A stretch of 64,000 nucleotides of DNA from contig NZ_CP010310.2 in the NCBI RefSeq assembly GCF_000815105.2, positions 4,278,001-4,342,000 of the forward strand, in the 5' to 3' direction. Under the pieces are notes generated by a model, which was not told the origin of the DNA, did not search any database, and saw only the letters and a list, made by a program, of their open reading frames with translations. A program made the translations under genes and the position numbers. Below are positions 1 through 64,000 of this stretch, one piece after another; the first letter of the stretch is position 1, and each line of letters begins with the position of its first letter. This stretch comes from Pandoraea pulmonicola (lineage in GTDB: Bacteria; Pseudomonadota; Gammaproteobacteria; Burkholderiales; Burkholderiaceae).

Positions 1-181
1 CATCCCGCCCGAAGCGGCCAGGCTGCAGTTTTCGCGACGCGCGACGAAATGGCGCAACATCGACGGCGCCCTCGTCGCCGAACAGCAGCGCACCGCCGAC
101 TTCTATTCGCAAGTGGGATTGCTGCGTCAGCCGCTCGACGTGAAGCCGACGTTCGACCGACGCTTTCCTATCGAAGTGTGA
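1..181 (+). CDS. C-terminal end of an SsuA-like ABC substrate-binding protein (partial)
   Basis: The last 59 codons of a gene whose start lies before the window; the reading frame begins at base 2 and ends with TGA at 179-181. The peptide contains WRNIDGALVAEQQRTADFY and then a short PIEV end, which resembles the C-terminal lobe of periplasmic binding proteins for aliphatic sulfonates, nitrate or taurine (SsuA/NrtA family), where a helix like EQQRTADFY precedes the final strand. Such proteins deliver a substrate to an ABC permease. With so little sequence, the family is likely but the substrate is unknown. Confidence 0.6.
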   Translation, partial: IPPEAARLQFSRRATKWRNIDGALVAEQQRTADFYSQVGLLRQPLDVKPTFDRRFPIEV

Positions 182-250
182 ACCGGCGCGACGCATACGT
201 CGGCGCACAGGACGGTACGGTGGATGCCGGGCGGCCGCCACGTCGCCCCG

Positions 251-940
251 TCAAGCCGAACGCCCGCGGGACCGCGCGTCCTTCGGCGATTCGGCGGCGG
301 AGGCCGGAACGTTCCCGACGTCGACCATGCGCAGACACGCTTGCGTCACCGCATCGATGAACGCCTCGTGACGATGGCGGGGCATGCCGATCAGTTCGTC
401 CGTGGCCCCGTGCACGCCGGAGTAAAGGATGAGCGCGAGCACACGCGGCGGTGACGAGCGCCACGCCCCGGCGGCCTCGCCTTGCGTCAGTATGTCCGTC
501 AGTTGCTCGAGAATCGCATTGCGCTCCGCGTTGGTGCGGTCGTAATGATGGTGGCTCGCATAGACCATGTCGTGCGTGCGATGCGTCGCAACGTACGTCT
601 GCATCGTCGTGCGGATCCACACGCGCAGCCGCTGCGGCCAGTCGTCAGGCGCACACGCCCGCACCGCCGACTCCAGTTGCGCCAGGAACTGCCGCGTGTA
701 GCGCGTCTTGAGCGCTTCGAGCATGTCGGTCTTCGACGCGAAGTAATGATAGAACGTCCCCTTCGCGACCTTCGCACGCTCGGTGATTTCGCTCACGGTC
801 GCGGCATCGACGCCCTTCTCCAGAAACAGCGCCTCGGCCGCCGCCATCAACTCTTCCAGACGGACTTCCGCCGGTTTTGTACGCGGCGCACTTGATGCAT
901 TAGACGCGGCAGCCTTCTTCACCGGTGTGTTCGATCGCAT
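251..940 (-). CDS. TetR/AcrR family transcriptional repressor
   Basis: A 229-residue one-component repressor. Residues 25-72 form the TetR DNA-binding domain, with the recognition-helix signature AKVAKGTFYHYFASKTDML; the rest is the helical ligand-binding and dimer domain, which does not identify the inducer. I chose the ATG at 940 because GAGAG lies about six bases upstream; an ATG at 952 and one at 1030 are also in frame, but the latter adds residues unlike the family. It is divergent from a DHA2 exporter, and the gap holds an inverted repeat of TetR type (1050-1068), so it probably represses the exporter and itself. Confidence 0.9.
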   Translation of the reverse strand: MRSNTPVKKAAASNASSAPRTKPAEVRLEELMAAAEALFLEKGVDAATVSEITERAKVAKGTFYHYFASKTDMLEALKTRYTRQFLAQLESAVRACAPDDWPQRLRVWIRTTMQTYVATHRTHDMVYASHHHYDRTNAERNAILEQLTDILTQGEAAGAWRSSPPRVLALILYSGVHGATDELIGMPRHRHEAFIDAVTQACLRMVDVGNVPASAAESPKDARSRGRSA

Positions 941-1049
941 CCCGACTCTCATTGAAGCGAATTGGCAAGGTCGACAGTGTAACGGCTGACGCCACGAAGC
1001 CACTTCGACCCTGAGCACCAACGTGCTCAAACTCGGCTTGAAATTCCCA

Positions 1050-1068
1050 TTGACCGACGGTCAGTCAA
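1050..1068. promoter_or_regulatory. Probable TetR operator between tetR and the DHA2 exporter
   Basis: TTGACCGACGGTCAGTCAA is a 19-bp near-perfect inverted repeat of the form GAC-n-GAC-n-GTC-n-GTC, centred on one base, with one mismatch between the arms. Many TetR/AcrR repressors bind this pattern. It sits about 110 bp upstream of the repressor start and 48 bp upstream of the exporter ATG, where binding would block both promoters. The site is seen; its use by this repressor is inferred. Confidence 0.75.
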
Positions 1069-1115
1069 AACATTAAGATGAGAACCATTCTCAACACGAC
1101 CCTCGGGGGTTCGTC

Positions 1116-2642
1116 ATGTCATCGTCCCGCCGTCGCGCACTGGTGTGTGCGGCTTACCTCGGTACATTCCTCGCCTCGCTCGACATCAGCATCGTCAACG
1201 TTGCGCTGCCGACGCTCCAGGTCGCCCTCCACACCGACATGGCCGGCCTGCAATGGGTGATCAACGCCTATGCCATCGCCATCTCGGCGTTCATGCTGAG
1301 CGCCGGCCCGCTCGGCGACCGCTATGGGCACAAACCGATCTGGCTCGCGAGCGTTGCGTTTTTCACGGCCGGTTCCGCCCTGTGCGCGGTGGCCGGTCAA
1401 CTCGACACCCTGCTCGCCGGACGCGCGATCCAGGGCGTGGCCGGAGCGTTGCTCATTCCCAGCGCGATGCCGATCCTCACCCAAGCCTTCCCGGACGCCC
1501 GGGAACGGGCGCGGGTCATCGGCGGCTGGTCCGCCTTCAGCGCGCTGGCGCTGGTTCTCGGCCCGATCTCCGGCGGTCTGCTCATCGAGCATCTGGGCTG
1601 GCAGAGCATCTTCCTCGTCAATCTGCCGTTGGGCGCGGTGGCGCTGGCGCTCGGCATGTTCGGCATTCCGGGCGGCACTCATGGGCACCGGGGCGTGTTC
1701 GATCCGGCCGGCCAATGCCTGAGCGTGGTCTGGCTCGGCGCGATGACCTATGGATTGATTCGCATGGGCGAGCCGGACGCCGCACCCGAAGCGCTCGCGC
1801 CGATCTTCGGCGTGGCGTTCGCGGCGCTCGCCTTGTTCGTCTGGGTGGAGCGCCGCGTCGCGCGCCCGCTGCTGCCCGTATCGATGCTGCGCGAGGCGCG
1901 CATGCGTCTGGCCAACGTGGCATCCTTCACGCTGGGCTTCTCGGGCTACGCCAGCCTGTTCTTCCTCTCGCTGTTCCTGCAGCAAGCCCAGGGCCACCCC
2001 CCCGCCCAGGCGGGCTGGCAACTGATGCCGCAATTTCTGACGATGGGCGTCACCTCGCTGCTCTTCGGCCGCATCGCGCATCGCGCAGCGCTCGGCACCC
2101 TGATAGTGGCGGGCTATGCCGCCATCGGTCTCACCCTGTGCGCGATGACGGCCTTCACCGCCGGCACGCCGTATTGGGTTGTCGGCGCGGCATTCGCAGG
2201 ACTCGGACTGGGCATGGGGCTCGCCGTGCCCGGCACCGGCATGATGGTGATGAATCTGGCGCCCGCCGCGCAAACCGGCATGGCCTCCGCCACGATGAAC
2301 GCCCTCCGGCAAACCGGCATGACGATGGGCATCGCCCTGCTCGGCAGTGTGATGAACCTCCGCGCGGCGCAGGACCTGACCGCAACGGCCCGCACGCACG
2401 GCGTGACGCACGCGCCGGCGTTCGCACACACCGCAATCTCCGGGCACATGCTCGATCCGGCGCTCACGTGGCTGCCGGATGCCTATCGCCACGCCAGGGC
2501 CCAAGGCTTCGCGCTGGCAACGCTGGGCGGCGGGCTGGCCTGCACGGTCATCGCCGCGCTGCTGTACCGGCAGCACGCCCGGTACGCGCGAGACGCCCGT
2601 CCGAGCGCGGCCACGCAGACAACTGGCTCGGCCGGAAAGTGA
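1116..2642 (+). CDS. DHA2 (EmrB/QacA) family MFS drug exporter
   Basis: A 508-residue inner-membrane proton antiporter of the 14-helix DHA2 family. Near the N-terminus is the family signature FLASLDISIVNVALPTLQ, with the acidic residue in helix 1, followed by WVINAYAIAISAFML and GPLGDRYGHKPIW, the loop 2-3 motif A of MFS proteins. The usual substrates are lipophilic cations or other toxic compounds, but nothing here fixes the substrate. The start has GGGGG seven bases upstream. It is divergent from a TetR repressor with a shared operator at 1050-1068, so substrate-induced expression is likely. Confidence 0.92.
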   Translation: MSSSRRRALVCAAYLGTFLASLDISIVNVALPTLQVALHTDMAGLQWVINAYAIAISAFMLSAGPLGDRYGHKPIWLASVAFFTAGSALCAVAGQLDTLLAGRAIQGVAGALLIPSAMPILTQAFPDARERARVIGGWSAFSALALVLGPISGGLLIEHLGWQSIFLVNLPLGAVALALGMFGIPGGTHGHRGVFDPAGQCLSVVWLGAMTYGLIRMGEPDAAPEALAPIFGVAFAALALFVWVERRVARPLLPVSMLREARMRLANVASFTLGFSGYASLFFLSLFLQQAQGHPPAQAGWQLMPQFLTMGVTSLLFGRIAHRAALGTLIVAGYAAIGLTLCAMTAFTAGTPYWVVGAAFAGLGLGMGLAVPGTGMMVMNLAPAAQTGMASATMNALRQTGMTMGIALLGSVMNLRAAQDLTATARTHGVTHAPAFAHTAISGHMLDPALTWLPDAYRHARAQGFALATLGGGLACTVIAALLYRQHARYARDARPSAATQTTGSAGK

Positions 2643-2761
2643 AAAAGTGTCCATGGCGTCGCGCGCCCGCAATGGCGACACTGCGTTGATCCAGGCGGAG
2701 CATGGCCGCCCATGCGTTGTGCTCGTTCCATGCTCGCCCATCCCCGCGCAAGAGACTCGTC

Positions 2762-3430
2762 ATGACGGCCAGCCATTTCCTGTCGGCACATCTGCTCATC
2801 GCCTACACCGCGTATTTCGTCGGCACGGCGAGCCCCGGTCCCAGCAATCTGGCGATCATGTCCATCGCGGCGAATCACGGCCGCAAGCCTGCGCTGACGT
2901 TCGCCCTCGGAGTGATATCCGGCTCGCTGTTCTGGGCGATAGTCGCCATGCTCGGCGTCTCGGCCACGCTGCTCGCTTACTCGCACTTCCTCGTCGCGAT
3001 CAAGCTCTTCGGGGGCGCCTATCTGCTGTGGCTGGCGTTCAAGTCGGGACGCGCGGCGCTACGGCCCTCGAATCCCGCGGATCGGAACGGCGCCACGTCG
3101 GCGTTTCCCGCGGACGCCGACGGCACGCTGTCACTGCGCCGCCTGTATCTTCGCGGCGCGCTGCTTCATCTGACCAACCCCAAGGCCGTGCTGGTCTGGA
3201 TGTCGATCGTCGCACTCTCGTCGGGGCCGGACGGTGCAATGCCCACCCTCGTGGTGCCCGGCTGTGCCGCCATCGGCATGGCGGTATTCTGCGGCTACGC
3301 CGTCCTGTTCTCGACACGCGCGGCGAGACGCCTCTATCTGCGCGTGCGCCGATGGCTCGACGGGTGTCTCGCCGTGGTGTTCGGCGTGGCCGGCTGGCAG
3401 TTGCTCATCTCCCGCACCTCGGCAAGCTGA
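2762..3430 (+). CDS. LysE/RhtB family amino-acid exporter
   Basis: A 222-residue inner-membrane protein with about six hydrophobic segments. The early motif TASPGPSNLAIMSIAANHG is the hallmark G-P-x-N-x(n)-G region of LysE/RhtB translocators, which export amino acids or related metabolites using the proton gradient. A second typical motif, LHLTNPKAVLVWMSIVAL, is in the central part. The ATG at 2762 gives the standard length; an upstream in-frame ATG at 2702 adds 20 non-conserved residues. It lies 119 bp behind the DHA2 exporter on the same strand and may be read with it. Confidence 0.9.
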   Translation: MTASHFLSAHLLIAYTAYFVGTASPGPSNLAIMSIAANHGRKPALTFALGVISGSLFWAIVAMLGVSATLLAYSHFLVAIKLFGGAYLLWLAFKSGRAALRPSNPADRNGATSAFPADADGTLSLRRLYLRGALLHLTNPKAVLVWMSIVALSSGPDGAMPTLVVPGCAAIGMAVFCGYAVLFSTRAARRLYLRVRRWLDGCLAVVFGVAGWQLLISRTSAS

Positions 3431-3506
3431 GCGCGCACGCCGCCGTCGTGTGGTAGCGTGACGCCTCTGCCTGTCAATCCGTGGCGCGCCCACGCGCCCG
3501 TTCGCC

Positions 3507-3749
3507 ATGCTCGACTTCGACGCCGACGCGCTGATGCGTCTCGTGACCACTCCCATGCCGTTCGGCAAGCACAAGGGCACGCTCATCGCCGATCTCCCCG
3601 GCAACTATCTGAGCTGGTTCGCTCGCGAGGGCTTTCCGCCGGGCGACATCGGCCGTCTGCTCGCGCTCATGCACGAGATCGATCACAACGCGCTGGGAGA
3701 GTTGCTGCGACCACTGCGCGCACAGGCGCAGGCCGCACGCCACCCGTGA
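3507..3749 (+). CDS. DUF3820 family small protein
   Basis: An 80-residue cytoplasmic protein. The conserved core is PMPFGKHKGTLIADLPGNY followed by LSWF, the diagnostic segment of the DUF3820 (putative quorum-sensing-regulated) family, whose biochemical function is unknown. The length is normal for the family. No clear ribosome-binding site precedes the ATG, so the start is based on family length. It is convergent with the amidase downstream. Confidence 0.85.
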   Translation: MLDFDADALMRLVTTPMPFGKHKGTLIADLPGNYLSWFAREGFPPGDIGRLLALMHEIDHNALGELLRPLRAQAQAARHP

Positions 3750-3800
3750 CGCCGCGGGCCGCGGCTTGCGCGAACGGCCCGCGGCACATCGACCGGCACA

Positions 3801-5330
3801 TCACTCGGAGCCGAGCATCGGCGGCAGACGGCGGCGCACCCACTGCGTCTGCTGCTCGTGGGCATGCGCCAGTTGCAGAACCGCGAGATCCGCCTGGGCG
3901 GGGCCGATGATCTGCAGCCCCATCGGCAAGCCCCGCGCATCGAACCCGACCGGCACGCTGATCGCCGGCAAGCCGGCAAGCGTCGGCCCGATCACGACCT
4001 CCATCCAGCGGTGATACGTGTCCATCGGCCTGCCCGCCACCGAGGTCGGCCAATGCGTCTGCGCATCGAACGGAAAAACCTGCGCCGTCGGCATGAGCAG
4101 AAAGTCGTACCGCTCGAACAGACGCGCCAGCGCGCGATACCACTCGCTGCGATCGACGGACGCGCGAAACACGTCGGAGGCGCGCAGCGCTTCGCCGCCG
4201 GCCACTTCCCACCGCGCTTCGGGCTTGAGCTTGTCGCGCCGTGCCGGATCGGCATACATCTCCCCGAGCGAGCCGTTCACGAGCCAATGGCGCAGCGTGA
4301 GCCACGTGCGCCACAGCCGGTCCGGCGCGAAGTCGGGCCGGCAGGGCTCGACCTCGCAGCCGATCGCCGTGAAATCGTGCAGCGCCGCCTCGCACAACGC
4401 CATCACCCCCGCTTCCATCGGCAGATGCCCGCCGTAGTCGCCGAGCCAGCCCAGCCGCAAGCCCTTCACGTCACGCGGCAATGCGCTCGCGAAGGACGAG
4501 GTGTCCCGCGCGATCGAGAGCGGGCTGCGGGCGTCATAGCCCGCTTGCGTCGCCAGCAGTTGCGCGACGTCGGCGACCGTGCGTCCCATCGGTCCCTCGG
4601 TGCTCAATTGCTGCACGAAGAGTTCCGGGGTCGGGCCGTACGGCACACGCCCCTGCGACGGCCGGAAGCCGTACACGTTGCCGAACGCCGCCGGGTTGCG
4701 CAGCGACCCCATCATGTCGCTGCCGTCGGCGACCGGCAACAGGCGCAGCGCCAGCGCACTGCCCGCCCCGCCGCTGCTGCCGCCAGCGCTGCGCGTGGTG
4801 TCATAGGCGTTGCGCGTGATGCCGAAGACCGGGTTGTAGCTGTGAGAGCCCAGACCGAACTCGGAGATGTTGGTCTTGCCGATGAAGATCGCGCCAGCCC
4901 CGCGAATGCGCCCTACGCCGATGCTGTCCTGCGTGTCGGCCGCCGCGGACGTCAGCGGCGAGCCCTTGCGCGTAGGCAGTCCCGCGCAGGATGCGAAATC
5001 CTTCACCGCGTGCGGCATGCCGTGCATCCAGCCCAGATATCGGCCACTGGCGAGCTGACGGTCGCGCTCGTCGGCTTCCGCGAGCAACGCGTCGGCGTCG
5101 CGCAGCGATACGATCGCGTTGACGGCCGGGTTGTACCGCGCGATGTGCACGAGATAAGCCTGCATGACTTCGCGGCACGAAACGCGGCGTTCGCGGATCG
5201 CCTCGGACAGCGCGAGGGCGTCGAGCGCGACGATGTCGTTCAGCGAATTCGGGGATGTCGAGGATGTCGGGGAAGCGGCGGGCGGGAAGGCTGCGCTCGA
5301 CTGAGCGGCCGGGGGCGGCGCGACGGCCAT
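3801..5330 (-). CDS. Amidase-signature family hydrolase
   Basis: A 509-residue amidohydrolase with the Ser-cisSer-Lys triad: Lys110 in the HGMPHAVKDF segment, the cis-Ser in AGGSSGGAG (about 185-186) and the nucleophile Ser209 in DGSDMMGSLRNPA. Members cleave amide bonds in metabolites or xenobiotics; the substrate is not predictable. I chose the start at 5330 because GGAGAG stands at the right distance; the upstream in-frame ATG at 5399 lacks one. The first 30 residues are Ala/Pro/Ser-rich and include a 9-bp tandem repeat (S-P-T-S-S-T-S-P), probably a disordered tail. The ModA-like protein lies upstream on the same strand, 133 bp away. Confidence 0.9.
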   Translation of the reverse strand: MAVAPPPAAQSSAAFPPAASPTSSTSPNSLNDIVALDALALSEAIRERRVSCREVMQAYLVHIARYNPAVNAIVSLRDADALLAEADERDRQLASGRYLGWMHGMPHAVKDFASCAGLPTRKGSPLTSAAADTQDSIGVGRIRGAGAIFIGKTNISEFGLGSHSYNPVFGITRNAYDTTRSAGGSSGGAGSALALRLLPVADGSDMMGSLRNPAAFGNVYGFRPSQGRVPYGPTPELFVQQLSTEGPMGRTVADVAQLLATQAGYDARSPLSIARDTSSFASALPRDVKGLRLGWLGDYGGHLPMEAGVMALCEAALHDFTAIGCEVEPCRPDFAPDRLWRTWLTLRHWLVNGSLGEMYADPARRDKLKPEARWEVAGGEALRASDVFRASVDRSEWYRALARLFERYDFLLMPTAQVFPFDAQTHWPTSVAGRPMDTYHRWMEVVIGPTLAGLPAISVPVGFDARGLPMGLQIIGPAQADLAVLQLAHAHEQQTQWVRRRLPPMLGSE

Positions 5331-5463
5331 GTGTCTCTCTCCTTGGCGGTGGCGCCGGTCGTGTGCGACGCCGTTGTCTGACACGCCATTGTCGGTCAAA
5401 CCCGCTGGCGACGCCGGAGGGAAATTAATTTTCCCGCCGGCGCCGCGTCATCATCGTCCCGGA

Positions 5464-6297
5464 TCAGTGCGAGAGCGCGTCGAGTCCGGTGGACTCGACC
5501 TCCTTCGCGACCGCCGGCGCGGCCATGTACATCAGCAACTTCTTCGCTTCTTCGGGATGCGGCGCGTTCACCGGCACGCCGCCGGCGAAGCGCGTGACGG
5601 ACTGCAACGACTCGGGAATCTTGCCCGCGAAGGCCACACCCTTGACCGGCAACAGTTCGCTCACCTGCTGCAGACCGAGTGCATAGTCGCCGGCGGCGAC
5701 CTTCTCGGCAACCGGCGTCTTCTGCACCATCACGGCCTTGCCTTGCATCTGCTCGGCGATGCCCAGCTTCCTGAACAATTCCCGCTCGACGTACACACCG
5801 CTCGCGCTGTCCGAATAGGCGACCGATCTGGCGGCGAGGAGTGCGGCCTTGAGCTTTTCTGGCGTGCTCACGTCGGGCACCGCGTCGCCGGCCTTCACCA
5901 CGACGCCGATGCGCGAGTCCGCCAGATCGACGCGCGAATCCGCGCGCACCTTGCCCGCCTTGATGAGATCGTCGAGCGCGTAGCCGACCATGATGACCGC
6001 GTCCGCGGGCTCGCCCCGTGCCAGACGGTTCGGGATGGTCTCGGGCGCCTTGCCCATCGACGGTCCCCACGCCGTCTCGACGTGGTCGCCGCTCGCCGCC
6101 TCGAACTTCGGCAGCAGCAACTTGTACGCCGCAGTAAAGCCGCCCGAGTTCATCACGCGCAGGTCTTCCGCATGGACGGGGGCGACGCCGAGCAGCGCGG
6201 CGGCCAGGAGGCCGGCGCCGAAGGCCGAGAAGGCCGAGAAGGCAACGAAGGGGCGCCGGGGGGCACGCGCGCGCGCCGGGGCAAAAATGGCTTTCAT
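5464..6297 (-). CDS. ModA-like periplasmic substrate-binding protein (orphan)
   Basis: A 277-residue secreted binding protein of the type-2 periplasmic fold. Residues 1-43 are an Arg-rich then hydrophobic signal peptide ending VHA, and the mature start EDLRVMNSGGFTAAYKLLLP resembles the molybdate-binding ModA group (an anion held by Ser/Thr residues near the first loop). No modB or modC gene lies nearby, so transport of molybdate is doubtful; many such orphans bind other ligands or act in signalling. The signal peptide contains a duplicated 9-bp unit giving FSAFSAF. Its reading frame stays open far upstream, but that is a shadow of citA. Confidence 0.82.
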   Translation of the reverse strand: MKAIFAPARARAPRRPFVAFSAFSAFGAGLLAAALLGVAPVHAEDLRVMNSGGFTAAYKLLLPKFEAASGDHVETAWGPSMGKAPETIPNRLARGEPADAVIMVGYALDDLIKAGKVRADSRVDLADSRIGVVVKAGDAVPDVSTPEKLKAALLAARSVAYSDSASGVYVERELFRKLGIAEQMQGKAVMVQKTPVAEKVAAGDYALGLQQVSELLPVKGVAFAGKIPESLQSVTRFAGGVPVNAPHPEEAKKLLMYMAAPAVAKEVESTGLDALSH

Positions 6298-6446
6298 GGA
6301 GTTGTCTCGTCGATTGTGGTTTTCTGAAGCCGAAGACACGTCCGCACGGCGATACAGCGACACGACCATGCGAGCGGTCTGCGGCAACGCGATGAAGCAA
6401 AGACGCGCCCGTGCATGACGCGTCTCCCGGAAAGCGCTGTCGCGCG

Positions 6447-7775
6447 TCAGCCGGCGTTGCGAAGCTCCGCCGTGTCGGCGCGGCGGCCCTCGCCGCCGGT
6501 GCGGCCGCGATAGAGCGCGAACGTGGCGCCAATCGCGCACAGCGCCGCGAAGCTCATCCAGTAGCCCGGCGCCGCCTTGTCGCCCGTGGCATGGATCAGG
6601 TACGTCGAGAGCGCGGGGGTGAAGCCACCGAAAAGGGCCGTCGCCAGGCTGTAGGCGAGCGAAAAGCCGGCCACGCGCACGTCGGGCGGCATGACTTCGG
6701 TAAGCGCCGGGATCATCGCGCCGTTGTACATGCCGTACAGGAAAGAGAGCCACAGCAGCACGGCAAGCATGCGGGCGAAGCTCGGCGCCTGCACGAGGAA
6801 CGACAGCGCCGGGTAGGCCGTCACGAGCGTGAGGCCCGCGAAGAGCAGTAACACCGGGCGACGGCCGATGCGGTCCGACAGCGAACCGCCGACCGGCAAC
6901 CAGAGGAAGTTCGACACCCCCACGCACAGCGTGACGAGCAGCGCATCGGTGCTGCTCAGATGCAGCACGCTCTTGCCGAACGTCGGCGCGTAGACGGTGA
7001 TCAGGTAGAACGCCGTGGTGGTCAGCGCCACGAGCAGCGCGCCGCCGATCACGACGCCCGCGTTGGCGGCCATCGAACGGAAGACTTCGCGCAGGGCGGG
7101 GTGACGCTTGCGTTGCTTGAACTCGTCGCTTTCCTGCAGCGAGCGGCGCAGCATGAAGATCACCGGCACGATCATGCAGCCCACGAGGAACGGCAGACGC
7201 CAGCCCCACGCACCGATCTGCTGCGCGGTGAGCGAAAGCGAGAGCCCATAGCCGAGCGCGGCCGACACCACGATGGCGACCTGCTGGCTCGCCGATTGCC
7301 AGCTCGTGTAGAAGCCCTTGCGGCCCGGCGTGGCGATCTCGGCCAGGTAGACCGACACGCCGCCGAGCTCGGCGCCGGCCGAGAAGCCCTGCAGCAGACG
7401 GCCGATCAGCACGAGCACCGGTGCGGCGAGCCCGATGGTCTCGTAGCCCGGCACGAACGCGATGAGGATCGTGCCGCTCGCCATGATCCCGAGCGTCGTG
7501 ACCAGGCCCTTGCGGCGGCCCACCTTGTCGATGTAGGCGCCGAGCACGATGGCGCCCAGCGGTCGCATCAGGAAGCCCGCGCCGAACACGGCAAAGGTCA
7601 GCATCAGCGACGCGAACTCGCTGTCGGTCGGGAAAAAGACGCGGGATATCTGGGTGGCGTAGAAACCGAACAGGAAGAAATCGAACTGCTCGAGGAAGTT
7701 GCCGGCAGTCACGCGCAGGACCGCGCCGGCTTTCGATGGGCGACGCGAAACCGCGTCTTGGGGGCGCTGTGACAT
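6447..7775 (-). CDS. citA: CitA-type citrate/tricarballylate proton symporter (MHS family MFS)
   Basis: A 442-residue 12-helix inner-membrane symporter. The segments [29 protein letters not shown] [20 protein letters not shown] and [20 protein letters not shown] closely match enterobacterial CitA, which imports citrate with protons. The metabolite:H+ symporter loop motif ([11 protein letters not shown]) is intact. I chose the start at 7775, which has GGAGACAG upstream; the in-frame ATG at 7832 adds a non-conserved tail. It is divergent from a LysR regulator with a T-N11-A box between them, which suggests induction by a tricarboxylate. No tcuA or tcuB gene for tricarballylate oxidation is present nearby, so citrate is the simpler guess. 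Confidence 0.88.
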
Positions 7776-7949
7776 GCGCTGTCTCCGTGTTTCCGCAGCC
7801 CATGGGATCGGGCCGCCAGTGAATCGTCGCATTGCATCTCTGCCAGGGGCATGTCACCCCGTGGGACGTGTCGCACCGTCACGGACGCTTTTGAGGCCGC
7901 CAATGTTGCGCCGGAAGTTCCCCGTTTGTGAATTGCAAGTTTTGGAAGA

Positions 7950-7972
7950 ATTGATGCTCATGCGCTATCAAT
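7950..7972. promoter_or_regulatory. Probable LysR operator (ATTGAT-N11-ATCAAT)
   Basis: ATTGAT and ATCAAT form a perfect inverted repeat of 6-bp arms separated by 11 bases, the classic T-N11-A box of LysR-type regulators. It lies between citA and the LysR gene, 45 bp before the chosen LysR start. This position also argues against the in-frame upstream ATGs at 7954 and 7960 as translation starts. Confidence 0.65.
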
Positions 7973-8016
7973 CGACGGATAATGATGCATCCGACATTTT
8001 TCACTTCCCGCGTCTC

Positions 8017-8943
8017 ATGGCGATCAACTTCGATCTGAACGATTTGCAGGCCTTTCGCGCGGTCGCGCAACTCGCGAGCTTCCGTCGCGCGGCCGAGTCG
8101 ATCCATATTTCGCAGCCGGCGCTCTCGCGGCGCATCGACAAGCTCGAGGAAGCGCTCGGCGTGAAGCTCTTCGAGCGCAGCACCCGGCGCGTGGCGCTGA
8201 CCAATGTCGGCCGGGCGTTCGCGCGCGATGCCGAGCGGATTCTCGACGACCTCGATAATGCGCTGCTCGGCATTCGCGACGTGGCCTCGCCGAGCCTCGG
8301 GCATGTGACCATCGCATGCGTGCCATCGGCGGCGTACTACTTCATGCCGCAGGTCATCTCGCGCTACCACCGCGCGTTTCCGCGCATCCGCATCTCGGTG
8401 CTCGATGCAAGCGCGAACGAGGTGCTCGCGGCGGTCGTGAATGGCGAGGCGGATTTCGGGCTCAACTTCATCGGCAGCCAGGAGCCGAACGTCGAGTTCA
8501 AACTGCTGCTGCAGGAACGATACGTGGCGGCGTGCCGGCGCGATCATCCGCTCGCCGGCAAGAAGCGCGTGACGTGGCGCGAGCTGTATGAGTACGACTA
8601 CATCACCGTGGGCAAGGTCTCGGGCAACCGGCTGCTGCTCGATCAGGCACTCACCGGCTTGCCGCAACGCCCGCCGAGCATTTGCGAGACGCAGCACGTC
8701 ACGACCATGCTGGGGCTCGTCGAGGCCGGACTCGGCGTGGCGGCCGTCCCCACGATGGCAATGCCGGGCGGCGACCATCCGCTGCTCACGAGCGTGCCGC
8801 TGATCGATCCGGTGGTGACCCGGCGCGTGGGCATGATCCGCAGCAAGGCCCGGCCGCTCTCGCCGGCCGCGGCACAGTTGTATCGGTACGTGGCGGAGAT
8901 GAAGGCACCCGGACGGCGCCGCACGCGCGCGGATGCTGTATAA
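8017..8943 (+). CDS. LysR family transcriptional regulator, divergent from citA
   Basis: A 308-residue regulator. Residues 1-65 are the winged helix-turn-helix: FDLNDLQAFRAVAQLASFRR, then HISQPALSRRIDKLEEALGV and the wing FERSTRRVALTNVG. The rest is the two-lobed inducer-binding domain, and the length is standard. The chosen ATG gives the conserved family N-terminus; an upstream in-frame ATG at 7954 has a GGAAGA sequence before it but falls inside the T-N11-A box. Position suggests that it senses a tricarboxylate and controls citA, as CitR/TcuR-type LysR proteins do. Confidence 0.9.
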   Translation: MAINFDLNDLQAFRAVAQLASFRRAAESIHISQPALSRRIDKLEEALGVKLFERSTRRVALTNVGRAFARDAERILDDLDNALLGIRDVASPSLGHVTIACVPSAAYYFMPQVISRYHRAFPRIRISVLDASANEVLAAVVNGEADFGLNFIGSQEPNVEFKLLLQERYVAACRRDHPLAGKKRVTWRELYEYDYITVGKVSGNRLLLDQALTGLPQRPPSICETQHVTTMLGLVEAGLGVAAVPTMAMPGGDHPLLTSVPLIDPVVTRRVGMIRSKARPLSPAAAQLYRYVAEMKAPGRRRTRADAV

Positions 8944-8967
8944 CGGAACGCCCACGATTGCACGCCA

Positions 8968-8984
8968 GGTAACACTTTGTTACC
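8968..8984. promoter_or_regulatory. Short perfect inverted repeat GGTAACA-CTT-TGTTACC
   Basis: Seven-base perfect arms around a 3-base centre lie 25 bp after the LysR stop and 94 bp before the glycine-zipper gene. It has too few G/C pairs and no T-run for a good terminator, so an operator for the downstream gene is more likely. The protein that would bind is unknown. Confidence 0.4.
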
Positions 8985-9077
8985 CGTCTTACGAAAGCCG
9001 CAACATTGGCCAGGCGGCGCGCGAGCGGGGCGTCTTTATACTTTGCAGCGCATCACAACGACTCTTAATCAAGCCAC

Positions 9078-9512
9078 ATGCTCAAGCGAATTCTCCCGAT
9101 CGTGGCCGCGGCCACGCTGGCAGCAGCCACCTCCCTGACGGCCTCGGCCAGTGATATGAACAATGCCCTCGGCGGTGCGCTGGGCGGCGTCGCGGGCGCG
9201 GCCGTCGGCGGCGCGCTGGGCGGCAGCACCGGCGCCGTGGTCGGCGGTGCCGTGGGCGGCGGCGCAGGCGGGGCGATGACGTCGAACCGTCGCGAGCGCA
9301 CGGGCGCGATCATCGGCGGCGCACTCGGCGGCGGCGCGGGCACGGCGGCGGGCAACGCGATGGGCGGACGCTCGGGCGGCCTGATCGGCGCGGCCGTCGG
9401 CGGCGGCGCCGGTGCGGCGCTCGGCGGCAACATGTCGCGCTCGAACTCCTATGACGACGACGATCGCCACGGCAAGCGCCGCGGTCATCGCAAGCACCAC
9501 CATCATCATTGA
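9078..9512 (+). CDS. Secreted glycine-zipper protein with a histidine-rich tail
   Basis: A 144-residue exported protein. Residues 1-25 are a signal peptide (Lys/Arg start, Ala/Leu core, ASAS end). The mature part is made of small-residue repeats such as GGALGGVAGAAVGGALGG and GGAVGGGAGGAM, the glycine-zipper pattern of envelope proteins that pack in or on a membrane; two zipper blocks are split by TSNRRERTG. The C-terminus is charged, ending with GKRRGHRKHHHHH, which could bind metal. It is not a lipoprotein, as no lipobox Cys is present. The exact role is unknown; related proteins are often stress induced. Confidence 0.85.
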   Translation: MLKRILPIVAAATLAAATSLTASASDMNNALGGALGGVAGAAVGGALGGSTGAVVGGAVGGGAGGAMTSNRRERTGAIIGGALGGGAGTAAGNAMGGRSGGLIGAAVGGGAGAALGGNMSRSNSYDDDDRHGKRRGHRKHHHHH

Positions 9513-9539
9513 TCGTCGGCGGTCGTCTGCCGATGCAGC

Positions 9540-9561
9540 ACGTCCCGCCATGGCGGGACGT
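9540..9561. terminator. Perfect GC-rich hairpin after the glycine-zipper gene
   Basis: An uninterrupted palindrome (arms ACGTCCCGCCA and TGGCGGGACGT) 28 bp after the stop. It has no loop bases and no T-run, so termination, if any, would be weak or the element may have another role. It could serve both converging genes. Confidence 0.45.
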
Positions 9562-9603
9562 CGGCAAGAGCGCCGCCCGATGACGTGCCGGCGCCTCGCC
9601 GTC

Positions 9604-9671
9604 TCTCCCATCTCCCTCATCTCCCTCATCTCCCTCATCTCCCTCATCTCCCTCATCTCCCTCATCTCCCA
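9604..9671. repeat. 9-bp tandem repeat (TCTCCCTCA), about 6 full copies
   Basis: Six identical 9-bp units run from 9611 to 9664, flanked on both sides by a partial TCTCCCA unit. The array lies in the convergent gap between the glycine-zipper gene and the AraC regulator. Perfect identity of the copies suggests slipped-strand variability. The opposite strand reads GAGATGAGG-type units; no credible gene starts from it. Confidence 0.9.
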
Positions 9672-9748
9672 TCCCTCGCCCCAACGCCCCCGCTCCGCGA
9701 CGCCGGACTTCCTCGTCCACGCAATCGAGCAATCATGCATTCGGGCGA

Positions 9749-10534
9749 TCAGGCGAAGTACTGCCCCGGCGTACGTCCCAATGATTTGCGGAACATCTCG
9801 ATGAAGCCGGTCGTGCTTTCGTAGCCGAGTTCGTTGGCCACCGCGGACACCGTCCTTCCCTCGGCCAGCCGGTAAAGCGCCTCCTGCAGGCGCACGTGCC
9901 GCCGCCATTCGTCGAAAGTCATGTTCAGCTCGCGCGAAAACAGGCGCGAGAGCGTGCGGGCGCTGGCACCCACGTGATCCCCCCACTCCTGCAGCGTCCT
10001 GTTGTCGGACGGCTCTCGCAGAAACTGCGTGCATAACCTCGCCAGACGCCGCTCTCGCGGTATTTCCAGCGACAGCGGCATCTCATCGCTGAATTCCAGC
10101 TCGTCGCGAATGATCTCGAAGAACTTGTCGACGTGGCGCTTGCGCACGAGCGGCTCGTCGGTCGAGGCCGCACGCAGGATCAGTTCTCGCATCAGATTGG
10201 AGACGACGAGCGGCTCGCACGTCTTCGGAAAATCCGCCACGACATGCGGCGAGATCAGCAGATTGTGCATGCCGAAGGATGCGCGCAGGCGCACGGCATG
10301 CAGCGTCATCGGCGGAATCCATACGGCGCGCTGCGGCGGCACCACCCAGGTGCCGCGCGGCGTGTCGACGCACATGATGCCCTCGCCGCCGTACAGCACC
10401 TGGCCATAGGGGTGCACATGCGGCTCGACGCCGCCGCCGGACGGAAACTCGAACGCCAGTCCCACCATCGGCGACGGCGAAATTCTCGACTCGAAGAACA
10501 GGACGTCTTGCGCGGTAATGATCCGGGTCTGCAT
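9749..10534 (-). CDS. AraC family regulator with cupin sensor domain
   Basis: A 261-residue one-component activator. The N-terminal cupin domain shows the metal/ligand region PHVHPYGQVLYGGEG and then WVVPPQRAVWIPPMTLHAV; the C-terminal 100 residues hold two helix-turn-helix motifs ending with the AraC signature NELGYESTTGFIEMFRKSLG and TPGQYFA. The layout resembles NimR-type regulators that control exporter genes. The MHS transporter lies 131 bp upstream on the same strand, so it may regulate that gene; no convincing operator was found. Confidence 0.9.
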   Translation of the reverse strand: MQTRIITAQDVLFFESRISPSPMVGLAFEFPSGGGVEPHVHPYGQVLYGGEGIMCVDTPRGTWVVPPQRAVWIPPMTLHAVRLRASFGMHNLLISPHVVADFPKTCEPLVVSNLMRELILRAASTDEPLVRKRHVDKFFEIIRDELEFSDEMPLSLEIPRERRLARLCTQFLREPSDNRTLQEWGDHVGASARTLSRLFSRELNMTFDEWRRHVRLQEALYRLAEGRTVSAVANELGYESTTGFIEMFRKSLGRTPGQYFA

Positions 10535-10665
10535 AGCGTGCCCCCTGGCCCGATAGGAATGAATGTCGGTTTCATTCTTTCCTTATCGCTTCGCGCCAGA
10601 CATCAGGGTTTGCACGGATCGGCGCCGGAGCCGAAGTCCCGACACCGCGCCGGCCGTTGCGCCGC

Positions 10666-11967
10666 TCATTCCAGTGCCTTGCCGCGCGTCTCCGGCATCC
10701 ACAACACCGCGACGACGGTGAGCAGATTCAATACGATCAGATACCCCGCGAACCACCCCAGTTGGCCGTGATCGGCCAGCCAGTTCTGCAGATAGGGCGC
10801 CGTGCCGCCGAAGATCGCTACCGTGAGCGAATAGGGAATCGCCACGCCGGTCGCCCGGATGCGCGTCGGGAACAGCTCCGCGTAGACGGCCGGCGCGATG
10901 GCCGTCCATGCCGCCAGCACGACCAGCCCGCCGCAGATCGCCAGCGCCAGCCGTGCGAACGCACCGTCGATCAGCATCAGCAGCGGTACGATCGCCAACG
11001 CGGAGCCGCCGGCACCGATCAGCAGGTTCGGCTTGCGGCCGATGCGATCGGACAGCGCTCCCCACGCCGGCTGCACCGCCATGTAGACGAGACAGCCGAT
11101 CGTGAGCGCCCACAGGCCCTGCCGCGCATCGACGCCCCGAAAGTGCGTGGCGTACGTGATCGCGCCCGACATCCACGTGTTGAACGTCAACGTCGGCCCG
11201 GCGGTCAGTGCGATGATCCGCAGCACCGAAGTCCGATGCTCCCAGATCGCCTCGAGCATCGATTGCGAACGCCCCCCCGACTGCCCCCCGCTCTGCTCCA
11301 GTTCGAACGCGGACGTCTCCTTGAGACTACCGCGCAGGAACAACGCGTAGACGCCCAGCACCGCGCCGAAGAAGAACGGGATGCGCCAGCCGAAGCGGGT
11401 CATCTCGTCAGCGGAGAAGCATTGCGTGAGGACGAGTCCGACGGCGCTCGCCAGAAGCGAGCCGCCCGTGATCGCGATGAACATGCTGCTCGACCACAGG
11501 CCGCGCCGGTGCACGGGGGCGCTTTCGACGAGGAAGGTAAACGAGGCGCCGATCTCGCCGCCGAGGCCGAAGCCCTGCAGCAGACGTCCGAAGACGAGCA
11601 ACGCGGGCGCCAGCAGACCGATGGACGCATAGGTCGGCGCCACCGCGATCACCAGGCAGCCGGCGGCCGTGACAGCCATCGACGCCACCATCGCGAAGCG
11701 CCGGCCACGTCGGTCGGACAGCCAGCCGAAATAGATGCCGCCGATCGGCCTCAGCAGGAAGCCGACGGCGAAGACCGCCAGCGTGGAGAGGAAAGCCGCC
11801 GTCGGGTCCGCGGCGTGGAAGAACTGGGTCGAGAAGTAGCGCGAGAACAGCACGAAAGAGGCGAAGTCGTACCACTCCAGCGCGTTGCCGATGCCCGCGC
11901 CGAGGATCACCGATCGAGCCGGTGAACCGCGCTCGCCGCCGGCGACGGCCTGCAAGGTCGCATCCAT
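10666..11967 (-). CDS. MHS family MFS metabolite:proton symporter
   Basis: A 433-residue, 12-helix transporter. The N-terminal segment GAGIGNALEWYDFASFVLFS and the loop GWLSDRRGRRFAMV identify the metabolite:H+ symporter family (shikimate, proline/betaine, dicarboxylate and similar substrates). I chose the ATG at 11967, which has AGGAGA nearby; the open frame runs further upstream without family similarity. It is divergent from the flavoprotein/Fe-S operon starting at 12288, and probably imports the organic acid that those enzymes oxidise or reduce. The substrate is not identifiable from sequence. Confidence 0.9.
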   Translation of the reverse strand: MDATLQAVAGGERGSPARSVILGAGIGNALEWYDFASFVLFSRYFSTQFFHAADPTAAFLSTLAVFAVGFLLRPIGGIYFGWLSDRRGRRFAMVASMAVTAAGCLVIAVAPTYASIGLLAPALLVFGRLLQGFGLGGEIGASFTFLVESAPVHRRGLWSSSMFIAITGGSLLASAVGLVLTQCFSADEMTRFGWRIPFFFGAVLGVYALFLRGSLKETSAFELEQSGGQSGGRSQSMLEAIWEHRTSVLRIIALTAGPTLTFNTWMSGAITYATHFRGVDARQGLWALTIGCLVYMAVQPAWGALSDRIGRKPNLLIGAGGSALAIVPLLMLIDGAFARLALAICGGLVVLAAWTAIAPAVYAELFPTRIRATGVAIPYSLTVAIFGGTAPYLQNWLADHGQLGWFAGYLIVLNLLTVVAVLWMPETRGKALE

Positions 11968-12287
11968 GTTTGTCTCCTGAGGGTCGTTGTTTTGTGTTGT
12001 CGATGGCGTTGTCATTCGTTCCCTGGCCCCCAACACACTACTTCGCCTGCACGCGCCGCGACACCGCCGACAGGACAACTCATATCGCAATACGGACAAA
12101 TTGCTCCCCCGCCCCCTGCCCCTTGCGCCTTGCGCCTCGTCCGCTTGCCCCTCCCCCTTCCTCCCCGGCGGGTGCCAGTTTGGCCGCTTTGCTGGATGGT
12201 CTGTCCCGATCGCTGCATCGGCCGCCCGCCGCCTCGACACAATGGATCCAAGACACATCACGACCTGTCCGGGAGGGCATTGCTGCG
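11968..12287. other. Divergent control region with C-rich tracts
   Basis: These 320 bp separate the divergent MHS transporter and flavoprotein genes. I see no gene. Two pyrimidine tracts at 12104-12122 and 12148-12166 place three runs of four or more G close together on the minus strand each time, so a G-quadruplex is possible. Promoters could not be assigned with confidence. Confidence 0.4.
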
Positions 12288-14015
12288 ATGAAACTTCTGA
12301 ATTGCGATGTCGTCGTCGTTGGCGGCGGCGGCGCGGGCACCTACGCCGCGCTGCGGCTGCACGACCTCGGCCTGAAACCGATGCTGATCTCGAAAGGGCT
12401 CGTCGGCAAGAGCGGCGCGTCGATCATGGCCGGCGCCGTGATCGTCGGTTCCAAAATGCTCGGCGGCACGGAGCACAACGCCGCCAGTTCGCTGGAGTTC
12501 TTCGCCAAGTACTACAGCCACTTTCTGGTGGATCAGTCCTATCTCGCGGCGGCTGGCCAGTGGATCGAGAACACCTTCTATCCCGAGATGGAATCGCTGG
12601 GGCTGCTGTTCTCCCGCGAGGCCGACGGCAGTATCGCCATGAGCCATTCGCCGGTGCGCTGGGCGGTGGCGCCGATGCAGGGGCAGACGGGCATCCTGCT
12701 CATGGACATTCGCCGCAAGCAGTTGCAGGCCAGGGGCATCCCGATACACGAGGAATGCGCGGTCACGGCGCTGCTGCGCAATGCCAACGGCGAGGTGTGC
12801 GGGCTGACGGCCTTCGACTTCGTTCGCGGCGAGCTCTTCGCCGTGCATGCGAAGGCCGTCATCATGGCGACCGGCCACGCCGACCGGCTGGTGCGGCGCT
12901 CCACCGGCACACGCGAGCAGACCGGCGACGGCATCGCGCTCGCGCTGCGCGCAGGCGCCGAGCTTACCAATCTGGAGATGCAGTTCTGGCATATCAGCGA
13001 CTTTGCGAACCCGCCGACGTGGCAGCGTCTGCACATCTATCCGAATCCGCTGATCGGCACCGACCAGAGCTCGCGCGTGTACAACGCGCAAGGCGAGTGC
13101 TTCTTCGAGCAGGCCCGCGACGCCCCCGCCGCGCTCGCGCCCTACACGTTGCAGGTCAAGCGGCTCACGCAGCAGGTGCTGGCCGGCAAGGCGCGATTCA
13201 GCGGCGGCTACTACACGTCGTACAGCCACATCGACGCCGACGTGCTGCGCCGCTATCAATACGCCGGCTCGGCCTTCGAGAAGCTAGGCCTTGACATCAC
13301 GCGCGACAAGGTCGAAGCCCGCACCACGATGCACTACCGTCAAGGTGGCATCGAGTCGGATCCGCATTCGATGCGCACGAGCGTCGACGGGCTGTGGGTC
13401 GCGGGCGGTGTCGGCGCTCACGTGACGGGCAGCCTCGCCGTCGCGATCTACGACGGCGGGCTGGCCGCGGAGTCGGTGGCGGGCCGTCTGTGCGAGCGCC
13501 ATCGGCACGACGACGCGACGCAGCAACAGATGCAACGGGAATTCGCGCGCGTCGAAGGCTTGCTGGGTGGCGAACAGCGCGCTCGCCCGGGCGAGGCGCC
13601 GATGCACGTCAAGACCGCCATCTGGGACGTCATGGGCGAAGCTTACGGTCTGATCAAGAGCGGGCGGGCGATGCGCGACGGCCTCGACCAGCTCGAAGCG
13701 TTGCGCACGCGCAGCCTGCCGCGCATGACGCCGCCCAGCCGCTCGCGCCGCTACAACACCGCGTGGCTGGACGCGCTCGACGTCCACAACCTCATCGACG
13801 TATGCGAGGTCACGTTGCGCAGCGCACTGCAGCGCGAAGAGAGCCGCGGCAGCTTCTACCGCACCGACTTTCCGTACGTGGACAACACCGCGTGGCAGTG
13901 CAAGAACATCGTCGCGCGCGACGACACCGGCTACCGATTCCGCAAGGAACGCTATCCCGAAGGCACCCTCACGCCGGACTTCGACCGGCAGGAGTATTTC
14001 AGTGTGCCGTGGTGA
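12288..14015 (+). CDS. Fumarate reductase/succinate dehydrogenase-like flavoprotein subunit
   Basis: A 575-residue FAD protein. Residues 5-24 are the Rossmann dinucleotide fold (CDVVVVGGGGAGTYAALRLH), followed by GKSGASIMAG, where SdhA/FrdA proteins attach or bind FAD. Later GDGIALALRAGAELTNLEMQ and RQGGIESDPHSM then GLWVAGGVGAHVTGSL match the family. The usual QFHPT segment is replaced by QFWHISD, so the substrate may not be succinate or fumarate. GGGAGGG lies 10 bases before the ATG. It is followed directly by an Fe-S subunit and a CCG-domain subunit, the gene order of MfrABE/SdhABE complexes. Confidence 0.82.
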   Translation: MKLLNCDVVVVGGGGAGTYAALRLHDLGLKPMLISKGLVGKSGASIMAGAVIVGSKMLGGTEHNAASSLEFFAKYYSHFLVDQSYLAAAGQWIENTFYPEMESLGLLFSREADGSIAMSHSPVRWAVAPMQGQTGILLMDIRRKQLQARGIPIHEECAVTALLRNANGEVCGLTAFDFVRGELFAVHAKAVIMATGHADRLVRRSTGTREQTGDGIALALRAGAELTNLEMQFWHISDFANPPTWQRLHIYPNPLIGTDQSSRVYNAQGECFFEQARDAPAALAPYTLQVKRLTQQVLAGKARFSGGYYTSYSHIDADVLRRYQYAGSAFEKLGLDITRDKVEARTTMHYRQGGIESDPHSMRTSVDGLWVAGGVGAHVTGSLAVAIYDGGLAAESVAGRLCERHRHDDATQQQMQREFARVEGLLGGEQRARPGEAPMHVKTAIWDVMGEAYGLIKSGRAMRDGLDQLEALRTRSLPRMTPPSRSRRYNTAWLDALDVHNLIDVCEVTLRSALQREESRGSFYRTDFPYVDNTAWQCKNIVARDDTGYRFRKERYPEGTLTPDFDRQEYFSVPW

Positions 14016-14083
14016 CGCGCGATGGCGCCTTCATCCACGATTCATCACGATCCGTCACAAGCCATTGCACGCGGGGGAGACAC

Positions 14084-15043
14084 ATGCATTCGGAAGTCAG
14101 GCGATTTCAGAGAGAAGCCGACAACGATCCGGCGACGGTGACGCTGCACGTCAGCCGCTTCGATCCCGAAGTGGACAACGCGCCATACGTGCAAACGTTC
14201 TCGGTGCCGCACGTACCGCGGATGCGCATCATCGACGCACTCAACCACGTGCAGGAAACCCTCGGCGTGGATATCGGCTACCGCTGGTACTGCGGCACGA
14301 AGAAATGCGGCACGTGCGCCGTAAGGGTCAACGGCCGCGAAGTGTTGGCGTGCTGGGAGGCCGCCGAGGCGGAAATGCATGTGGAGCCGCTGCGGCATCT
14401 GCCGCTGATTCGCGATCTTGCCGTCGATCGCACGCCGGCCGAAAACAAGCTGGTGTCATTGCAGACGTGGCTTCAGCGCACGCGGCCCTATGCGGGCTTT
14501 CCGGAACCCATCGACGCGGCCAACGCGGCGGTGCTGCGCGCGAGCATGGACTGTCTGAGCTGTCTCGCGTGCTACTCGGCGTGCCCGGTGCTCGACTTTG
14601 CGGACGACATCGCGTTCGCCGGGCCGGCGCCACTGGTGCACCTCGCGCGGGTCGCCCTCGATGCGCGCGACGATGCCCCGCGACTGCAGACGATTCTCGA
14701 CGAGGCGCAGGTTCACCACTGCGTGTCCTGCTACCAGTGCGAAGCCGTATGCCCCGCGCACATTCCGATCGTGAGCGCCGCCATCGAACCGCTCAAGCGA
14801 CTGGCCTATGCCGCAGCGCCCGAGGCGTCGCCGCACACGCGGACGTTCATGCGCATCGTCGCATGGCGTGGGCGCATCGAGCCGATGCTGCTCGTCCTGG
14901 GCACACGAGGATGGCGCGCCCTCGTGCAACATCCTCGCCGCACGCTCAAGCTTGTGCTGCGGGGAAAGGTCAATCCCGTCGCGGCGCTGCTGCGGCGCCC
15001 GATCGACGGCATGAACAAGATCAAACGATATTTCCTTGAGTGA
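14084..15043 (+). CDS. SdhB/FrdB-like iron-sulfur subunit
   Basis: A 319-residue electron-transfer subunit. Cys70, 75, 78 and 90 (WYCGTKKCGTC, then a distal Cys) form a ferredoxin-type [2Fe-2S] site in residues 20-110. The C-terminal half has two CxxCxxCxxxCP motifs, at Cys157-160-163-167 and Cys213-216-219-223, for the remaining clusters; classical SdhB has one [4Fe-4S] and one [3Fe-4S], and here both motifs are complete. GGGGGAGA lies just before the ATG. The gene follows the flavoprotein gene by 68 bp and is 8 bp ahead of the CCG subunit, so one operon is very likely. Confidence 0.9.
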   Translation: MHSEVRRFQREADNDPATVTLHVSRFDPEVDNAPYVQTFSVPHVPRMRIIDALNHVQETLGVDIGYRWYCGTKKCGTCAVRVNGREVLACWEAAEAEMHVEPLRHLPLIRDLAVDRTPAENKLVSLQTWLQRTRPYAGFPEPIDAANAAVLRASMDCLSCLACYSACPVLDFADDIAFAGPAPLVHLARVALDARDDAPRLQTILDEAQVHHCVSCYQCEAVCPAHIPIVSAAIEPLKRLAYAAAPEASPHTRTFMRIVAWRGRIEPMLLVLGTRGWRALVQHPRRTLKLVLRGKVNPVAALLRRPIDGMNKIKRYFLE

Positions 15044-15051
15044 GGGCAGTC

Positions 15052-15942
15052 ATGAAAATCGCCTTTTATCCGGGCTGCAGCGCGCGCACCACGTGCGGCG
15101 AACTCGGCGCAGCCACGCATGCCGTGGCCGATCGGCTCGGCATCGCGCTTGAAACGCTGCACTCCGCCACCTGCACCGGCAGCCGGGAAATTCGCGCGGC
15201 CGACGAGGAGCGCTTTCTCACGCTGAACCTGCGCATCGTCGCGCTGGCCGAGGCGAAAGGGCTCGATCTGATGACCGTCTGCAACACCTGCACGCTCAAT
15301 CTCATGGAGGCGAAGCAGCGGGCAGACCGCGATCCCGAACTGCGAACCCGCATCAATCGGCGACTCGCCGACGAAGGGCTGACCTATCGCGGCACCGCGC
15401 GCGTCACGCACTTTCTCTGGTATCTGCTGGAGGAAGTCGGCGAGGCTCGCCTTCGGTCGCTGGTGACGACGCCACTGTCGGAACATCGCATCGCCGCGTT
15501 CTACGGCTGCCACATCGTCCGGCCGCCGTCGTTGTTCCAGGACACCGATGCGCGCGAGGTCCAGTCCATCGAAACGCTGGCGCAGATCCTGGGATGCACG
15601 ACCGTCGATTACTCGGGGCGGACGGAATGCTGCGGTTTTCACTGTTCCGCACAAAGCGACGTGATCCCGATCAAGTTGAGCGGGCGACACGTGGCGTCGG
15701 CCAAGCGTGCCGGCGCCGACGCCATGGTCACCCCCTGCCCGCTCTGCCACACGGTGCTCGATACGTATCAGGACGACATGGCGCGCAATCTCGGCCAGCC
15801 GCTGGACGTCCCGGTGCTGCATCTGCCGCAACTCGTCGGGCTGGCGCTGGGCATCGACGCGAAGACGCTCGGGCTGCATCGCCATGTGGTGCCCGCGCAA
15901 GCGCCGTGGCGACGCGTGATTCCATTGCGCGCGCAAACGTAA
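15052..15942 (+). CDS. CCG-domain subunit (HdrB/SdhE/MfrE-like)
   Basis: A 296-residue protein with two cysteine-rich CCG domains as in heterodisulfide reductase HdrB, glycolate oxidase GlcF and MfrE/SdhE. The C-terminal motif is complete: Cys153 (YGCHIVRP), Cys193-Cys194 (TECCGFHC) and Cys229xxCys232 (TPCPLCHTVLD). The N-terminal motif has Cys9, Cys41, Cys77xxCys80, but Thr42 replaces the second Cys of CCG (ATCTGSRE). In MfrE-type complexes this subunit replaces the haem membrane anchor and passes electrons from quinone or thiols. No membrane segment was seen. The ATG at 15052 follows GAGGG. Confidence 0.85.
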   Translation: MKIAFYPGCSARTTCGELGAATHAVADRLGIALETLHSATCTGSREIRAADEERFLTLNLRIVALAEAKGLDLMTVCNTCTLNLMEAKQRADRDPELRTRINRRLADEGLTYRGTARVTHFLWYLLEEVGEARLRSLVTTPLSEHRIAAFYGCHIVRPPSLFQDTDAREVQSIETLAQILGCTTVDYSGRTECCGFHCSAQSDVIPIKLSGRHVASAKRAGADAMVTPCPLCHTVLDTYQDDMARNLGQPLDVPVLHLPQLVGLALGIDAKTLGLHRHVVPAQAPWRRVIPLRAQT

Positions 15943-16000
15943 GCGTCGGAGGGCCGGGTGCGTCCGGCCTCGTGGCCATGGCTTCGCGGTACCCGATCGC

Positions 16001-17179
16001 TTACGGTTGCGGCAGGTACGGGCCGATGCCCGTCGGGTAGCTGCCCGGAATGAGCATGGACGTGTCGAGACGGTCGACGCTCGTGCGGCCGGTCAGCGCC
16101 ATCGTCACGTCCATCTCCTTCGCGATCACCTCGAGCGCACGGCGCACGCCCGCTTCGCCCATCGCGCCCAGGCCGTACAGGAACGGACGGCCGATCAGCG
16201 TGCCCCTGGCGCCCAGCGCCATCGCCTTGATCACGTCCTGCCCGGAGCGCACGCCGCCGTCGAGCCACACCTCGGTGTCGCGCCCGACCGCCGCCACGAT
16301 GTCGGGCAGCGCGCGAATCGTCGAGATCGCGCCATCAAGCTGGCGCCCGCCGTGATTGCTCACCACGATGGCGTCCGCACCGGTGTCGCGCGCCGCGCGC
16401 GCGTCCTCCGGATCGAGTATCCCCTTGAGCACCAGCTTGCCGCCCCAGCGCTTCTTGATCCACTCGACATCGTCCCACGACAGGCGCGGGTCGAACTGCG
16501 CCGCCGACCAGGCCGCGAGCGAACCGATATCGTCCACGCCCTTGGCATGCCCCACGATGTTGCCGAACGTGCGCCGGCGCGTGCCGAGCATGCCCATGCA
16601 CCAGCGCGGCTTGGTCATCATGTTGACGATGTTCGGCAGCGTGAGCTTGGGCGGCGCCGACAGGCCGTTCTTGATGTCGCGATGGCGCTGGCCGCTGATC
16701 TGCAGATCCATCGTCACCATCAGCGCCGAGCATCCGGCCGCCTTCGCGCGGTCGATCAGACGCTCGATGAAGTCGCGATCGCGCATCACGTACAGTTGGA
16801 ACCAGAACGGCGCCTTCGTGTGCGCGGCCACATCCTCGATGGAACAGATCGACACCGTGGAGAGCGTGAACGGCACGCCGAACGCTTCGGCCGCGCGCGC
16901 CGCGAGAATTTCCCCGTCGGCATGCTGCATGCCCGTCATGCCCGTCGGCGCCAGCGCCACCGGCATCGCGACCGGCTGCCCCAGCATCGTCGTGCGCGTG
17001 CTGCGATTCTCGATGTTCACCGCGACCCGCTGCCGGAATTCGATCCGGCCGAAGTCCGCCGCGTTGGCGCGATAAGTGGATTCGGTCCACGAACCCGAAT
17101 CGACATACTCGTAAAACATGCGCGGCACGCGCCGCTGCGCGAGGATCCGCAGGTCCTCGATGGTGGTGATCACTGCCAT
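16001..17179 (-). CDS. lldD: FMN-dependent L-lactate dehydrogenase-type alpha-hydroxy-acid oxidoreductase
   Basis: A 392-residue flavoenzyme of the TIM-barrel alpha-hydroxy-acid family. The catalytic His276 and substrate Arg279 lie in the active-site motif VSNHGGRQLDG; the N-terminal MFYEYVDSGSWTESTYRAN and the FMN site PVALAPTGMTGM are typical. It oxidises an L-2-hydroxy acid, most often L-lactate, and passes electrons to quinone. A GAAGAGAC sequence precedes the start. The Lrp-type gene 90 bp upstream on the same strand probably belongs to the same unit. A close relative acting on mandelate or glycolate cannot be excluded. Confidence 0.88.
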   Translation of the reverse strand: MAVITTIEDLRILAQRRVPRMFYEYVDSGSWTESTYRANAADFGRIEFRQRVAVNIENRSTRTTMLGQPVAMPVALAPTGMTGMQHADGEILAARAAEAFGVPFTLSTVSICSIEDVAAHTKAPFWFQLYVMRDRDFIERLIDRAKAAGCSALMVTMDLQISGQRHRDIKNGLSAPPKLTLPNIVNMMTKPRWCMGMLGTRRRTFGNIVGHAKGVDDIGSLAAWSAAQFDPRLSWDDVEWIKKRWGGKLVLKGILDPEDARAARDTGADAIVVSNHGGRQLDGAISTIRALPDIVAAVGRDTEVWLDGGVRSGQDVIKAMALGARGTLIGRPFLYGLGAMGEAGVRRALEVIAKEMDVTMALTGRTSVDRLDTSMLIPGSYPTGIGPYLPQP

Positions 17180-17269
17180 GCTGCGTCTCTTCTTCTCTCT
17201 CTTCTTTTTCCGAAAATCCCAATCCCGATCCGGAGCGAATCGAAAACTATTTAATATCTTCTATAATCA

Positions 17270-17743
17270 TCACTTTTGTTTGACGAGGTCCACGAGCGAC
17301 TGCGTGTGCTTGATGGTCTTGAGCACGATGTTCGATTGGATCGACATCACGGCAGGCGCCCGGTAGAGCTCGTTGACGATGAAGTCGGAGTAATGCGCGA
17401 GATTGCGCGCCCTCACCGTGAGGATGTAGTTCGCCGACCCGGTGACGATGCGCGCGGTGACCACCTCGGGCCAGTTCTGCACGCATGCCAGAAACTTCTC
17501 GTGCCACTGCTCGACGTCGGGACGCAGCGTGATCTGCACCAGCGCTTCGAATTCGAGGCCGACATGCTGTGCATCCACGATGCAGCGGTATCCGGAAATC
17601 ACCCCGCGATCTTCGAGCAGTTTCACCCGGCGCAGGCAGGCCGATGGCGACAAGCCGACGGCATCGGCCAACTCCTGGTTGGAGATGCGCCCATTGAGTT
17701 CGAGATGACGAAGAATGCGCAGATCGGCGAGATCGAGGTTCAT
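17270..17743 (-). CDS. Lrp/AsnC family regulator
   Basis: A 157-residue regulator. Residues 1-60 hold the winged helix (LDLADLRILRHLELNGRISN, then AVGLSPSACLRRVKLLEDRG); residues 70-157 are the RAM/AsnC effector domain that builds octamers, with VVTARIVTGSANYILTV. It sits just upstream of the lactate-dehydrogenase-type gene and is likely to regulate it or amino-acid genes. An in-frame ATG at 17759 lacks family residues. The effector is unknown. Confidence 0.9.
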   Translation of the reverse strand: MNLDLADLRILRHLELNGRISNQELADAVGLSPSACLRRVKLLEDRGVISGYRCIVDAQHVGLEFEALVQITLRPDVEQWHEKFLACVQNWPEVVTARIVTGSANYILTVRARNLAHYSDFIVNELYRAPAVMSIQSNIVLKTIKHTQSLVDLVKQK

Positions 17744-18013
17744 TGGCAGAATCCATCAAGTTTCACGGGATTTTGGCAGATCCTTCGACGCCCCGCCAGT
17801 TCTCCGCCATAAATAGCAAGCAAATTCAATTTTTGCGTTGATATGATAGCCATCGGCCTTCGGCCGGGGTGCGTTCGTCGCACCGGCACGGGGGTGACGT
17901 TCGGATGTTGTGGTTGTCGTGCCAAGGAGCGTCCGCGGAGCCTGTACCCAGGAACTCGGCGGATCGATATTTGAAACGTCAGTAGGACGTCTACAAGACC
18001 AAAAAGGAGACCC

Positions 18014-19102
18014 ATGAAGTCTGCAATCCCGGCCAGTCTGGCCATCCTCTCGGCCGCCTGCGGCCTTGCCTTCAGCACCACCGCCGCCGCGCAAAGCTCC
18101 GTCACCCTGTACGGGATCGTCGACCAGAGCGTGCGCTACCAGAACAACGCCAACGCCAATAACGACGCCTTGTGGCAAGTCACCAACGGCGCCGTGACCA
18201 ACAGCCGCTTCGGCTTGAAGGGTTCGGAAGACCTCGGTGGCGGCTTGAAGGCCATCTTCCAGCTGGAGTCGGGCATCAACCCGCAGAACGGCACGCTGGC
18301 CAATGGTCCGCGCCTGTTCGATCGTTACGCGTACGTCGGCCTGCAGAACCAGTACGGCACGATCAAGATCGGCCGCCAGGCGACCGAGGCCTTCAACGTG
18401 TACGGCGACTTCGACCCGCTCACCATCGGCAACTACGCCAACAACTCGTGGATGTACAACATCACGCGCGGTCGTGTGGACAATGCCGTGAGCTACGCCG
18501 GCACGTTCGGCGGCCTGTCGGTCGGCGCGACCTACGGCTTCGGCAACACCGCCGGCACGATGGCCGCCAGCAACTACTGGGGTGCGCGCGCCTCGTACGC
18601 GATGGGCCCGTTCCAGGTGGCCGGCGTGTATCAGCAAGCCCGTGACGCCGCCAAGCGCGTGCAGCAGATGTGGGGCCTGGGCGGTATCTACAGCGTCTCC
18701 ATCGCCAAGATCTTCGTCGGCTACATGGGCGGCCGCGACCGCAGCGGCTGGCTCGACGGCACGCTCAACGATCCGGCGCACACCGTCACCACCGGCAACC
18801 TGAACGACAATCCGCGCAAGGACACGACGTTCTACCTCGGCACGACCATCCAGGCCATGCCGAACCTTGCGATCACCGGCGCCGCGTATTTCAACGACGT
18901 CAAGAACATCAACGCCCAGGCGGGCGATGCCGGTTCGGGCCGTCGCTATACGTACGTGCTGCTCGCCGAGTACGCGCTGTCCAAGCGCACGCAGGTCTAC
19001 GGCACCGTCGATTACAACAAGGTAAGCGGCGCGGCACGCGTCGAACTGCCGGGTAACTCGACGCAAGTGGGCGTGGGAACGGGTATTCGCCACATCTTCT
19101 AA
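18014..19102 (+). CDS. Gram-negative porin, OmpC-like beta-proteobacterial type
   Basis: A 362-residue outer-membrane trimeric porin. Residues 1-26 are a signal peptide ending AAA before QSSVTLYGIVDQSVRY, the typical first strand. SRFGLKGSEDLGGGLKAIFQ and the closing strand QVGVGTGIRHIF with a C-terminal Phe for BAM recognition are hallmarks. AGGAGA lies before the ATG. Non-specific diffusion of small solutes is expected. It is monocistronic by spacing; the 270-bp upstream gap is AT-richer than the genes but I could not fix a promoter. Confidence 0.95.
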   Translation: MKSAIPASLAILSAACGLAFSTTAAAQSSVTLYGIVDQSVRYQNNANANNDALWQVTNGAVTNSRFGLKGSEDLGGGLKAIFQLESGINPQNGTLANGPRLFDRYAYVGLQNQYGTIKIGRQATEAFNVYGDFDPLTIGNYANNSWMYNITRGRVDNAVSYAGTFGGLSVGATYGFGNTAGTMAASNYWGARASYAMGPFQVAGVYQQARDAAKRVQQMWGLGGIYSVSIAKIFVGYMGGRDRSGWLDGTLNDPAHTVTTGNLNDNPRKDTTFYLGTTIQAMPNLAITGAAYFNDVKNINAQAGDAGSGRRYTYVLLAEYALSKRTQVYGTVDYNKVSGAARVELPGNSTQVGVGTGIRHIF

Positions 19103-19306
19103 ACCGTTGGCGCGACTCGCTCGCGCTTTCCCGGTTTGCATCTTCTGCCGTACGTATGACCCGCCCCGGCTCCGGCCGGGGCGGCGGGGCCCGTTCGCGC
19201 CGGACATTGGCCGTGTCGCCCGCCGCGTGCAAACGAGCAATGACAAGCAATGCTGTACTCATACGGGTGTCGCCCGCGAATCGCATCGGCATCCTCGAGG
19301 TGTGTC

Positions 19307-20782
19307 ATGACGCATTCCCCTGAGTCCTCCCCATCCCGCCCGTCGTCGCCATCGAGCAGCTTCGCGCACATCACCCGCCGCGAACAGGGCCTGCGACGCT
19401 CGCTCACCGCGAGCCAGATGGCCATGATTGCCATCGGCGGCGCGATCGGCACCGGCCTCTTTCTCGGCAGCGGCTTCGCCATCGGGTTCGCCGGGCCGAG
19501 CGTGCTCATCTCGTACGGCATCGGTGCGCTCATCGCGCTCATGCTCATGGGGTGCCTGGCGGAGATGACCGTCGCGCATCCCACCTCGGGATCGTTCGGC
19601 GCCTATGCCGAGCATTACATCGGCCCGTGGGCGGGCTTCCTGGTGCGCTACGCGTACTGGTCGTGCATCGTGCTGGCCGTGGGCGCCGAAGTGAGCGCCA
19701 TCGCGGTGTACATGAAATACTGGTTCCCGCAGGTGCCGGGCTGGTACTGGGTCGCGGGCTTCTCGGCCGCGCTCGTGCTCGTGAACGCCATGTCGGTAAA
19801 CCTGTTCGGCGCCATCGAATATGGCTTCTCGCTCATCAAGATCACCGCCATCGTGGCATTCATCCTGATCGGCGCCTATGTGGTCTTCATCGCGCCGGGC
19901 TCGGTGGCCAGTGCGGGTCACGCGCCCGCCGGCTTCGCCAACTACACCGCGCACGGCGGATTCTTCCCCAAGGGGCTGTGGGGCATGTGGGTGGCCGTGA
20001 TCATCTCCATCTTCAGCTATCTTTCGATCGAGATGATCGCCGTGGCGGCCGGCGAAGCCGAGAACCCGGAGCGGGCCGTGACGCGCGCGTTCCGCTCGAC
20101 GGTCGTGCGTCTCGTGCTGTTCTATCTGCTCACGCTCGCGCTGATGCTCGCGATCGTGCCGTGGACCGCCGCCGGGCAGGACGAGAGCCCGTTCGTGAAA
20201 GTGATGCAGGCGATCGGCATTCCGGGCGCCGCCGGCGTCATCAACTTCGTGGTGCTCATTGCCGCGCTCTCGTCGATGAACAGCCAGCTCTACATCACCA
20301 CGCGCATGATGTTCTCGCTCTCGCGCGCCGGCTACGCGCCCGCGCGCTTCGGCGAAGTGAACAAGCGCGGCGTACCGCTCGCGGCGCTGCTGCTCTCGAC
20401 GGTCGGCATTGCGCTCGCCACGCTCGTGAACTTCCTGTACCCGGAGTCGTCGTTCACGTTCATGATGGCGATCTCGATGTTCGGCGCCATGCTCACGTGG
20501 ATGATGATCTTCGTCACGCACTTCTTCTTCCGTCGGACGTGGCGACGCGAAGCGCATGCGCCGCTGGCATTTCGCATGTGGGGTTTTCCGTGGCTCACGC
20601 TGCTCGGCGCAGCGCTCATGGCCGCCATCATGCTCACCACGCTCTTTACCGGTGTGTTCCGCATGACGCTGATCTTCGGCCTGCCGTTCGTGGCCGTCGT
20701 CCTGCTGATCTACTTCCTCTGGTATCGCCATCGCGACGGCCATCGCGGAACGCAACCGCAGTCGTCCGCCACGCATTCCTGA
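19307..20782 (+). CDS. APC superfamily amino-acid permease
   Basis: A 491-residue, 12-helix inner-membrane permease of the amino-acid transporter (AAT) group. The N-terminal signature MAMIAIGGAIGTGLFLGSG, the segment HPTSGSFGAYAEHYIGPWAG and the loop EAENPERAVTRAFRS match GABA/phenylalanine/lysine permeases such as GabP and PheP. Substrate unknown. I chose ATG 19307, preceded by GAGG, rather than the upstream 19250, because the extra residues are not hydrophobic or conserved. Strong terminators follow. Confidence 0.92.
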   Translation: MTHSPESSPSRPSSPSSSFAHITRREQGLRRSLTASQMAMIAIGGAIGTGLFLGSGFAIGFAGPSVLISYGIGALIALMLMGCLAEMTVAHPTSGSFGAYAEHYIGPWAGFLVRYAYWSCIVLAVGAEVSAIAVYMKYWFPQVPGWYWVAGFSAALVLVNAMSVNLFGAIEYGFSLIKITAIVAFILIGAYVVFIAPGSVASAGHAPAGFANYTAHGGFFPKGLWGMWVAVIISIFSYLSIEMIAVAAGEAENPERAVTRAFRSTVVRLVLFYLLTLALMLAIVPWTAAGQDESPFVKVMQAIGIPGAAGVINFVVLIAALSSMNSQLYITTRMMFSLSRAGYAPARFGEVNKRGVPLAALLLSTVGIALATLVNFLYPESSFTFMMAISMFGAMLTWMMIFVTHFFFRRTWRREAHAPLAFRMWGFPWLTLLGAALMAAIMLTTLFTGVFRMTLIFGLPFVAVVLLIYFLWYRHRDGHRGTQPQSSATHS

Positions 20783-20798
20783 ACTGCGGAATGCAAAC

Positions 20799-20820
20799 GG
20801 GGGCGCCGATGGGCGCCCCC
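20799..20820 (+). terminator. GC hairpin after the amino-acid permease
   Basis: Arms GGGGGCGCC and GGCGCCCCC around a 4-base loop, 17 bp after the stop. It has no T-run; together with the next hairpin it forms a double stop. Confidence 0.6.
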
Positions 20821-20860
20821 GCGATAACGCCAGCCTGTGCTGGCATCGGCGGATGCGGTG

Positions 20861-20886
20861 ACCGGCCCCGACGGGCCGGTTTTTGT
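20861..20886 (+). terminator. Rho-independent terminator
   Basis: Arms ACCGGCCC and GGGCCGGT with loop CGAC, followed by TTTTTG. A well-formed terminator for the permease, and it may also serve the converging TetR gene. Confidence 0.85.
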
Positions 20887-20940
20887 TTGTGCTGCCCCCG
20901 CGTGCGCTGTGGGTCTCTTTGCGCCGCAGCGCCGTCGGAC

Positions 20941-21699
20941 TTACTTCGCCGTCTTGCGTTGCCTGACGAGCCGTTCCAGCAGGTAACGCGTCTGCTCCAG
21001 CACCGCCTCGCGCACCATCCGGTTGCGCTCCGGGTTCGGCTCGCCGCTCCACCCCATCGAGCAATCGATCGAGCGTCGCATCACGCGAAACGCCATGCCC
21101 AGCGTGCTGATGCACACGGCGCGAATACGCATGGCCTCGTTGTCCGGGCTCACGCCGGCCAGCCGCGTCACGATGCCCCCGCCCACCGCGGCAAGGCGGC
21201 TCGAAAAGCGCTCGTGAAACACCTTGAAGCCCGCCTCCGGACCGAGTCCGGCCTGCTCGCGCGCCATGAACATGTGCCAGCCGTCTATCTCCGGCACTTC
21301 TTCGACGAAGCCGGCCTTGCGTTCCTGCAACGCACAGAAGGCATCGATGAGCTGCTTGTCGGTCGCACCGGGATCGGCCACGGTGCGCTCGGCCCCTTCG
21401 ATCGCCTCGCCCATCTGCGACCAGACGAGGTCGACGATGTACTCGACGCACGCCTTGTACACGCCTTCCTTGTTGTCGAAGTAGTACTGGAGCGCCGGCG
21501 CGTTCACGCCCGCTTCGGTCGCGATGTCCCTCGTGGACGCTCCCGCAAACCCGTGCTCCCCGAAACACTTGATCGCCGCGAGGATGATGCGCGCGCGCGT
21601 CTCCTCGCCCCGCTGATATCCGGTGTCGGCCGCATGCCGCGGACGAGCGGCCTGGCGCTGTTCACGCTCGGCCCGCTGAGCACGTGAAGTCACTGTCAT
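20941..21699 (-). CDS. TetR family regulator with CecR-type C-terminal domain
   Basis: A 252-residue repressor. Residues 33-80 form the DNA-binding domain with FGEHGFAGASTRDIATEAGV and NAPALQYYFDNKEGVYKAC, the NxPALxYYF form typical of CecR (YbiH) regulators. The C-terminal half fits the CecR_C dimer/ligand domain. Its first 30 residues are Arg/Gln/Ala rich and probably disordered. It is divergent from a three-gene efflux operon with a strong promoter bearing direct repeats, so it most likely represses that operon. Confidence 0.9.
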   Translation of the reverse strand: MTVTSRAQRAEREQRQAARPRHAADTGYQRGEETRARIILAAIKCFGEHGFAGASTRDIATEAGVNAPALQYYFDNKEGVYKACVEYIVDLVWSQMGEAIEGAERTVADPGATDKQLIDAFCALQERKAGFVEEVPEIDGWHMFMAREQAGLGPEAGFKVFHERFSSRLAAVGGGIVTRLAGVSPDNEAMRIRAVCISTLGMAFRVMRRSIDCSMGWSGEPNPERNRMVREAVLEQTRYLLERLVRQRKTAK

Positions 21700-21741
21700 G
21701 TCGCTCCTTGCTTACAAAAACTTCCGTCAAAAATATAACAC

Positions 21742-21770
21742 TTGACATAAATCGATCAACTGGAATAATT
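21742..21770 (+). promoter_or_regulatory. Sigma-70 promoter of the tripartite efflux operon
   Basis: TTGACA (21742-21747) and AATAAT (21764-21769) are separated by 16 bases, close to consensus. The -10 element lies inside the first copy of a 14-bp direct repeat, so a bound regulator would cover it. The start codon of the operon is at 21802. Confidence 0.7.
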
Positions 21771-21788
21771 CTGCCAACTGGAATAATT
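21757..21788. repeat. Exact 14-bp direct repeat (CAACTGGAATAATT) in the efflux promoter
   Basis: Copies at 21757-21770 and 21775-21788 start 18 bp apart, close to two helical turns less a few bases. The repeat overlaps the -10 element and the transcription start region. It may bind the divergent TetR repressor, or may have arisen by duplication of a promoter segment. Confidence 0.8.
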
Positions 21789-21801
21789 TGAGAAAATTCT
21801 C

Positions 21802-23163
21802 ATGACCAACGCAACCCAGGTCGCTCCCTCAACCACGGCTCGGACGGCCGCCCCCTCGGCCGCCGAAGACAAGACGGCGCCCGCCGCCGACGCCCGCGAA
21901 GCTTCGCGGACCACCCAAACGCCCGAAGCGCCGGCAAACGCCAGCAACGCCAGCACCACCAAGGCGCCGGGCAATCCCCGCCGCAGAAAGATGCTGCTCG
22001 GCGCGCTGGCGCTGGGCGTCGTCGCCGGGCTGGGCTGGGGTGCGCATTGGTGGTTCGTGGGACGTTTCATCGAATCGACCGACGACGCCTATCTGCAGGC
22101 CGACAGCATGACGGTCGCGCCGAAGGTCGGCGGCTATGTGACCGAAGTGCTGGTGCGCGACAACGAAACCGTGACGGTCGGCCAGCCGCTGGTGCGTCTC
22201 GACGGCCGCCAGTACCAGGCGGCGTTCGACGAGGCCCAGGCGACCGTAGTCGCCCGCCAAGCCGACGTCGCGCGCGCTCAGGCGGAGCTCGCGCAGCAGG
22301 CCGCCACGATCGCGCAGGCCCACGCCGAGCTCGACAGCGCCCGCGCGAATGCCGCCTACTCGGCCGGTCAGGTCAAACGGTATGCGCCGCTCGTCGCCAC
22401 GGGGGCGGAAACGGACGAGCGCCTCGCCGAGTTGCGCAACGCCAGCACGCGGGCCGACGCCACGCTCAAGAGCAACGAAGCGAACTTGCAAGCGACTCAG
22501 CGGCAGACGGATACCCTCACGGCGGCCTTGGCGCAAGCCAAGGCGCAACTGGCGGTGGCGCAGGCGAGTGCGCGCAAGGCGGAGCTCGATCTGGCCGACA
22601 CCGTGGTCAAGAGCACGCTGGCGGGACGCGTGGGCGACCGCGCGGTGCGCGTGGGGCAGTTCGCCCAACCCGGCACCCGGTTGCTCACCGTCGTGCCGGT
22701 GCAGAACGTCTACCTGACGGCCAACTTCAAGGAAACGCAGGTCGGCCACATGCGCCCCGGTCAGCCGGTCACCGTGCACGTCGACGCCTTGCCCGGCGAG
22801 CCGATTCACGGCGTGGTCGACTCGCTCTCGCCCGGCACCGGCGCGCAGTTCGCGCTGCTGCCCGCGCAGAACGCCACCGGCAACTTCACGAAGATCGTGC
22901 AGCGCGTGCCGGTGCGCATTCGCCTCGATGTGCCGCCCTCCCTGCGCACGGTGCTGCTGCCCGGGCTGTCGGTCACGGCGGATGTCGACACGCATCGGCG
23001 TGCGACGACTGCGCCGGCGACGCAAGCCAGCGGCACATCGCCCGCCGCGCCGGTCGCCCGGTTGTCGTTGAGCGCACCGCTGGGCGCATCGATCGGCCCA
23101 GCGGCGAGTCTGCCGTCGAACGCCGCACCGTCGACGCCGAACGGCGGAGTGCAACGTGGCTGA
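21802..23163 (+). CDS. emrA: EmrA/HlyD family membrane-fusion protein
   Basis: A 453-residue periplasmic adaptor. A long Ala/Thr/Pro-rich cytoplasmic tail (1-60) leads to one membrane helix (about 64-84). ESTDDAYLQADSMTVAPKVG is the EmrA/HlyD barrel start, followed by the biotinyl-lipoyl half, a coiled-coil hairpin (Ala/Gln-rich, about 150-260) and VKSTLAGRVGDRAVRVGQ in the second lipoyl half. It bridges the inner-membrane pump to the outer-membrane channel. The stop overlaps the next gene by 8 bases, indicating translational coupling. Confidence 0.93.
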   Translation: MTNATQVAPSTTARTAAPSAAEDKTAPAADAREASRTTQTPEAPANASNASTTKAPGNPRRRKMLLGALALGVVAGLGWGAHWWFVGRFIESTDDAYLQADSMTVAPKVGGYVTEVLVRDNETVTVGQPLVRLDGRQYQAAFDEAQATVVARQADVARAQAELAQQAATIAQAHAELDSARANAAYSAGQVKRYAPLVATGAETDERLAELRNASTRADATLKSNEANLQATQRQTDTLTAALAQAKAQLAVAQASARKAELDLADTVVKSTLAGRVGDRAVRVGQFAQPGTRLLTVVPVQNVYLTANFKETQVGHMRPGQPVTVHVDALPGEPIHGVVDSLSPGTGAQFALLPAQNATGNFTKIVQRVPVRIRLDVPPSLRTVLLPGLSVTADVDTHRRATTAPATQASGTSPAAPVARLSLSAPLGASIGPAASLPSNAAPSTPNGGVQRG

Positions 23164-24835
23164 GAGCGACGTCATGCGTTCCACCTCCCCACTCGCGCGC
23201 GACGAGGCGCGCGGTATCGTGGCGACCGGTGCTGGGGGGAACGGGCGTGGTGCCGGTGGCGGCGGTAGTGGCGCGGCCAGTAGCGCCCCCGCTCGCAGCG
23301 GCGCGTCGGCGGCGGACTGGATCGCGGTGGCCGCCGGTGCGCTCGGCGCCCTGCTGGCCACGCTCGACATCTCGATCACGAACTCGGCGCTGCCGCAGAT
23401 TCAGGGGCAGATCGGCGCGTCAGGCACGGAAGGCACGTGGATCTCGACCGGCTACCTGATGTCGGAGATCGTCATGATCCCGCTCGCCGCGTGGCTCACG
23501 CGAGTGCTCGGTTTGCGCCGGTTCCTGATGCTCAATGCCGTCTTCTTCACGCTCTTCTCGATGATGTGCGGCATGTCGAGCAGTCTCGCGGAGATGGTCG
23601 TCGGGCGCATCGGTCAGGGCTTCGCCGGTGGCGCCATGATTCCGACCGCGCAGATGATCATCCGCACGCGCCTGCCGCGCCATCAGATGCCCGTGGGCAT
23701 GGCGATGTTCGGCCTGATCGTGATGCTGGGTCCCCTGCTCGGCCCGGTGGTCGGCGGATGGCTCACGGAGAACGCCAACTGGCGCTGGTGCTTCTTCCTG
23801 AATCTGCCGATCTCGGCGGGCATCGTCGCGCTGCTCATGCTCGGCCTGCCGCGCGAGGCGCCCAACCTGCAGGCGTTCTTCAAGGCGGACTGGCTCGGCA
23901 TCGTGGGCCTCGCCGTCGGATTGAGCTCGCTCACCGTCGTGCTCGAAGAAGGTCAGCGCGAGCGCTGGTTCGACTCGCACATGATCGTCTGGCTCACCGT
24001 GCTTGCGGTGCTCGGCATCGGCATGGTGCTCGTGGCGCAATTCACCGCCGAGAAGCCTATCGTCAAGCTCGCACTGCTCGGCAACAAGAACTATGCGAGC
24101 GTGATCTACATCGTGTTTACCGTCGGCGCGGGACTCTACGGCGTGTCGTACCTGCTGCCGCAGTTTCTCGCGACGATCGCGGGGTACAACGCGCAGCAAT
24201 CAGGCAACATCATGCTGCTCTCGGGGCTGCCCGCCTTCCTGATGATGCCGTTCCTGCCGCGGCTGATCAGTCGCGTGGACATCCGTCTGCTCGTGATTGT
24301 CGGGCTGCTGTGCTTCTTCGGCAGTTGCATGCTCGACATCGATCTGACGGCGCAGAGCGTGGGGCATGACTTTACGCTGTCGCAACTGCTGCGCGGCGTG
24401 GGACAGATGCTCGCGATGATGCCGCTCAACCAGGCGTCGATGGCAGCCGTCGATGCACAGGACGCCGGCGACGCCGCCGGGCTGTACAACATGGCGCGCA
24501 ACCTCGGCGGCTCGGTCGGCCTCGCGCTGCTCGGCACGCTGATCGACCGCCGCACCGACTATCACGAGGCCATGCTGCGCGAGACGATCACCGCCAACAG
24601 CGCACTCGGACAGGAACACCTTGCCGCCAACGCCGCCGGTTTCTTCGCGCAGACGGGCGACTTCGCCCATGCGCAACTGCAGGCGACGGCACAGCTCGCC
24701 GCCGAGATCGCACGACAGGCGAGCGTGATGACGTTTTCCGAAACCTTCTACGCACTGGGGATCGCGCTGCTGCTCTGCGTGCCGCTCGCCCTGCTGCTCA
24801 AGCAACCGGCCGGGTTCAGCTCCGGCGGACACTAA
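23156..24835 (+). CDS. emrB: EmrB/QacA (DHA2) drug exporter of a tripartite pump
   Basis: A 559-residue, 14-helix proton antiporter. LLATLDISITNSALPQIQ and TWISTGYLMSEIVMIPLAAW are diagnostic of EmrB. The start is a GTG at 23156 with GGAG seven bases upstream, overlapping emrA; an ATG at 23174 is an alternative. The N-terminus carries a Gly/Ala-rich stretch (about residues 25-45) before the first helix, longer than in E. coli EmrB. It works with the neighbouring adaptor and outer-membrane channel to expel lipophilic compounds across both membranes. Confidence 0.93.
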   Translation: MAESDVMRSTSPLARDEARGIVATGAGGNGRGAGGGGSGAASSAPARSGASAADWIAVAAGALGALLATLDISITNSALPQIQGQIGASGTEGTWISTGYLMSEIVMIPLAAWLTRVLGLRRFLMLNAVFFTLFSMMCGMSSSLAEMVVGRIGQGFAGGAMIPTAQMIIRTRLPRHQMPVGMAMFGLIVMLGPLLGPVVGGWLTENANWRWCFFLNLPISAGIVALLMLGLPREAPNLQAFFKADWLGIVGLAVGLSSLTVVLEEGQRERWFDSHMIVWLTVLAVLGIGMVLVAQFTAEKPIVKLALLGNKNYASVIYIVFTVGAGLYGVSYLLPQFLATIAGYNAQQSGNIMLLSGLPAFLMMPFLPRLISRVDIRLLVIVGLLCFFGSCMLDIDLTAQSVGHDFTLSQLLRGVGQMLAMMPLNQASMAAVDAQDAGDAAGLYNMARNLGGSVGLALLGTLIDRRTDYHEAMLRETITANSALGQEHLAANAAGFFAQTGDFAHAQLQATAQLAAEIARQASVMTFSETFYALGIALLLCVPLALLLKQPAGFSSGGH

Positions 24836-24841
24836 TCGATC

Positions 24842-26311
24842 ATGACGTTTCACCTTCGCAGGTTGGCCCTCGCGGCCACGCTTCTCGTGACGGGCTGCAC
24901 CGTCGGCCCCGACTATCGCGGCGCGCCCGAAGTGGCGGGCGACGCGCTACGCACCGGCGCGTTCGCTCATGCGGGAGATAGCGTCGACGCGCATGCGCCT
25001 GCCGCGGCACGCTGGTGGACGGCGCTCGACGACCCCCAGCTCACCGCGCTCATCGACGACGCCATCGCGCACAGCCCGGACATCCGCGCCGCACAGGCAA
25101 AGGTGCGGCAATCGCGCGCGAGTCTGCGCAGCCATCAGGCCGATCTGCTGCCGAAGGCGGGCGCCGATCTCGCAATGGTGCGCACGCGCTCGCCGAATCT
25201 CGGTCTACTGAGCGGCAACAATGGGAACGGCGGCGACAGCAATGGACGCGGACCGCTCGACCTCTACGTGGCCGGCTTCGATGCCAGTTGGGAAATCGAT
25301 CTGTTCGGCGGCACGCGTCGCGCCGTCGAGGCGGCCAGCGCGGATGCCGATGCGGCCTCGGAAGACCTGGCGGACGCGCACGTCCAGCTCGCCGCCGAAG
25401 TCGCGCAGGCCTACGTCGCCCTGCGCGACCAACAGGCCCGGCTCGCACTCGTGCGCGATTCGGCGAAGCTCGAAGGCGAGATGCTGGATCTCACGCGACA
25501 GCGGCGTGCGGGCGGCGTGGCGTCGGAGCTCGACGTCGAACGACTCGTCACGCAGGTCGAGCAGACGCAATCGCGCGTGCTGCCGCTCGAAGCCGACGTC
25601 ATCGAATCGCTCGATCAGCTGGCATTGCTCACGGGACGCGCACCCGGTGCGCTCGACGCGGAATTGAAGACGCCCAGGGCACTGCCCAGCGTGCCCGCAA
25701 AGGTGGCCGTCGGCGATCCGGCGGCGTTGTTGCAGGCGCGTCCGGATATTCGCGCCGCGGAGCGGCGTCTTGCCTCGCAGAACGCACAGATCGGCGTGCA
25801 GACGGCCAACTGGTTCCCGAAGCTCTCGATCATGGGCGAACTGGGATATTCGGCGCTCGATCCTGGACATCTCGTGCGCAAGGAGAACTTCAGTTGGATG
25901 ACGATGCCGCGCCTGCAATGGAACGTGCTCGACTTCGGTCGCGTGCAGGCGGGCGTCGACGGCGCGAAGGCCGGACGCGATCAGGCGCAGGCAAAGTATG
26001 AAAGCGCGGTCCTCGCCGCATTGCGCGACGCCGACGTGGCGCTCGCACGTTATGGACATCAGCGCGAGAACGTCCACCGTCTGCGCAGCGTGGAGGCTTC
26101 GGCCACGCGCGCCGCGACACTCACACGTCAGCGCTATCGCGCCGGCACGGCGAGCACGCTCGATTGGCTCGATGCGGAACGCACGCGCTTTTCCGCCGAA
26201 CAGGATCGGATCGCCGGAGACGCACAGTTGCTCAAGTCGTTCGTGACGCTGCAAAAGGCGTTGGGGTTGGGATGGCAAGTCGGGCCGACGATGGAGACGG
26301 CGGTGAACTGA
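24842..26311 (+). CDS. NodT/OprM family outer-membrane efflux lipoprotein
   Basis: A 489-residue TolC-like channel. The signal peptide ends in a lipobox (LLVTGC, Cys19), followed by TVGPDYRGAP, typical of NodT-type factors. Two repeats of the helical barrel pair are visible, and DASWEIDLFGGTRRAVEAAS and RPDIRAAERRLASQNAQIGV are family motifs. It lies 6 bp behind emrB and completes the pump operon. A hairpin at 26314-26341 follows the stop. Confidence 0.93.
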   Translation: MTFHLRRLALAATLLVTGCTVGPDYRGAPEVAGDALRTGAFAHAGDSVDAHAPAAARWWTALDDPQLTALIDDAIAHSPDIRAAQAKVRQSRASLRSHQADLLPKAGADLAMVRTRSPNLGLLSGNNGNGGDSNGRGPLDLYVAGFDASWEIDLFGGTRRAVEAASADADAASEDLADAHVQLAAEVAQAYVALRDQQARLALVRDSAKLEGEMLDLTRQRRAGGVASELDVERLVTQVEQTQSRVLPLEADVIESLDQLALLTGRAPGALDAELKTPRALPSVPAKVAVGDPAALLQARPDIRAAERRLASQNAQIGVQTANWFPKLSIMGELGYSALDPGHLVRKENFSWMTMPRLQWNVLDFGRVQAGVDGAKAGRDQAQAKYESAVLAALRDADVALARYGHQRENVHRLRSVEASATRAATLTRQRYRAGTASTLDWLDAERTRFSAEQDRIAGDAQLLKSFVTLQKALGLGWQVGPTMETAVN

Positions 26312-26313
26312 AG

Positions 26314-26341
26314 GATGATGGCCCGATGATGGGCCATCATC
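26314..26341 (+). terminator. Perfect 11-bp hairpin after the efflux operon
   Basis: Arms GATGATGGCCC and GGGCCATCATC around GATGAT, 3 bp after the stop. No T-run follows, so it may be a Rho-assisted end or a transcript-stabilising hairpin. Confidence 0.55.
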
Positions 26342-26433
26342 GTGGCACGGCGAAACGCGCGACGTGCAAACCCCGGGGACGAGATGCCGGATGAAGCTTC
26401 GCGCACGATACGCGTTATTTCGTCGCCGGAAAT

Positions 26434-26468
26434 GAAAAACGCTCCAGAAGCTTTCGCCTCTGGAGCGT
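26434..26468 (-). terminator. Terminator of the downstream tRNA-Arg
   Basis: Read on the minus strand: ACGCTCCAGA, a 10-base loop, TCTGGAGCGT and then a run of T. It starts 15 bp beyond the encoded CCA of the tRNA at 26483-26559. Confidence 0.85.
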
Positions 26469-26482
26469 CTTGCCAACTGAGT

Positions 26483-26559
26483 TGGCGCGGCTGGCAGGAT
26501 TCGAACCCACGACCCCTTGGTTCGTAGCCAAGTACTCTATCCAACTGAGCTACAGCCGC
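26483..26559 (-). tRNA. tRNA-Arg (anticodon ACG), copy 1
   Basis: The minus strand gives a complete cloverleaf: acceptor GCGGCTG/CAGCCGC, D arm with AGTTGGATAGAG, anticodon stem CTTGG/CCAAG with loop CTACGAA, T arm GTGGGTTCGAATCCTGC and an encoded CCA. The anticodon ACG (wobble A becomes inosine) reads CGU, CGC and CGA. Its sequence is identical to the upstream copy at 26714-26790. It has its own terminator, and as another terminator separates the two copies it probably needs its own promoter, which I could not identify. Confidence 0.97.
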
Positions 26560-26674
26560 ACGTACTGCACGAGACACCGATCAAGCGATCCTGCTGCTGT
26601 CGGCGTTTGCCTTCTCGACGACGCGGGCCGAATGTAGATGACATGCGGCGCGTCACCGGGAAGGACTCTCCCGA

Positions 26675-26705
26675 AAAACTAAGGGTCTCCCCGTGAGGAG
26701 ACCCC
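26675..26705 (-). terminator. Terminator between the two tRNA-Arg genes
   Basis: On the minus strand GGGTCTCC and GGAGACCC enclose a 6-base loop and are followed by TTAGTTTTT. It ends transcripts from the tRNA at 26714-26790. Confidence 0.85.
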
Positions 26706-26713
26706 GAATTAGG

Positions 26714-26790
26714 TGGCGCGGCTGGCAGGATTCGAACCCACGACCCCTTGGTTCGTAGCCAAGTACTCTATCCAACTGAGCTACAGCCGC
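26714..26790 (-). tRNA. tRNA-Arg (anticodon ACG), copy 2
   Basis: A second 77-base copy of tRNA-Arg(ACG), with the same acceptor, anticodon loop CTACGAA, T arm and encoded CCA as the first. It is the upstream gene in the direction of transcription, with a promoter at 26805-26833 and a terminator just beyond its 3' end. Confidence 0.97.
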
Positions 26791-26804
26791 GTCGTGAGAA
26801 CAGA

Positions 26805-26833
26805 ATTATGTAAGAAAGCTGCCCGCCACGCAA
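26805..26833 (-). promoter_or_regulatory. Promoter of tRNA-Arg copy 2
   Basis: On the minus strand TTGCGT and CATAAT are separated by exactly 17 bases, placing the transcription start a few bases before the mature 5' end at 26790. A good sigma-70 fit for a stable-RNA gene. Confidence 0.7.
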
Positions 26834-27200
26834 GTGTTTTTTGCGGTTCTTTTGTCATACCCCCGATTTGCCCGCCGCATCGCGCATTCCATGCGGGATT
26901 AGCGCGGAATCCCCCTCACTGGCAAGCCTTTGCCGCTAGAACAATTACTCCACGCAAACCCGCGTCAAATCAGGGCTTTCCATGTGCTCCCGCCGTAATC
27001 GGCACGGTATGCTACGGCTTTTTGCGGCGCGTCGAATGGCGCGTCCGCCGCCCGGGCGAGTCCGAACCGGTGAGGCGGTGCATTCAGCGCCACCGTCTCT
27101 CTCCCTCCCCCGCCCGAATGCGATGAAACGACGCACGGCACGCCCAACCTCTTCCCCCGGCGATGCCGATGCGATAAAAACCATATTCAAGGAGGCGCTC
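26834..27200. other. Gap before fadD; no gene seen
   Basis: Apart from the tRNA promoter at its left edge and the strong ribosome-binding site AAGGAGG at 27188-27195, I see no feature here. An open frame runs through it into fadD but shows no family residues. Confidence 0.5.
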
Positions 27201-28853
27201 ATGGAAAAAGTCTGGCTCAAGAGCTATCCGCCCGGCGTGCCGGCCGAGATCGACGTCAACCAATATCGTTCGCTGAACGATCTATTCCTGCAAAGCTGCC
27301 AGAAGTTCGCGGATCGCCCGTCGTTCACCAACCTCGGCGTGACGATGACCTTCGCCGATCTCGAGCGCAAGTCGCGCGACTTCGCGGCCTATCTGCAAAG
27401 CCTGCCCGGTCTGGAGCGCGGCTCGCGCGTGGCGATCATGTCGCCGAACCTGCTGCAGTATCCGGTCGCCGTGTTCGGGATTCTGCGCGCCGGCATGGTC
27501 GTCGTGAACGTGAATCCGCTGTACACGGCGGGCGAGCTCGAGCACCAGCTCGCGGACGCCGGCTGCGGCGCCATCGTCGTCATCGAGAACTTCGCCGCAA
27601 CGCTGCAAAAGGCGCTGCCGAATACACCGGTCAAGCACATCATCACCACGGCCATCGGCGATCTGGTGCCTGCGCCGAAACGCTGGATCGTGAACTACGT
27701 CGTGCGTCACGTGAAGAAGATGGTGCCCGAGTGGCACATCCCGCATGCGGTGCCGTTTCGCACCGCCCTCGCGCTCGGCGCCCGCGCGAAGCACGACGAG
27801 GCGAAGCTCGGCCACGACGACATCGCGTTCCTGCAATACACGGGCGGCACCACCGGCGTGGCCAAAGGCGCGATGCTCACGCACCGCAACATGATCGCCA
27901 ACATGCTGCAGGCGCGGGCGTGGGTCGGCTCGGGTCTCGAAGAGGGCAAGGAGATCATCGTCACTGCCCTGCCGCTCTATCACATCTTCTGCCTGACGGC
28001 GAACTGCCTCGTCTTCCTCCAATTGGGCGCGCTCAACCTGCTCATCACCAATCCGCGCGACATGCCCGGCTTCGTGAAGGAACTGGGCAAATGGAAGTTC
28101 ACGTTCATGACGGGCGTGAACACGCTCTTCAACGGTCTGCTCAACACGCCGGGCTTCGACCAGCTCGACTTCAGCGCGCTCAAGTGCGCGTTGGGCGGCG
28201 GCGCGGCAGTGCAGCGCGCGGTCGCCGATCGCTGGCAGAAGGTCACCGGCCATCCGCTCATCGAGGCGTACGGCCTCACCGAGACGTCGCCCGCCGTGTG
28301 CATCAACCTGCTGGGCAGCGAGTTCAACGGCTCCATCGGGCTGCCGATCTCGTCGACCGAAGTCAGCATCCGCAACGACGCCAACGAGGCGCTCGGCTTC
28401 GGTGAGGAAGGCGAGATCTGCGTGCGCGGCCCGCAGGTCATGAAGGGCTACTGGAATCGCCCCGACGAGACGGCCAAGACGATCACGCCCGACGGATGGC
28501 TGCGCACGGGCGACATCGGCACGATGGACGAGCAAGGCTACGTGCGCATTACCGACCGCAAGAAGGACATGATCATCGTATCGGGCTTCAACGTGTATCC
28601 GAACGAAGTCGAGAGCGTGCTCGCGATGTGCCCGGGCGTGCTCGAGTCGGCAGTCGTGGGCGTGCCGAGCGATCGTACGGGCGAGGCGGTGAAGGCGGTC
28701 GTCGTCAAGAAGTCGAACGATCTGACCGAGAAGATGATCATCGACTTCTGCCGCCAGCACCTCACCAACTACAAGGTGCCGCACGTCATCGAGTTCCGCT
28801 CCGAACTGCCGAAGACGCCGGTCGGCAAGGTGCTGCGTCGAGAACTCCGGTAA
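27201..28853 (+). CDS. fadD: Long-chain fatty-acid--CoA ligase
   Basis: A 550-residue ATP-dependent acyl-CoA synthetase. The AMP-binding P-loop is QYTGGTTGVAKGAMLTHRN, the adenine motif is AYGLTETSP, the hinge region is WLRTGDIGTMDEQGYV and the catalytic Lys lies in LPKTPVGKVLRRELR at the C-terminus. PGVPAEIDVNQYRSL and NPLYTAGELEHQL are characteristic of FadD. It activates imported long-chain fatty acids for beta-oxidation at the inner membrane face. AAGGAGG lies 6 bases before the chosen ATG. Confidence 0.95.
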   Translation: MEKVWLKSYPPGVPAEIDVNQYRSLNDLFLQSCQKFADRPSFTNLGVTMTFADLERKSRDFAAYLQSLPGLERGSRVAIMSPNLLQYPVAVFGILRAGMVVVNVNPLYTAGELEHQLADAGCGAIVVIENFAATLQKALPNTPVKHIITTAIGDLVPAPKRWIVNYVVRHVKKMVPEWHIPHAVPFRTALALGARAKHDEAKLGHDDIAFLQYTGGTTGVAKGAMLTHRNMIANMLQARAWVGSGLEEGKEIIVTALPLYHIFCLTANCLVFLQLGALNLLITNPRDMPGFVKELGKWKFTFMTGVNTLFNGLLNTPGFDQLDFSALKCALGGGAAVQRAVADRWQKVTGHPLIEAYGLTETSPAVCINLLGSEFNGSIGLPISSTEVSIRNDANEALGFGEEGEICVRGPQVMKGYWNRPDETAKTITPDGWLRTGDIGTMDEQGYVRITDRKKDMIIVSGFNVYPNEVESVLAMCPGVLESAVVGVPSDRTGEAVKAVVVKKSNDLTEKMIIDFCRQHLTNYKVPHVIEFRSELPKTPVGKVLRRELR

Positions 28854-28989
28854 CCCGGGGACGCATCGACGCGGCAGGCATCACCCTGAACGCTCGGGTT
28901 GCTTTGTGATACGTATCGCGTGGTGCGTAGAGAAATTCTGAAACTCTGCAATTCGGAAAGTTCGAGAAACGCGAGAAAGCTGACGCCAC

Positions 28990-29025
28990 AACGACAATGG
29001 CCGGGAAATCCCGGCCGTTGTCGTT
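28990..29025. terminator. Terminator after fadD
   Basis: Arms AACGACAATGGCCGGG and CCCGGCCGTTGTCGTT with a 4-base AAAT loop and one G-T pair, then TTT. It could serve fadD and also the converging tcdA gene. Confidence 0.75.
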
Positions 29026-29149
29026 TGAACGCGTGAAACGCCGCATCGGAAACGCGCACGAACGGCGTTCGTAACGTTTCGTTACAGACGCGTGGTGCGC
29101 CGCTTGGGAAAATCGACGGTTCGTCAGGTGCCCGCCGACACGGCAAGCC

Positions 29150-29986
29150 TCATGCGTTTTTCAATGCAACGCACTTCAGGACGTGAGCGGCGGCGGCCAT
29201 GCCGAATGTCGCTGTGACACACATGCTCGAGCCGAAACCGGCGCAATTCAGGCCCTGGGGTCCCGTAACGGCATCCGGCACACCGCCCGGTGCGCATACG
29301 GCCTCGGGGTATTGCAACGGCTCGTCCGAATACACGGCGGGCACATTGAACTTGGCTTTCGGGCCACGGACAAACCCATGTTGCTTGCGTAATTGCGCAC
29401 GCACTTTGGCAAGCAGTGGATCCTGAATCGTGCGTGCGAGGTCGTCAATGCGAATGCGTGTCGGATCGATCTGGCCGCCGGCGCCGCCCACGGTGATCAG
29501 ACGCTGTTTGCGCGCCACGCACCAGGCGATGAGCGCCGTCTTCACCCGCACGCTGTCGATGGCGTCGACCACCCAGTCGAAGCCGGCGCCGAGCATGGCG
29601 TCGAGATTGTCGAGTTCGACGAAGTCTTCGACGAGCGTGAGCTGGCAGGCAGGATTGATGGCCACGATGCGCTCGGCCATCGCGGCAACTTTCGGCTTGC
29701 CGTAGTTACCATCGAGGGCGTGCACCTGACGATTGGTATTGCTTTCGGCGACGTTGTCGAGATCGATCAGCGTGAGTCGGCCCACGGCGCTGCGCGCCAG
29801 CGCCTCGGCCACCCACGAACCGACGCCGCCAATGCCGATGACGGCCACGTGGGCCCCGCGCAGGCGTTCGAGACCGTCGTCACCGTACAAACGCGCGAGC
29901 CCGCCGAAACGGCGGTTCGCGTCAAAATCCAACTCCGATGGTGTGGCAGACACCGGAGCAACAACGAACGACGGGGTACTGTTCAT
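29150..29986 (-). CDS. tcdA: tRNA threonylcarbamoyladenosine dehydratase
   Basis: A 278-residue E1-like enzyme that cyclises t6A37 of tRNAs to ct6A using ATP. RFGGLARLYGDDGLERLRGA and the nucleotide site VIGIGGVGSWVAEALARSAV are diagnostic, followed by NTNRQVHAL, DAIDSVRVKTALIAWC with the catalytic Cys region, and TVGGAGGQIDPT. The C-terminus GFGSSMCVTATFGM fits TcdA. The start at 29986 overlaps, on the other strand, the ATG of the AsmA gene at 29985; longer starts would run further into that gene. E. coli TcdA begins only a few residues before the RFGG motif, so a shorter start is possible. Confidence 0.92.
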   Translation of the reverse strand: MNSTPSFVVAPVSATPSELDFDANRRFGGLARLYGDDGLERLRGAHVAVIGIGGVGSWVAEALARSAVGRLTLIDLDNVAESNTNRQVHALDGNYGKPKVAAMAERIVAINPACQLTLVEDFVELDNLDAMLGAGFDWVVDAIDSVRVKTALIAWCVARKQRLITVGGAGGQIDPTRIRIDDLARTIQDPLLAKVRAQLRKQHGFVRGPKAKFNVPAVYSDEPLQYPEAVCAPGGVPDAVTGPQGLNCAGFGSSMCVTATFGMAAAAHVLKCVALKNA

Positions 29987-32084
29987 GATGCGATGGGTAA
30001 CGTCATTGAAATGGCTGGCGATCACGGTGGTCGCCATCGTGCTGGCGTTCGCGGCGTTCATCACGTGGTTCGACTGGAACTACGCCCGTCCCTGGATCAA
30101 TCGGGAAGTGACCGCCGCAACCGGACGCCCATTCGAGATCCGGGGCGACCTGTCGCTGCACTGGCTCGCGCCGGAGGCGCAGGCCCCGGGTCTGGGGCGC
30201 TGGCTGCCGCGGCCGCGCCTGATCGCGAATGATATCGTGTTAGGCAACGTCGCGTGGAGCCAGACGCCGAACATGATCTCCCTCGGGCGCCTCACGTTCT
30301 CGCTCGAATGGCTGCCGCTGCTCGACAAACGCGTGGTGCTGCCCGAAGTCACCCTGTCGGCCCCGAAGGTCCTCATCGAACAACGCGCCGACGGGCAGAA
30401 CAACTGGACCTTCACCAAAGGCAACGGCGAACCCTCGCCTTGGAAGCTGCGCATCGGCCGTCTGATTCTCGAAGACGGCGTGGTGCGCGCCAATCTCGTG
30501 CCGCAACAGCTCGACCTCACCGCCAACATCGCCACCATCGACGGACAGGCGCCCTACGGCATCGGCGTCGCGCTCAGGGGCACCTTCCGCAAGGTGGCGA
30601 TCACCGGCAAGGGCCGCGGCGGCGACGTGCTCTCGCTCGAAGACTCGGGCGAGCCCTATCCGCTCGACGCGAGCGTGCGCATCGGTCGTACGCTCATCGC
30701 CGCGAAGGGCACGTTCACGAACCCGGCCACGCTCTCCGCACTCGACATGCACCTGCACCTGGCCGGACCGACCATGGCCGACCTGTATCCGATCACCGGC
30801 GTGCTGCTGCCCGAAACGCCGTCGTACGAGACGAACGGCCACCTGCTGCACACGGCCGGCGTGTGGCGGTACGAACGCTTTCAGGGCAAGGTCGGCCAAA
30901 GCGATCTGTCGGGCACGCTCGTGTTCCGACAGCGCGAGCCGCGCAACATCCTGCAAGGCGCGGTCGTCTCGAATCAATTGCGTCTGGTCGATCTCGGCCC
31001 GGTGGTCGGCGGGCAGAACCCGTCGGGCGGCGGCGATCTGACGGGCAAACCGAAGCCACCGCCCTCCGACAAGGTGCTGCCGGTCGATCCGTTCAAGACC
31101 GATCGCTGGCGAGCGATCGACGCCGACGTGCAATTCACCGGCCGCAAGATCATCAAGGACAAGAGCCTGCCGATCGACAATCTCGTCACGCATATCGTGC
31201 TCGACGACGGCGTGCTCTCGCTCAAGCCACTGGAGTTCGGCGTGGCAGGCGGGCGCATCACGTCGAATCTGGTGCTCAACGGTCAGGCCGAACCGATGAA
31301 GGTGGACTCGCAGGTCTCGCTGCGGCATCTGAAGATGAAGCAGTTGTTGCCGGAGGTCGATCTGATGAAGACGAGCGTGGGCGAAGTCAACGGCGACGCC
31401 GCCCTCACCGCCACGGGCAACTCGATCGCCGCACTGGCGGGGTCGTCCAACGGCGAGATCAAGGCACTGATCGACCGGGGCTCCATGAGCAAGCTGCTGC
31501 TCGAATACCTGGGCCTGAACGTCGGCAACATCGTCCTGACCAAGCTCTTCGGCGACAAACAGATCGAAATGCGTTGCGCGGCGGCGGACTTCGCCGTCAA
31601 GGACGGCCTCATGGACGCCCGCACCTTCGTGATCGACACGGACGACACGAGCATCGGCGTCACCGGCCAGATCGATCTCAAGCGCGAGCACTTCGACCTG
31701 ACGATCCGGCCCGAGCCGAAACACTTCGGCCTCCTGTCCTTGCGCTCGCCGCTCTATGTGCGCGGCACGTTCAAGCACCCGGACGTCGGCGTGAGCGTGC
31801 CCACGCTCGTCGCGCGGGCGGGCGGCGCCATCGCACTCGGCGTGCTGGCCCCTTACACCGCGCTCGTGCCGCTGCTCGAACTCGGCCCGGGCAAGGACAG
31901 CCCCTGCGGCGAACTGCTGGCCAACCTGCAACATCCGCCGAGCCGCAACCCGGCGAACGTCAAGTCTCCGCCCGGGGCGAACGGCGGCAAGGCGGGCGCG
32001 AAAGGCGCCCCGCGGGGCGGCAAGGCAGGACAAGGCGGCACCACGACGGCGCCGGCATTCGGTCCCGCGCGGGAAGCCCCCTGA
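29985..32084 (+). CDS. AsmA family envelope protein
   Basis: A 699-residue protein. One N-terminal membrane helix (LAITVVAIVLAFAAFITWFD, about 9-28) is followed by AsmA N-terminal sequence ending with WFDWNYARPWINREV and TGRPFEIRGDLSL. The C-terminal region MDARTFVIDTDDTSIGVTGQ, DLKREHFDL and SPLYVRGTFKHPDVGV is the AsmA_2 domain. Such proteins are thought to bridge the periplasm and help carry phospholipids to the outer membrane. It ends in a Gly/Lys/Ala-rich basic tail (about 655-699). Its ATG overlaps the tcdA start on the other strand. Confidence 0.9.
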   Translation: MMRWVTSLKWLAITVVAIVLAFAAFITWFDWNYARPWINREVTAATGRPFEIRGDLSLHWLAPEAQAPGLGRWLPRPRLIANDIVLGNVAWSQTPNMISLGRLTFSLEWLPLLDKRVVLPEVTLSAPKVLIEQRADGQNNWTFTKGNGEPSPWKLRIGRLILEDGVVRANLVPQQLDLTANIATIDGQAPYGIGVALRGTFRKVAITGKGRGGDVLSLEDSGEPYPLDASVRIGRTLIAAKGTFTNPATLSALDMHLHLAGPTMADLYPITGVLLPETPSYETNGHLLHTAGVWRYERFQGKVGQSDLSGTLVFRQREPRNILQGAVVSNQLRLVDLGPVVGGQNPSGGGDLTGKPKPPPSDKVLPVDPFKTDRWRAIDADVQFTGRKIIKDKSLPIDNLVTHIVLDDGVLSLKPLEFGVAGGRITSNLVLNGQAEPMKVDSQVSLRHLKMKQLLPEVDLMKTSVGEVNGDAALTATGNSIAALAGSSNGEIKALIDRGSMSKLLLEYLGLNVGNIVLTKLFGDKQIEMRCAAADFAVKDGLMDARTFVIDTDDTSIGVTGQIDLKREHFDLTIRPEPKHFGLLSLRSPLYVRGTFKHPDVGVSVPTLVARAGGAIALGVLAPYTALVPLLELGPGKDSPCGELLANLQHPPSRNPANVKSPPGANGGKAGAKGAPRGGKAGQGGTTTAPAFGPAREAP

Positions 32085-32396
32085 GGGGCGATGACGCGGC
32101 ACGCCCGTCGGGACGATTGCGACAATCGAAAATGGCATCGCGGATCGGGCAATGCCCATGTGAGCCAGAGGGATTTGCCACCGCCGCGCCGACCGCAATT
32201 TTGCGACCGGTGGCGACGATCCTTCCGGATACTTCACTCCTTAAATATCAAGCACATGGGACGAAATGCCCACGTTGCGGGGCCTTCGGGCGATCGCGGC
32301 GCGCACGTTGCGGCAAATCGTCACGTACGCACGTTGGCCGACTCTTCGCTATACTGTGTCGCAGTCCCCAACCGCAACCGACCTGCAACGATCGTC
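32085..32396. other. Gap between the AsmA gene and pdxH; no gene seen
   Basis: 312 bp with no clear promoter, terminator or gene. A short frame here reads like a CPxCG cysteine pair, but it has no start or family context. Confidence 0.4.
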
Positions 32397-33044
32397 GTGA
32401 CCCAGACGCTTTCTCTCGCGGACCTGCGCAAGAATTACGCCCTCGGCTCTCTTTCGGAGACCGATGTGGCGCCCAGCCCGTTCGATCAATTCCGCTTGTG
32501 GTTCGAGCAGGCGCTCGCGGCGCAACTGCCCGAGCCCAATGCCATGACGCTCGCCACGGTGACGCCGGACGGACGGCCCGACGCGCGCATCGTGCTGATC
32601 AAGGGCGCCGACGAGCGCGGCTTCACGTTCTTCACGAATTACGAATCGCGCAAGGGCCAGGAACTGGCCGCAACGCCTTACGGCTGTCTGCTGTTTCACT
32701 GGATCGAGCTCGAGCGTCAGGTGCGCATCGAGGGGCGCGTGGACAAGGTCAGCGAAGCGGAGAGCGACGCCTACTACCATTCGCGCCCGGTCGGCTCGCG
32801 GCTTGGCGCATGGGCTTCGGTGCAGAGCGCCGAAGTGGCCGATCGCACCATCATCGAACAACGCGAAGCGGAGTTCCGGCGCCAGTTTGGCGACGCCCCG
32901 CCACGCCCGCCGCATTGGGGCGGTTACCGGCTCGTGCCGGAGTCCATCGAATTCTGGCAGGGCCGCGAATCGCGCCTGCACGATCGCATCAAATATTTCC
33001 GGCTTGCCGACGACTCGTGGCGCGTAGCGCGCCTGTCCCCCTGA
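32397..33044 (+). CDS. pdxH: Pyridoxine/pyridoxamine 5'-phosphate oxidase
   Basis: A 215-residue FMN enzyme that oxidises PNP or PMP to pyridoxal phosphate. The family order is clear: [52 protein letters not shown], then [12 protein letters not shown] and the C-terminal [16 protein letters not shown], with RLSP at the end. I chose the GTG at 32397 because it gives the normal length; no strong ribosome-binding site precedes it. The upstream in-frame ATG would add about 45 non-conserved residues. Confidence 0.95.
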
Positions 33045-33158
33045 ACATTGCGTCGGCTACGCCGACGCGGTACGCCTGCCTGCCCGTTTGACGAGGAGAC
33101 GTCGCCGCGCCGTGCGGTACGGATTTGAAGTTTTTTTGGTGACACTTGGAGCACATCC

Positions 33159-34370
33159 ATGTTGTGGGAGAAAAAACTCGAAAACTGGGTCAGCGGCGTC
33201 AAGACATCTTCCAACCTGCCGATCCGCCTCGCGCTGTGGAACGGACAGCACTACGACTTTGGTGCGTTCGACAATCCCAGCGTAACGCTGCGCGTCAATG
33301 GCCCCGCCGCCATGACGCGCCTGCTCAGCCCCAGCCTCGACAATCTCGGCGAGGCATATGTGAAGGGCGAAATCGATGTCGAAGGCAAGCTGACCGACGT
33401 CATCGACATGAGCTACGCCCTCGCGGGCAGCAGCCTCACGACCATCGGACCGCTGGAGCGGGCCGTGCGTCATTTCAATCACAGCAAGAAGTCCGACAAA
33501 CGCTCGATCGAGTTCCATTACGACGTGTCGAACGAGTTCTACCAGCTCTGGCTGGACAAGAACATGGTGTATTCGTGTGCCTATTTCGAGAATGGCGACG
33601 AAGACCTCGACACCGCGCAAGAGAAGAAAATCGATCACATTCTCACCAAGATCCAGTTGCAACCAGGGCAGACGCTGCTCGACATCGGTTGCGGCTGGGG
33701 CGCGCTGGTGATTCGCGCCGCGCAGAAGTTCGGTGCGAAGTGTGTGGGCGTCACGCTCTCGCAGAATCAGTTCGATCTGGCCACCGAGCGCGTGAAGAAG
33801 CTCGGCCTGGAAAATCAGATCGAGATTCGCATCCAGGACTATCGCGACGTGGAAGGCCAGTTCGACCGCATCACGAGCGTGGGCATGTTCGAGCACGTCG
33901 GCCGCAAGAACCTGAAGGATTACTTCGCGAAGATGGCGTCGCTGCTCAAGGACGACGGCGTCGCCATGAATCACGGCATCACGTCGACCGATCCGGACAG
34001 CGGCGAGACGGCCATGGGCGGCGGCGAGTTCATCGACAAGTACGTGTTCCCGAACGGCGAATTGCCGCACATCAGCCTCGCGCTGGAATCGATGCAGCGC
34101 GGCGGTCTCGAAGCGAGCGACGTGGAAAGCCTGCGTCGGCATTACGCGCGTACACTCACGCATTGGTCGGAGCGCTTCGAAGCCCACGCGCCGCGTCTGC
34201 GCGAGCTGGCGGGCGAAGAGCGCTTCCGTGTCTGGCGCGTGTATCTCGCCGGCTGCGCGTATGCGTTCGAGCACGATCACGTCTCGATCTACCAGATCGT
34301 GTGCCGCAAGGCCGGGCTCTCGGCCAAGCGCCTGCCCTGGTCGCGCCGTTATATGTACGAGAACCGATGA
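33159..34370 (+). CDS. cfa: Cyclopropane-fatty-acyl-phospholipid synthase
   Basis: A 403-residue SAM-dependent enzyme that adds a methylene bridge to unsaturated acyl chains of membrane phospholipids. SAM motif I is LLDIGCGWGALVIRAAQKFG, preceded by HYDVSNEFYQLWLDKNMVYS, the hallmark bicarbonate-binding/active-site region with YSCAYF. The C-terminus has the HWSERFE and FRVWRVYLAGCAYAFE segments. Typically induced in stationary phase and under acid stress. Its stop overlaps the next ATG (ATGA), so the DUF72 gene is coupled. Confidence 0.94.
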   Translation: MLWEKKLENWVSGVKTSSNLPIRLALWNGQHYDFGAFDNPSVTLRVNGPAAMTRLLSPSLDNLGEAYVKGEIDVEGKLTDVIDMSYALAGSSLTTIGPLERAVRHFNHSKKSDKRSIEFHYDVSNEFYQLWLDKNMVYSCAYFENGDEDLDTAQEKKIDHILTKIQLQPGQTLLDIGCGWGALVIRAAQKFGAKCVGVTLSQNQFDLATERVKKLGLENQIEIRIQDYRDVEGQFDRITSVGMFEHVGRKNLKDYFAKMASLLKDDGVAMNHGITSTDPDSGETAMGGGEFIDKYVFPNGELPHISLALESMQRGGLEASDVESLRRHYARTLTHWSERFEAHAPRLRELAGEERFRVWRVYLAGCAYAFEHDHVSIYQIVCRKAGLSAKRLPWSRRYMYENR

Positions 34371-35518
34371 GTCAGTTCGATCTGTTTGGCGCGCCGCCTG
34401 ACGATCCACCGGCAGGCAAACACGCCAGGCAGATCGAAGGCGACGCATCGGCGCAAGCCTCCTCCTCCTCCGATGCCGGGCGTCGTCCGGGCCCAGCGCG
34501 TCGCGGTGGCGTCGGTGCGGCCGACCTGCCCGCGACCACGCGGGCGCTGGGCGAGCAGCTGCCCGCCAACATCCGTCTCGGCACGTCGTCGTGGTCGTTT
34601 CCCGGCTGGAAAGGCATTGTCTGGGACGATGACTACAGCGACACCAAACTCTCCCGTCAGGGTCTTACCGCCTACGCCAGTCATCCGGTACTGCGTTGCG
34701 TCGGCATCGACCGCTCGTTCTACAAGCCGATGTCGATCGTCGAGTATCAGAAGTACGCAGAGCAGGTGCCGGACGACTTCCGGTTCCTGGTCAAGGCGCC
34801 GAGCGTGGTCACCGACGCGCTCGTGCGCGGCGACAAGGGCGAAGGCCTGAACGCCAACCCCTGCTTTCTCGACGCGCGCATCGCGGCGGAGCAGTTCGTG
34901 ACGCCTTGCCTGGCCGGCCTTGGCCCGAAGGCCGGCGTGCTCGTGTTTCAGATTTCACCGCTGCCGGCCGAGTTGCTGCGCGACGTCCCTGCCCTGATCC
35001 AACGCATCGAGACCTTCTTCACGGCACTGCCGCCGCTGCCCGCGGGTGAAACGACGTCGGACGGCGTGACGCTGCCCGGCCCCTGCTACGCGCTGGAGAT
35101 TCGCGACGGCGCACTGCTCACGCCACGTCTGATGCGCACGCTGGGTCAACTCGGCGTGCGTTACTGCATCGGCCTGCATGCGCGCATGCCGCATGTGGAG
35201 CGTCAGGCCGCCGCCCTCGCGATGCTCGACGAAGCGGGAGCCGGGCCGTTGGTGGTGCGCTGGAACCTGAACAGTGGGCACCGCTATGAACAGGCCAAGG
35301 CGAAGTACGCGCCGTTCGACAAGATCGTCGATCCCGACCCCGTCACGCGGGACGTATTGGCCGCGCTCGCGGCCCACTATGCTCTCGCCGGACACCCGGT
35401 GTACGTGATCATCAACAACAAGGCCGAGGGCTCATCGCCACTGTCCTGTCAGGCGCTGGCCGAGCGTATCGGTGAGCTGTCACGGACAACGGCCGCGCCC
35501 GACGCGGATGCCGGCTGA
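34367..35518 (+). CDS. DUF72 family protein
   Basis: A 383-residue protein with a TIM-barrel DUF72 domain from about residue 60 (NIRLGTSSWSFPGWKGIVWD) to 360. The first 60 residues are an Ala/Pro/Ser/Arg-rich linker beginning MSQFDLFGAPP. Family features seen are IDRSFYKP, DDFRFLVKAPSVVTD and WNLNSGHRYEQAK. The biochemical role is unknown; some members act on carbohydrates or nucleic acids by weak analogy. It is translationally coupled to cfa. Confidence 0.88.
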   Translation: MSQFDLFGAPPDDPPAGKHARQIEGDASAQASSSSDAGRRPGPARRGGVGAADLPATTRALGEQLPANIRLGTSSWSFPGWKGIVWDDDYSDTKLSRQGLTAYASHPVLRCVGIDRSFYKPMSIVEYQKYAEQVPDDFRFLVKAPSVVTDALVRGDKGEGLNANPCFLDARIAAEQFVTPCLAGLGPKAGVLVFQISPLPAELLRDVPALIQRIETFFTALPPLPAGETTSDGVTLPGPCYALEIRDGALLTPRLMRTLGQLGVRYCIGLHARMPHVERQAAALAMLDEAGAGPLVVRWNLNSGHRYEQAKAKYAPFDKIVDPDPVTRDVLAALAAHYALAGHPVYVIINNKAEGSSPLSCQALAERIGELSRTTAAPDADAG

Positions 35519-35535
35519 CGTCGTCATGGTGCAAT

Positions 35536-35580
35536 GACAATGGCCCGGGCCGGCAGTTACGCCGGGCCCGGGCCATTGTC
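35536..35580. terminator. Strong bidirectional hairpin between the DUF72 gene and fabV
   Basis: A 19/20-bp stem (GACAATGGCCCGGGCC arm with one bulged C) closes an AGTTAC loop in the convergent gap. It resembles the hairpin at 28990-29025, sharing the ACAATGGCC and GGCCATTGTC edges. Confidence 0.8.
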
Positions 35581-35641
35581 GTTATTGCGTTATCGCGTCA
35601 TCCATCGCAATGTCGCGATGATGCCGTACGCTACGTCAGGC

Positions 35642-36835
35642 TTACGCCACGAGGTGCGCGATCGGCACGTCCGGATTGACGTCGGCTTCGTAGTCCACGC
35701 CGTCGATCTCGAAACCGAACAACCGCAGGAACTCGTGCTTGTAGCCCGCGAAGTCCGTCAGTTCGTACAGATTCTCGTCGGTGACCTTGTTCCACAGCGC
35801 GGCGACTTCCGCCTGCACGTCCGCGGACAGTTCCTTCTGGTCCGTACGCACGCGCCCCTCGTCGTCGAGCCGCGGCGAGGTGCTGTACAGGCTATCCTTG
35901 TACAGACCGTAGATCTGTTCGATGCAGCCTTCGTGCGTGCCCTTGGCCTTCATGACCTTGAACAGCAGCGAGAGATACAGCGGCATCATCGGAATGGCCG
36001 AGCTGGCCTGCGTGACGAGCGCCTTGAGCACCGCCACACGAGCATCGCCGCCGCTCGTGGCGAGCTTGGCGCGAATGCGCAGCACCTTCTCGTCGAGATC
36101 CTTCTTGGCCGCGCCGATGGAGCCGTTCCAGTAGATGTCGTGCGTCAGCTTCTCGCCCAGGTAAGTGAACGCCGTCGTCTTGGCGCCCGGGGCGAGCACA
36201 CCGGCTTGTGACAGCGCGTCGATCCACATCTGCCAGTCCTCGCCGCCCATCACGGCCACGGTATTCTCGATCTCTTCCTGCGTGGCAGGCTCGAACACCG
36301 ACTCCTTGACCACTTCCTTGTCCGTGTCGATGCCGCGCAGCGTTACCGACTGGCCGACCGGCTTGAGCACAGAGTTGTACACCTGCCCCGTTTCCGGGTG
36401 CGTGCGGCGCGGCGCGGCCAGGCTGTAGACCACCAGATCGACCTGACCGAGATCGTTCTTGATCGTCTCGATGGTCTTGGCCTTGATCTCGTTGGAGAAC
36501 GCGTCGCCGTTGATGCTCTTCGCGTACAGCCCCTTCTCGGTGGCGAACTTGTCGAAGGCGGCGGTGTTGTACCAGCCAGGCGTGCCCGGCTTGGTTTCGC
36601 TGCCGGCGCGCTCGAAGAACACGCCCAGCGTGGCGGCGTCGCAGCCGAAGGCGGCCGTGATACGCGCGGCCAGGCCGTAGCCGGTCGACGCGCCGATCAC
36701 CAGCACCTTCTTCGGGCCGTTCGCGACAGGGCCCTGAGCCTTCACGTATTCGATCTGTTGCTTGACGTTGGCTTCGCAGCCGACGGGATGGGTGGTGACG
36801 CAGATGAAGCCGCGCACGCGTGGCTTGATGATCAT
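35642..36835 (-). CDS. fabV: Enoyl-[acyl-carrier-protein] reductase FabV type
   Basis: A 397-residue NADH-dependent trans-2-enoyl-ACP/CoA reductase, the last step of each fatty-acid elongation cycle. The N-terminus [20 protein letters not shown] and the NAD-binding [16 protein letters not shown] are diagnostic. The catalytic Y-x8-K is present as [10 protein letters not shown], and [12 protein letters not shown] is conserved. FabV is known to be far less sensitive to triclosan than FabI. GAGGTTTCC precedes the chosen ATG. The adjacent DHA2 exporter is on the same strand upstream. Confidence 0.96.
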
Positions 36836-37004
36836 GGAAACCTCGTTCACAAAATTCGGTGATGCCGGCTCACCCGGCAAACACCGCGCATTGTAAACGA
36901 GGTCGGGACCGGCTCGGCATTTTGGCGGGCGGGCGCGCGCCCGCTGCTTTCGTTTTCGGAGGCCAGGCCGGCCCGACTCGGACGAGGCCTACCCGGGACT
37001 CGGC

Positions 37005-38579
37005 TTATTCCGGCGCCGCCATGGCCGACCGGTCGAGGTGTTTCGGGAACTGGATCTGGCGAATGCGCCGTACCAGCAGTGCGGCGGCAATGGCGGCCGC
37101 GCCGGTGAGCAGCACGCCCGCATGAACCGCGCTCACCAGCGTCTGGCGGGCGGTCTCGACCAGCGGCATGCCGTCGATGCCCATCGCGCGCAGGTCCATC
37201 AGCAGATCGGCGCGCAGCGCCGGGTCGATCAGGATGCGCGGATCGAGCGCACGTGCCACGGCGTGCGCCGCCGGTGTACCGTCATAGCCGGACACGGCGC
37301 CCGACACGCCCTTGGCGTACCAGTGATTGACCAGCGTACCGACGATGGTCGTGCCGAGCATCCCGCCAACCATCCGCGTGGATTGCAGCAGCGCCGTGGT
37401 GATGCCGAAGCGCTCGCGTCCCGCGATCTCCTGCCCGAACACATTCATGTTGTTCAGGATGAAGCCGATCCCGATGCCTGCACAGGCCATGGCCAGCGCC
37501 AGCAGGCCGTGCGCCGTATCGCGATGCGACAACCCGACGCCCGCCGACGCCACCGCGAGCAGGCAGAAGCCGAGGATCAGCATGTTCGTCGGACGTGCCA
37601 GACGCACCACGATCGGCGTGTTGATGAAGCTGCCCAGGGCGATGCACGCCGCGATGGGCGTCGCGATCAGCCCCGCCGCCTGCGGGCTCAGCCCGAAGCC
37701 GCCCTGCAACAGCAACGGCGCAAAGAAGACGAGCGAATACATCACGAAGCCGATCAGCACGGACAACGTGAAGAGCACCACGAGTTGCGGATGCCGGAAC
37801 ATGTCGAGCGGCACGATCGGATGCGTGGCGCGCCGCTCGGTGCGCAGCAGCACGACGAAACCGACGGCGACCGCCGCGATCAACAGCAGATTGCCGAGCG
37901 ATGCCCCGTGCGCCGGAACGTTCTCGATAAACACCTGGAAAGCGCCAAGCATCACGGCGATCCACAGCGCGCCGCGCCAGTCGACGCGGACGTCGCCCTT
38001 GTGGGCGGGCGGAAATTTGGGCAGATATCGCCACACGAAATAGAGCGCCGCCAGCCCGACAGGCAAATTCACGAAGAACGTGGAACGCCAGCCGAAATGC
38101 TGGGAAAGCAAGCCGCCGAGCGACGGCCCCGCCGCCGTGCCGATGCCATAAGCCGTGGTGATCACGACTTGCCAGCGCACTCGCGAGCGGGCGTCCGGGA
38201 ACAGGTCGGGAACCGATGCGAACGCCGTGCCAACCATCATGCCGCCGCCAATGCCCTGCAGCCCGCGCGCGAAGACGAGGAACGGCATGTTGGGCGCCAG
38301 GCCACACAGCAGCGAAGCGGACGTGAAGGTCAGCACCGAGGCGATCACGAAGCGGCGACGGCCGAAGTAATCGCCAAGCCGTCCAAACACCGGCACGGTC
38401 ACGACGGAGGCGAGCAGATAGATGCTCGCGATCCAAGCGTAGTACTCGAAGCCCTTGAGTTCGGCAACGATGGAGGGGAGTGCCGTACTGACGACGGTCT
38501 GGTCGAGAGCGACCAGCATGTTGACGAGCGCGATGCCGATCATGGCCATCAACGCATCGCGAAAAGGCAGGGGGCGCAC
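37005..38579 (-). CDS. DHA2 family MFS drug exporter
   Basis: A 524-residue 14-helix exporter. ALVNMLVALDQTVVSTALPS and WIASIYLLASVVTVPVFGRL are typical DHA2 helix 1 and helix 2 sequences, followed by loop motif A (RLGDYFGRRRFVIAS) and the exporter motif C region GIGTAAGPSLGGLLSQ. No regulator is adjacent. It is the third DHA2-type pump in the window and is not obviously part of a tripartite unit. A CAGGTAG sequence precedes the start. Confidence 0.92.
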   Translation of the reverse strand: MRPLPFRDALMAMIGIALVNMLVALDQTVVSTALPSIVAELKGFEYYAWIASIYLLASVVTVPVFGRLGDYFGRRRFVIASVLTFTSASLLCGLAPNMPFLVFARGLQGIGGGMMVGTAFASVPDLFPDARSRVRWQVVITTAYGIGTAAGPSLGGLLSQHFGWRSTFFVNLPVGLAALYFVWRYLPKFPPAHKGDVRVDWRGALWIAVMLGAFQVFIENVPAHGASLGNLLLIAAVAVGFVVLLRTERRATHPIVPLDMFRHPQLVVLFTLSVLIGFVMYSLVFFAPLLLQGGFGLSPQAAGLIATPIAACIALGSFINTPIVVRLARPTNMLILGFCLLAVASAGVGLSHRDTAHGLLALAMACAGIGIGFILNNMNVFGQEIAGRERFGITTALLQSTRMVGGMLGTTIVGTLVNHWYAKGVSGAVSGYDGTPAAHAVARALDPRILIDPALRADLLMDLRAMGIDGMPLVETARQTLVSAVHAGVLLTGAAAIAAALLVRRIRQIQFPKHLDRSAMAAPE

Positions 38580-39129
38580 GGCGGGCTACCTGAAAACTTC
38601 ATGGAGGGGAAGCCGTCATTCTATGCGAAAAATAATGAAGATATGAACGTTCAGGTGTGGCACGGCTTTCCGGGCGAAATCGTCCTGGAATCCCTGGAAG
38701 ACAAGGATCCAAATACGAACACCTCATGGCGGCAGCCACTGCGGCCGAAAATTCGATGCGTCACCGAGTCGATCCGTTGGGGACTTCGGCGCCGAAACGG
38801 CATGCTCACGGGCTGTCGCGCCCCCAGCGCGTCTCCATCGATCGCCTGCCGACGCGAAGACGAGGTGTTGTCCGATAGGGCTTTCGGACGTCCCTTTACC
38901 CCGGCTCCGGCACGCCCCGGCATCATCTGCAGAGGTCCCTGCGCTCGAATGCCAGTCGCAGCCCTTCGACCGAAAGTTCGTGGGTCGAGACCGGCCGCTC
39001 CCCTGGACCGGTACGGGTATGGCGTATGCACGACGCGGATACCGGCACGCCTGCCGGGCTGCGCCGCGAATTCGTCAGCCTGCGGGCCATTCCCGAAAAC
39101 TGTGCTCCGGCAACGGCCGCACCATCGCT
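38580..39129. other. Gap without a recognisable gene
   Basis: About 550 bp. Short open frames on both strands lack ribosome-binding sites and family motifs. The composition is like the genes, so a decayed gene is possible, but I cannot show one. Confidence 0.4.
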
Positions 39130-39149
39130 CGACGCTTTGCAAAGCGTCG
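39130..39149. promoter_or_regulatory. Perfect 20-bp palindrome before a small gene
   Basis: CGACGCTTTGCAAAGCGTCG is a perfect, loop-free palindrome 25 bp before the ATG of the 128-residue hypothetical gene. It has the form of an operator for a dimeric regulator, or a hairpin in the leader of that gene. No T-run follows. Confidence 0.5.
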
Positions 39150-39174
39150 TCGTCACCAATCAGGAGATTCGCGC

Positions 39175-39561
39175 ATGATCGATCGCCCTCTGCGAACCGA
39201 CTACCGACGCTGGCTCGATACACTCGACACGCTCGATACGCCGGACACACCGGACATACGGGACGCGCAGACCACCACGGCGCCGGGTGAGTCGCCCCGC
39301 AGGATGGCTGCGCTTCCCGAACTGCCGGCACGATTGCCTTTCCCGGGGCATGTCGTCTGGTTCCACGAAAGCCAGACCTACCTGGACATTCGCTTCGACC
39401 ATCACCGTTTCGAGATCGTCACGCAGCAGGTGCCCGCCGCCGCGGAAGCGTTCTACTTCGACAGCTTCGATGCGGCCTACGGACACGCGGCCGACATCGG
39501 GGAGCCCTGTCTGATCCTGTTTTCCGAGGGAGGCGGCGCGCCTGTGAGTGTCGTCGGATAG
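39175..39561 (+). CDS. Small hypothetical protein with a Thr-Asp repeat near its N-terminus
   Basis: A 128-residue protein with no family I recognise. AGGAGA lies at good distance before the ATG, which supports translation. Residues 14-27 are a repeat based on L-D-T/P-D-T (9-bp tandem units CTCGACACG and variants). The part from about residue 50 onward (PFPGHVVWFHESQTYLDI and FDHHRFEIVTQQ) looks like a small alpha/beta domain. It is probably cytoplasmic as there is no signal peptide. Function unknown. Confidence 0.7.
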   Translation: MIDRPLRTDYRRWLDTLDTLDTPDTPDIRDAQTTTAPGESPRRMAALPELPARLPFPGHVVWFHESQTYLDIRFDHHRFEIVTQQVPAAAEAFYFDSFDAAYGHAADIGEPCLILFSEGGGAPVSVVG

Positions 39562-39733
39562 TCAAAGCACCGGATGGCTCCACAATTCGCATGTGAGTCA
39601 TCGCCATCCGGAGCCGACGCCGCTCCCGAGCCGCCCGCGCGGGCAGCCGCGGGCCGCGAGCCGAAATCCACGCTTTCGCGCGATTTCGACCCGATCCGCA
39701 ACGGCTGCGCGCCGCGGTAAAAACTGCGTTGCG

Positions 39734-40306
39734 TCACGCCGCCGATTTGAGCCGGCGTGCGAACTTCTCCCGGAATTTCTTGAGCTTCGGTGCGACCACG
39801 TACGCACAGTAGCCCTGATCGGGATGCTGGCGGAAGTAGTTCTGGTGATAGGCCTCGGCAGGCCAGAACGTTTGCGTGGGCGCCACCTGCGTGACGATCG
39901 GGGCCGAGAACGTCATCTCCGCCATCAGTTCGGCAATCAGATGCTCGGCGACGTCCTTTTGCTTCTCGTCGTGATAGAAGATGGCGGAGCGGTACTGCGT
40001 GCCGACGTCGTTGCCCTGACGATTGACCGTGGTCGGATCGTGAATCGAGAAGAACACGATCAGCAGTTCCTCGAAGGTCACGACGTCCGGATCGAACGTC
40101 AGTCGCACGACTTCGGCGTGTCCCGTGTCACCCTCGCACACCTGCTCGTAGGTCGGATTGTCGACATGGCCGCCTTCGTAACCGGAGACGACCGACTTCA
40201 CGCCGTCGAGCTGCTGGTAGCAAGCCTCGAGACACCAAAAACAGCCCCCGGCCAGCGTGGCCACTTCCATACGGGTATCGCTCGGGGCGTTCGTCTGCTC
40301 TGTCAT
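39734..40306 (-). CDS. msrA: Peptide methionine (S)-S-oxide reductase
   Basis: A 190-residue repair enzyme that reduces methionine-S-sulfoxide. The catalytic Cys22 lies in LAGGCFWCLEACYQQL, and GYEGGHVDNPTYEQVC plus GHAEVVRLTFDP are family signatures; the C-terminal region includes a Cys in QGYCAYVVAPKL as a resolving candidate. Two adjacent in-frame ATGs (40309 and 40306) follow a GAGG; the second has better spacing. A strong hairpin stands upstream at 40352-40395. Confidence 0.96.
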   Translation of the reverse strand: MTEQTNAPSDTRMEVATLAGGCFWCLEACYQQLDGVKSVVSGYEGGHVDNPTYEQVCEGDTGHAEVVRLTFDPDVVTFEELLIVFFSIHDPTTVNRQGNDVGTQYRSAIFYHDEKQKDVAEHLIAELMAEMTFSAPIVTQVAPTQTFWPAEAYHQNYFRQHPDQGYCAYVVAPKLKKFREKFARRLKSAA

Positions 40307-40351
40307 CATGACCTCGCTTGTCGGTAGGTGTGGCGCGCAAGACACGCACAA

Positions 40352-40395
40352 GACAAATAGGGCGGACGATCATTGCGATCGTCCGCCCTATTGTC
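40352..40395 (-). terminator. Strong hairpin ending the hutG operon
   Basis: Arms of 19 bp (AGGGCGGACGATC and its complement, with one bulged A) lie between hutG and msrA, which are on the same strand. It should separate the two transcripts. Confidence 0.8.
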
Positions 40396-40478
40396 GCGCA
40401 GAAGCCCGGGAAGCGGCGCAAATAACCCTACGTGCGAGTCGCACGCGGGCGCACAGCCTGGCTTGGTCGCTTAGTCAC

Positions 40479-41426
40479 TTAGTCGCTCAACTGCGTGATG
40501 AGCGGATGCAGCAGCCGCGCGCCCACGCGAGCGGTCAGGCCGTCGCGATCGTACGTGGGGTTGTACTCGGCGATATCCGCCACGCGCAATTTGCCCGAAC
40601 GGCGTACCACGCCGATGAGCGTCTCGACGACTTCCAGGGCCACGCCGTGCGCGGCCGGCGCCGACACCCCCGGCGCCTTCTCGCCCGGCAACACATCCAT
40701 GTCGATGGTCAGATACACGTGGCTTACCTGCGCGAGCTTCTTCTCCAACCGCTCGCACATTTCCGGCAAGCGATGCGCGAGCATCGTCTCGTCGAGCCAG
40801 TAATCCACGTTCAGCGACGCCGCACGTTCGAACAGCGCGTCGGTGTTGCTGTAGCGGCTCACCCCCAGGCACGCGTAGTGGAACGGCGCCTGGCGTCCCG
40901 CGAGCAATTGCGAGATCTGCCAGAACGGCGTGCCCGAACTCGCGGTAGGCTGCGCCCGCAAGTCGAAGTGTGCGTCGAAATTGAGGATCAGGATCGGTTC
41001 GTCGCGAAGGCGATCGCCGAAGTGTTCGGCCACGCCGAGAAACGTGCCGTAGGCGATCTCGTGACCGCCGCCCAGCACCACCGGCCGCGCCCCCACCGCC
41101 AGCACCTCCGCCACGCGATGGCCGAGGGCGGCCTGCGCGGCTTCGAGGCGGTCGTCGGCACACACCACGTTGCCGCCATCGAACACGGCGGGCTTGCCTT
41201 GCACGGGCAGGCTTGCCAGCGCGCGACGCAGCATGTCCGGCCCCGCCACGGCGCCTTGCCGCCCGTGATTGCGGCGCACGCCTTCGTCACTGCAGAAGCC
41301 GAGCACGACGGCGCCACCGGCGACTTGCGAGACGTCGTAGTCGCGCAGCACCTGGTGCAGACGCAGGGTATGGCCGGTCTCGCCGGTGTCCACACGGCCC
41401 TGCCAGACCGTTCTATCGATTGTCAT
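40479..41426 (-). CDS. hutG: Formimidoylglutamase
   Basis: A 315-residue manganese enzyme of the ureohydrolase fold that converts N-formimidoyl-L-glutamate to glutamate and formamide, the last step of one histidine degradation route. Metal-binding motifs are LGGGHEIAYG, NFDAHFDLR and LTIDMDVL. The N-terminal LRLHQVL and LGFCSDEGVRRNHGR with AGPDMLRRAL fit HutG rather than arginase or agmatinase. No other hut gene is seen nearby; instead it follows an ABC amino-acid transporter by 17 bp on the same strand. Confidence 0.88.
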   Translation of the reverse strand: MTIDRTVWQGRVDTGETGHTLRLHQVLRDYDVSQVAGGAVVLGFCSDEGVRRNHGRQGAVAGPDMLRRALASLPVQGKPAVFDGGNVVCADDRLEAAQAALGHRVAEVLAVGARPVVLGGGHEIAYGTFLGVAEHFGDRLRDEPILILNFDAHFDLRAQPTASSGTPFWQISQLLAGRQAPFHYACLGVSRYSNTDALFERAASLNVDYWLDETMLAHRLPEMCERLEKKLAQVSHVYLTIDMDVLPGEKAPGVSAPAAHGVALEVVETLIGVVRRSGKLRVADIAEYNPTYDRDGLTARVGARLLHPLITQLSD

Positions 41427-41443
41427 ACGTTGCCCGCCTTGCC

Positions 41444-42220
41444 TTACCGTGCGATGACCGCTTGCAGGAATTCACGCGTACGCGCTTCGCGCGGCGCGGT
41501 GAAGATCTGCTCGGGCGCGCCGGCTTCGATGATGCGGCCCTGATCCATCACGACAACCACATCGGCCACTTCGCGCGCAAACCCCATTTCGTGCGTGACG
41601 ACGAGCATCGTCATGCCGTCGTTCGCGAGCGCCTTCATCACTTGCAGCACTTCGCCGACGAGCTCCGGATCGAGCGCGGAAGTCGGCTCATCGAACAACA
41701 TCACTTGCGGCTGCATGGCGAGCGCGCGCGCAATCGCCACACGCTGCTTCTGACCGCCCGACAGCGTGCCCGGGAACACGTCCGCCTTCGCGGCCAATCC
41801 CACCTTGGCAAGCAGCTCGCGGGCGAGCTTTTCGGCGTCCGCGCTCTTCATGCCGCGCAGCTTCTTCGGCGCGAGCGTGACGTTCTCGAGCACGCTCAGA
41901 TGCGGAAACAGATTGAACGACTGGAACACCATGCCCACGTCGGTGCGCAGTTGATTGAGGGCGTTCTCGCCCATCATCCTGCCGTGATCGACGAGCTTCT
42001 TGCCGACGATCTCGATAGTGCCCTGCTCGGCCGTCTCCAGCCCGTTGCAGCAACGCAGGAACGTGCTCTTGCCCGAGCCGCTCGGACCGATGACCACAAC
42101 CACCTGACGCGCATCGACTTCGAAATCGATGCCCTTGAGCACCTGGTGGCTGCCGTAGGCCTTGCCCAGCCCTTCGATCTTCAGGATCGGGGCGCCGAAT
42201 TCCTTCTTCACTTCGCTCAT
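41444..42220 (-). CDS. Polar amino-acid ABC transporter ATP-binding protein
   Basis: A 258-residue ATPase of the GlnQ/HisP group. Walker A is GPSGSGKST, the Q-loop is [16 protein letters not shown], the signature is [14 protein letters not shown], and Walker B is [14 protein letters not shown] with the switch His in VVTHEMGFA. It drives uptake through the adjoining permease, whose gene it overlaps by 4 bases. Confidence 0.95.
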
Positions 42221-42885
42221 TGCACGGCACCTCCGGCACGCAGGGACTTCTCGGCGCGCTGCAGGAGCAGCGTGGTGACACCGGTCAGAATCAGATAGAC
42301 AAATGCAATCGCCAGATACACTTCCAGCGAGCGATACGACACGCTGATGATCTTCTGACCTTCGTGCATCACGTCATGAATGGTGAGCAGCGACACGAGA
42401 GCCGAGTTCTTGATCAGCGCAATGAATTCATTGCCGAGCGGCGGGATCATGCGCACGATGGCCTGCGGCAGAATCACCGAACGCATGGCCATGCCGTACG
42501 GCATGCCGAGCGAGCGGGCGGCTTCCATCTGACCGCGCTCGATCGACTGGATGGCGCCGCGCACGATTTCCGAGACGTAGGCACCGCTGTAGATGCCCAG
42601 ACCCAGCACACCGCACATGAACGCCGGCAGCAGAATGTCGAACTGAGGCAGGCCGAAGAACAGGATGAACAGTTGCACCAGCAGCGGCGTGCCACGAATG
42701 AACGTGACATAGGCGGTACAGATGCCGTAGCGAATGCGGTGCGCCGGGTTCAGGCGGCCCATGCCGACCAGCAAGCCCAGCACACAGCCGAGCGCCAGCG
42801 CGCAAGCGGTTACCTCGACGGTAACGAGCGCTCCGCGCGCGAGGTCTTGCCAGTTTGCCCACACCGGCGAAAAATCGAGTTCCAT
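42217..42885 (-). CDS. Polar amino-acid ABC transporter permease
   Basis: A 222-residue inner-membrane protein with about five helices. The HisM/GlnP signature [20 protein letters not shown] and the coupling EAA loop [20 protein letters not shown], then [20 protein letters not shown], identify the family. GGAG precedes the start. It is the only permease in the unit, so a homodimer is expected. Confidence 0.95.
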
Positions 42886-42986
42886 GCGTACTCCGTCAGT
42901 TGCTCTACTGCCTTATTGCATCGGCGGGCGCCGCCACCCGCTTCGGGGTGACGGACAGCCCGCCCGGTATTACCTTGTGAACCGCC

Positions 42987-43724
42987 TTACTTCGCGCTGC
43001 CGAAGTACTTGGTGACCAACGCGGTGTAGGTGCCGTCGGCGCGAACCTTCTCCAACGCCTTGTTCAGATCGTTGGTCAGTTCGACGTCGCCCTTGCGCAC
43101 GGCGAAGCCATAACGCTCCACGGTCAGCGTCTTGTCGAGCACCTTCACGCCCGGGTTGGCCTTCGCGTACAGCAGCGCGGCCGGCTTGCCGGTCACGGCC
43201 GCGTCGGCGCGACCGATCTTCACGAGCTCGAACATCTGGTCGTTCTTCTCGACTTCGACGCGCTCGACCTTCGGATAGCTTTCCTTGAGGAACTGCACCG
43301 ACTTCGTACCCACCTGCACCGACACCTTCTTGCCGTTCAGGTCAGCCGGGTCCTTGATCGCGGTGTTGTCCGCCTTGACCATGATCGCCAGACCGCCGGT
43401 GTAGTACGGATGCGTGAAATTCACGACCTTCAGGCGCTCGTCGGTGATGTAGATGGCCGATGCGGCGACGTCGACGCGCTTGGACAGCACGGCCGGGATC
43501 AGCCCCTTGAAGTCGATGTCGGTCCACTCGACCTTCTTGCCCATCGCCTTGCCCAGTGCTTCGATCATTTCCACGTCGAAGCCGGTGCGCTTGCCGTTTT
43601 CCACGTATTCGAACGGCGGGAACGTGGCATCGGTGGCGACGCGCAGCACGTCGTCGGCGGCGAAGACCTTGCTTGAGCAGGTGACGGCCAGCGCCATCGT
43701 GAAGAGGATGTGACGCAATTTCAT
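42987..43724 (-). CDS. Polar amino-acid ABC transporter substrate-binding protein
   Basis: A 245-residue periplasmic protein. Signal peptide residues 1-22 (ending VFA) precede ADDVLRVATDATFPPFEYVE, the family's opening strand, then GFDVEMIEALGKAMG. The lobes and Arg/Asp residues typical of the amino-acid carboxylate site are present (DVAASAIYITDERLKVVNF), most like GlnH. AAGGAG lies before the start. The transporter may carry glutamine, histidine or a derivative handled by the linked HutG. Confidence 0.93.
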   Translation of the reverse strand: MKLRHILFTMALAVTCSSKVFAADDVLRVATDATFPPFEYVENGKRTGFDVEMIEALGKAMGKKVEWTDIDFKGLIPAVLSKRVDVAASAIYITDERLKVVNFTHPYYTGGLAIMVKADNTAIKDPADLNGKKVSVQVGTKSVQFLKESYPKVERVEVEKNDQMFELVKIGRADAAVTGKPAALLYAKANPGVKVLDKTLTVERYGFAVRKGDVELTNDLNKALEKVRADGTYTALVTKYFGSAK

Positions 43725-43762
43725 CTGGGTACTCCTTCGTGTAGTCTCGGTCGGATAACCGG

Positions 43763-44509
43763 TTAAAAGTACTGCAATCGATTTGAAATACGTTCCGCTG
43801 CCGCCACCGTCAGGCGAATCAGCTCTTCGTGGCGCTGTGCCACGCGCACAGCCGGCGCCATCAGGGTGATGGTGCCTTCCAGACGCTCCTTGGCGGCGAA
43901 CACCGGGGCCGACACGCCCCAGACGCCGAAGTCGACCTCGCTCTCGGACACCGCGTACCGCTGCTTGCGAATCTCCTCGATTTGCGCGGCCAAACGCTCC
44001 TGCGCCACCGGTTGGCCCGCGAGCTGACGCCCGATCAAGGTCTCGCGGGTGGTTTGCGGAAGGAAGGAGAGCAAGGCCTTGGCCGAGGCGCCGTGCACGA
44101 GCGGATGCGCGCGGCCCTTGGCGAACGAGCAACGCAGCGATTGCTCGCTCTCGTGCATGTCCAGGCAAACGACCTGACCGTTGGCGGCGACGAGCAGACC
44201 GACGGTCTCGCCGGTGCGCAGCACCAGCGCCTCGATTTCCTCGCGCGCTTGCGTCACGAGATGCGAGTTGTGGTCGAAACCCCATGCCAATTGCACGCCG
44301 ACCGGACCCGGTTCGTAGAGCGCCTCATGGGCGTGCTCCTGCACCAGGCCCCACTTCTTGAGCGGCACGAGGTGGCGATAAACCGTGGAGAGCGGCAGGC
44401 TCGTTTGCGCGGCGATTTCGCGTGCCGCGATCGGCCGTCCATGGCGCGCAACCGTCACAAGGACCTGCAGTACGCGCTCGGAGACCGACTGAGCTTCGGT
44501 GGTGTCCAT
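43763..44509 (-). CDS. IclR family regulator of the ABC transporter/hutG unit
   Basis: A 248-residue regulator. Residues 8-70 are the winged HTH (SERVLQVLVTVARHGRPIAA then SLPLSTVYRHLVPLKKWGLV), and the rest is the IclR effector domain with ASAKALLSFLPQTT and YAVSESEVDFGVWGVSAPVF. It stands 38 bp before the binding-protein gene on the same strand, so it is probably co-transcribed or controls the unit. The effector is likely the transported amino acid or a breakdown product. Confidence 0.92.
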   Translation of the reverse strand: MDTTEAQSVSERVLQVLVTVARHGRPIAAREIAAQTSLPLSTVYRHLVPLKKWGLVQEHAHEALYEPGPVGVQLAWGFDHNSHLVTQAREEIEALVLRTGETVGLLVAANGQVVCLDMHESEQSLRCSFAKGRAHPLVHGASAKALLSFLPQTTRETLIGRQLAGQPVAQERLAAQIEEIRKQRYAVSESEVDFGVWGVSAPVFAAKERLEGTITLMAPAVRVAQRHEELIRLTVAAAERISNRLQYF

Positions 44510-44696
44510 CGTCTAAGAAAACGGAAGAAAGCAAAAAAATCAGCGGAATCAGAGAACTGCGCCGCTGATGACGACATGGGCGCTATCTTGCGATGCAATT
44601 TCCCAAAACAAAAAACCAAATTCCCACCGGATGATAACAAATTGGGCATTTACGCATAGGGACTTTCCCTTATGCATGGCGGAATGCAGGTACAAA

Positions 44697-44735
44697 AAAC
44701 GCCGAAACCCTTATGCAAAAAGGATTTCGGCGTTT
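44697..44735 (-). terminator. Terminator of the CoA-ligase operon
   Basis: Minus-strand hairpin AAACGCCGAAA/TTTCGGCGTTT followed by a run of T, 29 bp after the CoA-ligase stop. The other strand also has a weaker T-rich end. Confidence 0.85.
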
Positions 44736-44763
44736 CTTTGCAGGAACTGAACGGCGCTTCTGA

Positions 44764-46344
44764 TTATCGACTGACAGTCGATGTTTGCGCGTCTGGCGAC
44801 GCCAATAGCCAGTCGATGAGAATCGGTTTCTGCACTTTCCCAAGTGCGCTCTTCGGCAGGGTCTCGCGGATCACGACACGCCGCGGCAGTTTGAACCGGG
44901 CGATGCGCGTGGCGAGAAAGTCGAGCACCGTTTGCTGTGTAAGCGGCGGAAGGGACAGAGACGTAGACGTAGGCGAAGACGACGGCGCCGGGACGATGAC
45001 AGCCACCGGCACCTCCCCCCAACGCTCGTCCGGCACACCCACGACGGCGGCTTCGAGCACGCCGGGGCAATCGGCCAGCGCGTTTTCGATTTCCGCGGGA
45101 TAAATGTTCTCGCCGCCCGAGATGATCATGTCCTTGCTGCGGCCCACCACCTCGAAGCAGCCATCCTCGCGCAGCCGCGCCAGATCGCCGGAACGGAACC
45201 AGCCGTGCGCGAACGATGCGTTCCCAGGGGCGCGCCAATACTCGCGCATGACGTTCGGCGCGCGGATCAATATCTCGCCCACCGTTCCCCTCGGGACTTC
45301 GTTGCCCGCGGTATCGACGAGGCGCACGTCGACGCCGGGGCAGGCGCGCCCGACGGCGCCGGGATGCGCCTTGGCTTCGCCGAAGCGCAACGCAATCGAT
45401 ACCGGGCCGGTCTCGGTGGCACCGTACACCTGTCCGAGCGGAATGCCACGCGCATGGAAGGCGTCGATGGCCGACATCGGCACCACCGACGAGCCAGCCA
45501 TCACACCGCGCAGCGATGACAGATCGGTCTGCGCCCACCGCGGATGCAACTGTACGGCTCGCATCGTCGCGGGCACCATCAGCGAGAGCGTCGGGCGGCG
45601 CGCGGCCACGTCGGCAAGCCAGGCGGCAGGATCGAAGCGCGGGTGCAGCGTCACGCTCGCGCCGCGCAGCAACGCCGGCAGCGTCTGGATGCACAGGCCG
45701 CCAACGTGGAACATCGGCAGCGTGGAAAGCACGTGATCGTCGGCGGTCATGTCATGCGCCCACCAACTGGCGTGCGCGTTCGCGAGCAAGCCTGCCTGCG
45801 TATGTAATGCACCCTTGGGTTCGCCCGTCGTGCCCGAGGTGTAGGCCAGCAACACCGGTGCATCGGGAGCGACTTCGGGATAGTCGACCGGCTTCACCGA
45901 CGGCACCGCGATCAGGCCCTCGATCGGGGCGATGGCCGGTGGCGGCAGATCTGTGATGGCGTCCTGCTCCAGCGTGTCGCGGATCTGGCGGGCGGCATCG
46001 CGATGCATGGCGTCGAACCACAGCACGCGCACGCCGGCATGACGCACGATGGCGGCGAGCTCGGGAACGGCAAGGCGGAAGTTGAGGGGAAGAAAAATCG
46101 CACCGGCGCGGGCACAGGCGAACAGCAACGCCAGTTGCAGTTCGTCGTTCAGGCCGAGGCAAGCCACGCGGTCGCCCGGCGCAATGCGCCACGTCTCGCG
46201 CAGATGCCCGCCCACACGCTCGATGCGCCGCCACAGCGCGGCGTAGTCGGTTTGCAACGCTTCCTCGCCGATACCGCAACGCAATGCCAGCCGCTCGGGC
46301 GTGGCGCGCGCGTGAGCGGCAAGCGCTTCTACAAAAGGCGTCAA
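44764..46344 (-). CDS. Acyl/aryl-CoA ligase of the NicX-type cluster
   Basis: A 526-residue AMP-forming ligase. The P-loop is LLAYTSGTTGEPKGALHTQ, the adenine motif QVYGATETGPVS, the hinge region WFRSGDLARLREDGCFEVVG and GENIYPAEIENALADCPGVL, and the C-terminal catalytic Lys in LPKSALGKVQKPIL. The start is TTG at 46344, preceded by GGAG. It carries a Ser/Pro/Thr-rich insert (APSSSPTSTSLSLP) near 465-480. It activates a carboxylic acid of unknown type; the neighbouring oxygenase-like genes suggest an aromatic or heteroaromatic acid. Confidence 0.9.
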   Translation of the reverse strand: MTPFVEALAAHARATPERLALRCGIGEEALQTDYAALWRRIERVGGHLRETWRIAPGDRVACLGLNDELQLALLFACARAGAIFLPLNFRLAVPELAAIVRHAGVRVLWFDAMHRDAARQIRDTLEQDAITDLPPPAIAPIEGLIAVPSVKPVDYPEVAPDAPVLLAYTSGTTGEPKGALHTQAGLLANAHASWWAHDMTADDHVLSTLPMFHVGGLCIQTLPALLRGASVTLHPRFDPAAWLADVAARRPTLSLMVPATMRAVQLHPRWAQTDLSSLRGVMAGSSVVPMSAIDAFHARGIPLGQVYGATETGPVSIALRFGEAKAHPGAVGRACPGVDVRLVDTAGNEVPRGTVGEILIRAPNVMREYWRAPGNASFAHGWFRSGDLARLREDGCFEVVGRSKDMIISGGENIYPAEIENALADCPGVLEAAVVGVPDERWGEVPVAVIVPAPSSSPTSTSLSLPPLTQQTVLDFLATRIARFKLPRRVVIRETLPKSALGKVQKPILIDWLLASPDAQTSTVSR

Positions 46345-46515
46345 CTTGTTCTCCGTGACAAGAGAGACGGCCGCCCGGCGAGGCGAATGCCATGCGCAAT
46401 CACACTCGTCATACTCGCCGGCGGGTTGCGAACGGCCCGGCCCGCGACGGCTACCGATGTCGCAACGTTCCGCGCATCGATGCCGTGTCGGCGGGCGGCG
46501 GCGCCGATGCGTGGA

Positions 46516-47760
46516 TTACTCGTCACGCTCGCCCGGTTCGTAGAGCGCTTCGCGGCCGATGCGATCGAGGCAAAGCTCGGCCGTCCACGGCAGCATGAGC
46601 GCGCCGCAGCGCGAATCGCGATACATGCGCTCGAGCGGTAGCGTCTTGAGCATCGACTGTCCGCCGCACGTGCGAATCGCGAGACGGCACAGTTCGTTGG
46701 CATTTTCCATGATCGTGTACTGCGCCGCGTAGGCGCGCAGACGCGCGTCCTTGCCCGGGTCGGCGCGACCGTCCTGCAACGCCCGCAGGAACAGCGCGCG
46801 CGTCTGCTCGAGCATGATGTGCATCTGCGCCACGGCAATCTGCTTGGTCGGGTACATGCGGCGCTTGACCGGCGCGCCCATGCCTTCGGCCTCGCCGCGC
46901 AGATAGCGAACGGTGAAGTCGTAGGCGGCTTGCGCGATGCCCATGTAAGTCGGTGCGAGCGTCATGAACATGTGCGGCCAGCGGCTCGCGGCCTGATAGT
47001 ACACACCGCGCGGCATCAGCTGCAGCGCGTCGGGCACGAAAACGTCCTTGAAGAGCAGCGTGCGCGAGACCGTGCCGCGCATGCCCAGCGAGTCCCAGTC
47101 GCCCGTCACGGTCACGCCTGGCGCGTCGCCCGGCACGGCGATGTAGAACGTGTCCTTCATCGACAGCTCGGGCTTGTCCTCGGTACACAGCACGCCGTAG
47201 TAGTTTGCCGCCCCTGAGAGCGATGCGAAGATCTTGCGGCCGTTGATCTTCCACCCGCCGTCGACCTTCGTGGCCGTGGTGCCGAACGGCGCCTTGCCCG
47301 CCGCCGCCGCACTGCCCTCCGAGAACGGCTGCGCGTAGACGGCGCCGTCCTGGATCACGCGGGCGAAGTGATGCTCGCGGTATTTCTGGTGCTCGGCGCG
47401 CTGCTCGGGCGTCATGTCGAGATCGTCGGCGAGAATGCCCGTCCACATCATCGAACACGTGTGCATGTTGAATGTGAGCGCGGTCGCACCGCAGTGGCGG
47501 CCCAGTTCGGCGGAGACCATCATGTACGTGGCGAAGTCGGCCCCGAGACCGCCATGCGACTCGGGAATGCACAGCTTGAGCAAGCCGGCCGCGCGCATGT
47601 CGTCGTAGTTCTCGAACGGGAACGACGCTTCGCGATCCCAGCGCGCGGCGCGCGGCGCGAGCGACTCGCGTCCGACCTGCTCGGCAAGCGCCAGCAGGCG
47701 TCGCTGCTTGTCCGTGAGCGGATAATGCTCGCCGACGATCGAAGGGGGCTGATAGGCCAC
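46516..47760 (-). CDS. Acyl-CoA dehydrogenase-fold flavoprotein, possibly a monooxygenase
   Basis: A 414-residue protein of the acyl-CoA dehydrogenase superfamily. FAD-site features SHGGLGADFATYMMV and PFSEGSAAAAGKAPFG plus WKINGRKIFASLSGAA match the fold. The C-terminal position that normally holds YEGT with the catalytic Glu reads CGALMLPWTAELC, so the usual base is missing. Proteins of this fold paired with a flavin reductase can act as group D flavin monooxygenases, and one is encoded nearby (49810). The start is GTG with AGGAGA upstream. Substrate unknown. Confidence 0.83.
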   Translation of the reverse strand: MAYQPPSIVGEHYPLTDKQRRLLALAEQVGRESLAPRAARWDREASFPFENYDDMRAAGLLKLCIPESHGGLGADFATYMMVSAELGRHCGATALTFNMHTCSMMWTGILADDLDMTPEQRAEHQKYREHHFARVIQDGAVYAQPFSEGSAAAAGKAPFGTTATKVDGGWKINGRKIFASLSGAANYYGVLCTEDKPELSMKDTFYIAVPGDAPGVTVTGDWDSLGMRGTVSRTLLFKDVFVPDALQLMPRGVYYQAASRWPHMFMTLAPTYMGIAQAAYDFTVRYLRGEAEGMGAPVKRRMYPTKQIAVAQMHIMLEQTRALFLRALQDGRADPGKDARLRAYAAQYTIMENANELCRLAIRTCGGQSMLKTLPLERMYRDSRCGALMLPWTAELCLDRIGREALYEPGERDE

Positions 47761-47769
47761 GGTAGTCTC

Positions 47770-48603
47770 CTAGAGTGTTGCGAGGAAAGCGCACACCTCG
47801 GCGTTGAAGTCCGCCGGGTGCGTCAGATTCATCAAATGGCCCGCGCCCGGCAGGCACACGTAGCGCGCATCGGGAATCGCCTCGGCCATGCGCGCCATCA
47901 CCTTCGGCGGCGCGTTGTTGTCGTGTTCGCCCGCGATGAGCAGCACGGGCACGGCCAGACGGGCGAGCGCCGCGCGCTGCTCGAAGCCGACGAGCGCATG
48001 GAGTGCGGCGCGATAGGCCTCGGGCGTGAGCGCCCCCATCGCGTCGACGGCCACGGCATGCGCGCGCCGACGCATGTCGTCGTCCGGCTCGCCCAGCATG
48101 CCGGGCACGATCGCTTCGGCCATCTCGCGCAGCGTCTTGCCCGCGTCGAGCGGCGCGGTGCGCTGACGCACGAATTCGCGCTGGAAATCGCCGTCCGGCT
48201 TGCCGAATGCGGGCGACGTGCCGCACAGCACGAGCGCCGCAATGTCGCGCGTGAACGGCGCGCCACGCGCCATCAACTCCTGCGCGACCATGCCGCCCAT
48301 GCTGTGGCCGACGAGCACGAAACGCGCCGGCTGCGATGCGGCGGAGCCGTCGGACCGGCCAGAGCTGGCGAGGCTGTCGAGCAAGGCGCGCAGGCTGTCG
48401 GCCAGCGCCGCCATCGTCGGCTCGGATGGCATGACGCTCTCGCCATAGCCTGGCATGTCCCACGCGACGACGCGATACCCGGACGCGACAAATGCCTCGA
48501 ACTGCGCGGGCCACACGTTGCGATTGCCGCCGATGCCGTGCAGCAGCAAGAGCGTGAGCGGTCCCTCGCCTGCCACGAGGCAGGCCGGTACGGAATGCGT
48601 CAT
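47770..48603 (-). CDS. Alpha/beta hydrolase of the NicX-type cluster
   Basis: A 277-residue hydrolase. LLLLHGIGGNRNVWP forms the oxyanion region, the nucleophile Ser101 lies in VGHSMGGMVAQ, the acid is probably Asp in AGEHDNNAPPK and the base His in GAGHLMNLTHP. It overlaps the dioxygenase gene by one base (ATGA-type). In nicotinate degradation the equivalent position in the pathway is N-formylmaleamate deformylase (NicD), but similarity to NicD is only general, so a deformylase, enol-lactonase or thioesterase role is open. Confidence 0.85.
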   Translation of the reverse strand: MTHSVPACLVAGEGPLTLLLLHGIGGNRNVWPAQFEAFVASGYRVVAWDMPGYGESVMPSEPTMAALADSLRALLDSLASSGRSDGSAASQPARFVLVGHSMGGMVAQELMARGAPFTRDIAALVLCGTSPAFGKPDGDFQREFVRQRTAPLDAGKTLREMAEAIVPGMLGEPDDDMRRRAHAVAVDAMGALTPEAYRAALHALVGFEQRAALARLAVPVLLIAGEHDNNAPPKVMARMAEAIPDARYVCLPGAGHLMNLTHPADFNAEVCAFLATL

Positions 48604-49649
48604 CACGCGAACTCGCCCTGAAGTTGACCGTCGCGCACCACCACGTCGCCGTCGAGGGCGATCGTGCAGCGGCGCAACGGAAGATCGAAATGGCCGAGCG
48701 TGTGGCGACCGGCCACTTCGTTGGCGCCCGTCGAGTACAGGAAGTTGCCGGCGAAGGCGCGCTGCTCGGTGCCGTTGCAGTCGCGCTTGTCGTAGCAGGC
48801 GAGTGCATCCCAGCGCGCACGCTGATTCAGACCGAAGCCGACATGCGAAACGGCGTAGGCTTCGCGATCGCCCCACGCGGCGAAGTACTCGCGCATGAGG
48901 TCGACGTCAACGCCCTCGCCGTCGATCGCCACGACATAGTCGTCTTCGACCGTGAGGGCGATGCGATCGCGCAGGTATTGCTTGAAGGTCAGGTTGATGT
49001 CGCCCGGCGCGAGCACGAGCTGGCCGTTCACACTGTGGGCGGCGGGGAATGCCAGCGCCAGGCCACCCGGCCAATGCGCCACCTGGCCGGGCCTGGCGCA
49101 CCAGCCCCAGACCCCGCCCACGCGCGCATCGAGCAGGCCGATGCGCAGGTCCGTGCCGGCGGCCGACGTCACGTGCATTTGCGCTGCGCCGCGCAAACGC
49201 TTGATCGCCGCGCGCACCTTGGGTTCCAGCGCGGGATCGGTCGCGCAGCGCTCCAGGATTTCCGGGTGTTCGTTGGAGACCATCAGCACGCGTGCGCCAC
49301 CGCCGAGAATGTCAGGCAGTTCGGGGGCGTGCAACAGGCCTTCGACCGTGCAGTCAACCACGAGCGTGGCAGCCTTGAGCGCCGCGACGACGGGGACCAG
49401 TTGGCCGAGCGCATCGCTCGCGCCGGTGGAGCGCACCGGCACCGGCGCGCTCACGCGCGGGCTCGGCACCACCAGCCGAAAAGGCCGTGCGCCCAGCGAT
49501 TCGGCGGCCAGTTGCGCCAATTCCACGTTGACAGGCCGGGATTGCGTTTCGGCTACAATCGCCACCACATCACCGGGTCGTATGTCGCAGCGCCGCAAGG
49601 TCTCGGCAAATACGTCGATCCACTTATGCTCGATTCGTTCGATCAGCAT
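48603..49649 (-). CDS. NicX-type 2,5-dihydroxypyridine 5,6-dioxygenase-like enzyme
   Basis: A 348-residue non-haem iron dioxygenase, the same length as NicX of Pseudomonas putida. Iron ligands align: His269 in YAVSHVGFGLNQRARW, and His320 and Asp322 in GHFDLPLRRC, the counterparts of NicX His265, His318 and Asp320. HWPGGLALAFP and LAPGDINLTFKQYLRDRI are also NicX-like. NicX opens 2,5-dihydroxypyridine to N-formylmaleamate. AGGAGA sits before ATG 49649. As a CoA ligase and flavoprotein are in the same unit, the true substrate may differ from that of NicX. Confidence 0.85.
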   Translation of the reverse strand: MLIERIEHKWIDVFAETLRRCDIRPGDVVAIVAETQSRPVNVELAQLAAESLGARPFRLVVPSPRVSAPVPVRSTGASDALGQLVPVVAALKAATLVVDCTVEGLLHAPELPDILGGGARVLMVSNEHPEILERCATDPALEPKVRAAIKRLRGAAQMHVTSAAGTDLRIGLLDARVGGVWGWCARPGQVAHWPGGLALAFPAAHSVNGQLVLAPGDINLTFKQYLRDRIALTVEDDYVVAIDGEGVDVDLMREYFAAWGDREAYAVSHVGFGLNQRARWDALACYDKRDCNGTEQRAFAGNFLYSTGANEVAGRHTLGHFDLPLRRCTIALDGDVVVRDGQLQGEFA

Positions 49650-49752
49650 ATCGTCTCCTGAGCGTCTGACCATCCCGCCCGCCAAGGGCTTCGCCCCGAG
49701 GCACACCGTCGGCCGTCACGCGTCTTGTCGATCTGTTGTTCGTGCCATAATA

Positions 49753-49766
49753 TATGAATATTCATA
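49753..49766. promoter_or_regulatory. Probable MarR operator in the divergent cluster promoter
   Basis: TATGAATATTCATA is a perfect 14-bp palindrome in an AT-rich stretch between the dioxygenase (start 49649) and the flavin reductase (start 49810). Its size and symmetry suit a MarR dimer, and a MarR gene follows the reductase. A TATAAT-like sequence lies on its left edge. Confidence 0.65.
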
Positions 49767-49809
49767 CAAATCAACCCGATCAAATTTGCCGGACGGGAGT
49801 GCAGGGACA

Positions 49810-50328
49810 GTGAACGCCAAACACGCCGCAGCGCCTGATTTCGACAGCGCAGCTTTTCGCCATGCACTCGGTCAGTTCGCCACCGGGGTCACGGTCATCA
49901 CGACGCGCGCCGACGACGGCTCGCTCATCGGCATCACCGCCAGTTCGTTCAATTCCGTCTCGCTCACGCCGCCGCTCATTCTGTGGAGCCTGGCCACGCG
50001 CGCGGGCAGCATGCCGGTGTTTCGCGAGAACTCGCATTACGCCGTGAATGTGCTGGCGGCCGATCAGCTCGACATCTGCAAGCGCTTCGCCACGATGAAG
50101 GGCGACCGATTCGCGGGCGTACCGTACACGCTGTCCGCGTCCGGCACGCCGGTGCTGGACGGCGCGCTGGCGTGGTTCGAGTGTCATAACCGCAGTCGCT
50201 ACGACGAAGGCGACCACGTCATCTTCGTGGGCGAGGTCGAGCGGTGCGGCATTCACGCCGAAGCGTCCAAGCGCATGCCGCTGATCTTCCATTCGGGCGG
50301 TTTTCACAAGCCGCAGTCGCTCGGCTGA
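49810..50328 (+). CDS. FMN/FAD flavin reductase (HpaC-like)
   Basis: A 172-residue reductase of the flavin-reductase domain family. FRHALGQFATGVTVITTRAD and GITASSFNSVSLTPPLILWS are the standard signature, followed by GDHVIFVGEVERC. Such proteins supply free reduced flavin to two-component monooxygenases. The start is GTG at 49810, as no in-frame ATG lies closer. It is divergent from the dioxygenase operon and 19 bp ahead of the MarR gene. Confidence 0.92.
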   Translation: MNAKHAAAPDFDSAAFRHALGQFATGVTVITTRADDGSLIGITASSFNSVSLTPPLILWSLATRAGSMPVFRENSHYAVNVLAADQLDICKRFATMKGDRFAGVPYTLSASGTPVLDGALAWFECHNRSRYDEGDHVIFVGEVERCGIHAEASKRMPLIFHSGGFHKPQSLG

Positions 50329-50347
50329 GTCCCCGGAGGTGTCCGCC

Positions 50348-50806
50348 ATGCCTGCCGCCGCGCCATTCGTCGACGACTATCTCGCCTATCTGCTGGCTCG
50401 TGCGAGCACATTGGTATCGGACGAATTTCATCGCGAAGTGGCGGCAGCCGGGCTCGGCATTTCGGAGTGGCGCGTGCTCGCCACGCTCTCTGACGGCCGG
50501 GCGCGCACCATCAACCAGTTGGCGGCCATCGTGCTCGCCAAGCAACCCACGCTCACCAAGGTTGTCGACCGGCTCGAAGCCACGGGCGACGTGGTACGCG
50601 GCGAAAGCGCGACGGACCGGCGTCAGTCGCTCGTCTCCCTGACCGAGGCCGGGCAGGCGCGCGTGGCGCCACTGCTCGCCAGTGCACGACGTCACGAAGC
50701 CGGCATCCTGGCACGCTTCGGCGCCGAACAATCGTCGCTGCTCAAGGCGACGCTGCGCAGCCTGATCGACGAAATGGTGGAAGGGGCACAGGGCCCCACC
50801 AAATAG
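50348..50806 (+). CDS. MarR family regulator of the NicX-type cluster
   Basis: A 152-residue winged-helix repressor. The HTH and wing are GISEWRVLATLSDGRARTIN, QLAAIVLAKQPTLTKVVDRL and the wing VRGESATDRRQSLVSLT. GGAGG stands 8 bases before the ATG. It is co-transcribed with the flavin reductase and likely binds the palindrome at 49753-49766, reacting to an aromatic acid or CoA ester as other MarR proteins do. NicR, which controls nicotinate genes, is also a MarR protein. Confidence 0.92.
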   Translation: MPAAAPFVDDYLAYLLARASTLVSDEFHREVAAAGLGISEWRVLATLSDGRARTINQLAAIVLAKQPTLTKVVDRLEATGDVVRGESATDRRQSLVSLTEAGQARVAPLLASARRHEAGILARFGAEQSSLLKATLRSLIDEMVEGAQGPTK

Positions 50807-50870
50807 GCACGTTCCGAGCCACCGGCCGACACCTCTGAATTCCCAGACGACCGAGGCATGACGAATCGTT

Positions 50871-50925
50871 GAAAATTCGATCACAACCTAATATTGTCGA
50901 ATTTTCTGTTGAAAAGCACAGAAAA
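50871..50925. promoter_or_regulatory. Two overlapping inverted repeats in the kyn leader
   Basis: GAAAATTCGA (50871-50880) and TCGAATTTTC (50897-50906) are perfect 10-bp arms with a 16-bp gap. Within the right arm, TTTTCTGT (50902-50909) begins a second repeat with ACAGAAAA (50918-50925). The stretch is AT-rich and lies between the MarR gene and kynB. It has the look of a regulator-binding region. Confidence 0.55.
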
Positions 50926-50997
50926 TACTATCGATAATTTCAATTCCGTCCATCAAGGCCTGCGAATACGCAAGCACTTGCCACCCGAATTCTTCTA

Positions 50998-51031
50998 AGA
51001 TGCGCATATCGATTCACGCATTTGCGCATCT
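50998..51031. promoter_or_regulatory. Inverted repeat directly before kynB
   Basis: AGATGCGCA (50998-51006) and TGCGCATCT (51023-51031) are perfect 9-bp arms separated by 16 bp, ending 3 bases before the kynB ATG. It covers the region where the ribosome-binding site should be, which is otherwise absent. It may be an operator for a KynR-like protein or an RNA hairpin that controls translation. Confidence 0.5.
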
Positions 51032-51033
51032 CC

Positions 51034-51699
51034 ATGACCGCACCCCACAAACCGTCTGCACAGGCGCGCGACGAGCGCCGCGTCTGGGACATCAGTGCCC
51101 CGCTGTCGAGCGACACGCCCGTCTGGCCAGGTGACACGCCGTTCTCGGAAGAGGCGGTGTGGCAAATCGGTCCGGGGTGTCCGGTCAACGTAGGGCGCAT
51201 CACGCTGTCGCCGCACACGGGCGCGCATGCCGATGCGCCGCGTCACTATGACGACGACGGCGTATGCATCGGCGATGTCGCGCTCGAGACGTATCTCGGG
51301 CCGTGCCGCGTCATTCATTGCCTGGGGGCGTCGCCGGTCGTGACGCCGGAGATGGTTGCGCCGTATCTGTCCGACGTGCCTTCGCGCGTTTTGCTGCGCA
51401 CGTACGAACGCGCGCCGCTTGCGCGCTGGGACAGCGAATTCTGTGCGGTGGCGCCGCAAACCATCGACCTGCTGGCGTCGCACGGCGTGAAGCTCGTGGG
51501 CATCGACACGCCGTCGCTCGATCCGCAGGAGAGCAAGACGATGGACGCTCACCATCGCATTCGGGCGCATCGCATGGCGATCCTCGAAGGACTGGTGCTC
51601 GACGAAATCGCGCCGGCCGACTACGAGCTCATCGCCTTGCCGCTCAAATTCATGCGGCTCGATGCCAGTCCGGTGCGCGCGGTGCTGCGCTCGCTTTGA
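51034..51699 (+). CDS. kynB: Kynurenine formamidase (arylformamidase)
   Basis: A 221-residue metal-dependent hydrolase that turns N-formylkynurenine into kynurenine and formate. The cyclase-family metal motif [12 protein letters not shown] and the opening [20 protein letters not shown] are diagnostic; the C-terminal half has [18 protein letters not shown]. No clear ribosome-binding site precedes the ATG; an in-frame TTG at 51022 is an alternative. First gene of the kynB-kynU-kynA unit. Confidence 0.95.
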
Positions 51700-51737
51700 G
51701 CGGTGCGGCGGTAGGCACGGTTGCCTGGCACGTTTTT

Positions 51738-51767
51738 TCGAACTTCTTTCGCATCGAACTTCTTTCG
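51738..51767. repeat. 14-bp direct repeat between kynB and kynU
   Basis: TCGAACTTCTTTCG occurs at 51738-51751 and again at 51754-51767 (period 16) in the 104-bp gap between kynB and kynU. It is pyrimidine-rich and precedes a T-run. It may be a leftover duplication or a regulatory site for an internal promoter. Confidence 0.7.
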
Positions 51768-51803
51768 TATTTTTGCATCGCTTTTCACGGTACAACGCAA
51801 ACC

Positions 51804-53057
51804 ATGACGTCTTCTCGCAACGATTGTCTGGCCCTCGACGCGGCCGATCCGCTCGCCCCGCTGCGGGCGCAATTCGACCTGCCGCCGGGGGTGATCTACC
51901 TCGATGGCAACTCGCTGGGCGCGCGCCCGATCGCATCGCTCAAGCGCGCGCAGGAGGTCATCGCGGCCGAGTGGGGTCAAGGCCTCATTCGCAGTTGGAA
52001 CGATGCCGACTGGTTTGCGCTGCCGCGCACGCTCGGCGATGCGCTCGCCCCGATCATCGGTGCCGGCAAGGGTGAGGTGGTGGTCACGGACACCACGTCG
52101 AGCAACCTCTTCAAAGTCATGGCGGCCGCGCTCGACGCACAGCGCGCGCGTGCACCAAAGCGCAAGATCGTGGTCTCGGAGCGCAGCAACTTCCCGACCG
52201 ATCTGTACATCGTGCAGGGACTTACGCGTTTGCTCGACGACGGTTACTCGCTGCGTCTGATCGACTCGCCGGAGGAATTGCCGAACGCGCTCGGCGACGA
52301 TGTCGCCGTGGTGCTGCTCACGCATGTGAACTATCGCACTGGCGCGATGTACGACATGACGGCCCGCACGGCGGAAATTCATGCGGCTGGCGCGCTGGCC
52401 GTGTGGGATCTCTGCCATTCGGCCGGCGCCGTGCCGGTGGATCTCAATGGCGCCGGCGCCGATTACGCCGTGGGCTGCACGTACAAGTACTTGAACGGCG
52501 GCCCGGGCGCTCCGGCTTTCGTGTGGGTCAACAAACGTCATCAGGACACCTTCTGGCAGCCGCTCTCGGGCTGGTGGGGCCATCGCACGCCGTTCGCGAT
52601 GACGCCGGAGTACACGCCCGATGACGGCATCGGCCGTTACCTGTGCGGCACGCAGCCGATCGTGTCGCTCTCGCTCGTGCAGTGCGGGTTGGACATTTTT
52701 GCGCAGACGTCGATGCAAGCGCTGCGTCGCAAGTCGCTGGCGCTGACCGATCTGTTCATCAGGCTGGTGGAGGAGCGTTGCGCCGAGTTCCCGCTTACGC
52801 TGGTAACGCCGCGCGAGCATGCTGCGCGCGGTTCACAGGTGAGCTTCGAGCATCCGGAGGGTTTCGCCGTGGTCCAGGCGCTGATTGCGCGTGGCGTGAT
52901 TGGCGATTATCGCGAGCCGCGCATCATGCGTTTCGGTATGACGCCGCTGTACACCAGCTTTGCCGACGTGTGGGATTCGGTGGAAATTCTGCGTGACGTA
53001 CTGAGCACCGGATCGTGGGACAAGCCCGAGTTTCGTCGCCGCGGCGCGGTGACCTGA
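51804..53057 (+). CDS. kynU: Kynureninase
   Basis: A 417-residue PLP enzyme that cleaves kynurenine to anthranilate and alanine. [20 protein letters not shown] and the Lys that binds PLP in [19 protein letters not shown] are clear, with [20 protein letters not shown] just before it and [12 protein letters not shown] after it. It lies 16 bp ahead of kynA. A ribosome-binding site is weak. Confidence 0.97.
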
Positions 53058-53073
53058 GAGGGAGTTTTCGGCG

Positions 53074-54075
53074 ATGAGCAAGACATCCTCTTCAGTACAC
53101 AATCCGCACGACAAGAACGAAAAGCACGACGTGAAAGAAGCATCGACCGCAGCCCCCGCCACAGGCGGATGTCCGTTCGGGCATCAGAGCGCCGATGCGG
53201 CCGATGCCGCCACGCCGGGCGCCGCGGGCGCGCGCCCGGACGCGCCTGCCAACGCAACGCAGTGGCACGATGCCAAGCTCGACTTCTCGAAGAGCATGAG
53301 CTATGGCGACTACTTGTCGCTCGATCCGATTCTGAATGCGCAACATCCGCGCTCGACCGATCACAACGAGATGCTGTTCATCATTCAGCATCAGACGAGC
53401 GAGTTGTGGATGAAGCTGGCGCTGTACGAGTTGCAGGCGGCCCGCACGGCCGTGCACAACGACGAGTTGCCGCCCGCGTTCAAGATGCTGGCCCGCGTGT
53501 CGCGCATTCTGGAGCAGTTGGTACAGGCGTGGAGTGTTCTGGCCACAATGACGCCGTCGGAGTATTCATCCATGCGGCCGTCGCTGGGCAGTTCGTCGGG
53601 CTTCCAGTCATACCAGTACCGCATTCTGGAGTTCATGCTGGGCAACAAGAATGCCGCGATGTTGCAGCCGCATGCGCATCGCCCGGACCTGTTCCAGCAG
53701 GTGGAGGCAGCACTTCATGCGCCGTCGTTCTACGACGAGGTCGTTCGCTTGCTGGCACGTCGTGGTTTTTCGATTGCGCCGGAGCGTCTGGAGCGTGACT
53801 GGACGAAGCCGACACCTCACGACAAAACCGTGGAATCTGCCTGGCTCGAGGTGTATCGCAATCCGGCGCAGTATTGGGAGCTTTACGAGATGGCTGAAGA
53901 ACTGGTCGATCTCGAAGACGCGTTCCGTCAATGGCGCTTCCGTCACGTGACGACGGTCGAGCGAATTATCGGCTTCAAGCAAGGCACGGGCGGTACCAAC
54001 GGTGCACCGTACCTGCGCAAGATGCTCGATGTCGTGCTGTTCCCGGAACTGTGGCACGTACGCACGTTGTTGTGA
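53074..54075 (+). CDS. kynA: Tryptophan 2,3-dioxygenase with an N-terminal extension
   Basis: A 333-residue haem enzyme that opens the indole ring of L-tryptophan to N-formylkynurenine. The core starts near residue 65 with [20 protein letters not shown] and contains [24 protein letters not shown]-type [20 protein letters not shown] and [16 protein letters not shown] near the end fit the family. The first 64 residues are an Ala/Asp-rich linker with the motif GCPFGHQ, longer than in most relatives. AGGGAG is the likely ribosome-binding site. Confidence 0.96.
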
Positions 54076-54113
54076 CGCGCGCGGCGATGTCCGTCGCCGC
54101 ATCGAGATGATTG

Positions 54114-54149
54114 ACGCCACCGCTCGTCATGATGAGCGCTGGCGTTTTT
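54114..54149 (+). terminator. Terminator of the kynBUA operon
   Basis: ACGCCA-C-CGCTC and GAGCG-C-TGGCGT pair with one mismatch and are followed by TTTTC, 39 bp after the kynA stop. Confidence 0.85.
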
Positions 54150-54267
54150 CTTTTGTGTCGGGGGATTTGATGCGTAGCGTTGGGCGTTGCGATTGGCTCT
54201 GGGGTGTGAAACCGCTGGCATAAAGACGGTCGGCGTACTTATCGACACCCGGGGCAGCGGCGCTTGC

Positions 54268-54319
54268 CCGGCCCCTGACTCCGCTCCAATGCTTGTTAAG
54301 TCGCTACGTCAGGGGCCGG
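54268..54319. repeat. 12-bp inverted repeat with a 28-bp spacer
   Basis: CCGGCCCCTGAC (54268-54279) and GTCAGGGGCCGG (54308-54319) are perfect complementary arms. They lie in the gene-free stretch after kynA and just before the duplicated hairpin elements. Confidence 0.8.
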
Positions 54320-54367
54320 ACAATCACCGCCATCGCGTGTCCTGACCCACCACGGTCTTCACTTCGT

Positions 54368-54643
54368 TCGGTGTCGTCGCATCGATTGCGTTTGCGAATC
54401 GGGTTGGGGGCCGCCCGCGAAGCGACTTTCAGGTGGAGCACCGTGGGTGGCCCCCAACCCGATTTACCACTGGGTTCGGGGTGTAGAGTCCGCACTCGCG
54501 TGCCCGATTAACTCACATCCCTTGGCGCCCCGCTCGGTGTCGTCGCATCAATTGCGTTTGCGAATCGGGTGGGGGGCCACCCGCGAAGCGACTTTCAGGT
54601 GGAGCGCCGTGGGTGGCCCCCAACCCGATTTACCGCTGAGTTT
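54368..54643. repeat. Pair of about 110-bp direct repeats, each a long imperfect hairpin
   Basis: Copies at about 54368-54477 and 54534-54643 (offset 166) are nearly identical with a few substitutions. Each has 23-bp arms (AATCGGGTTGGGGGCC... at 54397-54419 and its complement at 54442-54464 in copy 1) that would fold into a long stem with a 22-base loop, with the two arm differences allowing G-U pairs. No gene is present. It looks like a small non-coding interspersed repeat of REP or MITE type, or a processed structured RNA. Confidence 0.75.
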
Positions 54644-54659
54644 CAGGACACGGAGCCCC

Positions 54660-55508
54660 TCAAACCTGCCCACTCAACCGAGCAGCAAGCTGCTTCAACC
54701 GCGGTCCGATTTCGTCACGGAACACTGTGTCGGGAATCGACGACGACGGCCCGCTGCAACTGATCGCGAGCCAGCGGTTCTGCCGGACGTCGCGCAACGG
54801 CACTGCCACCGCATTCACCCCCTCATGCCACTCCCGGAACGAATAGCAACAACCTTCACGTTTGTACGATTCGATCCCCTTGTCGACCGCAGCTTGCAAC
54901 GCATCCCATCCAACATTGCGCAGTGCCGAAGGATTCGCATCGTACGCATCGTGCAGGTCGGAGAGCATCGTCTCGCGCTCAGTCGGCGTCATGGCCGCAA
55001 GATAGACACGTCCCATCGAACTCGTCAGCATGGACAGCCGTGAGCCCGCCGTCAGCCCAAGAGTGAGATGCGCCGCATCGCTGCGAATGGTCTCCAGGTA
55101 CATCATGTCGATCCCCTCGCGGCAGCCGAGCGAAATCGAGCATCCCATCTCCTTCGCCAACGCCCGCATATGCGGGCGCGCCAGCGTGAGCATGTCGGTC
55201 CCGTTCAGGAACGCGTAGCCCAGGGCCAGGACACCCGCGTCGAGTGCGTACTTGCCCAGCTCGGCGTCGTAACGCAGATACCCGAGTTCGGTGAGCGTGT
55301 AGGCCAGCCGACTCACCGTCGCCTTCGGCAAACCGGTACGCGCGGCAAAGTCGCGATTGCCCAGCAGACTGTCGTCCGGCCCGAACGCCCGCAACAACTC
55401 CAGACCCCGCGCCAACGCCGTGACGAACTTGCGCTCATCGTGCGACGGCGGCACACCATGCGCCGGTGCACCGGAAAAAGCAGACAAAGACGTTTTGACC
55501 ACAACCAT
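54660..55508 (-). CDS. IclR family regulator divergent from gcdH
   Basis: A 282-residue regulator. HTH sequence KFVTALARGLELLRAFGPDD and TGLPKATVSRLAYTLTELGY is followed by the IclR effector domain (EMGCSISLGCREGIDMMYLE, YSFREWHEGVNAVAVPL). I chose the start at 55508 (GGAG upstream) over 55568. The gap to gcdH holds a palindromic operator at 55624-55640, so it probably controls gcdH and itself, responding to a glutarate-pathway compound. Confidence 0.92.
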   Translation of the reverse strand: MVVVKTSLSAFSGAPAHGVPPSHDERKFVTALARGLELLRAFGPDDSLLGNRDFAARTGLPKATVSRLAYTLTELGYLRYDAELGKYALDAGVLALGYAFLNGTDMLTLARPHMRALAKEMGCSISLGCREGIDMMYLETIRSDAAHLTLGLTAGSRLSMLTSSMGRVYLAAMTPTERETMLSDLHDAYDANPSALRNVGWDALQAAVDKGIESYKREGCCYSFREWHEGVNAVAVPLRDVRQNRWLAISCSGPSSSIPDTVFRDEIGPRLKQLAARLSGQV

Positions 55509-55623
55509 CGCGCACTCCACTTCGTATGGATTCGGCCGCCGCGCCCCAGGACGCGCCAAGGCCGACAATGCCGTTGCCGGACAAAAAAGTTTAGTGTTAA
55601 ACTAACTTCGATTTCAGAACATT

Positions 55624-55640
55624 GTTCCGCATCGCGGAAC
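55624..55640. promoter_or_regulatory. IclR-type operator (GTTCCGC-ATC-GCGGAAC)
   Basis: Perfect 7-bp arms around a 3-base centre lie in the divergent region between the IclR gene (start 55508) and gcdH (start 55735). IclR proteins commonly bind palindromes of this size and sequence type. A second AT-rich imperfect repeat (AGTTTA...TAAACT) lies next to it near 55588-55603. Confidence 0.75.
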
Positions 55641-55734
55641 TTTCGTCAAGCGATCGGACTTCCCGGCAGGGACGCGGGAACAGTCGGCGCGGATCGCATC
55701 AGTGAGTTTTCGAGGACATCGGAGGAGATAGGTC

Positions 55735-56928
55735 ATGGCAGGCAGTGCACAGTTCAATTGGGAAGATCCGCTGTTGCTCGACGCGCAGCTCACCAGCGAC
55801 GAGCGCATGATTCGCGACGCCGCAGCGGCTTACGCGAACGACAAACTCGCGCCGCGCGTGCTCGAAGCGTTCCGTCACGAGCGCACTGACGCCGCGATCT
55901 TCCGCGAGATGGGCGAGATCGGCCTGCTCGGCCCGACGATTCCGGAACAGTACGGCGGCCCGGGCCTGAACTACGTCGCCTACGGCCTGATCGCGCGTGA
56001 AGTCGAACGCGTGGACTCGGGCTATCGCTCGATGATGTCCGTGCAATCGTCGCTCGTCATGGTGCCGATCTTCGAATTCGGCAGCGAAGCCCAGAAGCAG
56101 AAGTATCTGCCCAAGCTCGCCAGCGGCGAATGGATCGGCTGCTTCGGCCTGACCGAACCGAACCATGGCTCGGACCCGGCCGGCATGACCACGCGCGCCA
56201 GGAAGGTCGCCGGTGGCTATGAATTGACCGGTGGCAAGATGTGGATCACCAACTCGCCGATTGCCGACGTGTTCGTGGTCTGGGCCAAGCTCGCCGACGA
56301 CAACGGCGAGGAGAAGATTCGCGGCTTCATCCTCGAGAAGGGTTGGAAGGGTCTGTCCGCTCCTGCCATTCACGGCAAGGTCGGGCTGCGCGCGTCGATC
56401 ACCGGCGAGATCGTCATGGATCAGGTCTTCGTGCCGGAAGACAACCTCATGCCGGGTGTCTCCGGCCTGAAGGGCCCGTTCACCTGCCTGAATTCCGCAC
56501 GCTACGGTATCGCCTGGGGTGCACTGGGCGCCGCCGAGTTCTGCTGGCACACCGCCCGTCAATATGTGCTCGACCGTCAACAGTTCGGCCGCCCGCTCGC
56601 CGCGAACCAGCTGATTCAGAAGAAGCTGGCCGACATGCAAACGGAAATCACGCTGGGCCTGCAAGGCTGCCTGCGCCTGGGCCGCATGAAGGATGAAGGC
56701 ACCGCCGCCGTCGAAATCACCTCGATCATGAAGCGCAACTCGTGCGGCAAGGCTCTGGACGTGGCACGCCTGGCACGCGACATGCTCGGCGGCAACGGCA
56801 TTTCGGACGAATTCGGCATCGCACGTCATCTCGTGAACCTCGAAGTGGTCAACACCTACGAAGGTACGCACGACATCCACGCGCTGATCCTGGGCCGCGC
56901 CCAAACGGGAATCCAGGCCTTCTTCTGA
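55735..56928 (+). CDS. gcdH: Glutaryl-CoA dehydrogenase
   Basis: A 397-residue FAD enzyme that oxidises and decarboxylates glutaryl-CoA to crotonyl-CoA in lysine and tryptophan breakdown. The ACAD motif [17 protein letters not shown] and the catalytic Glu in [19 protein letters not shown] are intact. [20 protein letters not shown] with the Arg that contacts the glutaryl group supports GcdH over general acyl-CoA dehydrogenases. GGAGG lies before the ATG. Electrons go to ETF. Confidence 0.95.
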
Positions 56929-57093
56929 TCGACACGCCGCCGCGTGTCACAGGTCTCGCGAGCATCGCCGGCTCCGCTGGCGATGCGAAGACGTGCAGCA
57001 ACACGCGAGACCTGTCGACTTGTCTGGTACGCGTCGTTTCCCAGGCCGCACTTCGCGGGCCGTCAATCCCCGGGGCAACGGCGCGTACCAAAC

Positions 57094-57124
57094 AAAAAGC
57101 CAGCGTTTCCACGCTGGCTTTTTT
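57094..57124. terminator. Bidirectional terminator between gcdH and the peroxiredoxin gene
   Basis: AAAAAGCCAGCGT and ACGCTGGCTTTTT flank a TTCC loop, with A- and T-runs on both sides. It serves both convergent genes. Confidence 0.92.
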
Positions 57125-57145
57125 CGTCTGCAGTGCTGCGCCGGA

Positions 57146-57784
57146 TTACTTGTTCGGCTGCGGCGTGAGACGCAGATACGGACGCACGGCCTTGTAGCCC
57201 TTCGGGAATTTCTCCTTGAGCACGGCTTCGTCCTTGAGCGACGGAACGATCACGACATCGTCGCCATCCTTCCAGTTACCCGGCGTGGCCACCGAGTAGT
57301 TGTCGGTCAGTTGCAGCGAGTCGATGACGCGCAGCACTTCGTCGAAATTGCGGCCCGTACTGGCCGGGTACGTGATGATCAGACGCACCTTCTTCTTCGG
57401 ATCGATCACGAACAGCGAACGGACCGTGAGGGTCTCGTTGGCGTTCGGATGAATCATGTCATAGAGCTGCGAAACCTTGCGATCGCCGTCGGCCAGGATC
57501 GGGAAGTTGACCGAAGTGTTCTGGGTTTCGTTGATGTCGTTGATCCAGCCCTTGTGCGAATCGACGTCGTCCACCGACAGCGCGATGGCCTTCACGTTGC
57601 GTTTCTCGAACTCGCCCTTGAGTTTTGCGGTCAGACCCAATTCAGTCGTGCACACCGGCGTGTAGTCCGCCGGGTGCGAAAAGAGCACGCCCCAGCTGTC
57701 GCCGAGAAATTCGTGAAATTTGATTTTGCCAACCGACGAATCCTGCTCGAAGTCGGGAGCGATGTCACCCAAACGCAAAGTCAT
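57146..57784 (-). CDS. 1-Cys peroxiredoxin (Prx6 type)
   Basis: A 212-residue thiol peroxidase. The peroxidatic Cys is in SHPADYTPVCTTELG (PxxxTxxC). The C-terminal long half with PGNWKDGDDVVIVPSL is typical of the Prx6/1-Cys group, which has no resolving Cys in the chain. It detoxifies peroxides, often induced by oxidative stress. The 208-bp region upstream is AT-rich and has a perfect 12-bp palindrome at 57834-57845. Confidence 0.94.
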   Translation of the reverse strand: MTLRLGDIAPDFEQDSSVGKIKFHEFLGDSWGVLFSHPADYTPVCTTELGLTAKLKGEFEKRNVKAIALSVDDVDSHKGWINDINETQNTSVNFPILADGDRKVSQLYDMIHPNANETLTVRSLFVIDPKKKVRLIITYPASTGRNFDEVLRVIDSLQLTDNYSVATPGNWKDGDDVVIVPSLKDEAVLKEKFPKGYKAVRPYLRLTPQPNK

Positions 57785-57833
57785 TTACGGTCTCCTTGAG
57801 ATCCTTCAACTGAGTGGGTAAAGACTAAAGGAT

Positions 57834-57845
57834 GCTAAGCTTAGC
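57834..57845. promoter_or_regulatory. 12-bp palindrome GCTAAGCTTAGC upstream of the peroxiredoxin gene
   Basis: A perfect palindrome 50 bp before the peroxiredoxin start, in an AT-rich stretch that should hold its promoter. It could bind a redox or metal regulator, but it does not match OxyR or Fur sites that I know well. Confidence 0.35.
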
Positions 57846-57992
57846 CAGAACGAATAAAAAATTTGTTGCAAATAATTATTCGAAATATAGCCCTGATTCA
57901 GTGTTGTTTTATGGCAACGACACCTCGAAAGGGTTACGATAACACTCATTCCCTTTCGCAATTTCCCTCCCCCAGAAACACGGGTGATGACC

Positions 57993-58301
57993 ATGTCGCA
58001 ATCGCACACCAACAAGGAGAAGTTCATGACCGACATCAAAACCGTCTTGGCCGACGCCGAAGATCTGCTCAAACAAGCCGCCAACACGACCGGTGAGCGC
58101 GCCTCCGAACTGAGCGACAAGGCCCTGACGCTGCTCAAGCAAGCCAAGGAAAAGGCATCCGACGTGCAGGTCGTCGTCGTGGAGAAGAGCAAGCAGGCCG
58201 CTCGCGCCACCGATGACTACGTGCACGACCATCCGTGGCAGGCCGTGGGCATTGCGGCCGGCATCGGCGTGGTGATCGGGTTGCTGCTCAACCGCAAGTA
58301 A
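57993..58301 (+). CDS. DUF883/ElaB-YqjD family membrane-anchored protein
   Basis: A 102-residue protein. A charged helical region (about 10-75) with TVLADAEDLLKQAANTTGER and KEKASDVQVVVVEKSKQAAR is followed by VHDHPWQAVGIAAGIGVVIG and LLLNRK, a single C-terminal membrane helix, as in YqjD and ElaB, which bind ribosomes at the inner membrane in stationary phase. ATG 57993 keeps the family N-terminus NKEKFMTD; ATG 58026 has a stronger ribosome-binding sequence and is an alternative, and an ATG at 57987 is also possible. Confidence 0.87.
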   Translation: MSQSHTNKEKFMTDIKTVLADAEDLLKQAANTTGERASELSDKALTLLKQAKEKASDVQVVVVEKSKQAARATDDYVHDHPWQAVGIAAGIGVVIGLLLNRK

Positions 58302-58408
58302 GCTTCCGCCGGCGTAGGTCACTTCTTCGCCCACTCCGCCCAGGGTGGCGTCCGCCTGACCGGAGCGACGGGTCGGGCGGCCATCCGAGTTCAGCTCAAG
58401 ACCCACCC

Positions 58409-58792
58409 ATGACCGACAATGATCGCACGCCCCCGCCGCGGCCCTCGCTGCGGCGACTTGCCGGTGCGATGCTCGAGATCGTGCAGTCGCGCATCGAACT
58501 CATCGGCATCGAACTGACCGAAGAAAAAGAGCGCCTCATGGGCGCGGCCTTTCTCGGCCTGGCCGCGATGCTCTTCAGCGCGCTCGCGCTCGTGTCGCTG
58601 ACCGCGCTGGTGATCGTGATTTTCTGGGACACCTACCGCCTGCAGGCGATGACCGGCATCTTCATCGTGTACCTCGCGCTCGCCGCATGGTGTGCCGCGC
58701 GCGCGCGCAACATCCTGCGCGACGCCCCGATGCCATTCGAGGCCACACTGGCCGAGTTCGAAAAGGACCGCGACGCACTGCGTCCGGACTGA
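58409..58792 (+). CDS. YqjE/phage-holin-like membrane protein
   Basis: A 127-residue protein with SRIELIGIELTEEKERLMGA, a typical YqjE amphipathic segment, and two central membrane helices (AAFLGLAAMLFSALALVSLT and IVIFWDTYRLQAMTGIFIVY). It belongs to the Holin 3-6 superfamily (YqjE). In E. coli yqjD, yqjE and yqjK form one unit with the same order. It lies 107 bp after the DUF883 gene. Confidence 0.85.
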   Translation: MTDNDRTPPPRPSLRRLAGAMLEIVQSRIELIGIELTEEKERLMGAAFLGLAAMLFSALALVSLTALVIVIFWDTYRLQAMTGIFIVYLALAAWCAARARNILRDAPMPFEATLAEFEKDRDALRPD

Positions 58793-58805
58793 AGGAGATC
58801 TGCCC

Positions 58806-59324
58806 GTGCCGCTGGAACCGAATCGCCCCCGCCGCACCCGGCCGTCGCGACGTTCACGCCACGAACTGCTTGCCATTCGCAAGGAGCTCGTTCTCACGCG
58901 CATCGCCGTCGAACGCGCCGAGCTGATCCAGGCCTCGCGCGTCACACGCGAGCGCCTGCGCAACTTCCGCTGGATCCGTTATCTGCTCCCAGGCGGCTTG
59001 TCCAAGCTCTCCGGCATTGGCGGTCTTGCCAATTCCGGCCTCAAACTCGGCGGCCTGCTCGAACGCTATCCGCTCGTGAGCTCCGTTGCCTCCCTCGCCC
59101 TCACCGGCCTCTCGCATACGCCCGTCGGTCGCGTATTGCGCCGCAGCCTGAAGTGGGGCGGCCTCGGCGTGCTCGCCTGGCAAGGCATCAAGCTCTGGCA
59201 AGCGTCGACGAAGTCATCGGCACCTCCTGCGGACGACGCCGCGGCAGGACACACCAGCGCTACCGGCGACACCCGCAGTTCCCCAAGCGGAAATCACGAA
59301 AGCGGCACCCCACCAGTGATGTGA
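58806..59324 (+). CDS. DUF3318 family protein
   Basis: A 172-residue protein. The start is GTG at 58806 with AAGGAG eight bases upstream. The N-terminal half is basic (RPRRTRPSRRSRHELLAIRK), then ELVLTRIAVERAELIQASRV is the DUF3318 core. The C-terminal half is Gly/Leu-rich with a probable membrane-touching segment (LKWGGLGVLAWQGIKLW). It takes the yqjK place in the operon. Function unknown. Confidence 0.78.
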   Translation: MPLEPNRPRRTRPSRRSRHELLAIRKELVLTRIAVERAELIQASRVTRERLRNFRWIRYLLPGGLSKLSGIGGLANSGLKLGGLLERYPLVSSVASLALTGLSHTPVGRVLRRSLKWGGLGVLAWQGIKLWQASTKSSAPPADDAAAGHTSATGDTRSSPSGNHESGTPPVM

Positions 59325-59348
59325 TCCCCTCGGCCCTGCCGTTCGCGA

Positions 59349-59858
59349 CTACGGGTCGCAACGTCGGGCCATGCGAGGCCGACCATAGGCATTGATCGTG
59401 ATGCAGATGCGCCGGCCGTGCCCCGTTACCCGCACCGTGCCCGACACCCAGTTGTGCTCCTCTGTCCTGATGAAGCCATCCTCGGCGAACGCCAGTCCCA
59501 GCGTGCCGTAGAGTCCCCATCGCGCTTCGATCCGCACGCCCCGCGGTAGCGGCGCGTACCGCCCCAGCAATCGCTCGCCCACATCGAGACGGTCGTTCCG
59601 GTTGCTGTCGACGAACGTCATCCATCCACTGCTCAGACTCCGGCCGTCGTTCGGCGTCATCGCCACGCGTTGGTGGCGGCCAAGCGCCTCGGCCCGCGCC
59701 GCCTGCATCGACGCGAGCAGCGCACGCGCCGTGATGTCGACCGACACCCGGCGACGGGCCGCCTCGATCGACGGCGAGGCGGCCAGCAGCGCAATAGCCA
59801 GCAACGACACGACAACGACGCACTCCAGCAGCGTAACGCCACGCGACCTTGGGCACAT
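59349..59858 (-). CDS. GspH/FimT-like type IV minor pilin
   Basis: A 169-residue prepilin-like protein. A seven-residue leader ends in Gly, then VTLLECVVVVSLLAIALLAA has the Glu at position +5 and the pilin helix. QAARAEALGRHQRVAM and the later SSGWMTFVDSNRNDRLDVGE match the GspH/FimT domain. The start at 59858 gives a normal leader; the ATG at 59978 would overlap the preceding gene and add 40 odd residues encoded partly by 9-bp repeats. Last gene of the pilin operon. Confidence 0.82.
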   Translation of the reverse strand: MCPRSRGVTLLECVVVVSLLAIALLAASPSIEAARRRVSVDITARALLASMQAARAEALGRHQRVAMTPNDGRSLSSGWMTFVDSNRNDRLDVGERLLGRYAPLPRGVRIEARWGLYGTLGLAFAEDGFIRTEEHNWVSGTVRVTGHGRRICITINAYGRPRMARRCDP

Positions 59859-59905
59859 CAGGTGCGTCGGGCATATCGAGCATCCCGAGCATCTCGAGCG
59901 CATCG
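59859..59905. repeat. Degenerate 9-bp repeat before the FimT-like gene
   Basis: On the minus strand five 9-bp units of type CTCGAGATG, CTCGGGATG, CTCGATATG, CCCGACGCA, CCTGATGTG run through the leader of the FimT-like gene. They match in pattern the coding repeat in the 128-residue gene at 39175. Confidence 0.65.
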
Positions 59906-59967
59906 GGTCTTTGCGGCGCCCCGACCACTTCAGGCGTTGCAGGATGCCCCGCCCGCCACAAGCCCTC

Positions 59968-60597
59968 TCACGTCTCATCGCAACTCTCGCTGCGTGCCGT
60001 CAATGCCGACGACCTGATTGCGCTGTCGTCCCATGACACCACCTCTCGCCAACTGAGCGGGCGCAAAGCAAACGATGGTGCGGCGCCGTCCCGCTTCAGC
60101 GATTCGCGTCGGCGGACCTCGTAGATCGCCTGCAGGTAGACGCGCGTGCTCGGCAAATCCCCGCAACCCATCGCACTCACCCGGTAGCGGCGCACCAATG
60201 CGTTACGTGCGTCGCCATCCGCCTCGTAGGCACTCGATGCGATCCGCTCGATGAAATAGCGGGCCTTGTGAACCCGCACGACGATGTCGTGACGCCGCCA
60301 GTCGACCTTCTGCCATCGGGACTGCCAGGTCCGAGACCAGTCCGCGTCACGCTGCTGCGCCGGGAGCACGCCGTTCGGGCCCGACTGGAATGTCGACGCC
60401 TGTGAAATGGCGCGCGCGTCGGCACCGTCGGTCAGCCGATGGCGTGCATCGGCAAGCGCGCGATCCGCCGCGTCGAACGCTTTCACACGATCGTTCGCGT
60501 AGGCCATGAAGCGGTTCGCCAACTGTCGATGCTGCATGCCGGACGCGGCCAGCGCCATGAGCGCCGCGAGCCACATCACCATGAAGACGCCAACCAT
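59968..60597 (-). CDS. PilX-like minor pilin
   Basis: A 209-residue protein. It starts MVGVFMVMWLAALMALAASG, a hydrophobic helix, then MQHRQLANRFMAYANDRVKA and FDAADRALADARHRL, the alpha-helical spine of PilX. Unlike a classic PilX it lacks a basic leader and the +5 Glu (the site would be before V or M). GAGG lies at suitable spacing. It overlaps pilW by 22 bases at its 5' end. Probably part of the pilus priming complex. Confidence 0.72.
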   Translation of the reverse strand: MVGVFMVMWLAALMALAASGMQHRQLANRFMAYANDRVKAFDAADRALADARHRLTDGADARAISQASTFQSGPNGVLPAQQRDADWSRTWQSRWQKVDWRRHDIVVRVHKARYFIERIASSAYEADGDARNALVRRYRVSAMGCGDLPSTRVYLQAIYEVRRRESLKRDGAAPSFALRPLSWREVVSWDDSAIRSSALTARSESCDET

Positions 60598-61544
60598 GGC
60601 GCCACCTCGCCGATGCCGCCGTCATTGCGGCGATGGACCACCGCGTTGAACACGTGCAGATGAACGTCGCCGGCGTTACTCAACTGCCTGAAGTCGCGCC
60701 CGCCGGACGAGGCATCGAAGACTTCGACGACACGCGTCGCTCGCGCCTTGCCGCCGCGCCGCGGCGCACCTCGCATGACCAGCGATATCGCCACGGCCGC
60801 CACATTCTCCCAACCACCTTCGCCGCGCGGTGCTACCGGCGGCTTGCGGCGCGCGCTTTTGACGGGATCGACCCAACGCAAAGCGCCGGACGACCCCGCG
60901 CGAAATCCCAGTCGGATGTACATCGCCTCCACCCCGCTCACCAGCACCTGACCAGGGTGCAGCTTCGGCGGCAGCGTTCGCTGGTCGCCATAGCGGCAAA
61001 AAAGCGAAGGAACGCCGTCGTCGCCCTTGTCGACATAGAAGTGACTGCGATGTCGCATGTCCGTTTGTGCGATGCCGATGGCGCGATGTCCAGCGCAATT
61101 CTGAACCGCGCCGTTGCCCTTGATGAAGCCCGCGCCGTGATACTGCACCTCCAGCAGCGAACTACCCTGCCAGCCGCGACGCGGGCAATTGTCGACCGCA
61201 CCGGCGCACTCGGCGCTTGCACGTATCGACGGCCAGTCGCGCCGGCCGCCACCCGTCGATGGCGCAAGGCCGCCTTCGATCGGATCCCAGTTCCGGTAGC
61301 CGGCGATTGCCACCGCACGCGAGAGCTGTGTCAGCGCGAAAACCGCACGCTCGTTGACGTCGTACCGCTCGGCCTGGGTCCGCCATAGTCGCAAACCGGC
61401 GAGATAGATGGCCGTGGCCGCCATCACGATCAACAGCCCGAGCGGCATGGCCACCACGCATTCCAGCAGAGTGAAGCCCGCCATGCGCGGCGTGTGCGGC
61501 GTGTGCGGCGTACGAACACGCAATTTTCCGAGTGGCGGCGCCAT
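60576..61544 (-). CDS. PilW-like minor pilin
   Basis: A 322-residue prepilin. After a leader of 24 residues the sequence GFTLLECVVAMPLGLLIVMA has Glu at +5 and the pilin helix, followed by AQTLRLW-like LAGLRLWRTQAERYDVNERA and VFALTQLSRAVAIAGYRNW. The C-terminal part resembles PilW. GGAG supports the start at 61544; ATG 61484 leaves only three leader residues and ATG 61607 a 45-residue leader. The leader carries HTPHTP, from a 9-bp repeat. Upstream is a short PilV-like gene, downstream PilX. Confidence 0.8.
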   Translation of the reverse strand: MAPPLGKLRVRTPHTPHTPRMAGFTLLECVVAMPLGLLIVMAATAIYLAGLRLWRTQAERYDVNERAVFALTQLSRAVAIAGYRNWDPIEGGLAPSTGGGRRDWPSIRASAECAGAVDNCPRRGWQGSSLLEVQYHGAGFIKGNGAVQNCAGHRAIGIAQTDMRHRSHFYVDKGDDGVPSLFCRYGDQRTLPPKLHPGQVLVSGVEAMYIRLGFRAGSSGALRWVDPVKSARRKPPVAPRGEGGWENVAAVAISLVMRGAPRRGGKARATRVVEVFDASSGGRDFRQLSNAGDVHLHVFNAVVHRRNDGGIGEVAPWLASSW

Positions 61545-61600
61545 AGCCACTCCGCCTGCGGTCGAGACCGCAAGCGCACCTCCTGCCGTCATTGCGAGGG

Positions 61601-61825
61601 TCACCATGCGCCGCCCCTGTCGTTGCGTGCCACACCGGCGACGGGCACGGTACGCGTGGCGTCCCTCGTCACGCTCGCCGCTTGTGACTCGCTGCGCATC
61701 GGTGCGACCGATGTCGTCGCCGCCATGGCCCCCGCCGCCTGCCATCGGGAAAAGCCTTCGGCGCCAGCCATCAACGCCGCCAGCGTGACGGTGATCTCCA
61801 GCAGCGCCGCGCCGCGGGTCAGCAT
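61601..61825 (-). CDS. Short PilV-like prepilin
   Basis: A 74-residue protein beginning MLTRG, then AALLEITVTLAALMAGAEGF with the +5 Glu and a pilin-type helix. The C-terminus is only about 45 residues and Ala/Thr/Ser/Arg-rich, much shorter than PilV (about 150). It may be a truncated or rapidly evolving minor pilin. It overlaps the longest possible pilW start (ATG 61607) by several bases. First recognisable gene of the operon. Confidence 0.6.
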   Translation of the reverse strand: MLTRGAALLEITVTLAALMAGAEGFSRWQAAGAMAATTSVAPMRSESQAASVTRDATRTVPVAGVARNDRGGAW

Positions 61826-62205
61826 TCTGCGCCGTGCGCCGCCCGCGCGTTCGCATTGCGGTGCGTCGCTGGCTGACGGCTTTCCGGGCCATGGCGTCCG
61901 TCCCTGGCGACGTCCGGCATCCCGCGGCGGTACATGCTGCCGGTGCCGCGCCCACGTGCCCACAGACGCAGCCAGGCGGTCGCGCAAAGCCTGCCGATCT
62001 GCGCGGCGCTGTTGGTGTCGTCGATCCTGTTGCATGGTGCGATCCCTCGTCTCGTTGATGACGAGTCCATCGTCGCTTGCCGCCCCCTCTCGCGCCAATC
62101 GGACGGCACCGCGAAACCTACCCCTCCATGCGCCACCACACTTCTCACACGCAACATCGCGAGTAACGCGCCGATCCAACAGCGCCGCCGCAAATCTCGC
62201 GTCCA
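61826..62205. other. Gap upstream of the pilin operon; no gene seen
   Basis: 380 bp between the PilV-like gene and the acyl-CoA-binding gene's terminator. Long frames here are shadows with no start site or family signature. It should hold the pilin promoter, which I could not place. Confidence 0.4.
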
Positions 62206-62231
62206 TAAAAAACGGCGACCGAAGTCGCCGT
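62206..62231 (-). terminator. Terminator of the acyl-CoA-binding protein gene
   Basis: On the minus strand ACGGCGAC, loop TTCG, GTCGCCGT, then TTTTTTATG. It begins 63 bp after the stop. Confidence 0.9.
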
Positions 62232-62293
62232 CTCCTGGCTCGCCGTATGGCACTGTCACTGCATTACGCTGCCGGTAGCGTCCATCCTTCCTC

Positions 62294-62551
62294 TCAACCC
62301 TTGAGCGAATCGATGAGCTCGATGTAGCGCTGTTGCACTTCCTCTTTCGGCTGACCCTTGAGCATTTCCCAGGCGTCGTACTTGGCGCGGCCGACGAAGT
62401 CGGTCATGCCGGGACGTGCGCCGCTCACATCGCCCTCGGTGCCTTGCTTGTAGAGCGCATAAATGCGCAGCAGCGTGAAATTGTCGGGGCGCTCGGGCAG
62501 CGTCTTCGACTGGGCTACCGCCTCGTCGAATCGGGCTTGCAGATCGCTCAT
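62294..62551 (-). CDS. Acyl-CoA-binding protein
   Basis: An 85-residue four-helix ACBP. LQARFDEAVAQSKTLPERPD, LLRIYALYKQGTEGDV and VGRAKYDAWEMLKGQPKEEV contain the family's conserved Tyr, Lys and Trp residues that hold CoA. It buffers long-chain acyl-CoA in the cytoplasm. GGGAGAG lies at good distance before ATG 62551; the frame remains open further upstream without similarity. The length is normal for bacterial ACBP. Confidence 0.94.
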   Translation of the reverse strand: MSDLQARFDEAVAQSKTLPERPDNFTLLRIYALYKQGTEGDVSGARPGMTDFVGRAKYDAWEMLKGQPKEEVQQRYIELIDSLKG

Positions 62552-62783
62552 GATGTCTCTCCCTGGAAAAACCGTCAGCTTGTCAGTGCCCCTCGCGACG
62601 CCTTGCCGACGCATGAAAAAAGGCATGCGCGAGAGCACTCGCGTCGACGCTCGGGGTGTTGCGAATACAACGCGATCAGGATAGCGACGAAGCCCCGCAC
62701 GAGGTAGAGGTGAGCGTAGAAGCGTGCGTCTAAACCTCTCGGGAACCAAGAGGATCGAGCGCATAGGATGCGCGCCGGAATGC

Positions 62784-62811
62784 AAAACACCCGGCACGTG
62801 GCCGGGTGTTT
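62784..62811 (-). terminator. Terminator of the outer-membrane efflux gene
   Basis: Arms AAACACCCGGC and GCCGGGTGTTT around a 5-base loop, followed on the minus strand by TTTTG. It lies 68 bp after the stop of the efflux factor. The remaining gap to the acyl-CoA-binding gene (62552-62783) holds nothing I recognise. Confidence 0.85.
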
Positions 62812-62878
62812 CGACGTTCAAGTTTTGCGTCGTGGCGAGGCGATCGCGCGATTCACACCGCGTCCCCGCCTCGAACGG

Positions 62879-64000
62879 TCACGACGCAGAGGCTGCCGGC
62901 GCCGACGCCGCATCCGCATTCGCCGGCACCGTGCGCTCTTCCCAACCGCCGCCGAGCGCCTTGTACAGCGTGACGAGGTTGCTCCAGCGCGCCAGACGCG
63001 TGGCGATCAGCGTCTGTTGCGCCGAGTACAGCGAACGCTGCGAGACCAGCGCGTTGAGATAGCTGTCCACGCCGTTGCGATAGCGCAGGTCCGAGAGCTT
63101 GTAGCTCTCCTCGCTCGCCTTGACGAGCGATTCCTGCGCCGCGATCTGGTCGTCGAGCGTGCCGCGCGCGGCCAGCCCATCGGACACTTCGCGGAACGCC
63201 GTCTGAATCGCCTTCTCGTAGTTGGCGATCTCGATGCGCTTTTGCACCTTGGCCAGATCGAGGTTGGCAACGTTCTGCCCACCCGCGAAGATCGGCAGCG
63301 TGATGGTCGGTGCGAATGACCATGCCCCCTGCCCGCCCTTGAACAGATTGCTCAACGACGCACTGGCCGTGCCGGCGTTCGCCGTGAGCGAGATCGACGG
63401 GAAGAACGCCGCGCGTGCTGCACCGATATTGGCGTTGGCGCCCTTGAGCGTATGCTCGGCGGCGGTCACGTCCGGGCGACGCAGCAGCAGATCGGACGGC
63501 AACCCGGCGGGCAGATCGGTCAGCAGCCCCTGTCCGTCGAGCGAGCGCCCCGGCGGCAGATCGGCAGGCAGCGGCTGGCCGATGAGCAACGCGAGCGCGT
63601 TCTCGTCCTGCGCGACCTGACGCGTGTACTGCGCGAAGTTGGCCCGCGCCGTATCGACCGGCGTCTGCGCCTGACGCAGATCCAGCCCGGAGGCCGTCCC
63701 CACGTTGAAGCTGCGCTTGGTCAGGTCATACGACGATTGTTGGCTCTTGAGCGTATCGGCAGTGAGTCGCAGCAGTTCCTGATCGGCAAGCCACGTCAGG
63801 TAAGCCGTGGCCACTTCCGAGACGAGCGTGATGTGCGCCGCCTTGGCCGTGTCCTCGGTCGCCAGGTACGTCTCCAACGCCTGGTCCTTCAGGCTCTGGA
63901 TACGACCGAACAGATCGAGTTCGTACGACGTGAAGCCCACGCCGACCTGATAGCTGCGGCTGATGCCCGCCCGCCCCGACGCCGTCATGTCCGCCGGCGT
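62879..64000 (-). CDS. RND-type outer-membrane efflux factor (NodT/OprM family), partial
   Basis: The C-terminal 374 residues of a TolC-like channel; the 5' end lies beyond base 64000. VGVGFTSYELDLFGRIQSLK and LVSEVATAYLTWLADQELL belong to the second half of the first repeat, and GLPSDLLLRRPDVTAAEHTL, SIGAARAAFFP-like NIGAARAAFFPSISLTA and NGVDSYLNALVSQRSLYSAQ to the second. The C-terminal tail is Ala-rich. The motif set fits RND partners such as OprM, AdeK or CmeC. Upstream adaptor and pump genes would be outside the window. Confidence 0.92.
   Translation of the reverse strand, partial: TPADMTASGRAGISRSYQVGVGFTSYELDLFGRIQSLKDQALETYLATEDTAKAAHITLVSEVATAYLTWLADQELLRLTADTLKSQQSSYDLTKRSFNVGTASGLDLRQAQTPVDTARANFAQYTRQVAQDENALALLIGQPLPADLPPGRSLDGQGLLTDLPAGLPSDLLLRRPDVTAAEHTLKGANANIGAARAAFFPSISLTANAGTASASLSNLFKGGQGAWSFAPTITLPIFAGGQNVANLDLAKVQKRIEIANYEKAIQTAFREVSDGLAARGTLDDQIAAQESLVKASEESYKLSDLRYRNGVDSYLNALVSQRSLYSAQQTLIATRLARWSNLVTLYKALGGGWEERTVPANADAASAPAASAS

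Follow-up and report, generated by a model that had tools for sequence, protein, structure and literature searches.

The window analysed here is a stretch of 64,000 nucleotides from Pandoraea pulmonicola (contig NZ_CP010310.2, positions 4,278,001 to 4,342,000), and the locus under study consists of six genes on either side of a divergent promoter. The minus strand encodes an AMP-forming CoA ligase with a TTG start (44764–46344; PF00501 and PF13193), a flavoprotein of the acyl-CoA dehydrogenase (ACAD) fold (46516–47760; PF02771/02770/00441/08028), an alpha/beta hydrolase (47770–48603; PF12697/PF00561) whose start overlaps the stop codon of the NicX-like gene (TGATG), and this NicX-like gene itself, a candidate ring-cleavage dioxygenase (48603–49649). 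The plus strand encodes an NAD(P)H:flavin reductase (49810–50328; PF01613) and a MarR regulator (50339–50806; PF12802/PF01047), both with GTG starts, and a candidate palindromic operator, TATGAATATTCATA, lies at 49753–49766. All six genes that the first-pass annotation had proposed are genuine open reading frames where it placed them, with Pfam/NCBIfam in agreement for five; unlike these five, the NicX-like protein has no Pfam/NCBIfam match. Three further plus-strand reading frames (about 51.0–54.1 kb) follow in the order kynB–kynU–kynA, which we take to be the genes for kynurenine formamidase (51022–51699), kynureninase (51840–53057, start approximate) and tryptophan 2,3-dioxygenase (53074–54075).

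The NicX-like protein matches the solved NicX of Pseudomonas putida KT2440 (PDB 7cn3) with an E value of 9.3e-55. The three iron ligands named earlier (His269, His320, and Asp322) align with NicX His265, His318, and Asp320, and the fourth, Ser302, corresponds to Ser306, so that the whole His/Ser/His/Asp metal site described for NicX (PMC7910607) is kept and the assignment to this family stands. Relatives fall into two sets: class A, 54–100% identical to the window protein, and class B, found in nic-type clusters and at most 43% identical. All 28 class A sequences long enough to cover the Fe(II) ligands keep them, and the equivalents of NicX Arg293 and His105 are also retained. The substrate pocket differs. 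In NicX, Glu177 and His189 bind N1/O1 of dihydroxypyridine, with Glu177 bonding both the ring nitrogen and O1 of 2,5-dihydroxypyridine (PMC7910607). Glu177 occurs in none of 29 class A sequences (27 distinct, as two genes were entered twice, L110 = L076 and L111 = L077; the truncated NicX fragment L109 was excluded), as opposed to 11 of 11 in the comparison NicX set, which argues against a 2,5-dihydroxypyridine dioxygenase function. His189 is present in 28 of the 29; Glu308 is likewise replaced, although with less certainty, as the site adjoins an alignment gap. Class A has conserved residues of its own (e.g., E103, N126, N219, and T221), and Glu 34, 103, 127, and 295 are invariant in an alignment of 14 class A sequences; Q36 and R38 also count among the class A invariants. 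Judged from its sequence, the window protein is a member of a distinct NicX subfamily with a predicted intact iron site.

The partner proteins have recognizable relatives. The CoA ligase is nearest to feruloyl-CoA synthetase among solved structures (8wev, E 1.3e-96) and matches anthranilate-CoA ligase much more weakly (4wv3, E 2.4e-38). The flavoprotein, whose best solved matches are 5z8t/5gj7 (E 1.3e-38), is a putative FADH2-dependent, group D-like hydroxylase. Its LMLPWT segment contains no Glu, and Pro391 is found there in 92 of 94 relatives (a set that may count some genes twice). We take this segment to correspond to the catalytic Glu position of true dehydrogenases, in a register set by eye because the alignment with a true dehydrogenase also encoded in the window breaks down here; the usual catalytic residue is thus apparently missing. 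The hydrolase, a proposed acyl-CoA thioesterase or hydrolase of a ring-opened product, is PcaD-like with a score under the cut-off, and the flavin reductase is closest to the reductase of p-hydroxyphenylacetate hydroxylase (5zc2, E 2e-36).

The gene set is conserved, also beyond Burkholderiaceae. With presence defined by identity and coverage limits set by hand, the ACAD flavoprotein is near the NicX-like gene in 56 of 58 well-flanked loci, the CoA ligase (within 6 kb) in 54, the flavoprotein and ligase together in 54, the reductase in 46, and all five partners in 43; no partner was found at L125, and no ACAD gene at L148. The earlier proposal of a link between a NicX-type enzyme, a CoA ligase, an ACAD-fold flavoprotein, and a flavin reductase is therefore borne out as a conserved unit. 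Its thioester hydrolysis step fares less evenly: the hydrolase is near the NicX-like gene in 54 of the 58 loci, and the step seems optional because no hydrolase was found in the other four. Across all class A loci, ACAD is present in nearly every one, and the ligase, hydrolase, reductase, and MarR genes are often present. Gene families c5, c6, c7, and c9, presumably nic/pic functions such as maleate isomerase, deformylase and 6-hydroxynicotinate hydroxylase, recur around class B loci and were not found in the class A loci surveyed; this absence and the loss of Glu177 rule out a true nic cluster.

The palindrome between the divergent genes, as claimed in the first-pass annotation, is perfect. 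Since the window contains 16 perfect 14-base palindromes, it is unremarkable alone and was dropped as stand-alone evidence; comparison with relatives led to its acceptance. Relatives conserve ATGAAWWTTCAT(AT), and exact 12-base sites number 52 in 80 loci, all in the 600 bp preceding the NicX-like gene, with none in 28 loci (short contigs and more distant relatives included). The window genome has a single copy of the 14-base form ATGAAWWTTCATAT, and six of eight genomes examined carry the operator, each as its only copy. This pattern identifies the palindrome as a conserved predicted operator.

The neighbourhood points to anthranilate. Of 80 loci, 21 have the kyn operon next to the cluster, 22 have genes of a 2-aminobenzoyl-CoA operon there, and 42 have at least one of the two; a single locus has both (L177, where kyn genes, the 2-aminobenzoyl-CoA monooxygenase, and the cluster occur together). 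This is in keeping with the link to tryptophan-derived aromatic acids suggested earlier. The kynurenine operon makes anthranilate and the 2-aminobenzoyl-CoA operon uses it. Three features lead us to read the latter operon as specific for anthranilate: its ligase matches anthranilate-CoA ligase best among solved structures (4wv3, E 3.5e-82, with benzoate-CoA ligase 2v7b a close second at 1.3e-76), it includes a RidA-family protein, and in L104 and L105 it is flanked by or contains kynU/kynA. All 19 class A genomes surveyed encode a full-length 2-aminobenzoyl-CoA monooxygenase, as compared with a match in at least 71 of 398 genomes overall (Fisher 6.5e-16; the best two first-look candidates per genome were scored, and some absences may be misses); by genus, the co-occurrence is 12 of 12 (3.1e-9, uncorrected for kinship above the genus). 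Of 34 cluster-carrying genomes examined, 26 have kynA and four lack a full-length monooxygenase, kynA, and an anthranilate-CoA-ligase-like gene. In a second set of 35 genomes, picked from the 80 loci with Pandoraea and most Limnohabitans excluded, nine have no monooxygenase match and two have partial matches only. Strict dependence of the cluster on the monooxygenase is thus ruled out. Most of the nine negative genomes are binned, and gaps in them are possible; one is a 3.0 Mb chromosome record (L183). The AntABC anthranilate 1,2-dioxygenase pathway was also considered, and AntA (TIGR03228) is over the cut-off in none of the 34 genomes (best score 306.8 of 671.9 bits). The window genome encodes both the 2-aminobenzoyl-CoA operon, its monooxygenase lying about 322 kb from the cluster, and a 3-hydroxyanthranilate dioxygenase, which rules out the cluster as the sole anthranilate outlet.

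The explanation that we favour, with confidence somewhat short of even, is that the cluster is a catabolic unit for an aminobenzoate, most likely anthranilate degraded via 5-hydroxyanthranilate. The CoA ligase would form the aryl-CoA, the ACAD-fold flavoprotein would hydroxylate the ring with reduced flavin from the reductase, the alpha/beta hydrolase would release the free hydroxylated acid, and the NicX-subfamily iron enzyme would open the ring. The likely substrate would be kynurenine-derived anthranilate, hydroxylated at C5 as its CoA ester and cleaved as 5-hydroxyanthranilate, and MarR, bound at the ATGAAWWTTCAT operator, may repress the divergent promoter, with the acid or its CoA ester relieving this repression. 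5-Hydroxyanthranilate was reported as an intermediate in Nocardia opaca (Cain, 1968, as cited in PMC4539516), and according to two later papers the gentisate route of anthranilate via this compound includes “an unreported enzyme” (PMC6221969; PMC4539516). Also counted in favour are variant loci in Aminobacter and two others (L074, L075, and L193), in which genes for a gentisate 1,2-dioxygenase-like and a fumarylacetoacetate-hydrolase-family protein immediately precede the NicX gene in the same orientation. Several observations weigh against this reading. The window genome has the two other possible anthranilate routes, a second route with the same outcome would not in itself predict so strong a co-occurrence with the monooxygenase, the cluster ligase is by sequence closer to feruloyl-CoA synthetase than to anthranilate-CoA ligase, some genomes have the cluster with no monooxygenase, and the gentisate-dioxygenase-like gene in the three variant loci suggests that NicX may not open the ring there.

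The best surviving alternative, although an unlikely one, is that the substrate is a related compound that yields anthranilate, or a by-product of the 2-aminobenzoyl-CoA pathway, such as 5-hydroxyanthraniloyl-CoA released by the 2-aminobenzoyl-CoA monooxygenase/reductase, so that the cluster would feed or clean up after that pathway with no duplication. The presence of the monooxygenase in all 19 class A genomes of the survey above and the adjacency of its operon in 22 of 80 loci would both be explained, and the cluster ligase is unlike the genome's own anthranilate-CoA-ligase-like protein, which suggests a different acid. However, the cluster also occurs in genomes that lack the monooxygenase in full-length form (4/34) or any match to it (9/35, most of these nine being binned), and a clean-up role would need neither the ligase nor the flavoprotein, yet both are near NicX in 54 of the 58 loci.

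The first-pass annotation had instead envisaged a nitrogen heteroaromatic acid, activated with CoA, then hydroxylated, released from its thioester, and opened by the NicX-type enzyme; nicotinate, picolinate, quinolinate, and kynurenate would be candidates. The sequence and metal site of the protein, which place it in the NicX family, agree with this idea, and kynurenate may arise as a by-product where a kyn operon is adjacent. The idea is nevertheless improbable: none of the 29 class A sequences retains the Glu that holds the ring nitrogen and O1, the gene families that recur around class B were seen in none of the surveyed class A loci, and class A loci are linked to anthranilate genes, whose products handle a carbocyclic aminobenzoate. 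A carbocyclic aminobenzoate is accordingly preferred over a nitrogen heteroaromatic acid. Very improbable is a role for the class A protein as a metal-dependent hydrolase, e.g., one that deaminates 5-hydroxyanthranilate to gentisate for a separate gentisate-type dioxygenase, because the protein retains all four iron ligands together with the equivalents of Arg293 and His105, and a gentisate-dioxygenase gene is found in 3 of 120 loci searched (class B loci included), most genome matches being distant (33–40% identity), even though plasmid records from two genera label relatives “peptidase M29”, four Glu residues are invariant in the 14-sequence alignment, the three variant loci carry the gentisate-type genes just upstream, and gentisate-dioxygenase-like matches occur in at least 15 of 19 class A genomes as against at least 49 of 398 overall (in this and the class A survey, the best five first-look candidates per genome were scored, and some absences may be misses).

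If the aminobenzoate reading holds, the enzyme step missing since 1968 from anthranilate breakdown via 5-hydroxyanthranilate would gain genes and become directly testable, the “peptidase M29” label in public records would be corrected, and a new branch of tryptophan, indole, and anthranilate breakdown would be added in Cupriavidus, Limnohabitans, Polaromonas, Pandoraea, and others. We know of no earlier NicX-type enzyme for a benzene ring, and this would to our knowledge be the first. NicX represents a separate kind of iron ring-cleavage enzyme and reportedly accepts a single substrate (PMC7910607); this kind would be widened by a large sister subfamily that shares the metal site but has another substrate pocket and CoA-linked partners. 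The wider proposal, that this is a widespread, undescribed aerobic anthranilate route whose ring-cleaving step, on a carbocyclic aminophenol, is catalysed by a NicX-subfamily enzyme, is put forward with considerable doubt. The gene set, present in many bacteria beside tryptophan and anthranilate breakdown genes, is apparently undescribed: in the open-licence PubMed Central literature, no paper was found that joins NicX or dihydroxypyridine dioxygenase with a CoA route for anthranilate, and such terms co-occur in a genome data note (PMC10293998) and a study of salicylate in Aspergillus (PMC7842363).

Known systems share parts of the proposed logic. NicX has the same family and metal site, whereas the window subfamily lacks Glu177 and has a CoA ligase and an ACAD-like flavoprotein as partners. 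The 2-aminobenzoyl-CoA (abm) pathway of Azoarcus evansii and Cupriavidus likewise combines a CoA-activated aminobenzoate (as proposed here) with a flavin monooxygenase, is adjacent to or co-occurs with the cluster, and coexists with it in the window genome; it differs in its ligase branch, its FAD_binding_3 and Oxidored_FMN fusion flavoprotein (none among the six cluster genes by Pfam), its lack of NicX, and its beta-oxidation type finish. The salicylyl-CoA to gentisate pathway of Streptomyces (SdgABCD) activates its acid as a CoA ester, hydroxylates this at C5, frees the product, and cleaves the ring, the same logic as proposed here, but uses a cupin dioxygenase and a different flavin hydroxylase in place of the NicX-subfamily enzyme and the ACAD-fold flavoprotein. 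The two-component flavin monooxygenases HPAH C1/C2 and HsaA/HsaB pair an ACAD-fold oxygenase with a flavin reductase, as is predicted for the cluster, although the window flavoprotein scores far under the curated cut-offs for the HPAH oxygenase (48.7 of 650 bits) and HsaA (66.6 of 450 bits), and the window reductase under that for the HPAH reductase (176.3 of 340). The HPAH reductase model (NF045919) is matched in its first half by the window reductase and in its second half by MarR, and reductase–MarR fusions occur in some relatives as reading frames of 320–335 aa (L062, L064, and L072).

The six genes of the cluster (44764..50806) lie where the first-pass annotation had placed them, an ORF check requiring only slight trimming, in a Pandoraea pulmonicola genome of 5.87 Mb in one contig. 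The minus strand carries the genes for the NicX-like protein, alpha/beta hydrolase, acyl-CoA-dehydrogenase-fold flavoprotein (ACAD), and AMP-forming CoA ligase in one unit, in which the NicX-like and hydrolase genes share one base (TGATG), and the plus strand carries the flavin reductase and MarR genes as a pair. A scan of named genomes returned at least 535 relatives, of which the best 80, the near part of the family, were kept; these come from Pandoraea, Cupriavidus, Polaromonas, Limnohabitans, other Burkholderiales, Mesorhizobium, other Alphaproteobacteria, a Pseudomonadales bin, and Acidimicrobiia bins, with Pandoraea closest at the locus (NicX-like protein up to 97% identical). For the 58 loci flanked by 4.5 kb or more of sequence on each side, and with hand-set identity and coverage limits, partners within 6 kb of NicX were ACAD (56/58), ligase (54/58), hydrolase (54/58), MarR (47/58), and reductase (46/58). 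ACAD and ligase occur together in 54/58 loci, and the supposed joint conservation of the six genes holds in that all five partners accompany NicX in 43/58; with Pandoraea excluded, these values are 45/49 and 34/49. No partner was found within these limits in locus L125, nor ACAD in L148. Ligase, ACAD, and NicX seem to form the core of the unit, because hydrolase was not found in L160, L167, L170, L175, and L183 (L170 and L175 being outside the 58), where ACAD directly follows NicX.

The palindrome noticed between the divergent genes recurs across genera, in their shared promoter region, as ATGAAWWTTCAT. Together, the 80 loci (1.41 Mb) contain 52 exact sites (0.03 expected from base composition), one to a locus, and every one lies upstream of NicX at a distance of no more than 600 bp; 28 of the 80 have no exact site. 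A looser pattern gives 55 sites, 49 within 420 bp and six at 556–580 bp upstream, the latter in loci with the reductase gene co-directional with NicX and MarR divergent. The 14-base ATGAAWWTTCATAT occurs exactly once in six of eight whole genomes, always in this cluster's promoter, and is absent from the other two; a control pattern had zero sites in the same search. This confinement of the operator to one promoter, in loci and whole genomes alike, points to a regulator dedicated to the NicX-like unit, and we hold it nearly certain that the genes form a conserved unit with its own operator. In L062, L064, and L072, reductase and MarR are fused (320–335 aa), resembling the p-hydroxyphenylacetate hydroxylase reductase model, and the fused regulator may also gate the reductase.

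The NicX-like window protein has no match in Pfam or NCBIfam, and matches solved NicX (7cn3, 2,5-dihydroxypyridine 5,6-dioxygenase) at E 9.3e-55. Its relatives form two sets, class A (54–100% identical to it; E <1e-100) and class B (at most 43%). Four gene families recur around class B (c5, c6, c7, and c9: cytochrome-c containing, alpha/beta hydrolase, Amdase, and FAD_binding_3 proteins), consistent with nic clusters, whose role names we assume for them; none of the four was found in the class A loci whose surroundings were compared, nearly all of which have ACAD and many the ligase, hydrolase, reductase, and MarR. Among the 25 of 195 public plasmid records listed, class A is labelled 'peptidase M29' where it is named, and class B '2,5-dihydroxypyridine 5,6-dioxygenase'. 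The window genome has a single NicX-family match and no class B gene.

Residues were compared using the NicX structure paper; there, Glu177 bonds N1 and O1 of dihydroxypyridine, and its replacement by Ala lowers activity to 2.7% (PMC7910607). The proposal of a NicX-type enzyme with conserved iron ligands stands, with His265, Ser302, His318, and Asp320 (NicX numbering) present in 28/28 class A sequences reaching those positions; Arg293 (28/28), His105 (29/29), and His189 (28/29) are also conserved, and class A has further invariants of its own in a 14-sequence alignment, among them E34, Q36, R38, E103, G104, N126, N219, and T221. Glu occupies position 177 in 11/11 class B sequences (NicX included) and 0/29 of class A (27 distinct). 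Since the ligands are retained and Glu177 is not, class A is, as judged from sequence, an enzyme with its iron site kept and its pyridine-recognising residue lost. The earlier suggestion of a nitrogen-heteroaromatic acid as substrate is disfavoured by this loss, as well as by neighbours that make or use anthranilate.

Next after the cluster come three kynurenine genes, presumably kynB, kynU, and kynA, and beyond them an acyl-CoA dehydrogenase gene (55735-56928), which we take to be glutaryl-CoA dehydrogenase. The suggested link to tryptophan-derived aromatic acids is supported: kyn genes adjoin the cluster in 21/80 loci (9 Pandoraea and 12 others, 10 of them Cupriavidus), and genes of a second operon lie within the stretch in 22/80 (either in 42/80; both in L177). 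The second operon encodes an FAD_binding_3 + Oxidored_FMN fusion monooxygenase, SDR, enoyl-CoA hydratase, MarR, acyl-CoA dehydrogenase, AMP-dependent ligase, and a RidA-family protein, and is read as a putative 2-aminobenzoyl-CoA (abm) operon; we take the fusion architecture to be that of the Azoarcus abm enzyme. Its ligase matches anthranilate-CoA ligase (4wv3) best among solved proteins, benzoate-CoA ligases being close behind, and in L104 and L105 kynU or kynA lies beside or inside the operon. In a 398-genome draw from the phylum, with only the best few candidates scored in each genome, class A occurs in 19 genomes, all 19 with the full-length fusion protein, which is matched in 71/398 overall (Fisher 6.5e-16; by genus 12/12, 3.1e-9, kinship above genus being uncorrected). 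The fusion protein is full length in 30/34 panel genomes, and is matched in 26/35 named genomes (24 of the 26 full length). The neighbouring genes thus appear to point to ANTHRANILATE, and metabolism of aminobenzoate or anthranilate-related compounds is probable.

The cluster is provisionally filed as a NicX-subfamily enzyme within a CoA-dependent aromatic pathway, a combination for which a search of open-access papers gave no precedent. In such a pathway, the ligase would convert acid, CoA, and ATP to an aryl-CoA, the ACAD-fold protein would hydroxylate the ring using O2 and reduced flavin supplied by the reductase, the hydrolase would cleave the thioester in a dispensable step, and the NicX-like iron enzyme would open the ring; either the acid or the CoA ester made from it would relieve MarR repression. 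Anthranilate, hydroxylated at position 5, is our first choice of substrate, although we give this exact route somewhat less than an even chance. Three points favour it: neighbours make or use anthranilate; the introduced hydroxyl would stand para to the amino group, echoing the 2,5 arrangement in the substrate of NicX; and 5-hydroxyanthranilate is a long-described anthranilate intermediate whose enzyme is not known to two reviews (PMC6221969, PMC4539516). Several findings weigh against a simple anthranilate route. The nearest solved relative of the cluster ligase is feruloyl-CoA synthetase, not anthranilate-CoA ligase, and full-length fusion protein, abm-type ligase, and kynA were not found in genomes G273, G151, G111, and G355. 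That the cluster is the sole anthranilate outlet of the window genome is ruled out by an abm-type operon (ligase to monooxygenase, C1:3,997,328-4,004,596 on that genome's contig) and a 3-hydroxyanthranilate dioxygenase above cut-off.

Variant clusters, which likewise complicate the picture, combine NicX and ACAD with a Polyketide_cyc2/hydrolase fusion and TetR, without a type I ligase alongside (L063, L065, L074-L076, L092, and plasmids L192 of Ensifer and L193 of Aminobacter). A glutamine-synthetase-like gene occurs in L074-L076, L092, and L192-L194 and an APC permease in L074, L075, and L192-L194; L063 and L065 yielded neither. Upstream of NicX on the same strand, L074, L075, and L193 have gentisate-dioxygenase-like and fumarylacetoacetate-hydrolase-family genes, the former product matching 3bu7 (E 5.9e-168) and falling under the NCBIfam cut-offs for gentisate and 5-aminosalicylate dioxygenases. 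This gene content fits the chemistry of 5-hydroxylated benzoates; in these three loci the ring opener may be either NicX or the cupin.

The variant cluster of L193 (Aminobacter aminovorans plasmid pAA02, 5263-17376) is a single block of gentisate dioxygenase-like, fumarylacetoacetate hydrolase family, carbon-nitrogen hydrolase, flavin reductase, NicX-like, ACAD, hydrolase, TetR, glutamine-synthetase-like, LysR-substrate-domain, and APC permease genes; its glutamine-synthetase-like gene could mean that an amine rather than an acid is activated. In G633, G752, and G700, genomes of the phylum draw without class A NicX, the L193-type gentisate-dioxygenase subgroup (67–75% identical) directly adjoins an FAD_binding_3 + Oxidored_FMN monooxygenase. 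Class A clusters of one genus (L069, L070, and L093) have additional octopine/nopaline-dehydrogenase-like, 3-hydroxyacyl-CoA dehydrogenase, and IlvD-type dehydratase genes and an ABC transporter with an NMT1/THI5-like binding protein, possibly for downstream steps. In L060 (genome G151, 5224-15174), a one-strand run reads transketolase, GAPDH, PGK, NicX, ACAD, ligase, and PK, with the phosphoglycerate kinase and pyruvate kinase genes flanking the NicX-like, ACAD, and ligase trio, an odd site for a catabolic unit.
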